Assembly (NCBI GenBank): GCA_946479855.1
Contig: CAMLHL010000026.1
Span: forward strand, 1-33,235
DNA: 33,235 nucleotides
Reading direction: 5' to 3'
From: an uncultured Pseudomonadota bacterium
Lineage (GTDB): Bacteria; Pseudomonadota; Gammaproteobacteria; Burkholderiales; Rhodocyclaceae
Below are positions 1 to 33,235 of the stretch, piece by piece. The notes below the pieces were generated by a model. The model was given only the letters and a program-made list of their open reading frames with translations, was not told the origin of the DNA and did not search any database. Each line of letters begins with the position of its first letter. Position 1 is the first letter of the stretch. Position numbers and translations under genes: made by a program.

Positions 1-883
1 CGATCGCCATGTACATGCGCGGCATCAGCGGGAAGTGGTAGGCCATGTGGCATTCATCGCCGTCGCCGAAATAATCGCGGACATCTTCCGGCCACTGGTT
101 GGCTTCGGCCAGCAGCAGGCGGCCGTGGTAATGCCCGTCGATGACGGCGCGGATCTCCTTGATCACGGCATGCGTCTCGGGAAGATTCTCATTGTTTGTT
201 CCCTCGCGCTCGCAGAGATAGGGAATGGCGTCCAGGCGGAAACCGTCTACGCCCTGGTCGAGCCAGAAGCGCATGACGCGGACAATGGCCTTCCTGACCG
301 AGGGATGGTCAAAGTTGAGGTCGGGCTGGTGGGAGAAGAAACGATGCCAGTAATAGGCCTGCGCCAGGTCATCGCGCGCCCAGTTCGAGATCTCGGTGTC
401 GCTGAAGATGATGCGCGTGCCGGCATAACGTGTATTGCTGTCGCTCCACACGTAGTAATTTCGCTTGCTCGAACCGGCCGGCGCCCGCCGCGCCGCCTGA
501 AACCAGGGGTGGGCGTCCGAGGTATGGTTGACGACCAGTTCGGTGATGACGCGCAGGCCGCGGCGGTGGGCCTGGCGGATGAACTGGCGGAAATCGGCAC
601 GGGTGCCGTAGGCGGGATTGACGCCGTGATAATCGGCAATATCGTAACCATCGTCCTTTTGCGGCGACGGATAGAACGGCAACAGCCAGAGCGCGGTGAC
701 GCCGAGATCCTGCAGATAGTCGAGCTTCTGGATCAGGCCGGCAAAATCGCCGACGCCGTCGTTGTTGCTGTCGAAGAAAGCCTTGACGTGCAGTTCGTAG
801 ATGACCGCATCCTTGAACCAGAGCGCATCGCCCGTCCCCGCGGTGGCTGGCTGCTGAATGTGGCGATCGGCGGGCGTCGGCAT
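1..883 (-). CDS. treS: Trehalose synthase / maltose alpha-D-glucosyltransferase (3' part beyond window)
   Basis: GH13 enzyme that interconverts maltose and trehalose in the cytoplasm and feeds the GlgE pathway. About 294 codons are visible; the C-terminal part lies outside the window. The protein begins [12 protein letters not shown] and reads into [19 protein letters not shown], a typical TreS start. GH13 motifs are present: [12 protein letters not shown], the nucleophile D218 in [10 protein letters not shown] and the acid/base E260 in [12 protein letters not shown], 42 residues apart as in characterised TreS. The start at 883 has a GAGGAG-type ribosome binding site (891-896) overlapping the glgE stop, 12 bp upstream, so it is the third enzyme gene of the operon. 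In many proteobacteria TreS is fused to maltokinase; that cannot be seen here. Family assignment is firm. Confidence 0.95.
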
Positions 884-895
884 GTCCTCACTCCT

Positions 896-2910
896 CTACG
901 TGAAGTAGTCGAAGTCGTGTTCGCTGTGGATGTGACGGCGCAAGCGGAAGATGCAGGCCGGGCCGTGCTGCGGATCGAGGCTGAGAAAATTGCGCGGACC
1001 GCTCCACAAGTAACGCCCGTCACCGAGCAGATCGTGCATCTGGTAGGCCTGCTCGCCGATGCCGAAACGCTCGACCGGCAGGGTCAACCAGCCATTCTGA
1101 ACATGATGCGGATCGAGGTTGACCGCGACAATCACCACGTCGGCCGGATCGTCGGCATACTTTCCGTAGCAGATGATCTGCTCGTTATCGACCTCGAAGA
1201 ACTCCAGTTGCCAGTCCTGCTGCAGGGCCAGGTGCGCGTGACGGATGCGGTTGACCCGGGCGATGAGGTCGCGCAGGCTGTCCGGACGCTCAAGATCCCA
1301 GCGCCGTATCTGGTATTTCTCGGAATCAAGGTATTCCTCGCTGCCCGGCTGGCGCGGCGTCGCTTCCAGCAGCTCGAAAGCCGGCCCGTAAATGCCGTAG
1401 TTGGCACCGAGCGTGGCGGCCAGCACCAGACGGACGACGAAGCCGGGACGGCCGCCGAACTGCAGGTATTCGTTGAGAATGTCCGGCGTGTTGGGCCACA
1501 GGTTGGGCCGAAAATACTCGCGCACCTCGCTCTGGGTCAGTTCGGTGAAATAGCTGGTCAGTTCGTGCTTGGTATTGCGCCAGGTGAAATAGGTGTAGGA
1601 CTGCGAGAAACCGAGCTTGGCGAGGCGGTACATCGGTTTCGGCCGAGTGAAGGCTTCGGCCAGGAAGATGACTTCCGGGTGCCTCTGCCGCACTTCGCCG
1701 ATCAGCCACTCCCAGAACGGGAAAGCCTTGGTATGCGGGTTGTCGACACGGAAGATGGCGACCCCCTCACCGATCCAGAACTCGAAGATGCCCTTGAGTT
1801 CCTGCCACATTTCGCGCCAGGCCGGCGTCTCGAAATCGAGCGGATAGATGTCCTCGTATTTCTTCGGCGGATTCTCGGCGTACTGCACGCTGCCGTCCGG
1901 CCGGTGGCGGAACCATTCGGGGTGATCGCCCACGTAAGGATGGTCGGGCGCGCACTGGAAGGCGATATCGAGCGCGAGCTCGATGCCAAGTTCGCGGGCA
2001 CGGTCACGCAGCCGGCGGAAATCGTCGAAGCTGCCCAGCCGCGGATCGATGGCGCAATGGCCGCCGCTCGCCGCGCCAATCGCCCACGGGCTGCCCGGAT
2101 CATTGGCCGTGGCGACCAGCGCGTTGTTGGCGCCCTTGCGCTTGATCGTGCCGATCGGGTGGATCGGCGGCAGATAGAGGACATCGAAGCCCATCGCCGC
2201 GACATAGTCGAGGCGCCGCTGACAGTCGGCGAAGCTGCCATGGTGCGCTGGCTCATCGGCACTGGCGCAGGAGCGGGGAAACATCTCGTACCAGGCGCCG
2301 TAGCGGGCGCGTGGCCGGTCTACCCAAACGGCGAGTTCGGGTTGGTAGGTGCTGGCCAGGCGACGATCGGGGTAGCGCCCGGCCAGTTCGGCGAACAGCG
2401 GGTCGAGGCCAAGTTGCTTGCCGAACTCGGCATCGCTTGTCTGGGACAGGGTCTCAGCCAGTTGCTGCAGATCGGCCCGGTCGCTCCCGTCGGCCCGTTC
2501 CGCCGCCTGCCTCGCCAGTTCGGCGCCGAATTGCAGCGCAACAAGAATATCGGCGGCTTCGACGCGCCGGGCCAGTTCGGCCCGCCACGATAAAAAGTGA
2601 TCGACCCACGCCCTCACCGTGTAGCGGTAGCCGCCGATCTCATCGACGACGAACTCGCCGCGCCAGCGATCGTTGTCCAGGGCCGTCATCCGCGTTTCCT
2701 GCCAGTCGCTTGCGCCATCCTGTCGCCAGCACAGCACGCAGGCAATGCGGTCATGCCCGTCGCAGTAGGCATCGGCTTCTACCACCACGGTGTCACCCCG
2801 ACAGCGCTTGATGGCAAAACGCCCGCCATCGATTACCGGATGCAGCGCTTCGATGACCACCCGGCAGCGGCCGGCATCGACCGTTGACGTCGAGGGAGCG
2901 ATACCCGGAC

Positions 2911-2914
<4 letters not shown>
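896..2914 (-). CDS. glgE: Alpha-1,4-glucan:maltose-1-phosphate maltosyltransferase GlgE
   Basis: Extends alpha-1,4-glucans by transferring maltosyl units from maltose-1-phosphate (GH13_3). It has 672 residues, normal for the family: an N-terminal beta-sandwich (about 20-115), a helical stretch (about 120-190) and the catalytic barrel beginning near [11 protein letters not shown]. Catalytic residues are D391 in [13 protein letters not shown] (nucleophile) and E420 in FLAEAFTRP (acid/base). The motif YLPPIHPIG and the basic motif IKRKGANN are also characteristic. The start codon overlaps the glgB stop (ATGA) behind a GGGAGGG ribosome binding site, so translation is probably coupled. Lying between glgB and treS, it marks a complete GlgE-type pathway apart from maltokinase, which may lie outside the window. 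Confidence 0.97.
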
Positions 2915-4857
<1,943 letters not shown>

Positions 4858-4883
4858 CGCCTCGCGCTCTGCTCACCGCGCCT

Positions 4884-5033
4884 TTAGTCATCCGGGCGAA
4901 AACGCATGCGGGGGCAAGCAAGCCAGGAAGTCAAAGGCACCGCGTTGCAAGATGACGCACTGCTAAACTTGAAATGGATCAGCCCGCTGTCCCGGACGAT
5001 CTCAACGAGTCTGCCCTGCGCTTGTTCGCTCAT
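4884..5033 (-). CDS. Small ORF (49 aa) at the head of the glgB-glgE-treS operon
   Basis: An ATG at 5033 is preceded, with 5-bp spacing, by an exceptionally strong purine-rich Shine-Dalgarno sequence (GGAGGAAGGAG, 5049-5039). The frame runs 49 codons to a TAA at 4884, 26 bp before the glgB start. The protein begins MSEQAQGRLVEIVRDSGLIHF, continues with a Ser/Cys-rich middle and ends in a basic stretch and two Asp; it has no signal peptide or membrane segment. I recognise no family. It could be a leader peptide coupling translation into glgB, a small regulator, or the remnant of a longer gene. The double GGA in the ribosome binding site would suit CsrA/RsmA control, which is known for glycogen genes elsewhere; that is inference only. 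Confidence 0.45.
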   Translation of the reverse strand: MSEQAQGRLVEIVRDSGLIHFKFSSASSCNAVPLTSWLACPRMRFRPDD

Positions 5034-5063
5034 CTAATCTCCTTCCTCCAAACCAAGGAGCGG

Positions 5064-5081
5064 ACATGTTAGAGAACATGT
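5064..5081. promoter_or_regulatory. Perfect inverted repeat, candidate operator upstream of the glg operon
   Basis: ACATGTT-AGAG-AACATGT: perfect 7-bp arms around a 4-bp spacer, ending 31 bp upstream of the small ORF that heads the glg operon. The size and symmetry fit a dimeric repressor site. On the plus strand it is followed by TTTT, so a weak terminator is the alternative. No regulator gene is adjacent. Confidence 0.4.
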
Positions 5082-5223
5082 TTTGGCATGACACCCGTAA
5101 CGATGACAAATTTGCGCTCGGGAAAGTTCCACCCGTTTCCTCCAGGCCGGCGCTCTGCGCCTTGCCCGGTTCTTCCATCAGTGAAACCGGCATCCGGTGC
5201 ATTCGCGTCTGGCAACCGGCAGT

Positions 5224-5451
5224 TCATCCACGGCTAGGCAAGCTGCCGATAACCAGAGCGGCGGCGGCCGTAGCCGCCGACAAAATCCCGGGTGGCTGCC
5301 AGAACGGCTTGCCCGGCCCACAGTCAAAAATCAGGTAAGCGAAGATTTCGGTGCCTTTCGACACCATGCTTGCGATGAACAGCCCGGGTCGCCACTGCCC
5401 CATCCCAAGTGTCACGAGGCCTGGACATCCGATCCAAAGGCGGCGGAGCAT
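5224..5451 (-). CDS. Possible small membrane protein, unrecognised (weak)
   Basis: A 75-codon frame starting MLRRLWIGCPG. It has a hydrophobic middle (GLFIASMVSKGTEIFAYLIF) and a second hydrophobic, Ala-rich stretch (GILSAATAAAALVIG), which could make two membrane segments. The ribosome binding site is poor: the AGAGGA at 5471-5466 is better placed for another ATG at 5458 in a different frame, which gives an unconvincing 44-residue product. Codon choice lacks the strong GC bias of the neighbouring genes. It may be a real small protein, a decayed gene or chance; I recognise no homologue. Confidence 0.2.
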   Translation of the reverse strand: MLRRLWIGCPGLVTLGMGQWRPGLFIASMVSKGTEIFAYLIFDCGPGKPFWQPPGILSAATAAAALVIGSLPSRG

Positions 5452-5483
5452 TAGCCATTGACCAGTCCTCTGTCGCCGCCTTT
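5436..5483. terminator. 10-bp perfect stem with 28-nt loop before the secreted protein gene
   Basis: AAAGGCGGCG (5436-5445) pairs perfectly with CGCCGCCTTT (5474-5483), and a fourth T follows. The stem is GC-rich with A/T ends, as in a bidirectional terminator, but the loop is long. It ends 6 bp before the GGAGG ribosome binding site of the next gene, so it could instead be a 5'-leader structure controlling that gene. Confidence 0.35.
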
Positions 5484-5500
5484 TGCAATGGAGGAAGACG

Positions 5501-6586
5501 ATGCGAAATCGACTGATCGTATTGAGCATGATGCTCTGTTTCGCGCTCCCCGCTTCGGCGGAGGTCAGCGTTAGCGTGGGGATTCAGACGGCGAATATCG
5601 GCATCAGCGTATCGACGTATCCGAACCTGGTCCGGGTGCCGGATTACCCGGTCTACTACGCCGCCGACGTCAATTCGAACTATTTCTTCTACGACGGCAT
5701 GTTCTGGATTTTCGAAGGCGATCGCTGGTATTCGAGTTTCTGGTACAACGGGCCGTGGATACTGGTCGAGCCGGAATTCATTCCGGTCTTTCTCCTGCGG
5801 GTGCCGGTGCGTTACTACCGGCGCCCACCGGCCTACTTCATCGGCTGGCAAGCCAGTGCTCCGCCCCGCTGGGACGACCACTGGGGGCATGACTGGGCTC
5901 GGCGTCGGAGCGGCTGGGATCGCTGGGACCGTCAATCGGCACCAGCCCCTGCCCCGCTGCCCACCTATCAGCGCAATTACAGCGGGGAGCGCTACCCGTC
6001 GGCCGACCAGCAGGCGGTGCTGCATGAGCGGAATTACCGCTACCGGCCAAGCGATCCACTGGTCCGTCAGCAATCAGAAGCCGCAACGGCAAACCAGCCT
6101 GATCGCACACCGCGCGGCAAGTCTGAAATGCCGGAACGAAGAGGGGCTGAGCCACAGGCCGCGCCGCCAAGCCCGGCACCTGCTGCCCGCGAGTCGGCAC
6201 CGCTCGACAGGCAAGCGCCGCGCAGCAGCCCGCCGCTTCCGCGCGAGACAAACGTGCGACCGCCAACGGTGCCGCCAGGCCCGGCACCTTCTGCCCAAGA
6301 GCCCGTGCCAGTCGACAGGCCGGCGCCGCATCAGCCACGGGCGAAGGAAAGGCCGGAACAACAAGCACAACCAATGGGCGGACCACGTGGCGAAGAGCGC
6401 GCCATGCCGCGCGGCAGCCCGCCGGCGCCACGCGAGATGCGGCCGCAAGCCGAGCCGAACCAGCAGCGCATGGCGCCCCCGCGTGAAGATCGACTCCCTT
6501 CCGGCCCGGGCGAAGCCGGACAACGGCATGGTCGGCCCGGGCCACAGGAAAAATCCGACGAGCGCGGCCCGGAGCGCGGTCGATAA
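5501..6586 (+). CDS. Secreted Pro-rich protein of unknown function
   Basis: Begins with a Sec signal peptide (MRNRLIVLSMMLCFALPASA, cleavage about residue 20). An aromatic-rich domain of about 130 residues follows, with DYPVYYAADVNSNYFFYDG and GDRWYSSFWYNGPW, a pattern seen in uncharacterised periplasmic proteins of betaproteobacteria. From about residue 130 the sequence is low complexity, rich in Pro, Arg, Glu and Gln, with an imperfect internal repeat (PPSPAPAARESAPLDRQAP and PPGPAPSAQEPVPVDRPAP). The ATG at 5501 is chosen because GGAGG lies at 5490-5494; an in-frame TTG at 5483 lies upstream of that site. The long disordered tail suggests an extracytoplasmic spacer or interaction region. 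Function unknown. Confidence 0.8.
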   Translation: MRNRLIVLSMMLCFALPASAEVSVSVGIQTANIGISVSTYPNLVRVPDYPVYYAADVNSNYFFYDGMFWIFEGDRWYSSFWYNGPWILVEPEFIPVFLLRVPVRYYRRPPAYFIGWQASAPPRWDDHWGHDWARRRSGWDRWDRQSAPAPAPLPTYQRNYSGERYPSADQQAVLHERNYRYRPSDPLVRQQSEAATANQPDRTPRGKSEMPERRGAEPQAAPPSPAPAARESAPLDRQAPRSSPPLPRETNVRPPTVPPGPAPSAQEPVPVDRPAPHQPRAKERPEQQAQPMGGPRGEERAMPRGSPPAPREMRPQAEPNQQRMAPPREDRLPSGPGEAGQRHGRPGPQEKSDERGPERGR

Positions 6587-6896
6587 CGCTGGATGGCGAT
6601 GGAGGCGGGTATTTTTCGACCGCCCGCCTCCATCAAGCGGCGTTCTGGCGTCCAGACAAGACACCCTTCGAGATCGGCAACCGTGATCGCGTCAAGGATG
6701 AGGGGCCGGGGGACCTTCAGGCCGCCGCAAGCGCCGGCCCCCCGGATGGCGGCAAAGGCCGGCTTGCGCAGCGCGCTGGCCGCCTGAATGTCAGCCATGA
6801 GCGTCAACTCGCGGCACGGGTGACGGAGACCGCTGACCGCATCGCAAAGTTGTAGTAGCCTTGCGACCCCTTTCGACGTCGAACCAGGTCATGATC
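6587..6896. other. Gene-free stretch with one hairpin
   Basis: After the hairpin at 6598-6634 I see no recognisable gene. On the minus strand a GC3-biased frame starts near 6798 (MADIQAASALRKPAFAAIRG) and reads to about 6600 before running antisense through the end of the secreted protein gene. It has no good ribosome binding site and no recognisable family, so I do not call it a gene. The promoter of the DUF3348 operon must lie here, but no clear -35/-10 is visible. Confidence 0.4.
6598..6634 (+). terminator. Putative terminator hairpin after the secreted protein gene
   Basis: GATGGAGGCGGG (6598-6609) pairs perfectly with CCCGCCTCCATC (6623-6634): a 12-bp stem and 13-nt loop, starting 12 bp after the stop codon. 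There is no T-tract after the stem (a T5 run lies in the loop), so it is not a classical intrinsic terminator; mRNA 3'-end protection is an alternative. Confidence 0.5.
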
Positions 6897-7685
6897 ATGA
6901 CGCGTGAATTGCAACGCGCCACCTTCAACCGCTCTGCCCTCGTCCGCGTCCTGTCCGACACCCTCCCGGAGCTCCCCGATCCGAAATACGATTTCGGCCA
7001 ACGGCTCGGGCAGTGGCTGGATTTTTCGGATGCGCTGACGCTGTTTTCGGTCCTCAATACGGAGGCCGGCAGCAGCACGCCCTCACCTCCGGCGGAAGGC
7101 GAACTGCCTGCCCGCCTGGAGCGCGTGCGCCGCAACCTGGGCGATTCGATCCACAACGACGGGGTCTTCAACCGCGCACCGACGGGTGTGGCCGCCCGTA
7201 TCCCTTTTCCGACGCCGCTGCCCAACGCATCGGCGGAGAGCGCCGCCGATTTTTCGCCCTACCACCGCTACTACCTGGCCCACCAGCGCGACATGAACTC
7301 CGCCGTCACGGCCCTGCGCGCCAGCGCCCGCAAGGCGCTGGCCAGCCAGTCCGCAGCCGGCAAGCAACTGGCCGAACTCGATGCTGTCTTCGAGAAATTC
7401 CTGACCGCCCGCGAGCGCCATCTGCTCGCGAACATCCCGATCATGCTCGGCAAACACTTCAAGCAGCGTTACGCCGCACACCGTGCCCTCCTTGGCGACG
7501 GCTGCATTGACGATCCCGCCACCTGGACGCAAGCGGGCAGCTGGCTCGAGGCCGTCTGCCAGGACACCCAGACCGTGCTGCTGGCCGAACTGGAACTGCG
7601 CCTGAAGCCTGTCGCCGGCCTGATTTCATCCCTGGCTGCAACCCCCGGTGGCACGGGCGAAAATAACGAATCGAAATCCCAATGA
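6897..7685 (+). CDS. DUF3348 family protein, first gene of the long-tail motor cluster
   Basis: A 262-residue soluble protein with the DUF3348 N-terminal signature: RATFNRSALVRVLSDTLPEL followed by DFGQRLGQWLDFSDALTLFSVLN. The C-terminal half is helical (about 130-245, including YHRYYLAHQRDMNSAVTALR). No catalytic motif, signal peptide or membrane helix is visible. In-frame starts exist at 6861 (TTG), 6891 and 6897; the ATG at 6897 has AGG at 8-bp spacing. The stop overlaps the next start (ATGA), so it is translationally coupled to the channel protein. The biochemical role is unknown; from context it probably serves the DUF802/OmpA complex, perhaps on the cytoplasmic side. Confidence 0.88.
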   Translation: MTRELQRATFNRSALVRVLSDTLPELPDPKYDFGQRLGQWLDFSDALTLFSVLNTEAGSSTPSPPAEGELPARLERVRRNLGDSIHNDGVFNRAPTGVAARIPFPTPLPNASAESAADFSPYHRYYLAHQRDMNSAVTALRASARKALASQSAAGKQLAELDAVFEKFLTARERHLLANIPIMLGKHFKQRYAAHRALLGDGCIDDPATWTQAGSWLEAVCQDTQTVLLAELELRLKPVAGLISSLAATPGGTGENNESKSQ

Positions 7686-10054
7686 ACCGCAATCTCAGCC
7701 TCCTCGCCTTCTTCCTCGGCCTGTTTGCCGTGCTCTGGGTAGCCATCGGCTACATCGGCGGCAGCCCGCTGGCCTTCACCGTTTCCTGCATCATTGGCGT
7801 GGTCTATGTGGCCGGTGCCCTCGAAATGCGGCGCTTCCACGACAACACGGCAGCGCTGGCCAAGGCTCTCGGCAACATCCCGGACGATATCGGCCACCTC
7901 GGCGAATGGCTGCAACAGGTGCCGGCCGCGCTGCAGAATGCCGTCCGCCTGCGCATCGAAGGCGAGCGCGTTGCCCTGCCCGGGCCGGGCGTCACGCCCT
8001 ATCTCGTCGGCCTGCTCGTTTTGCTCGGCATGCTCGGCACCTTCCTCGGCATGGTCGTCACGCTGAATGGCGCCGTACTGGCGCTGGAAAGCACGACCGA
8101 CCTGCACACCATCCGCTCCGCGCTGGCCGCGCCGGTCAAGGGGCTCGGCGTCGCCTTCGGCACCTCGGTCGCCGGTGTCGCCACCTCGGCCATGCTCGGC
8201 CTGATTTCCGCCCTCTGCCGGCGCGACCGCCTGCAGGTCGGCCAGCTGCTCGACAGTAAGATTGCCAGCGTGCTGCGCGACTTCTCGCTCGCCCATCAGC
8301 GCCAGGAGACCTTCAAGGCCCTGCAGGCGCAGGCCCAGGCGCTGCCCGACCTGGTGGGCAAGCTCGACGCCATGATGAGCCAGATGGCCGAACAGAGCCG
8401 CCAGCTTGGCGAGCAGCTGCTGGCCGGGCAGCAACGCTTCCATGAGGAGAGCAAGGAGCTTTACGGCAACCTCGCCCAGTCCGTCGACCTGTCGCTCAAG
8501 GCCAGCCTCAAAGATAGCGCAACGGTGGCGGCGCAGACCATCCAGCCTGTTGTCACCGCCACCATGGCGAGCATCGCCGGCGAAACGCGCGGCCTGCACG
8601 ACAAACTGTTCGGCACCGTCGAAACGCAGCTCGCCGGTATCGCCGAGCAGTTCTCGGACACCGTCGGCACTGTCAGCGACACCTGGACGCAAGCCCTGAC
8701 CCGCCACGAGCAGGCCACCGACGTCCAGCACCAGCAGCTGCAAAGCGCCCTCGCCACCTACGCCGACACCTTCGATCAACGCGCCGCCGCGCTGCTCGGC
8801 TCGGTCGAATCCACCCAGGCCAAGCTGCAGGCCGCCGCCGCGCAACAGCACGCCTTGCTGGCCGAAACCACCACCGCCAGTCAGCAACAATTGGCCACTA
8901 CCCTCGCCCGCCAGTTCGACGGCGTCACGACCCGCCTCGACCGGGCCGTCAGCCAGGTCGCCGACAGTTTCGGCGAACGCACCCAGACCCTGCTCGCCTC
9001 CATCGACGCCAGCCACGCGACCTTCGCGCAAAGCACGCAAGCCCAGCAGGCTGCGCTGACGCAGCAGGTCGCCAGCCAGCTCGACGGTTTTGCCCAGCGT
9101 TTTGATGGAATCGTGCAAACAGTGTCGGACACCTGGAGCGGAGCGTTGGCCAAACACGAGCAGGCCAGCGACCGCCTGACCCAGGCGCTGGACCAGACCC
9201 AGTCCTCGCTGGCCGATACCTTCGCCCAGCGCACCGCCGCACTGCTCGCCGACATGCGTGCCACCCAGGCCGACTGGCAACGCGACTGGGCAACCGGCGA
9301 ACAGACACGCCAGGCCAGCTTTACCGACGCCCTGAGCGCCATGGCCGGCAAGCTGGAAGCGCAATGGCAGCAGGCCGGCCAGGCGACGCTGGCGCAGCAG
9401 GAGCAGATCACGCAAACGCTGGGCAACACGGCCCGCGACCTTGTCGCCGCCACCCAGCGCCAGGCTGAAACAACCATTGCCGAAGTCACCCGCCTGATGC
9501 AGACCGCCGCCGAGGCGCCCAAGGCGGCGGCCGAAGTCATCGGCCAACTGCGCCACGAACTTTCGGCGAGCATGGCGCGCGACAACAGCCTGCTCGAAGA
9601 ACGCAGCCGCATCATGGAAACGCTGGGTGCCCTGCTCGATGCCATCAACCACGCCTCGACCGAGCAGCGCAGTGCCATCGACGCGCTGGTCGCCGCCTCG
9701 GCCGATCTGCTCGAACGCGCCGGCAGCCAGTTCGCCGCCAAGGTCGAGAGCGAAGCCGGCAAGCTGGTCGACATCGGCACCAGCATCACCGGTGGCGCCC
9801 TGGAAGTTGCCAGCCTGGGCGAGGCCTTCGGCGCCGCGGTCAAGCTCTTTGCCGAATCGAACGACAAGATGATGGCCGCCCTGCAACGCATCGAAGGCGG
9901 GCTGGCCAAGTCGCTGACCCGCAGCGACGAGCAACTCGCCTATTACGTTGCCCAGGCGCGGGAAATCATCGATCTCAGCATCATGTCGCAGAAGAAAATG
10001 GTCGATGACCTGCAACGCGTCGCCCAGTTTTCTGACAACCCCGGCGAGGCCTGA
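7682..10054 (+). CDS. DUF802 protein: MotA/TolQ/ExbB-like channel with a ~600-residue helical tail
   Basis: A 790-residue inner-membrane protein with four predicted membrane helices (about 6-25, 29-48, 106-128 and 152-178). TM3 (LLGMLGTFLGMVVTL, T120) and TM4 (GLGVAFGTSVAGVATSAMLG, T161) match the proton-channel helices of the MotA/TolQ/ExbB superfamily, including the conserved threonines. From about residue 185 to the C-terminus the sequence is Ala/Gln-rich and almost Pro-free, as expected for a long helical or coiled-coil tail. The tail contains DUF802-type repeats: VSDTW at 331 and again at 481, each followed by HEQ, and FxxR-type units at F364, F430 and F514. A canonical TolQ or ExbB stops near 230-250 residues. 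ATGA coupling to DUF3348 and a 2-bp gap to the OmpA-like gene indicate one complex. Function unproven. Confidence 0.9.
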   Translation: MNRNLSLLAFFLGLFAVLWVAIGYIGGSPLAFTVSCIIGVVYVAGALEMRRFHDNTAALAKALGNIPDDIGHLGEWLQQVPAALQNAVRLRIEGERVALPGPGVTPYLVGLLVLLGMLGTFLGMVVTLNGAVLALESTTDLHTIRSALAAPVKGLGVAFGTSVAGVATSAMLGLISALCRRDRLQVGQLLDSKIASVLRDFSLAHQRQETFKALQAQAQALPDLVGKLDAMMSQMAEQSRQLGEQLLAGQQRFHEESKELYGNLAQSVDLSLKASLKDSATVAAQTIQPVVTATMASIAGETRGLHDKLFGTVETQLAGIAEQFSDTVGTVSDTWTQALTRHEQATDVQHQQLQSALATYADTFDQRAAALLGSVESTQAKLQAAAAQQHALLAETTTASQQQLATTLARQFDGVTTRLDRAVSQVADSFGERTQTLLASIDASHATFAQSTQAQQAALTQQVASQLDGFAQRFDGIVQTVSDTWSGALAKHEQASDRLTQALDQTQSSLADTFAQRTAALLADMRATQADWQRDWATGEQTRQASFTDALSAMAGKLEAQWQQAGQATLAQQEQITQTLGNTARDLVAATQRQAETTIAEVTRLMQTAAEAPKAAAEVIGQLRHELSASMARDNSLLEERSRIMETLGALLDAINHASTEQRSAIDALVAASADLLERAGSQFAAKVESEAGKLVDIGTSITGGALEVASLGEAFGAAVKLFAESNDKMMAALQRIEGGLAKSLTRSDEQLAYYVAQAREIIDLSIMSQKKMVDDLQRVAQFSDNPGEA

Positions 10055-10056
10055 GC

Positions 10057-10701
10057 ATGGAAGACATCGATGCCGGCGTCGAACACAGCACGCCGATCTG
10101 GGCCGTATTCGGCGACCTGATGTCCGGTCTGCTCGGCGCCTTCGTGCTGATCCTGGTCGGCGTGCTCGGGGTGCAGCTCGACCTCGTCACTAGCCTCGAA
10201 GCCGAAATCCAGAAACGCCAGCAGGAAGAACAGCGCCGCGAAGCACTCGAAAAGGCGCTGGCCGGCCCGCTCGCCTCCGGCCGCGTGACGCTCAACAACG
10301 GCAAGATCGGCATCAGCGGCAACGTGCTCTTCGCCCTCAATTCCGACCAGTTGCAGCCGGAAGGCAAGCAGCTCCTGAAGAGCCTCGCCCAGCCCATTGC
10401 CGCCTACCTCGGCGCCAGCGAGCAGATGCTGATGGTCAGCGGCTTTACCGACGACATGCCGGTGCGCGGCAGCAACCGCCAGTTCGCCGACAACTGGGAA
10501 CTCTCGGCCCAGCGCGCCCTGACCGTCACGCGCACGCTGATCGAGGATGGCGTGCCCTCGTCGTCGATCTTCGCCGCCGCCTTCGGCGCGCAGCAACCGG
10601 TGGCCGACAATGCCGACGCCGAAGGCCGTGCCCGCAACCGCCGCGTCGAAATGGCGCCGGTGCCCAAGTCCCGAACCAGCGGCAAGGAAGGCAATGGCTG
10701 A
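10057..10701 (+). CDS. MotB/OmpA-like protein with ion-carrying Asp, partner of the DUF802 channel
   Basis: A 214-residue protein with a single N-terminal membrane helix (about 14-37) carrying D20 in PIWAVFGDLMSGLLGAFVLI, the position of the MotB/ExbD/ZorB proton-carrying aspartate. A short helical linker (EAEIQKRQQEEQRREALEKAL) leads to a periplasmic OmpA-like domain (about 80-205). That domain has the peptidoglycan-binding signature VSGFTDDMP, then NWELSAQRALTVTRTL and RARNRRVEM. With the upstream MotA/ExbB-like protein it forms a complete stator-type pair: a cytoplasmic tail at one end and a cell-wall anchor at the other. The start has GAGG 6 bp upstream and the stop overlaps the DUF2894 start by 8 bp. 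Family membership is clear; role inferred. Confidence 0.92.
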   Translation: MEDIDAGVEHSTPIWAVFGDLMSGLLGAFVLILVGVLGVQLDLVTSLEAEIQKRQQEEQRREALEKALAGPLASGRVTLNNGKIGISGNVLFALNSDQLQPEGKQLLKSLAQPIAAYLGASEQMLMVSGFTDDMPVRGSNRQFADNWELSAQRALTVTRTLIEDGVPSSSIFAAAFGAQQPVADNADAEGRARNRRVEMAPVPKSRTSGKEGNG

Positions 10702-11386
10702 AACGGCTGAAATGGGCGACCTTCAGGCCCGGCTCGATGCCCTGCGCGCCAGCGGTGCGGCCGAACGCGACCCCGTCCACTTCGCCTACCTCGATGCCCT
10801 GGCCCGCCGCGCTGCCAGGCAACCGGAGGCGATCCGCCAGTCGCTCAACGCCAAAATCAGCGCCGCCGCCAGTGAACTAGCCGGCCGCCCGCTCCCGGCG
10901 CCGACTGAAAGCGCCCCGGCCAGTACTGCCAGTCCGCTCGCCGACCTGCTCATCTATCTCAGCGAACACGCCCACGGGCAAGCAGGCACGACGCAGCATG
11001 CAACGGGCAATGCTACGGTCGACCGGACATTTCGCCCAAAATCGAAAGATGCTTCGGCCGGCCGCAACCGGGCCGCCCCGGAACTCAAATCCGTCGCCTA
11101 CTTCCGCAACGAGTGGTCCAAGCTCAGCACCGAACAACAACTCACCCAAACCCTCGCCCAGGCCCCCGAAAACGCCGGCCCCATGAATTCCCAGCACCTC
11201 GTCCTGCGCAGCCTGCAACGCATGCGCGACATCGCGCCGGATTACCTGCAAGGATTCATGTCCTACATCGACACGCTGATCTGGCTGGAGCACGCTGACC
11301 CGACGAAGGTGGCGGCCAGTCGCTCGGCGGGTAGCGAGGGAGAGAGCAAGACGCGAACTGCAAAACGTAGCACGACGAATCGCTAA
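10694..11386 (+). CDS. DUF2894 family protein, last gene of the long-tail motor cluster
   Basis: A 230-residue soluble protein. The N-terminal region (LQARLDALRASGAAERDPVHFAYLDALARR) is helical, the middle (about 60-130) is low complexity, and the C-terminal domain (about 135-205) carries the DUF2894 pattern: FRNEWSKLSTEQQLTQTLAQ, PENAGPMNSQHLVLRSL, MRDIAPDYLQGFMSYIDTLIWLE. The tail is basic and Ser/Thr-rich. The ATG at 10694 lies inside the OmpA-like gene (8-bp overlap), indicating coupling. No enzymatic motif is visible. DUF2894 and DUF3348 are probably accessory partners, possibly binding the long tail of the DUF802 protein (inference). Confidence 0.88.
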   Translation: MAETAEMGDLQARLDALRASGAAERDPVHFAYLDALARRAARQPEAIRQSLNAKISAAASELAGRPLPAPTESAPASTASPLADLLIYLSEHAHGQAGTTQHATGNATVDRTFRPKSKDASAGRNRAAPELKSVAYFRNEWSKLSTEQQLTQTLAQAPENAGPMNSQHLVLRSLQRMRDIAPDYLQGFMSYIDTLIWLEHADPTKVAASRSAGSEGESKTRTAKRSTTNR

Positions 11387-11568
11387 TCAAACTTCGTGCT
11401 TGGCCGCTGAACAGCACCTGGTACCCCCTTGGCGTCGCGCACCAGCACGGCCGTTATAGCTCATGCTGGGGGAATACCTGCGCTGCAACGACTGCAGCCG
11501 ATCCGGCTACCGACGACAGCAGAGTGATAGCCCAAGGGGCGAGGTATCCAACCCGCCGTACCCGCCCT

Positions 11569-12102
11569 TCAGACCTGATGCCCCCCCGGGCGCTCGCGAT
11601 ATGTCTGATCGAAGATGTGCTCCAACGCCGGATGCACACCGCGCAACTGGTCGATCACCGCCTTTGCCCAGTCAAAGTATTCCTGACGCCGCTGCAGCGA
11701 CCAACCGCGGGGCGGTGCATGGGCGACATCGCGCAGATTGCAGATCTTGTCGGCCAGCTTGACCAGTTTGGCCTGTCGGCTGATGTACGGGGCATGGTCG
11801 ATCTGATGCTGTTTGCGCGCTGCCTTGGAGAGCATTTTGTCATCGCTGACTTCCAGCACGATATCGGCGATCTCCTTGCCGAAATGGCGGATCAATTCCT
11901 GTTCCGTTGTTTCCGTATCTTCGATCGTGTCGTGCAGGATGGCGGCAATCAAGACCTGCTCGTCATCCAGACCCACTTCGTTGGCCAAAACGTTGGCCAA
12001 GGCAATCGGATGGTTGATATAGGGTGAGGCAGCCGCATCCTTGCGGCGCTGGTCTCGGTGTTTGTCGGCGGCGAAGGCAATGGCGGCAAGCAGTCGGTTC
12101 AT
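11569..12102 (-). CDS. HD-domain protein, small alarmone hydrolase (MESH1/SpoT-hydrolase-like)
   Basis: A 177-residue single-domain HD phosphohydrolase resembling the hydrolase half of SpoT/Rel and animal MESH1, which remove the 3'-pyrophosphate of (p)ppGpp (MESH1 also acts on NADPH). The metal and catalytic residues are intact: H31 in YINHP, H57-D58 with E61-D62 in AAILHDTIEDTE, and D118 with N122 in KLADKICNLRD. These lie at a constant offset of four from my recollection of MESH1 numbering (H35, H61, D62, E65, D66, D122, N126). There is no synthetase, TGS or ACT domain. It is monocistronic and converges on the DUF2894 gene. The ribosome binding site is weak (AGGA, about 8 bp). Substrate inferred from motifs. 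Confidence 0.85.
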   Translation of the reverse strand: MNRLLAAIAFAADKHRDQRRKDAAASPYINHPIALANVLANEVGLDDEQVLIAAILHDTIEDTETTEQELIRHFGKEIADIVLEVSDDKMLSKAARKQHQIDHAPYISRQAKLVKLADKICNLRDVAHAPPRGWSLQRRQEYFDWAKAVIDQLRGVHPALEHIFDQTYRERPGGHQV

Positions 12103-12695
12103 GGAGCTATCCTACCCCAAGTTCGCAGCGGCAACCCGCTCCGGAAGCCCCTGCTCGTACTTCAACAGCCAAAGCCGGAAGCAGGATGGCATCCGGAGCA
12201 TGTAGCGCTGACTTCATCGGGCCCATGGCTGACAAGGGGCCGAGGGCAGGCGCACCACAGGCTGACGTGGTGACGACATCGCGGCCAACGCAGTCGCAGC
12301 CAAGCAAAGGTAGGTGCACCGTCCGTAAGTAGCAGAGGGGGACGCGTACCGCATCGCTCAACGACCACAGGTTATCGATACTGCTCCGGGCAAAACAGTG
12401 CCCACACTGCGAAGAAAGCATCATTTCAACACTGGAATGAACGCCTCTTCACTTCAAAAAGGTTATCCCTGTTTTCTGTGGATAACCTTGTGGGTTTGAC
12501 CTGAGGCAGTGGGCCAAGTTACTGTCAGGACAATACTTTTCACTCATCGCTCAAAAATTAGGCATTCCGGCGCGACCTTGACTGGCAGCGCCGGAGGGCC
12601 GTTGAAATCTCTTGTCAGGTCGAAGCCACAGCTATCTGCTGCGTTGCTGGTTCCCGGCCCCGGTACGACAGGCAAAGATCTTATGAGGCAACACC
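12103..12695. other. 593-bp gene-free stretch
   Basis: No recognisable gene on either strand. A minus-strand frame at 12107-12424 reads through but is Cys- and Leu-rich without domain character, and a second frame overlaps it, so I treat it as non-coding or a decayed remnant. The stretch contains the inverted repeat with a DnaA-box-like arm at 12459-12489. The promoter of the esterase gene should lie downstream of that repeat. Confidence 0.45.
12459..12489. repeat. 10-bp inverted repeat whose right arm contains a consensus DnaA box
   Basis: AAGGTTATCC (12459-12468) and GGATAACCTT (12480-12489) are perfect inverted arms around 11 nt. TGTGGATAA (12478-12486) is the reverse complement of the DnaA consensus TTATCCACA. 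No dnaA, dnaN or AT-rich unwinding region is present, so this is not oriC; a regulator binding site or an isolated DnaA site fits better. Confidence 0.45.
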
Positions 12696-13379
12696 ATGTC
12701 TGAAATTACGATACATGAAGTCGAAACCGCTCAAAACCCGACGGTGGCGGTGATCTGGATGCATGGACTGGGGGCTGACGGCACGGACTTCGAACCGATT
12801 GTTCCCGAACTTGGACTCGCACCTTCACCGGGGATACGGTTCATATTCCCCGACGCCCCGTACCGGCCAGTCAGTTGCAATGGCGGCTATGTGATGCGTG
12901 CATGGTACGACATCATTTCACTTGAACCGGGCAGCAGAGAAATCGACGAGACAGGGCTGCTCGAATCCCGCCACATCGTTCGGCAACTGATCGCGAGGGA
13001 AACAGAACGTGGCATATTGAGCCATCGGATCTTTCTGGCCGGTTTTTCACAAGGCGGGGCGGTGGCCTACTTGACTGCCCTGACTCACCCGGAACCACTG
13101 GCCGGGGTAATTGCCCTGTCGACCTACATTCCCAGCGCCCACTTGATTACCGACAGCCTTGTTTTGGCAAACCGCCAGACCCCGCTCTTCGTGGCCCACG
13201 GTACCGATGATGAAGTGGTATCCCTGGCCCTTGGCAGGCAAGCGCATCAACTGGTGCAGGAACTCGGCTTTTCCCCGGAATGGCACACCTATGAAATGCC
13301 CCACGCCATCTGCCCAGAGGAAGCCGCCGATATCGGAATCTGGTTGAATCGCCGAGTGAAAGAGACCGCCGAAGCTTGA
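12696..13379 (+). CDS. Carboxylesterase / phospholipase family alpha/beta hydrolase
   Basis: A 227-residue cytoplasmic serine hydrolase of the phospholipase/carboxylesterase (EstB, acyl-protein-thioesterase-like) family. The catalytic triad is visible: S118 in LAGFSQGGAVA, D172 in AHGTDDEVV and H203 in MPHAICPEE. The oxyanion-side motif WMHGLGADGTDF (22-32) and FPDAPYRPVSCNGGYVMRAWYD are typical. The length matches the family (about 220). The start ATG has AGG 8 bp upstream. It appears to be a single gene. The natural substrate is unknown; members hydrolyse short-chain esters or lysophospholipids. Confidence 0.93.
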   Translation: MSEITIHEVETAQNPTVAVIWMHGLGADGTDFEPIVPELGLAPSPGIRFIFPDAPYRPVSCNGGYVMRAWYDIISLEPGSREIDETGLLESRHIVRQLIARETERGILSHRIFLAGFSQGGAVAYLTALTHPEPLAGVIALSTYIPSAHLITDSLVLANRQTPLFVAHGTDDEVVSLALGRQAHQLVQELGFSPEWHTYEMPHAICPEEAADIGIWLNRRVKETAEA

Positions 13380-13709
13380 GCACATGGGTACCAGGAGGCG
13401 CTCATCTCCGTAACTTCAAACGGACAACCGCGCGCTTTTCGACTCAGGAATAGACATGGCCTACGCCATGCGCAACGAGAAACGCTAGCCTATGCTCGGT
13501 TTTTGGCCCGGAGTTCCTGCTCCGACATTCTTCCCGCCTCAGGAAATCGGCGTTGCCAGCGATTGCCAGAAGTAGAGCAAACCCACATCCGGCATGCTGT
13601 CGATAGCGCGAACGATATCCTTGCCGGTGACGCGCCCTTGAGTAGCATCAAAACCGAGGGCGGGCGTAGGACGCACAATGGGTTGTGCATATTTCCCGTA
13701 AAAGTTCCG
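13380..13709. other. Intergenic stretch upstream of the acyl-CoA ligase gene
   Basis: Holds the possible minus-strand small ORF (13539-13739) and presumably the promoter of the ligase operon. The ligase frame stays open upstream to a TTG at 13503, but the translation there lacks AMP-ligase homology, so I do not include it. No clear -35/-10 pair. Confidence 0.35.
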
Positions 13710-13739
13710 ATGAGACCAGCGCTGATTCGAAAACTGCAT
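13539..13739 (-). CDS. Possible small ORF (66 aa), divergent to the acyl-CoA ligase
   Basis: A minus-strand ATG at 13739 lies 9 bp after a strong GGAGGAGGG ribosome binding site. The product begins MQFSNQRWSHRNFYGKYAQP and ends with DIVRAIDSMPDVGLLYFWQS and LATPIS. It looks protein-like, with charged and aromatic residues mixed, but matches no family I know. It would overlap the proposed ligase start by 30 bp, so either the ligase starts later (for example GTG 13758) or this ORF is spurious. Confidence 0.35.
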   Translation of the reverse strand: MQFSNQRWSHRNFYGKYAQPIVRPTPALGFDATQGRVTGKDIVRAIDSMPDVGLLYFWQSLATPIS

Positions 13740-15467
13740 ACTGAATCGCCCTCCTCCGTGACTCCGGATGATGGAGTTACGGGGGGGGTATTTTCATGGG
13801 CGAAGATCGCTGGTGAACTGGGCGTTGCCTCCGACGGCAATCTCAACATGGCTCATTTGGCGGTGGACCGTCATGCCCGTTCACGACGCGCTGACCGAGT
13901 GGCACTCCGCTTTATTGATGCGGATGGCGCTTCCCGCACAGTCAGCTATCGCGAACTCGCCGGGCTGACCGACCGCTTTGCCAACCTCCTCAGGTCCTTG
14001 AATGTGAACAAGGGTGATTGTGTATTCGTCCTTTGTAAGCGGACTTTGGAACTTTACGTGGCCGTACTCGGCGCACTGAAGATTGGTGCGGTCGCCGCCC
14101 CCCTTTTTCAGGCCTTCGGACCGGAACCGATTCGCACCCGCATCGCCCAGGCCGCTGGCAAAGTGCTGGTGACCACGACGAGCACGTATCAACGCAAAGT
14201 GGCGGCATTACGGGCCGACCTGCCGAGCCTGCAACATGTTCTGCTGGTGGATGACCTCGGCCTCGGCGCCATTGCCGGCACGCTGGATCTGCATGCCTTG
14301 CTGCGGCTTGCCCCCGAGGCACCGGCGCTTGTGCCCACCTGCGCCGAAGATCCGGCATTCCTGCATTTCACCAGCGGCACCACCGGCATGCCCAAGGGAG
14401 CAATCCACGTACACGGTGCCGTCCTGAGTCATTTTGCGACCGCCCGAAGCGCCCTTGACCTGCATCCGGACGACGTATTCTGGTGCACCGCCGATCCAGG
14501 CTGGGTTACCGGCACGACTTACGGCATCATCGCCCCCCTGGTACTCGGAGTAACGAGCATCGTGGACGAGGCCGAATTCGATCCGCTACGCTGGCTTCGT
14601 CTTCTGGCGAGCGAGCGGGTGAATGTCTGGTACACAACGCCAACGGCGATCCGCGTGCTGATGAAGGCCGGCCCCGAATTGTTTGCCGACCGGCATTTCC
14701 CCGACTTGCGCTTCATTGCCAGCGTCGGGGAGGCGCTCAATCCGGAAGCAGTCTGGTGGGGACAGGAGGTTCTGGGGTGTCCGATCCATGACAACTGGTG
14801 GCAGACCGAGACCGGATGCATCGTGATCGCGAACACCGCCCCGCAGAATATCAAGCCGGGTTCGATGGGGCGCCCCTTGCCAGGTTTCGAGGCGCATGTG
14901 GTTCGGCGCCAAGCCGGCAAGGCCGTCGAGTTGCTCGAGACGCCGGGGAGCATCGGAGAACTGGCGCTGCGAACCGGATGGCCATCCATGTTTCGTGCCT
15001 ATCTCGACCAACCGGCGCGCTATGGCCAATGCTTTGCCGACAATCTGTATTTGACCGGCGACATGGTGCGGCGCGATGCCGACGGTTACTACTGGTTCGT
15101 CGGCAGGCGTGATGATGTCATCAAGTCGGCAGGACATCTGATCGGGCCGTTTGAGGTCGAAAACGTTTTGATGGAGCACCCGTCGGTAGCCGAGTCGGCG
15201 GTGATCGGCAAGCCGGATACGCTCGCCGGTGAAACGATCAAGGCATTTGTCGTGCTCAAGCATGGTGTCCTGCCCAGCGAGAGCCTACGCCTGGCACTGC
15301 TGGCGCATGCACGTCGGCGCCTCGGAGCCGCCGTGGCCCCGAAGGAAATTGCCTTCGCCACAGAGCTGCCACATACTCGGAGCGGAAAAATCATGCGGCG
15401 GCTCCTCAAGGCCAGGGAACTCGGCTTGCCAGAGGGTGACCGTTCGACGCTGGAACAAGGGGAGTGA
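13710..15467 (+). CDS. Acetyl-CoA synthetase-like AMP-forming acyl-CoA ligase
   Basis: An ANL-superfamily enzyme that activates a carboxylate with ATP to acyl-AMP and transfers it to CoA or a phosphopantetheine arm. It is nearest to acetyl-CoA synthetases: the P-loop FTSGTTGMPKGAIH, WWQTETG (the Trp wall that limits the pocket to short acyl groups), YLTGDMVRRDADGYYWFVGRRDDVIK, and the C-terminal SGKIMRRLLK with K560, the lysine acetylated in Acs. Homology begins at FSWAKIAGELG, so translation must start upstream of 13790; ATG 13710 is taken (585 residues) although its ribosome binding site is weak. A G8 run at 13781-13788 lies between this start and the homologous region. An ACP gene follows after 2 bp, so the acyl group may go to the ACP rather than free CoA. 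Confidence 0.9.
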   Translation: MRPALIRKLHTESPSSVTPDDGVTGGVFSWAKIAGELGVASDGNLNMAHLAVDRHARSRRADRVALRFIDADGASRTVSYRELAGLTDRFANLLRSLNVNKGDCVFVLCKRTLELYVAVLGALKIGAVAAPLFQAFGPEPIRTRIAQAAGKVLVTTTSTYQRKVAALRADLPSLQHVLLVDDLGLGAIAGTLDLHALLRLAPEAPALVPTCAEDPAFLHFTSGTTGMPKGAIHVHGAVLSHFATARSALDLHPDDVFWCTADPGWVTGTTYGIIAPLVLGVTSIVDEAEFDPLRWLRLLASERVNVWYTTPTAIRVLMKAGPELFADRHFPDLRFIASVGEALNPEAVWWGQEVLGCPIHDNWWQTETGCIVIANTAPQNIKPGSMGRPLPGFEAHVVRRQAGKAVELLETPGSIGELALRTGWPSMFRAYLDQPARYGQCFADNLYLTGDMVRRDADGYYWFVGRRDDVIKSAGHLIGPFEVENVLMEHPSVAESAVIGKPDTLAGETIKAFVVLKHGVLPSESLRLALLAHARRRLGAAVAPKEIAFATELPHTRSGKIMRRLLKARELGLPEGDRSTLEQGE

Positions 15468-15469
15468 TA

Positions 15470-15736
15470 ATGAATCCGAACCACGAGCAGCTGCACATCG
15501 CAGTATTCGACATCCTGAAGACGCTGGCACCGGAAATCGATCCGGCCCGGATCATCAGCGACAAGCCGCTGCGCACGCAGATCGACCTGGACTCCATCGA
15601 CTGGCTGAATGTTCTGGCCGCTATCGATGAGAAGCTGGGCGTCAATATTCCCGAAACCGACTATGGCAAGGTCGTGACGCTGGACGGCATCATCGCCTAT
15701 CTGGCGGAGAAAGCACGGCAAGCAACCGCGGAGTGA
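15470..15736 (+). CDS. Acyl carrier protein
   Basis: An 88-residue acidic helical protein with the phosphopantetheine attachment site at S42 in QIDLDSIDWLNVL; W45 replaces the more usual Leu or Met after DSx. The start ATG 15470 has GGGGAG 6 bp upstream; a GTG two codons earlier is less well placed. It is not the fatty-acid-synthesis AcpP: there are no fab genes nearby, and it sits between an acetyl-CoA-synthetase-like ligase and a GNAT enzyme. Likely role: a dedicated carrier loaded by the upstream ligase or charged from its product. The next gene starts at or just after its stop. Confidence 0.9.
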   Translation: MNPNHEQLHIAVFDILKTLAPEIDPARIISDKPLRTQIDLDSIDWLNVLAAIDEKLGVNIPETDYGKVVTLDGIIAYLAEKARQATAE

Positions 15737-15741
15737 AATTC

Positions 15742-16269
15742 GTGAGCGACTATCCCGCCGATCTCATGCGTACCCGTTATCTGTTCGACGGCACTCCGGT
15801 CATGATCCGCCCGATCCGCCGGGAAGACGCCCCGATGGAAGAGGAGTTCGTAAAACATCTTTCCCCGGACTCGCGCTACAAGCGCTTCATGTCCACCTTT
15901 CAGGAACTGCCGCCGGGCAAACTGAAGTACCTGACCGAGATCGACTACGTCCGGCATCTGGCCTTGGTGGCGGTGGTGCAACAGGATGGGCAGGATCTGG
16001 AAATCGGCGTGGCGCGCTATGTCGCCAATCCGTCCGGCAATAGCTGTGAATTCGCCGTTGCCATTGACGATGCCTGGCAGGGTAGCGGCGTGGCCGGCAT
16101 CCTGATGCTAGCGCTGATTGATGCAGCGAAGGAGCGCGGCATGGGAAACATGGAGGGGATCATCCTTGCCTCCAATCACAAGATGCTCAAATTCGCCCGG
16201 CAACTTGGCTTCGCTTTGCACCGGGACCCTGACGACCCGGGTATGTTCCGCGCCTTGCGAACGCTGTAA
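15742..16269 (+). CDS. GNAT-family acetyltransferase (Pat/AcuA-like)
   Basis: A GNAT acyltransferase of about 175 residues. The N-terminal part (GTPVMIRPIRREDAPMEEEFV, then LSPDSRYKRFMS) resembles the acetyltransferase domain of the Pat/YfiQ enzymes that acetylate acetyl-CoA synthetase. The acetyl-CoA-binding region is DDAWQGSGVAGILMLALIDAAKERGM, and the C-terminal NHKMLKFARQLGF is the usual beta-strand/helix element. The GTG at 15742 is preferred because GGAG lies 8 bp upstream; a GTG at 15733 would overlap the ACP stop (GTGA). In an operon with a ligase carrying the SGK lysine, protein acetylation that switches off the ligase is the natural hypothesis; acyl transfer from the ACP to a small molecule is the alternative. 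Confidence 0.88.
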   Translation: MSDYPADLMRTRYLFDGTPVMIRPIRREDAPMEEEFVKHLSPDSRYKRFMSTFQELPPGKLKYLTEIDYVRHLALVAVVQQDGQDLEIGVARYVANPSGNSCEFAVAIDDAWQGSGVAGILMLALIDAAKERGMGNMEGIILASNHKMLKFARQLGFALHRDPDDPGMFRALRTL

Positions 16270-16717
16270 CTGGGATCGCTATTGCAGCCGTGCCTTGATC
16301 CAGGAGCAGAAACACACCTGACCAAGCTCCTGGCGCTCACCCATACCCCGAAGACCAATGGAGCGGCAGTCGGCTGCCACATTTTTCATTAAATCGGGCA
16401 TAGGGCAAAAGGCCACGGGCGGCTGGTTGTTAGTCCAGCTGCTATGTCCGCATCACTGGGTCGGGCGATTCTTCCGACCATGCGCTGGCGAGTCATGCAT
16501 ACCTTCACACCTGTTTTTCAGGCCCCCGTGGCGTGATCATTTTGCTCCATTCGCAGCATGGCACCCACGTAAAAATTTCCTGAATCTCCGCGCCTCTGGC
16601 TCTTCTTCTGCTTGTCGACCGGCGTCGCCCTGGCCCGGCGCATCGCATGCGTTCCACAAGCAGCGGGCAAGCGGTCGTTACAAGCGCTCAATGTTGCCTT
16701 GCACGAATGGCCGTCAC
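16270..16717. other. 448-bp gene-free stretch between GNAT and alanine dehydrogenase genes
   Basis: Contains a weak hairpin just after the GNAT gene (16300-16333). A plus-strand frame across most of it continues antisense into the alanine dehydrogenase gene, and a minus-strand frame begins at the dehydrogenase stop. Neither shows a domain, signal peptide or good ribosome binding site, so I see no gene here. Confidence 0.45.
16300..16333 (+). terminator. Weak hairpin after the ligase-ACP-GNAT operon
   Basis: CCAGGAGC (16300-16307) pairs with GCTCCTGG (16326-16333), an 8-bp stem with an 18-nt loop about 30 bp after the GNAT stop. No T-tract follows, so terminator function is uncertain. Confidence 0.25.
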
Positions 16718-17848
16718 TCACCCGAGACCGGTCACTCCGAGCACCTTGCGCGCCGCCAGGTAATTCATTCCCAGCGCCTCGGCTACCGGAGGACAGGTGA
16801 TCTGACCGCCATGGACATTCAGCCCGGCGAGCAGATGCGGATCGTCCAGAAGCGCTTGGCGAATCCCCTTGTCCGCCATCGCCAGAACGAAGGGCAAAGT
16901 GGCGTGGTTCAACGCGAAGGTTGAAGTCCTCGCTACCGCGCCCGGCATGTTGGCGACACAGTAATGGACGATCCCGTCAACGACGTAGGTGGGATTGTCA
17001 TGGTTGGTCGGGCGGCTGGTTTCGAAGCACCCCCCCTGATCGATTGAAACGTCCACCAGAACCGAGCCAGGGCGAATCACTTTCAGTTGCTCCCGCGACA
17101 CCAGGCGCGGCGTTGCAGCACCGGGAATCAGCACGGCACCGATAATCAGGTCAGCGTCAGACAAGGCGGCCTCGATGGCCTCGCCCGTCGAATAGACAGT
17201 CTGTACACGCCCTGCGAAACGGCTGTCGAGCCAGCGCAGTCGCTCCAGTGAACGGTTGATGATGGTCACTTGCGCTCCCATGCCCAGTGCTGTCAGCGCC
17301 GCGTTGTAACCGACCACGCCCCCGCCGAGTATGGTCACCTTGCCGGCCGGCACGCCTGGTACACCGCCCAGAAGCACACCGGATCCACCCTTGGATTTTT
17401 CCAGATGGGCAGCCCCGGCCTGGATAGACATCCGGCCGGCAATTTCACTCATCGGCATCAACAAGGGCAAGCCACCAGCCGCATCAGTCACCGTCTCATA
17501 GGCAATCGCAGTGGCGCCCGAGGCACAGAGCAACTCGGTCTGTTGCCGGTCAGGCGCCAAGTGCAGATAGGCAAAAATTGCCTGATTGGGCTGTAGCAAA
17601 ACACATTCCTGCGCTTGAGGCTCCTTGACCTTGACGATCAATTCGGCATGGGCGAATACCTCGCCGGGCGTTTCGACCACCTCAGCGCCAGCGTCGCAAT
17701 AAGCGTCATCAGGCAGGCCAATGGCCGCACCGGCATCTCGCTGCACAATAACCTGATGGCCACGACGCACCAGTTCGCGCACGCTTGCCGGGGTCAAGCC
17801 GACACGATATTCATGATTTTTGATTTCCTTGGGAACACCGATACGCAT
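16718..17848 (-). CDS. ald: Alanine dehydrogenase
   Basis: NAD-dependent L-alanine/pyruvate interconversion in the cytoplasm. The 376-residue protein has the family's usual length and hallmarks: MRIGVPKEIKNHEYRVGLTP at the N-terminus, KVKEP and YLHLAPD (active-site Lys and His), the signature GMGAQVTIINRSLERLRWLD after the nucleotide-binding loop ILGGGVVGYNAA, and DVSIDQGGCFETSRPT. Two adjacent ATGs exist (17851 and 17848); the GGGGGG run upstream is better spaced for the second, which also gives the standard MRIG start. It is divergent from the LonC-like protease gene across about 180 bp. It provides pyruvate from alanine or assimilates ammonia. Confidence 0.97.
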   Translation of the reverse strand: MRIGVPKEIKNHEYRVGLTPASVRELVRRGHQVIVQRDAGAAIGLPDDAYCDAGAEVVETPGEVFAHAELIVKVKEPQAQECVLLQPNQAIFAYLHLAPDRQQTELLCASGATAIAYETVTDAAGGLPLLMPMSEIAGRMSIQAGAAHLEKSKGGSGVLLGGVPGVPAGKVTILGGGVVGYNAALTALGMGAQVTIINRSLERLRWLDSRFAGRVQTVYSTGEAIEAALSDADLIIGAVLIPGAATPRLVSREQLKVIRPGSVLVDVSIDQGGCFETSRPTNHDNPTYVVDGIVHYCVANMPGAVARTSTFALNHATLPFVLAMADKGIRQALLDDPHLLAGLNVHGGQITCPPVAEALGMNYLAARKVLGVTGLG

Positions 17849-18032
17849 CATTACCCCCCGTCTCTAAGGATCGTTGTGAAGCGTCATTACCTCGGCATTT
17901 CAGCAAGTGACATGCCGGCTCCCTGTCTATCGTACTCCTGCCCGCCAGCAGGCACCCAATCCGATCCAATTGGTAGCAGTGACCCGTTACGAGTAATCTA
18001 TTAGAAATTCCAAGGGAAAATGCACTGACCAT

Positions 18033-20489
18033 ATGCCACGACCCAGCGAACTCCTTCCCGAAGCGCTCTACACCGCCTGCGACCCAGTACTTCTTTCGTT
18101 TTCCTCGACCGCCGAGTTATCAGAACTCGATCCGGTGCAGATTCATCCGCGTGCCATGGAGGCGCTGCATCTGGGACTCGATATGCCATACAGGGGCTAC
18201 AACCTGTTTGTTCTCGGGGAAGCTGGCAGCGGGCGTCATGCCATCGTACTGCAACAACTGAAACAGGAAAGCGTTCACGGCGCACCGCCTGCCGACTGGT
18301 GCTACGTGCTCGACTTTGCCGATTCGACCCGGGCGCGCCTGTTAAAACTCCCATGCGGGCGGGGGGCTCAGTTGTACAGCGACATGCAGGAATTTGTCGA
18401 CGAAATTACGACCACCATTGCCGCAGCCTTTGAAGGCGACGAATACCGTGCACGCGTCGAATCGCTGCAGGAGGAGGAAAAAAAGCGCGAGGAAGACGCG
18501 GTGCGCCAACTCGGCCAGGATTCGCAGGATGACGGGGTGGCCCTGTTGCGCACTCCCCACGGCTTCGCCTTCGTGCCTATGAAGAATACCGAGGAGACGA
18601 TGTCTCCGGAAGAGTTCACCGCCCTTTCGGATGAACAAAAAAACGAATTCGAGGCCAAGATTCGGGCCAATCACGAAAAGCTGCACCGGCTGATGAATGA
18701 GTTCCCGCACTGGCGCAGGGAGATACAGAAGGCTATCAAGAATCTCGGCACCGACGCGCTACGGCTCGCGGTCGGCCATCTGATCGAGGAGATCAAGCTC
18801 CATTACGCGGATTTGCCCGATGTCACAGCCTACCTCGACGCCGTGATGCAGGATATTCTCGAAAGTGGGCAGTCAATTCACGAATCGGTAAAGAGCGACG
18901 ATGATGGTGAAACCACTCTCTATTCGGGCGCCATCTCGGTCCACCGCTATCGGGTCAACCTGCTGGTTGAGAACCCTGCGAGCGGAGAACGCCCGATAAT
19001 TTACGAGGATAATCCAACACTGCAGAATCTGGTCGGGCGCATCGAACACCATGTGCACATGGGTACGCTGATCAGCAACTTCACCTTGATCAAGGCAGGC
19101 GCCCTGCACCGGGCCAATGGTGGCTTCCTCGTCATCGATGCCCGCAAGCTGCTCTCCCAAGCCTACGCTTGGGACGGTCTCAAGCGGACGCTGCGTTCAG
19201 GAGAGGTCCGCATTGAATCGCTGGCCGAGCTGGTCGGCCTGAGCAGCACGGTGCAACTGGAGCCGGAACCACTGCCGCTCGACCTCAAGGTGATCCTGAT
19301 CGGCGAGCGCATCATCTATTACCTGCTGGCCGAACTCGACCCGGATTTTCTGGGGCTGTTCAAGATCAATGCCGATCTCGAAAGCGAAGTCACCCGTACG
19401 CCGGAAGGCACCGCCCAGTATGCCCGCCTGATCGCCACCCTGGCCCACCGCGATGGACTGCGTCCGCTCTCGGCTCCAGCCGTTGCGCGCGTCATCGAAC
19501 ACGCCGCCCGGCTGGCCGGTAATGCCGAGAAGCTGACCACACAGACTCAGCCGCTGAGCGACCTGATGCGCGAAGCCGACCACGTCGCCGACACCGCTGG
19601 CGCAGGCGTGATCGAGCGCGAACACGTCGAAAGCGCCCTTCATGCGCATCGCCACCGTAACGAACGTATCCAGGAGCGCTATCAGGAGGAAATTCTCCGC
19701 GGCCAGCTATTGATTGCAACCGATGGCCTGCACGTTGGCCAGATCAACGGTCTCGCCGTCGCCATGCTCGGCGAGAGCAGCTTTGCCCACCCGGTGCGCA
19801 TCACCGCAACCGTGCGCATGGGCGAAGGTGAAATCATCGACATCGAGCGTGAAGTGGAACTTGGTGGTCCCATCCACTCCAAGGGGGTGCTGATCCTGTC
19901 GTCCTTCCTGGCTGCCCGCTTCGGCTGGGCCATGCCGCTATCGCTACGCGCCAGCCTTGTTTTCGAGCAATCGTACGGCGGCGTCGAAGGCGACAGCGCC
20001 TCATTGGCCGAGTTGGCAGCCCTGCTCTCCACCATTTCCGCCGTTCCGATCCGCCAGTCGCTGGCGGTCACCGGCTCGGTCAATCAGTTCGGTATTGTCC
20101 AACCGGTCGGCGGAATTAACGAAAAAATCGAGGGTTTTTTTGAAATCTGCGCCGCTCGCGGTCTAACCGGTGGGCAGGGGGTCATCATTCCGGCTGCGAA
20201 CGTCTGTCACCTGATGCTGGAACCGTCCGTCGTCACGGCGGTGCGTGAAGGACGTTTCCATATCTGGGCCGTGCATGACACGGACGAAGCGATGGAATTG
20301 CTTACCGGCCTAGAGGCAGGCGAGCCGAATGAAGAGGGAGAGGTACCCGAAGGGACGCTGAACTTTCATATCGCCCTGCAACTGGCTGAACTGGCGCAGA
20401 TGCATCAGGAAATGCTGCATCCACCCCGTTCTCGCAAGCCCCGCAAACGAAAAGCCAAGCCGGCCAAGGCCAACCGGCCTCAGACATAA
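18033..20489 (+). CDS. Lon-related (LonC-like) ATP-binding protease
   Basis: An 818-residue protein with an N-terminal AAA-like domain, a long helical coiled-coil insertion (about 130-250) and a C-terminal Lon-type Ser-Lys protease domain. S655 in EGDSASLAEL and K698 in VGGINEKIEGF form the dyad, 43 residues apart as in Lon. The first P-loop reads GEAGSGRHAI: the Lys is Arg and no Ser/Thr follows, so nucleotide binding there is probably weak, as noted for LonC-type members. HRANGGFLVIDARKLL and LDLKVILIGERIIYYLL resemble Walker B/sensor regions. The C-terminus is Lys/Arg-rich. The start ATG has only a distant AAGGGA. Likely a cytoplasmic quality-control or stress protease; it is not the housekeeping lonA. 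Confidence 0.92.
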   Translation: MPRPSELLPEALYTACDPVLLSFSSTAELSELDPVQIHPRAMEALHLGLDMPYRGYNLFVLGEAGSGRHAIVLQQLKQESVHGAPPADWCYVLDFADSTRARLLKLPCGRGAQLYSDMQEFVDEITTTIAAAFEGDEYRARVESLQEEEKKREEDAVRQLGQDSQDDGVALLRTPHGFAFVPMKNTEETMSPEEFTALSDEQKNEFEAKIRANHEKLHRLMNEFPHWRREIQKAIKNLGTDALRLAVGHLIEEIKLHYADLPDVTAYLDAVMQDILESGQSIHESVKSDDDGETTLYSGAISVHRYRVNLLVENPASGERPIIYEDNPTLQNLVGRIEHHVHMGTLISNFTLIKAGALHRANGGFLVIDARKLLSQAYAWDGLKRTLRSGEVRIESLAELVGLSSTVQLEPEPLPLDLKVILIGERIIYYLLAELDPDFLGLFKINADLESEVTRTPEGTAQYARLIATLAHRDGLRPLSAPAVARVIEHAARLAGNAEKLTTQTQPLSDLMREADHVADTAGAGVIEREHVESALHAHRHRNERIQERYQEEILRGQLLIATDGLHVGQINGLAVAMLGESSFAHPVRITATVRMGEGEIIDIEREVELGGPIHSKGVLILSSFLAARFGWAMPLSLRASLVFEQSYGGVEGDSASLAELAALLSTISAVPIRQSLAVTGSVNQFGIVQPVGGINEKIEGFFEICAARGLTGGQGVIIPAANVCHLMLEPSVVTAVREGRFHIWAVHDTDEAMELLTGLEAGEPNEEGEVPEGTLNFHIALQLAELAQMHQEMLHPPRSRKPRKRKAKPAKANRPQT

Positions 20490-20513
20490 TGTGGCGAGGC
20501 GTCGTGCAATGAA

Positions 20514-20538
20514 GGCCAGGTTATCGCTAATCCTGGCC
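20514..20538. terminator. Hairpin between convergent lonC-like and solute-binding-protein genes
   Basis: GGCCAGG (20514-20520) and CCTGGCC (20532-20538) form a 7-bp GC-rich stem with an 11-nt loop in the 57-bp gap between two convergent genes. There is no T-tract; a bidirectional terminator is plausible from position. Confidence 0.4.
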
Positions 20539-20546
20539 AGTTCATC

Positions 20547-21392
20547 TCAGGCTTCCCGCCAGGTTATTTGATGACGCTTGAAGATTGCCGCCAGACTTCC
20601 ATCCTGCTTCAATTCTGCCAACGCCCGCGTCAGAGCCGCCACCAGATCGACAGCTTCTGCCTTGACCGCCATGCCAAGCGGCCACTGTTTCAAGCTGAGT
20701 TCAGCCATTTTGACTTCATCGATGGCGAAGCGCTGGTCACCGCGCAATGCCCCCTCCAGTTCGCCCCGCGGCGAGAGAACCGCCGATATGGCTCCTTCGC
20801 CCAAGGCCTTGGCAGCTTCCTCAACGGAATGAAAATGCACCACGTTGTCCCGCAGCCGGCCGCGCAGCACGCTCAAGAGAAAGGAGTCGGCCAGCGTATC
20901 GCCCTCGACACCGATTTTCTCGCGGGTAAACACCTCCAGGGCAACAGCGGCTGACCCGCTAGGCACCGGCACGCGGGAGGCTATCCGCGCCATGGCCATG
21001 GTTTCCTGATGGTAGGTGCCGAAGATATGCACCTTGTCGTTAGCCTTGGCGAGAATTTCGTCGACCGGCACATGCATCATCACATCAGCCGCTTCGCCCC
21101 GCAGATAGTGCCCCTTCCAGACCATGTTACGTAGATCGTCGCTCATGTCCTCGCCGGCCTTGAAGCTGATGATTTCCGGACGCAACCCGAGTTTTCCGGC
21201 CAGTGCCTTGGCCAAATCTATATCGATCCCCTTCCCTGCATCTGAGTAGGGCTGGAATTTTTCATAGACAGCAAAGGACAGTCGGCCGCGCTGGCGAATC
21301 GCGTCCATTTCTTCGTCCGCCAAGGCCGGCAACGCCGTAGCAAGCGGCAAGGCGGCAAGCATCTGCAGAAAATGGCGACGGTTATTGGCCAT
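20547..21392 (-). CDS. Family 3 periplasmic solute-binding protein with Tat-like signal
   Basis: A 281-residue protein. The N-terminus has a twin-arginine motif (NRRHFLQ), a hydrophobic stretch and ALADE as the probable cleavage region, suggesting Tat export. The mature part begins AIRQRGRLSFAVYEKFQPYSD and continues GIDIDLAKALAGKLGL, the classical amino-acid-type binding-protein fold, with DVMMHVPVDE and a C-terminal ALTRALAELKQDGSLAAIFKRH. No permease or ATPase gene is adjacent, so it is an orphan binding protein; a sensor or non-transport role is possible. A GGGGGG run lies just upstream of the ATG, and a short ORF (21486-21385) overlaps its start. Ligand unknown. Confidence 0.9.
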   Translation of the reverse strand: MANNRRHFLQMLAALPLATALPALADEEMDAIRQRGRLSFAVYEKFQPYSDAGKGIDIDLAKALAGKLGLRPEIISFKAGEDMSDDLRNMVWKGHYLRGEAADVMMHVPVDEILAKANDKVHIFGTYHQETMAMARIASRVPVPSGSAAVALEVFTREKIGVEGDTLADSFLLSVLRGRLRDNVVHFHSVEEAAKALGEGAISAVLSPRGELEGALRGDQRFAIDEVKMAELSLKQWPLGMAVKAEAVDLVAALTRALAELKQDGSLAAIFKRHQITWREA

Positions 21393-21486
21393 GCTGCCCC
21401 CCGTGCGATGCGCTGACGGAAATAGTGGCGAAATTCAGGGGTACGTTCGCGCAAAGCGTCGATGGACCGAGAATATGGCTGGGCAT
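21385..21486 (-). CDS. Possible leader ORF overlapping the solute-binding-protein start
   Basis: ATG at 21486 follows GAGGAG by 7 bp, a better ribosome binding site than that of the binding-protein gene itself. The 33-residue frame (MPSHILGPSTLCANVPLNFA onward) ends at a TAA just inside the downstream gene, which would allow translational coupling. Another frame across the same bases reads AQPYSRSIDALRERTPEF and then HYFRQRIARG and looks more protein-like, but it lacks a start. So this may instead be the 3' remnant of a frameshifted small gene. Confidence 0.3.
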
Positions 21487-21677
21487 GCTACGTCTCCTCT
21501 ATAACGAATTTGATTTTTTCCGGCATCGATTTTAGGGGGACTACGACCAAACAAAAGCCCACCCGCCGCCACTAGGCAAAATCAACCTTCAACCCAGGCA
21601 AATTGCCCGGACATGGCGTTTGATCATGAGGGCGGGAAAAGTTCACACGGGGCGGCCCCGGGCAATCATTTTTCTGA

Positions 21678-22493
21678 TCAGGGCTCGAATCCCGCCCGCT
21701 GGCAAAGGGCCAGATAAACCTGGCCATCGAGCTCGGAACCCGGCGGCAACCCGGCCTGCAATCGGAAACTGGCGATTGCATTGCGAGTGCGCTGACCGAT
21801 CACTCCATCGATCTTTCCCGGCGCGTAGCCGAGATACATCAGCGCGACCTGAGCAGCCCGCAACTGCAGATTGGGCATCGAGCCCGATGACAACCTGACA
21901 TACGACTGTTCCAGCTTAATGTCGTACTGGTTCTGGGCATAGCTCTTGCCGTTATAGCCCCGGGCAAATCCGGCCCAGTCTCGTCTCCGCAAGGCCTTGT
22001 GCAAATTCTGCGAGCGCAGAAAATTGGCCATGGCCTGAATCTGAGCATCTTCGCTATCCAGCATCGCCAGGACCATGGCCTCAGCCGAATCAAAGCCGGC
22101 CAGGGCTGCATTGAAACCCATGATCTGGCCCAAGCCCCAGGAGACAGCCCGCAACGCCGGTTCAATCCCTAAACCGGCCTTTTTGCTCAAGGTGAGCGCT
22201 TCTTCCAGTTTCCCGTATTGGCTCGCCAATCCGCCGTACCCTCCCTGCGGGCCGGAAAGATGGGGGGCAACGACATCAAAGCACCCGTTCGTTTCCCGAC
22301 GGAAAATATGGCGTTCGAACAGAATCTGCGGCCGGCCATCCTGACGGAACCCGCATCCCTGGGTTACGCCCGAAGTCTCGACATCGATGACGGACCAGAT
22401 GACGGCAGCCTCGTCAGGCTGCAATCCCATGCAATCAAGTGCGCTTCCCAAGCCTTTTGACGACAGGGGACGCTTCTTGCCAATGAATTCCAT
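21678..22493 (-). CDS. N-acetylmuramidase (DUF3380-type) with C-terminal peptidoglycan-binding domain
   Basis: A 271-residue two-domain lysin. Residues about 25-195 form the N-acetylmuramidase domain, with the catalytic Glu probably E39 in SVIDVETSG; FERHIFRRETNG, SWGLGQIMGFNAALAGF and FARGYNGKSYAQNQYD are typical of phage and Salmonella-type members. Residues about 205-268 form a peptidoglycan-binding type 1 domain (RAAQVALMYLGYAPGKIDGV and RTRNAIASFRLQAGL). No signal peptide is visible, so it would need a holin-like exit or cell lysis. No other phage gene is near. It is probably a domesticated or residual phage endolysin, or a secreted effector delivered by another route. Confidence 0.9.
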   Translation of the reverse strand: MEFIGKKRPLSSKGLGSALDCMGLQPDEAAVIWSVIDVETSGVTQGCGFRQDGRPQILFERHIFRRETNGCFDVVAPHLSGPQGGYGGLASQYGKLEEALTLSKKAGLGIEPALRAVSWGLGQIMGFNAALAGFDSAEAMVLAMLDSEDAQIQAMANFLRSQNLHKALRRRDWAGFARGYNGKSYAQNQYDIKLEQSYVRLSSGSMPNLQLRAAQVALMYLGYAPGKIDGVIGQRTRNAIASFRLQAGLPPGSELDGQVYLALCQRAGFEP

Positions 22494-22572
22494 TTCCGCT
22501 CTCCTGAAGCCGGATCTTGAAAGATCCCGTCAGCGGATACGATACTCCAACATTGACATCTGCAGGAAAATG

Positions 22573-22590
22573 ACAATTCAATGGAATTGT
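22573..22590 (-). terminator. AT-rich hairpin downstream of the ankyrin gene
   Basis: ACAATTC (22573-22579) and GAATTGT (22584-22590) are perfect arms around 4 nt, flanked by T4 on the plus side and CATTTT on the minus side. It lies about 50 bp after the stop of the minus-strand ankyrin gene and could end the mltG operon; a regulator site for the lysin gene downstream is the alternative. Confidence 0.35.
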
Positions 22591-22639
22591 TTTAACAGGT
22601 ACCAAGTGGCTGCAAGGCCCCTCGCATCATCGTTCGCGC

Positions 22640-23302
22640 TCAGCGCACCTCGATAGTCGCAGTCCGTCCGGATTTTCCTCCTGCGCGGCGCAGAAGTTCG
22701 GCAATATCCGTATTGTTGGATCGCATCGCAAGATCGAGCGCAGTCTCACCAGTATCGAGTATCAGGTTCGGATTGGCCTTGCTATTTAACAACAGGCGAA
22801 CAACCTCGATGTGCCCGTTGCGTGAGGCGGCGATCAGTGGCGTCGTGCCGTTTTCGGCCGGGAGATTGACGTCGGCACCGGATTTGATCAGGAATTTTGC
22901 AATATCCAAATAGCCGGCAAACGATGCGTAGGCCAATGGTGTCCACCCGCGCATGTTGACCGCTGCACCACCGGCGACAAGAAGTTCGGCAATTTTCAGT
23001 TGCCCCCGAATGGCAGCGATCCGCAAGGCGGTGTCGCCGGCGGAGTTACGGGCATTCAATTTGGCGCCATGCTTGACCAGATAGCCAGCCAGTTCAACAT
23101 GGCCATCCCGCGTGGCGAGTATGAGCAGGGTATTTCCCTCGATATCCGTGGTATCGATCGACGCTCCCTTGTTGATCAGGGTGGCCACTTCGTGCGTATC
23201 GCCGGCCTTGGTTGCACTGATCAGATCATCATAGGTATCGGCGCCGGCCAGCATCGGGATGGCCAATGCGACGGTCAACAGCAGTTTTTTGATCATTTTC
23301 AT
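22640..23302 (-). CDS. Periplasmic ankyrin-repeat protein
   Basis: A 220-residue protein with a Sec signal peptide (MKMIKKLLLTVALAIPMLAGA) and about five ankyrin repeats covering nearly all of the mature protein (for example EGNTLLILATRDGHVELAGYLV, AGDTALRIAAIRGQLKIAEL, GTTPLIAASRNGHIEVVRLL). The C-terminus is short and basic. The start overlaps the tatD stop (ATGA), so it is the last gene of the mltG-tmk-holB-pilZ-tatD chain. Exported ankyrin proteins act in some bacteria as catalase or envelope-stress partners, but no such partner gene is here. Likely a protein-protein interaction module; partner unknown. Confidence 0.9.
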   Translation of the reverse strand: MKMIKKLLLTVALAIPMLAGADTYDDLISATKAGDTHEVATLINKGASIDTTDIEGNTLLILATRDGHVELAGYLVKHGAKLNARNSAGDTALRIAAIRGQLKIAELLVAGGAAVNMRGWTPLAYASFAGYLDIAKFLIKSGADVNLPAENGTTPLIAASRNGHIEVVRLLLNSKANPNLILDTGETALDLAMRSNNTDIAELLRRAGGKSGRTATIEVR

Positions 23303-24072
23303 GGTCGTTGGGCGTGGGTGAACAGCGAAAAGAAATTATCGGTGGTGGCCTGCCGGATTAGTTCAATCGGCTGCGAGCGCAGCCGGGCAATTTCTTCGGC
23401 CACATAACGAACATAGGCCGGTTCGTTCGGTTTGCCGCGATACGGTACCGGCGCCAGGTATGGTGAATCGGTTTCGACGAGGATCCGGTCAAGCGGGCAT
23501 CGCTGGGCGACTTCCTTGACGACGGTGGCATTCTTGAATGTAACGATGCCGGAAAACGAAAGATAAAAGCCAAGATCGAGGGCCTGGCTGGCAATCTCCC
23601 AGTTTTCGGTAAAGCAATGCATGACGCCACCGACCGCTTCGGCCCCCTCTTCCCGCAGGACGCGCAACGTATCGAGTGCCGAATCACGGGTATGGACGAT
23701 CAGTGGCTTGCCGCAACGCCGTGCTGCCCGAATATGGGTGCGAAAACGTTCTCGCTGCCACTCCGGCTTGTCCTTCTGCCAGTAGTAATCGAGCCCGGTT
23801 TCGCCGATGCCGAGCACTTTGGGATGGCTGGCCAGTTCGACGAGGCGATCTTCACTGGCGTCTTCGACATCGGTGTATTCGGGATGAACTCCGACAGTGG
23901 CATACAGTCGGGGCTCCTGCTCGGCCAGCGCCAGCACCTTGGGAAAATCTTCGAGATTGACGCCGATACAGACAGCCAGGCCGACCTGGTTTTCCTGCAT
24001 GTGCTGCAGAACCTCCGGCAAACGACTAGCCAGATCAGGGAAATCGAGATGGCAGTGGGAGTCGACCAGCAT
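23299..24072 (-). CDS. TatD-family metal-dependent DNase/hydrolase (YcfH-like)
   Basis: A 257-residue amidohydrolase-fold protein. Metal and catalytic motifs are complete: H6 and H8 in VDSHCHLDF, Glu in GIGETGLDYYW, His in LIVHTRDS and GVMHCFT, and Asp in LVETDSPYLAPVPYRGK. The length is standard for TatD/YcfH (about 255-265). Homologues show 3'-5' exonuclease or DNase activity. It sits 9 bp after pilZ and overlaps the ankyrin gene by 4 bp. The position after holB and pilZ is the common arrangement in proteobacteria. Confidence 0.95.
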   Translation of the reverse strand: MLVDSHCHLDFPDLASRLPEVLQHMQENQVGLAVCIGVNLEDFPKVLALAEQEPRLYATVGVHPEYTDVEDASEDRLVELASHPKVLGIGETGLDYYWQKDKPEWQRERFRTHIRAARRCGKPLIVHTRDSALDTLRVLREEGAEAVGGVMHCFTENWEIASQALDLGFYLSFSGIVTFKNATVVKEVAQRCPLDRILVETDSPYLAPVPYRGKPNEPAYVRYVAEEIARLRSQPIELIRQATTDNFFSLFTHAQRP

Positions 24073-24081
24073 TCCGGTCGA

Positions 24082-24444
24082 TCAGAGGGTGTGCGTCGGC
24101 CGGGCCGACTGCATGACACCGCCGAGCAGCCCTTCGATCTTGCGACGCGCTTCCTGACCACTTTCGTCGTTGTTGAAGTGCACGCCGATTCCCTGCGCCC
24201 GACCATTCTGGGCCCCCGCCGGCGTAATCCAGACAATCGTTCCAGCAATCGGGAGCTTGGCGGGATCATCCATCAACGACAACAGCATGAAGACTTCATC
24301 GCCGATCTTGTAGCTGCGGGTTGTCGGGATGAAGATGCCGCCGCCCCGCAAATGCGGCATGAATGCGGCGTAAAGCGCCGATTTTGAATTGATATTCAGC
24401 GAGAGAACGCTCGGGCGCTGGGGAGCGGGTTTGGCTTCACTCAT
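24082..24444 (-). CDS. pilZ: PilZ-domain protein (type IV pilus-associated)
   Basis: A 120-residue single-domain protein. RPSVLSLNINSKSALYAAFMPHLRGGGIFIPT followed by IGDEVFMLLSLMDDPAKLPIAGTIVWITP and GIGVHF matches the canonical PilZ of type IV pilus biogenesis. That member lacks the RxxxR and NxSxxG c-di-GMP motifs, and neither is evident here. It acts with the pilus ATPase PilB and FimX-type proteins. The holB-pilZ linkage (6-bp gap) is the classical location in beta- and gammaproteobacteria. Confidence 0.93.
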   Translation of the reverse strand: MSEAKPAPQRPSVLSLNINSKSALYAAFMPHLRGGGIFIPTTRSYKIGDEVFMLLSLMDDPAKLPIAGTIVWITPAGAQNGRAQGIGVHFNNDESGQEARRKIEGLLGGVMQSARPTHTL

Positions 24445-24450
24445 TGGCGA

Positions 24451-25470
24451 TCAATTGGCAAACAGGGCTCGGTAATCCAGAAAGAGGCCTTCCAGGAAGA
24501 GGCGCGCATTGAGCGGCTGCTCGGCCTCCTGGCGACGGGATATTACAGCTCGATACGACTGCATCAAGCGTGCAGCCGGAATCATATCAGCCAAGCCCGA
24601 AATTGTGGGCTGCTGGGGGAGAAAATAACGCACAGGCATAGCATTCTTGGCCAGTGTCAGATCGACCAGCCATTTCTGTAATGCTTCGACGACATGTTTC
24701 AACAGCAGTTTCCCCTTGCTGTCCTTGATGGCTTTCTCCAGCTCGGCGGCGATGGTCAGCGGATCTCCGCTGCGGCCGGCGCCCAGGCGAGCGGCCAGCA
24801 GTTCGAGCCAGGCATTCTGACCGCTTGCCGCCATATCGAGCGCCAGGCCGGGCGAGCCGCCGGCCAACGCCAGCCAGCGCTCGGGCTGGGCCAATCCTTC
24901 TTCAGTCAGGATCTTGGCTGCCACCCTGGTCGGCGGAACCGGGACCGGCACCATCTGGCAGCGGCTCCGGATAGTTGCCAACAAGCGCATCGGTTCATTT
25001 GAAACCATTAAAAATAAAGTACCTGCAGATGGTTCCTCAAGTGTTTTAAGAAGAGAATTAGCGGTGCTGCGATTCATAGCCTCGGTAGGGTTGACGATGA
25101 CGATCCGCAAACCGCCACGGTGCGTGCCGATAGTGAAGAATTCATCCAGTGCGCGCACTTGGTCGATGGTGATTTGCTGGCTGGGTTTTTTCTTGCCATC
25201 CTCAACCTCGACGTCTTCGCCCAGCGCATCCGGTTGCAGTAAGCGAAAATCCGGGTGATTGCCCTGCGCGAACCAGTTGCAGGCCAGGCATTTACCGCAG
25301 GCCAGACCATCTGCCCGGGGAGACTCGCACAACAGACTAGCGGCAAAACGACGCGCCAGCTCGAATTTCCCCAAACCTTTTTGGCCAACTAGGAGCAATG
25401 AATGCGGCAAGCGATCCCGCCTTGCCTGCAAACCCATCCAAATTTTTGAGTGAAGCTCAATTACATTCAT
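24451..25470 (-). CDS. holB: DNA polymerase III subunit delta'
   Basis: A clamp-loader subunit of the replicative polymerase, 339 residues. The AAA+ module carries a P-loop-like [11 protein letters not shown], a four-Cys zinc motif ([17 protein letters not shown]), [21 protein letters not shown] and the SRC motif in ATIRSRCQ. The ATG at 25470 is chosen because it overlaps the tmk stop (ATGA); a TTG two codons earlier also opens the frame. Essential housekeeping gene in the mltG-tmk-holB-pilZ-tatD chain. Confidence 0.96.
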
Positions 25471-26081
25471 AAACAATCAACTGTAATGATTTGTTCAAGT
25501 TGTTTACGAATATTTTCGATAGTCTGATTGGCATCAATCAGACGAATTCGCGAGGGGCTCGCGTGCGCCCTTTCCAGGTAGGCCAGGCGAACGCGCTCAT
25601 GAAAATCTGCGCGCTCTTGCTCGAACTTGTCGAGCACGCGATTGGCCAAGGCAATGCGCTCGCGCGCCACGTCCAGCGGCAGGTCAAACAACAGCGTCAG
25701 ATCGGGTTGCAGATGCCCATGGACCCAGTGCTCAAGGGTCAGAAACTTGGCACGATCGAGGCCGCGACCGCCGCCCTGATAGGCGTAGGTCGCATCGCTG
25801 AAGCGGTCGCAGACCACCCATTCGCCACGCGCCAGGGCGGGTTCGATCAAGCGGGCCAGATGCTCGCGACGGGCGGCGAACATCAGCAGGGTTTCGGTCT
25901 CAAGATGCATCGGTTCATTGAGCAGCAACTCGCGCAGCTTTTCGCCCAAGTGCGTCCCCCCCGGCTCGCGCGTCACATGCACCGCCTTGCCGCGTTCACG
26001 CAGAAATTCCGCCAGCCATTCGACGTGGCTGCTTTTGCCGGCACCGTCGATGCCCTCGAAAGTGATGAATTTACCGTTCAC
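25467..26081 (-). CDS. tmk: Thymidylate kinase
   Basis: Phosphorylates dTMP to dTDP. The 204-residue protein has the P-loop [16 protein letters not shown] at the N-terminus, [15 protein letters not shown] (the DRX/TREPGGT motif that binds dTMP), [19 protein letters not shown], and a LID region with [13 protein letters not shown]. The length is standard. The start overlaps the mltG stop by 4 bp and the stop overlaps holB, so the three genes are translationally coupled. Confidence 0.97.
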
Positions 26082-27073
26082 TTCCCACCCCTCTGATATT
26101 TATTAACCGCTTTGTTGTGGTCGTCCAATGTCCCGGAAAACTCGCTGCTGCCATCGCCCCGCGCCACGAAATAGAGCGCTTCGCTGGGCGCCGGATTCAA
26201 TGCCGCATGCAGGGATGCCTGCCCGGGCATGGCAATCGGCGTCGGCGGCAAACCGACACGCAGGTAGGTATTGTAGGGACCGTCATTTTGCAGATCGCGC
26301 TTTCGCAGGTTGCCGTCGAATTTCTCCCCCAGCCCGTAAATGACGGTCGGATCGGTCTGCAACAACATACCCCGGCGCAGGCGATTGATGAAAACTGCGG
26401 CAACCAGTTGCCGATCCGCCTCGCGGCCGGTTTCCTTCTCGACGATGGAAGCCATAATCAGCGCTTCGCCAGCCGTCTTGTACGGCAGGCCGGGGGCTCG
26501 GTTCTCCCACTCGGCATCGAGTTTGCGCTGCATGGCACGATGGGCGCGTGCCAGGAGTTCAAGGTCGCTAGATTGCTTGTCGAACAGGTAGGTATCCGGA
26601 AAAAGCTGCCCTTCCAGGCTGCCGACCTGCAGGCCCAGCCGTTCGATGATTTGTGCTTCACTGAGTTCAAGCGCCTCATGGACAAGATCGGGATGCTTGT
26701 CGAGCCGCGCCCGCCACTGGCGGAAAGTCCAGCCTTCCACAAGGGTGAGCTCGCCCTGCGTGACTTTCCCCTTGAGCAATTTGTCCAGCAGATGTCGCGG
26801 GGTAACCCCCTGATTCACGGCATAGCTGCCTGCCTTGATGGCGGTATCGGACCTGTTCAGCCTGGCCAGCATGGCGAGCAGTGTCGGATTGACGTCGATC
26901 CCGGCTTCACGCATCTGGGTGATCGCCGAACGCAGGCTGCTGCCGGAGGTCACCCGAAAATCAAGCGGCGAAGTGCTCAGCACCAGGGGCTGGCTGGCCC
27001 ACCACAACAGACCGCCGGCGGCAATGGCCAGCAACAGCGAGATGGAGAGAAATATCTTGATCAGGAAGCGCAC
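26078..27073 (-). CDS. mltG: Endolytic transglycosylase MltG (YceG)
   Basis: A membrane-anchored peptidoglycan terminase that cuts nascent glycan strands. The 331-residue protein has one N-terminal membrane helix (about 5-27), a LysM-like region (about 35-105) and the YceG domain with the catalytic Glu E212 in [14 protein letters not shown], plus [12 protein letters not shown] and [21 protein letters not shown]. It is the first gene of the minus-strand chain; its promoter must lie in the 92-bp gap shared with the divergent ygfZ gene. Confidence 0.96.
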
Positions 27074-27099
27074 GGGAACTCGTTGGCGGCAAGGAGGTC

Positions 27100-27140
27100 T
27101 TGCCCGTGTGGAACGAGCACGTTATAACCAGCGATATAAT
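27100..27140 (+). promoter_or_regulatory. Putative sigma-70 promoter of the ygfZ gene
   Basis: TTGCCC (27100-27105), a 17-bp spacer and TATAAC (27123-27128) form a good -35/-10 pair. A perfect TATAAT at 27135-27140, preceded by GCGA, could serve as an alternative -10. Both lie shortly before the ygfZ ribosome binding site (GGAG, 27157-27160). Confidence 0.5.
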
Positions 27141-27165
27141 ATCCGAAACCCCATCTGGAGCCCCT

Positions 27166-28185
27166 ATGAATCCCCACTGGCGCAGCTTTCTTGAATCGAC
27201 CGAAGGTGTTTTCGACGGCAATTCGACCGAGCTTCTCAATTTTGGCGATGCCGCCGGCGAACTGCAGGCCGCCGTCCGGCAAACGGTCGTCGTCCCGTTG
27301 ACCCATCTCGGGTTGATCGAAGCCAGCGGTGAGGATGGCAAGACTTTCCTGCATAGCCAATTCACCAACGACATCAACCACCTGGCCGGGAGCCAGGCTC
27401 AACATGCCGGCTGGTGCAATGCCAAGGGACGGATGCAGGCGAGCTTTCTCGTCTGGCGCCACGATGACAGGTATTTTCTCGGGCTCGCTGCCGATTTGCA
27501 GGAAGCCACCCAGAAACGCCTGCAGATGTTCGTGCTGCGTTCCAAGGTCAAGCTCGCCTCGCTGACCGACCAGGTGGTCATGCTCGGCCTCGCCGGACCG
27601 CAAGCCGAAGAAGCGCTGGCCGATGCTGCCCTGCCCTGTCCGGCCGAGGCCATGACCACGGCCACCGCCGCTGGCGACCTCACGGTGCTTCGTCTTGACG
27701 CGGCGCGCTTCATGATCATTGCACCGGAATCAGCGATGGTCACGCTATGGCAGAAACTGACCGTCAAGGCTCGCCCCGCCGGCGTCCCGGTCTGGCGCTG
27801 GCTGGACATACAATCCGCCTTCCCGCTGGTCACACTGGCCACCAAGGAAGAATTTGTGCCGCAGATGGCCGACTTCGAGAAGATTGGCGGCGTCAGCTTC
27901 CACAAGGGCTGCTACCCGGGGCAGGAAGTCGTCGCCCGGACGCAGTACCTCGGCAAGGTCAAGCGCCATCTGTTCCGCCTGACCAGTCCGCAGGCGCTCA
28001 AGGCTGGCGATGCACTGCATTCCCCGGACAATCCTGATCAGTCCTGCGGCATGGTAATGACCGTCGCACCGTCGCCGACCGGCGGCTACGAAGCACTGGC
28101 CGTCGTCCAGAGCAATTTTGCCGACAATGTCCGCCTGGGTTCGCTGGACGGCCCGGTGGTACGAACTGCTGCGGTCAACCCGTAA
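27166..28185 (+). CDS. ygfZ: YgfZ/GcvT-domain folate-binding protein (Fe-S cluster maintenance)
   Basis: A 339-residue tetrahydrofolate-binding protein that supports assembly or repair of certain Fe-S enzymes. The family signature K-G-C-Y-x-G-Q-E is present as FHKGCYPGQEVVARTQYLG. The GcvT-like N-terminal half includes VPLTHLGLIEASGEDGKTFLHSQ and FTNDINHL, then WCNAKGRMQASFLVW. ATG 27166 has GGAG at 5-bp spacing; the frame is open upstream to 27100 but without a ribosome binding site. It is divergent from mltG and 12 bp upstream of the NRDE gene, with which it probably forms an operon. Confidence 0.94.
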   Translation: MNPHWRSFLESTEGVFDGNSTELLNFGDAAGELQAAVRQTVVVPLTHLGLIEASGEDGKTFLHSQFTNDINHLAGSQAQHAGWCNAKGRMQASFLVWRHDDRYFLGLAADLQEATQKRLQMFVLRSKVKLASLTDQVVMLGLAGPQAEEALADAALPCPAEAMTTATAAGDLTVLRLDAARFMIIAPESAMVTLWQKLTVKARPAGVPVWRWLDIQSAFPLVTLATKEEFVPQMADFEKIGGVSFHKGCYPGQEVVARTQYLGKVKRHLFRLTSPQALKAGDALHSPDNPDQSCGMVMTVAPSPTGGYEALAVVQSNFADNVRLGSLDGPVVRTAAVNP

Positions 28186-28916
28186 AAACGGGTAAAAATG
28201 TGCCTGATTGTCGTCGGCTGGCGGGTGCATCCGGACTACCCGCTAGTTGTTGCCGCTAACCGTGACGAGTTCTACGCCCGTCCGAGCACCGCGATCACCC
28301 GCTGGCCGGACGCACCGCAGGTCATCGGCGGACTGGACCTCGAAGCGGGTGGCACATGGCTGGGGATCAGCGAGAGCGGCCGCTTTGCGGCGGTCACCAA
28401 TGTCCGCGAACCTGGCATGGCCAAGGGCGAACGCTCACGCGGCGCCTTGACCCGGGAGTTTCTGACGGCCAGTTCAACTGCCGGTGACTATGCTTCCAGA
28501 ATCGATGGGGCTCGGTATTCCGGCTTCAATCTGTTGCTTGGCGACGGTGAATCGCTGGTCTATTGCTCCAATCGTGACGGCCAGCCACGCCTTTTGGCGC
28601 CGGGCATCTACGGACTATCGAACCATCTGCTCGACAGCCCCTGGCCGAAACTGCTGGCGGCGCGCGAAGGCTTTGCCGAAGCCCTGCCCGGCCTGCCCGA
28701 CGAAGCGGCGTTTTTTGCCCTGCTCGCAGACCAGTCCATTGTCGCCGACGAAAACCTGCCCAGGACCGGCGTCCCCATCGAATGGGAAAGGCTGTTGTCG
28801 GCCATCTTCGTCAAATCGGAAAACTACGGTACACGTGCCTCGACGCTGCTTTGGCAAAATAGCTGCGGTGCCGTCACGGTGCACGAACAAAGATTCGGCC
28901 CGCATGGCCAGCCGCT

Positions 28917-29947
<1,031 letters not shown>

Positions 29948-30023
29948 TCAAGCATCATCAAAAACCGTCGGAAAAATGTCTATCGGAAGGGCCGGAAGTA
30001 TAGCGCCACCCGTCATCGGCGCC

Positions 30024-30608
30024 CTAGTTGCCTTGCAACAAGGCGCTGAGATCGGCAGCGATGTCTTCGACGCTGGCGGTATCCTTGACGTAGAGGCGCA
30101 GGCGGCCAGCCGGATCGAAGACATAGGCGCCCGCCGAATGGTCAATGACGTAGCCCAGTTCACCTTCGACCGCCTTGCGGGCAGCGAAGACCCGAAACTC
30201 TTCGGTAACGGCTTTGGTTTGCGCGGCATCTCCCCGCAAGCCAAGAAAGGTCGGATTGAACCACGGCACGAAATTCTTGAGGCGCTCGGCGCTATCGCGT
30301 TCCGGGTCGACCGTCACAAACAGCACCTGAACCCTCGTCGCATCGGCACCGAGCGTTTTCATTACTGCAGCCAGACGCGTCAGCATGGTCGGGCAGATAT
30401 CCGGGCAGGAGGTGTAGCCGAAAAACAAGACAATGGCCTTGCCGCGAAAGTCGGCCAGTGATCGTGACTGCCCCTGATGATCGGTCAGGGTCAGCTGGCG
30501 CCCGAAAGTGGCGCCGGTCAGATCGGTGTTGTGAAACGCCACCGGCGCCCGGTTGCAGGCCAGCAGGGCGACAACAGACAACAGCAGAAAGAGGCGGCGA
30601 TTGATCAC
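30024..30608 (-). CDS. SCO-family copper chaperone lipoprotein
   Basis: A 194-residue thioredoxin-fold protein that delivers or reduces copper for the CuA site of cytochrome oxidase. The N-terminus (MINRRLFLLLSVVALLAC) has a lipobox with C18 as the lipidation site. The copper-binding residues are C68 and C72 in GYTSCPDICPTM and the His in YVIDHSAGAYVFD. It is divergent from coxB across 76 bp, which fits a role in loading its CuA site and possibly shared regulation. Confidence 0.95.
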   Translation of the reverse strand: MINRRLFLLLSVVALLACNRAPVAFHNTDLTGATFGRQLTLTDHQGQSRSLADFRGKAIVLFFGYTSCPDICPTMLTRLAAVMKTLGADATRVQVLFVTVDPERDSAERLKNFVPWFNPTFLGLRGDAAQTKAVTEEFRVFAARKAVEGELGYVIDHSAGAYVFDPAGRLRLYVKDTASVEDIAADLSALLQGN

Positions 30609-30632
30609 GATGAAAATTTCTGAACTATTTCA

Positions 30633-30648
30633 TGAAGAATGATTCTCA
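30633..30648. promoter_or_regulatory. Fur-box-like sequence between sco and coxB
   Basis: Read on the minus strand, TGAGAATCATTCTTCA matches 11 of the first 15 positions of the Fur 7-1-7 consensus TGATAATCATTATCA. It lies in the 76-bp divergent promoter region, so it could control both genes. The match is partial and no -35/-10 is clear. Confidence 0.3.
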
Positions 30649-30684
30649 CCTGCCAGTTCGGTTCTCACAAGGGGAGGGAACAGC

Positions 30685-31899
30685 ATGGCGAGTTGTGCAT
30701 TTGAAACTCGGGTGACAACAATCATCAACCCAATGCTTGCTGAACGACTGCTTCGCAGCCTCTCACTTTGTCTTGCCCTGCTTTTACCGAAACTGGCTTT
30801 TGCCGCCTACAGTTTCAATTTCCCGGAACCGGTCACCCCGATCGCGCGGGAAACCCTGCATATCCACAACGAATTCATGCTGGTCATCACCGTTCTGTTC
30901 GTGGTGGTCTTCGCCATCATGATCTATTCGATGATCAGGCACCGGAAGAGTTCAGGGCACGCGCCAGCCAGATTTACCGGACCAACCGGGGCCATGCAAT
31001 GGTTCTGGGCTCTGGTTCCCTTTGCCATCCTGCTTTTCATCGACTTCGTGCTGATGGGCATTCCGGCCGTCAAAGCCATCATCAACATGGAAGACACCAA
31101 GACCCGCGCCGACATCGTGCTCAAGGTCACCGGCATGCAGTGGAAATGGCAGTACGAATACCCTGAAGCCGGCGTCAAGTTCATCAGCACGCTGGCAACG
31201 CCGCGCGAGCAGATCAGTAACGCCGCAGCCAAGGGCGAGCATTATCTGCTCGAGGTGGACAAACCGGTGGTATTGCCGGTCGGCAAGAAAGTCCGTGTCC
31301 TGCTGACCTCGCTCGACGTCATCCATACCTGGTGGGTGCCACAATTCGGGGTCAAGCGCGATGCCGTCCCCGGTTTCCTGCGCGAAACCTGGTTGCTGAT
31401 CGAGAAACCCGGCATCTATCGCGGCCAATGCGCCGAACTGTGCGGCAAGGATCATGGTTTCATGCCCGTCGTCGTCCATGCCGTGCCGGAACCGGAATAC
31501 CTGGCCTGGCTGGAGCAGCAGAAAGCCGAAGCCAAGGCTGCGGCCGGCGGGGCCGACAAGGCATGGAGCCGCGAGGAACTGATGGCCAAGGGCAAGGAAG
31601 TCTATGAAAAAATCTGTGCCGCCTGCCACCAGCCCGAAGGCCAGGGCCTGCCCCCAACCTTCCCCGCGCTCGCCGGCAGCAAGCTGGTCAACGGTCCGTT
31701 GCTCGGCATGGATGGCAAGGTCATCAAGGACAGCCATGTCGACCGGGTGATGAACGGCAAGGCCGGGACGGCGATGCAGGCGTTCAGGAACAGCCTCTCC
31801 GATGTCGAACTGGCAGCGATCATCACTTACGAACGCAACAGTTTCGGCAACAAGAAGGGCGACATGATCCAGCCTGCCCAGATCAAGGCCTTGCGCTAG
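30685..31899 (+). CDS. coxB: Cytochrome c oxidase subunit II fused to a C-terminal cytochrome c domain
   Basis: A 404-residue protein, longer than a plain subunit II because of the added heme domain. It has an N-terminal hydrophobic signal (about 22-40), TM1 about 64-84 and TM2 about 108-130. The CuA domain carries all ligands: HTWWVPQFGVKRDAVPG and CAELCGKDHGFM. A cytochrome c domain (about 295-385) has the heme site CAACH and a distal Met in GTAMQAF, so electrons can enter without a separate cytochrome c. ATG 30685 has GGGGAGGG 6 bp upstream. At the start of TM2 (ARFTGPTGAMQWFWALVP), Q105 occupies the position of the K-pathway entrance Glu (E101 in Rhodobacter sphaeroides subunit II). It is followed 9 bp later by coxA. 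Confidence 0.95.
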   Translation: MASCAFETRVTTIINPMLAERLLRSLSLCLALLLPKLAFAAYSFNFPEPVTPIARETLHIHNEFMLVITVLFVVVFAIMIYSMIRHRKSSGHAPARFTGPTGAMQWFWALVPFAILLFIDFVLMGIPAVKAIINMEDTKTRADIVLKVTGMQWKWQYEYPEAGVKFISTLATPREQISNAAAKGEHYLLEVDKPVVLPVGKKVRVLLTSLDVIHTWWVPQFGVKRDAVPGFLRETWLLIEKPGIYRGQCAELCGKDHGFMPVVVHAVPEPEYLAWLEQQKAEAKAAAGGADKAWSREELMAKGKEVYEKICAACHQPEGQGLPPTFPALAGSKLVNGPLLGMDGKVIKDSHVDRVMNGKAGTAMQAFRNSLSDVELAAIITYERNSFGNKKGDMIQPAQIKALR

Positions 31900-31908
31900 G
31901 AGACCGAG

Positions 31909-33235
31909 ATGAGCATAGCCACCACCCACGCTGTCGAACCCCCGGCCGAACATTATCCGAATGGCTGGCTACGCTGGCTGACGACGACGAACCACAAGGA
32001 CATCGGCACGATGTACATGACGTTCGCCCTGATCATGTTCTTTGTCGGCGGCATGATGATCCTCGGCGTCCGGGCCGAACTGTTCCAGCCCGGTCTGCAG
32101 CTGATGAAGCCGGAATTCTTCAACCAGTTGATCGGCATCCACGCCCTGGTAATGATTTTCGGGGCACTGATGCCGGCGGCCACCGGCTTCGCCAACTGGA
32201 TGATCCCGCTGATGATCGGCGCCCCGGACATGGCGCTGCCGCGCCTGAACAACTGGGGATTCTGGCTGCTGCCGCCGGCCGCCATCCTGCTCACCATGCC
32301 CTTCCTGCTCGCCCTGTTCGGTGTCGGCGATGGCGCGCTGGCCACCGGCTGGACCTTCTATGCGCCGCTTTCCGTGCAGGGCGGCATCGGTGTCGATTTC
32401 GCTATCCTCGCCATACATATCTTCGGCATTTCGTCGATCATGGGTTCGATCAACATCATCGTCACCATCTTCAATATGCGCGCCCCCGGCATGACGATGA
32501 TGAAACTGCCGCTCTTCGCCTGGGGCTGGCTGATCACCGCCTTCCTGCTGATCGCCACCCTCCCCGTGCTGGCCGGCGCGGTGACCATGCTGCTCACTGA
32601 TCGCCATTTCGGCACCCACTTCTTCAACGCAGCCGGTGGTGGCGATCCCATCCTGTTCCAGCACCTGTTCTGGTTCTTCGGCCATCCCGAGGTCTACATC
32701 CTGCTGCTGCCAGTCTGGGGGCTGATCCCGCATGTCTTGTCGACCTTCTCGCGCAAGCCGACCTACGGCCATACGGCCCAGATCTACAGCTTCATCGCCA
32801 TCGGCATCCTGTCGGTAGTCGTCTGGGCACACCACATCCTGACCTCGGGCATGCCGATCCCGGCGCTGATTTATTTCATGTTCAGCACCATGGCGATTTC
32901 CCTGCCGCTGGCGGTGCTCTTCTTTTGCTGGATCGCCACCATGTGGAAGGGGGCGATGACGTTCGAGACGCCGATGCTGTTCGCCGTCGGTTTCATCGTG
33001 CTGTTCGGCATCGCCGGCCTGACCGGGCTGGTCCTCGCCGACGTCGCGGCCGATGCCCAGTACCACCACAGCTACTTCGTCGTTGCCCATTTCCATTACG
33101 CGCTGTTCGCCGGCGGCATCATGGGCGTGATCACTGGCGTCTATTACTGGCTGCCGAAGTGGACCGGCCACATGTACAGTGAAAAGCTCGGCAAGCTGCA
33201 TTTCTGGCTGACCGTCGTTTCCTTCAACCTGACCT
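31909..33235 (+). CDS. coxA: Cytochrome c oxidase subunit I (3' end beyond window), K-pathway Lys replaced
   Basis: A heme-copper oxidase catalytic subunit; 442 codons are visible. The start ATG 31909 has AGGAG at 6-bp spacing. Conserved features: the low-spin heme His in GIHALVMIFGALMPA, the D-pathway Asp in GAPDMALPRLNN, E261 with H259 and Y263 in FGHPEVYILLLP (D-pathway Glu, CuB ligand and cross-linked Tyr), VVWAHHILTSGMP (CuB His pair) and VVAHFHYALFAGG. In the helix usually reading TMxxAVPTGIKIFSW, this protein reads STMAISLPLAVLFFCW, so L337 stands where the K-pathway Lys is expected; T327 is retained. Other variants: HA instead of HG after the heme His, and HHSYFVVAHFHY instead of HDTYYVVAHFHY. 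This suggests an A-type subgroup with an altered K pathway. Confidence 0.96.
   Translation, partial: MSIATTHAVEPPAEHYPNGWLRWLTTTNHKDIGTMYMTFALIMFFVGGMMILGVRAELFQPGLQLMKPEFFNQLIGIHALVMIFGALMPAATGFANWMIPLMIGAPDMALPRLNNWGFWLLPPAAILLTMPFLLALFGVGDGALATGWTFYAPLSVQGGIGVDFAILAIHIFGISSIMGSINIIVTIFNMRAPGMTMMKLPLFAWGWLITAFLLIATLPVLAGAVTMLLTDRHFGTHFFNAAGGGDPILFQHLFWFFGHPEVYILLLPVWGLIPHVLSTFSRKPTYGHTAQIYSFIAIGILSVVVWAHHILTSGMPIPALIYFMFSTMAISLPLAVLFFCWIATMWKGAMTFETPMLFAVGFIVLFGIAGLTGLVLADVAADAQYHHSYFVVAHFHYALFAGGIMGVITGVYYWLPKWTGHMYSEKLGKLHFWLTVVSFNLT

Follow-up and report, generated by a model that had tools for sequence, protein, structure and literature searches.

A predicted complete Zorya type III operon with a length-variable rod protein in a betaproteobacterium near Azonexus/Dechloromonas

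Four tightly packed genes were found at positions 6897-11386 of the window, the whole 33,235-nt stretch of DNA analysed here. All are on the + strand. The DUF3348 gene (6897-7685) encodes a protein of 262 aa that matched PF11828 with 228 bits (E 1.5e-67, scanned from an upstream TTG at 6861), and is followed by the genes of a channel protein, ZorA of type III (7682-10054, 790 aa; PADLOC ZorA3, E 5e-282), an OmpA protein, ZorB of type III (10057-10701, 214 aa; PF00691, 71 bits; PADLOC ZorB3, E 1.4e-113), and a DUF2894 protein (10694-11386, 230 aa; PF11445, 165 bits, E 4.3e-48, scanned from an upstream ATG at 10547). For the last gene, the ATG overlapping the stop of the OmpA gene by 8 nt was used as the start. 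The four ORFs reported by the first-pass annotation are real, and the junctions were, in order, a 4-nt overlap, a 2-nt gap, and an 8-nt overlap. A hydropathy script placed one TM segment in the OmpA protein (13-49), segments at approximately 3-49, 97-135, and 157-179 in the channel protein, and none in the DUF3348 or DUF2894 proteins.

The arrangement was searched for in other genomes by tblastn. All four genes were present in the same order in 38 of 44 related loci, and the other 6 were cut off earlier by a contig edge; the arrangement is therefore not due to chance. Among more distant loci, 18 of 20 had all four genes by tblastn; L114 was complete too, its DUF2894 being detected through a match to PF11445. 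L106 is truncated by the end of its contig, and in that genome the match to DUF2894 lies on a different contig.

Comparison with the PADLOC Zorya type III models gave matches for all four proteins, the DUF3348 protein to ZorG3 (E 1.6e-69) and the DUF2894 protein to ZorF3 (E 1.4e-63) in addition to the ZorA3 and ZorB3 matches given above; the OmpA protein also scored 377.9 bits against NF006547, the cut-off being 194. To judge from sequence, the operon is a complete Zorya type III, an already named anti-phage system, carried by a betaproteobacterium near Azonexus/Dechloromonas. This type was named in 2021 by Payne et al. (PMC8565338). All four genes correspond to those of the published type and of PADLOC-DB (ZorA3, ZorB3, ZorF3, and ZorG3), the host lineage being the sole difference. 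The accessory names clash between sources: in the text of PMC8565338 consulted, DUF3348 is ZorF and DUF2894 is ZorG, and in PADLOC-DB these are reversed. The single published functional test found for this type used the operon of Stenotrophomonas nitritireducens, which protected E. coli from phage, with protection seen in liquid cultures at MOI below 0.1 (the available part of PMC8565338). The first-pass annotation had assigned the operon to a further stator family of unknown function; this is rejected, as existing Zorya III models fit all four proteins and the defence type has been named and tested experimentally. Its mechanistic guess, a ZorAB-like 5:2 stator with a long rod in which DUF3348 and DUF2894 replace ZorC and ZorD, coincides with the type III proposal of Payne et al. 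(PMC8565338, as far as available). Finding the operon is unsurprising, because databases recognise it as belonging to a defence type already published. What was computed in this study is the family identity, the order and co-occurrence of the genes, the conservation of the ion-site residues, the architecture of the rod, and the DUF2894 basic tail.

ZorA3 consists of a MotA/ExbB/TolQ-like channel (approximately residues 1-230) and a cytoplasmic rod (approximately 231-780). The tail of about 600 residues described earlier was borne out at about 560-600 aa; the name DUF802, given to the whole protein, was not, since Pfam DUF802 is a 53-residue piece within the tail. T120 and T161 are located in the channel helices at the positions claimed, as is D20 in the OmpA protein. 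When the channel profile was searched against the PDB at E <= 1, the sole match was 8vvn_C, ZorA of type I (E 1e-6), with an alignment spanning 108-181 in which T120 and T161 fall on Thr. In two alignments made from a chosen subset of loci, window included, T161 was invariant (22/22 and 26/26), and so was T120 in the rows covering it (22/22 and 25/25), the one row without T120 being a mispredicted start. The rod showed a hydrophobic period of 3.66 (11/3) in 57 ZorA sequences, mostly from Rhodocyclales relatives. Both of its ends are conserved and the middle is not: the region around 391-480 varies in length, and the mean frequency of the commonest residue in the 57 sequences was 0.36-0.45 in the rod middle vs 0.74-0.85 in the distal tip (approximately 601-780). 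In relatives, the shortest ZorA had 639 aa and the longest 1193 aa. If the rod were one straight helix at 1.5 Å per residue, it would be approximately 84 nm long in the window and about 60-145 nm in relatives.

ZorB3 has a single TM helix carrying D20, followed by a linker and an OmpA/MotB domain, putatively peptidoglycan-binding. D20 was invariant (20/20 and 26/26 aligned sequences), so the conservation expected of D20 and of the two channel threonines was found. D132, L149, S150, R153, R191, N194, R195, and R196 were also invariant in 26 rows. At position 130, Phe (25/26) or Tyr (1/26) occupies the place of the peptidoglycan-binding His H186 of ZorB I, as mapped by motif in the present analysis; because of this substitution, peptidoglycan binding by ZorB3 may differ. 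The ZorB3 profile aligned both the membrane helix and the OmpA domain with 8vvn_B (7-205) and 8qyd_F (9-200), and among 49 PDB sequences at E <= 1e-6, the best stretch started before the membrane helix only for these two chains. The structure 8qyd is one that we take to be Zorya I, like 8vvn.

Other ion-driven motors were compared as well. MotAB/PomAB and MotD have in common with type III the OmpA/MotB domain and the ion-site logic, but the best stretch of the ZorB3 profile on MotB and PomB chains comprised the OmpA domain and some linker without the membrane helix. ZorA3 contained no MotA_ExbB Pfam domain at E <= 0.01 and matched no MotA chain in the PDB at E <= 1, and no flagellar genes were seen among the window proteins scanned. 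ExbBD and TolQR follow an ion-driven 5:2 logic with Thr in the channel helices, and the partner of ExbB or TolQ has a small ExbD/TolR domain rather than an OmpA domain. Type III resembles them in the channel-helix Thr and would share this logic; its ZorA partner carries the OmpA domain instead; the ZorA3 profile matched no ExbB or TolQ chain at E <= 1, and TonB or TolA genes were absent from the window proteins scanned. A flagellar, Tol, or Ton motor was rejected on the basis of the Pfam scan and the PDB searches with the ZorA3 and ZorB3 profiles. Zorya I (ZorABCD) and II (ZorABE) likewise have a MotA-like channel with a long rod and a ZorB with a membrane Asp and an OmpA domain. These two types form a 5:2 assembly, and they depend for defence on the rod, on the Asp, and on binding to peptidoglycan (PMC11890865, available part). 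Neither ZorC, ZorD (helicase), nor ZorE (HNH nickase) was detected among the window proteins scanned with PADLOC (14 proteins) and Pfam (30 proteins). With no ZorC/ZorD and no ZorE among these proteins, the operon does not fit types I and II, and type III differs from both in having no recognised nuclease.

Of 349 genomes of the order, 22 had strong matches to DUF3348, and the strong matches to ZorA3 and to DUF2894 fell in exactly those 22; these genome-wide searches covered the three profiles, and ZorB, judged within loci, was present there, so that the co-occurrence of the four genes was confirmed. The operon is patchy, being over the cut-off in 29/150 genomes of the family and 23/349 of the order, vs purL in 148 of the same 150 family genomes. 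A tblastn search of 50,697 phage records found nothing that matched it, and neither did a pattern scan of the viral contigs of IMG/VR. Matches occurred in 27 of 72,556 plasmid records, all replicons of 0.37-3.5 Mb, of which 20 are predicted to be non-mobilizable. On these searches, phage or small-plasmid cargo was rejected. For R. solanacearum, type III Zorya has been named as one example of a defence system that is highly conserved (PMC13064858, in part available). When B. cenocepacia was infected, the change in Zorya I and III was limited to the first gene or the first two, and in the part of that report available, the systems described as transcriptionally active do not include type III (PMC12584637).

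A position next to other defence genes is typical of island-borne defence systems in general, though it does not define Zorya. The neighbours scanned in the window give little sign of such an island: 2 of 10 matched PADLOC, both generic enzymes (GlgB and TatD). Of 84 neighbour frames picked in relatives, at most 6 matched a PADLOC family at E <= 1e-5, a weak comparison because some of the frames are antisense shadows. A constant fifth gene was looked for beside the operon and rejected, as none was seen; the commonest flanking gene, purL, lay upstream and antisense within approximately 5 kb in at least 14 of 65 records, a lower bound because many flanks are short (at most approximately 10 kb, often less). 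It is not beside the operon in the window or in some other copies. The GlgE, GlgB, HD-protein, and AMP-binding (acyl-CoA synthetase-like) genes of the window had no match at E <= 1e-20 in any of the 64 remaining records, and its carboxylesterase gene was found in one of them (L120). With neighbours not shared and purL upstream only elsewhere, a core operon with one fixed home was rejected.

The AlphaFold2 model of the DUF3348 protein was all-helical (mean pLDDT 79.8, pTM 0.75), and the protein is accordingly predicted to be an all-helical soluble accessory protein; the DUF2894 model was also all-helical, but of low confidence. The C-terminal tail of DUF2894 is rich in Lys/Arg, short, and variable. 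The last 30 residues had a net charge of at least +3 in 37/45 DUF2894 proteins vs 30/149 neighbouring ORFs; when the comparison was widened to the full set of 899 picked ORFs, some of them spurious frames, only 18% of DUF2894 proteins reached the 95th percentile of tail charge. Apart from their own families, neither protein matched Pfam (E <= 0.01) or PADLOC, and neither had a match in NCBIfam; profile searches of the PDB gave no relative below E 0.2, and Foldseek gave no match to the models at E <= 0.001, the DUF2894 model being of low confidence. By profile and model, neither appears to resemble a known nuclease or to bear an enzyme signature. These features, together with the length-variable rod with its conserved tip and the patchiness of the operon, are what the present analysis adds to the description of type III.

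A wall-gripping stator that drives a rod, with DUF3348 and DUF2894 docked at the tip and blocking phage DNA, is the probable mode of action. Five ZorA3 and two ZorB3 would assemble in the inner membrane as a stator driven by ions. Once the envelope is disturbed by a phage, the OmpA domain of ZorB3 would grip peptidoglycan, ions would then pass the D20/T120/T161 site, and ZorA3 would turn or reshape its rod, a putative spacer that varies in length but keeps its tip conserved. DUF3348 and DUF2894, presumably docked at that tip, would thereby accumulate where the phage injects and block its DNA on entry, which the basic tail of DUF2894 may touch. We infer assembly and firing as in types I and II, the docking partner of the tip, and the effector step.

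How the DNA would be stopped allows several readings. We suggest, tentatively, a nuclease-free Zorya, in which a wall-anchored ion motor carries a spacer rod with two adaptors at its tip, both all-helical and non-enzymatic, and DUF2894 mechanically captures or clamps phage DNA with its basic tail. A possible but doubtful alternative is that one of the two accessory proteins is a nuclease not recognised as such, perhaps of an unknown fold, or that both recruit a host nuclease, which would act in trans. ZorC/ZorD do serve in Zorya I and the ZorE nickase in Zorya II, and host-nuclease recruitment has been proposed for all subtypes; against this stand the family-restricted matches of both proteins, the empty PDB searches, their all-helical models without Foldseek relatives (that of DUF2894 at low confidence), and the lack of a constant fifth gene.

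Two further explanations were weighed. It is unlikely that ZorA3B3 opens on infection to depolarise the membrane in an abortive response, with DUF3348 and DUF2894 acting only as a gate. This ion leak was proposed earlier for Zorya, as retold in the available part of PMC8565338, and would fit both the protection at MOI below 0.1 reported there and the invariant ion-site residues, but a leak needs no rod this long with a conserved distal tip, and types I and II lose defence when they lack the rod (PMC11890865, available part). We regard as distinctly improbable a resident system serving mainly the envelope or stress, the phage protection seen in E. coli being incidental to expression there. The high conservation in R. 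solanacearum (PMC13064858, in part available), the core gene purL next to the operon in at least 14/65 records, the absence from phage and IMG/VR sequences with plasmid matches confined to 27 large replicons (20 predicted non-mobilizable), and neighbours in the window that, as far as scanned, are not defence genes would all suit such a role; the scatter over 29/150 family and 23/349 order genomes, vs purL in 148/150, and the copies located away from purL, that of the window included, argue against it.

The value of this locus lies in what the comparison reveals of type III rather than in the discovery of the operon. The conserved tip of ZorA3 gives a definite place in which to seek the docking site. 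Because the rod ends are conserved and the middle is not, and the accessory proteins carry no enzyme signature, type III is a natural test case for stopping phage DNA without cutting it. If the nuclease-free reading is true, defence would consist of DNA being physically captured or wound by a rotating rod, not cleaved.

The operon comprises four genes on the forward strand of the window, encoding a DUF3348 protein (6897–7685), the 790-residue channel protein ZorA3 (7682–10054), the OmpA-domain protein ZorB3 (10057–10701) and a DUF2894 protein (10694–11386), with junctions of −4, +2 and −8 nt in gene order. ORF prediction and Pfam matches to DUF3348, DUF802 (a 53-residue piece of the channel-protein tail), OmpA and DUF2894, respectively, confirmed the four genes as the first-pass annotation had described them, an arrangement that is more than chance. 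That annotation had described a motor of unknown function, which was not borne out, since all four proteins matched existing Zorya type III models of PADLOC-DB, namely ZorG3 (E 1.6e-69), ZorA3 (E 5e-282), ZorB3 (E 1.4e-113) and ZorF3 (E 1.4e-63). The operon is one more member of the already known Zorya type III, an assignment that we regard as practically certain; protein similarity places it in the Azonexus/Dechloromonas group.

The definition of Zorya type III goes back to Payne et al. 2021, who gave 6,401 such loci and cloned the Stenotrophomonas nitritireducens operon in E. coli, where it protected from phage (PMC8565338). Type III is also mentioned in a Variovorax (PMC11953036), was named among the highly conserved defence systems of R. 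solanacearum (PMC13064858), and in B. cenocepacia infection showed, as did Zorya I, change limited to the first one or two genes (PMC12584637). Naming differs between sources: in the text of PMC8565338 DUF3348 is ZorF and DUF2894 is ZorG, and in PADLOC-DB 2.0.0 ZorG3 is DUF3348 and ZorF3 is DUF2894. zorBC also appears in that text where zorAB is apparently intended.

Among 349 genomes in one sample of the order, PF11828 was over cut-off in 23: 22 were strong, with best E values no higher than 1.3e-27, and the remaining one scored 26.7 bits; PF11445 (DUF2894) was found in 22, and the ZorA3 channel gave E below 1e-60 in 22, the next best being 5.4e-8. The strong sets for all three were the identical 22 genomes. 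All four genes stood in order at 38 of 44 related loci, the other 6 ending at a contig edge. At a further 33 loci (L045–L077), DUF3348 adjoined ZorA in 31, one being cut by the contig end and one having a sub-threshold hit. Co-occurrence of the genes, a point that the first-pass annotation had asked to be checked, is thereby upheld in these samples. PF11445 was also over cut-off in the control genome Corynebacterium glutamicum, outside Proteobacteria.

Against all PDB chains, a profile of the ZorA3 channel (alignment A9, 26 rows) had a single match at E ≤ 1, 8vvn_C (E 1e-6), which belongs to the type I ZorAB of Shewanella sp. ANA-3 (PMC11890865). In this alignment, the channel-helix residues T120 and T161 of ZorA3 were both opposite Thr. 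T161 was kept in 22/22 rows of a second alignment (A2) and 26/26 of A9, and T120 in 22/22 and in 25/25 covering rows, the start of L109 being mispredicted. At E ≤ 1e-6, a profile of ZorB3 (A8, 26 rows) matched 49 PDB sequences; for 47 the best stretch fell within the OmpA domain, plus part of the linker in some, and it started before the membrane helix only for 8vvn_B (7–205) and 8qyd_F (9–200), the latter from a Zorya I structure. D20 in that helix was kept in 20/20 (A3) and 26/26 (A8) rows. The conservation of D20, T120 and T161 that the first-pass annotation had asked to be checked holds, all three being invariant in every covering row of these alignments, which are subsets picked for spread and include the window. 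Residue 130 of ZorB3 (10444–10446), in a GxTD-like motif, was Phe in 25/26 and Tyr in 1/26, whereas ZorB I and II have His at the position matched to it by our own motif mapping; that His is needed for peptidoglycan binding (PMC11890865).

ZorA3 ranged from 639 to 1193 aa among the 57 copies used. Hydrophobic residues of the tail had a dominant period of 3.66 (11/3) in the window protein as well as in the 57-copy mean, and the window tail contains 3 Pro and no Cys. Across the 57 aligned proteins, mean commonest-residue frequency was 0.67–0.93 at positions 91–300 (channel and tail start), 0.36–0.45 with 28–54% gaps in the rod middle (391–480), and 0.74–0.85 in the last 180 residues (601–780), around a segment like RSDEQLAYYVAQAREIIDLS; the set leans to Rhodocyclales, which inflates conservation everywhere, and the contrast along the chain still stands. 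We read the rod, from these sequences, as a probable variable-length spacer that separates the motor from a conserved functional tip. Defence by types I and II depends on the rod (PMC11890865). An 848-aa open frame antisense to ZorA3 (7469–10015, reverse strand) was set aside as a high-GC shadow frame, because homology and conservation sit on the forward strand.

Of 10 neighbours scanned in the window, 2 matched PADLOC, both generic enzymes. The GlgE maltosyltransferase and GlgB branching enzyme genes (896–4857, reverse strand) overlap by 4 nt; GlgB scores to PADLOC model C3a214, itself described as GlgB, most likely a generic enzyme match. A frame rich in Pro and Arg (5483–6586, forward), which starts like a signal peptide and has an N-terminal part rich in Tyr and Trp, had no Pfam match at E ≤ 0.01. 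A LonB/LonC-like protease (18033–20489, forward) and cytochrome c oxidase subunit II with cytochrome c domains (30685–31899, forward) are ordinary neighbours. Among relatives, at most 6 of 84 picked neighbour frames matched any PADLOC family at E ≤ 1e-5, and the first 25 of 69 Pfam families had routine roles in metabolism, transport and signalling, one phage-tail gene apart; because antisense shadows are among the frames, the test is a weak one.

In the family sample of 150 genomes, 29 had DUF3348 over cut-off and 148 had purL; therefore, genome incompleteness does not account for the patchiness. No match was found among 50,697 phage records (tblastn), and none was confirmed among IMG/VR viral contigs, where 28 pattern matches included no relative. 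Plasmid records matched in 27 of 72,556 cases, all replicons of 0.37–3.5 Mb, and 20 of these were predicted to be non-mobilizable. Of 65 records, 14 (L003, L004, L005, L006, L009, L010, L014, L018, L021, L022, L025, L026, L038 and L119) had purL upstream of the operon, antisense to it and no more than about 5 kb away, and 8 had selO downstream; the purL side may be a preferred chromosomal site in this group. Positions 22640–28947 of the window and 2355–8663 of a Dechloromonas MAG (L008) have in common an ankyrin/TatD/holB/tmk/mltG/TANGO2 stretch at 66–84% identity, with the operon on opposite sides: it begins about 1.3 kb after the TANGO2 gene in the MAG and ends 16.8 kb before it in the window. 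The operon appears to be a chromosomal accessory element whose preferred site is next to purL, and one that has also moved.

Types I and II were taken as the model for the working of type III (PMC11890865). By homology, a disturbed wall would be sensed by ZorB, the ion path would then open, and ZorA would turn or reshape the rod, by which an effector would be recruited. The published expectation is a nuclease-like effector in all Zorya subtypes; sequence, profile and structure searches gave it no support in type III, where one may nevertheless act. DUF3348 and DUF2894 each matched their own family only (Pfam, PADLOC), and their profiles retrieved no relative from the PDB at E below 0.2. The predicted DUF3348 structure was all-helical (mean pLDDT 79.8, pTM 0.75); Foldseek matched nothing to it at E ≤ 0.001, and VIA-align retrieved only helical bundles of a generic kind. 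The DUF2894 model was helical, of low confidence (62.9, pTM 0.32), likewise with no match at E ≤ 0.001. The literature consulted on these DUF names and Zorya type III contained no dissection of either protein.

The C-terminal tail of DUF2894 is variable but basic, the part beyond the conserved WL motif carrying a net charge of at least +3 in 42/45. Its last 30 residues reached +3 or more in 37/45 versus 30/149 neighbouring ORFs and +5 or more in 25/45 versus 7/149; the contrast was weaker against a less clean 899-ORF set, whose 95th percentile was reached by 18% of DUF2894, and both control sets include some shadow frames. Such a tail is compatible with a putative role in DNA binding. In our preferred reading, DUF3348 and DUF2894 would dock at the tip of the rod and act non-enzymatically on DNA as it enters, although a nuclease-free effector step in type III is itself a doubtful proposition. 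Of continuing interest in type III are the effector, still missing, and the conserved tip of the rod.
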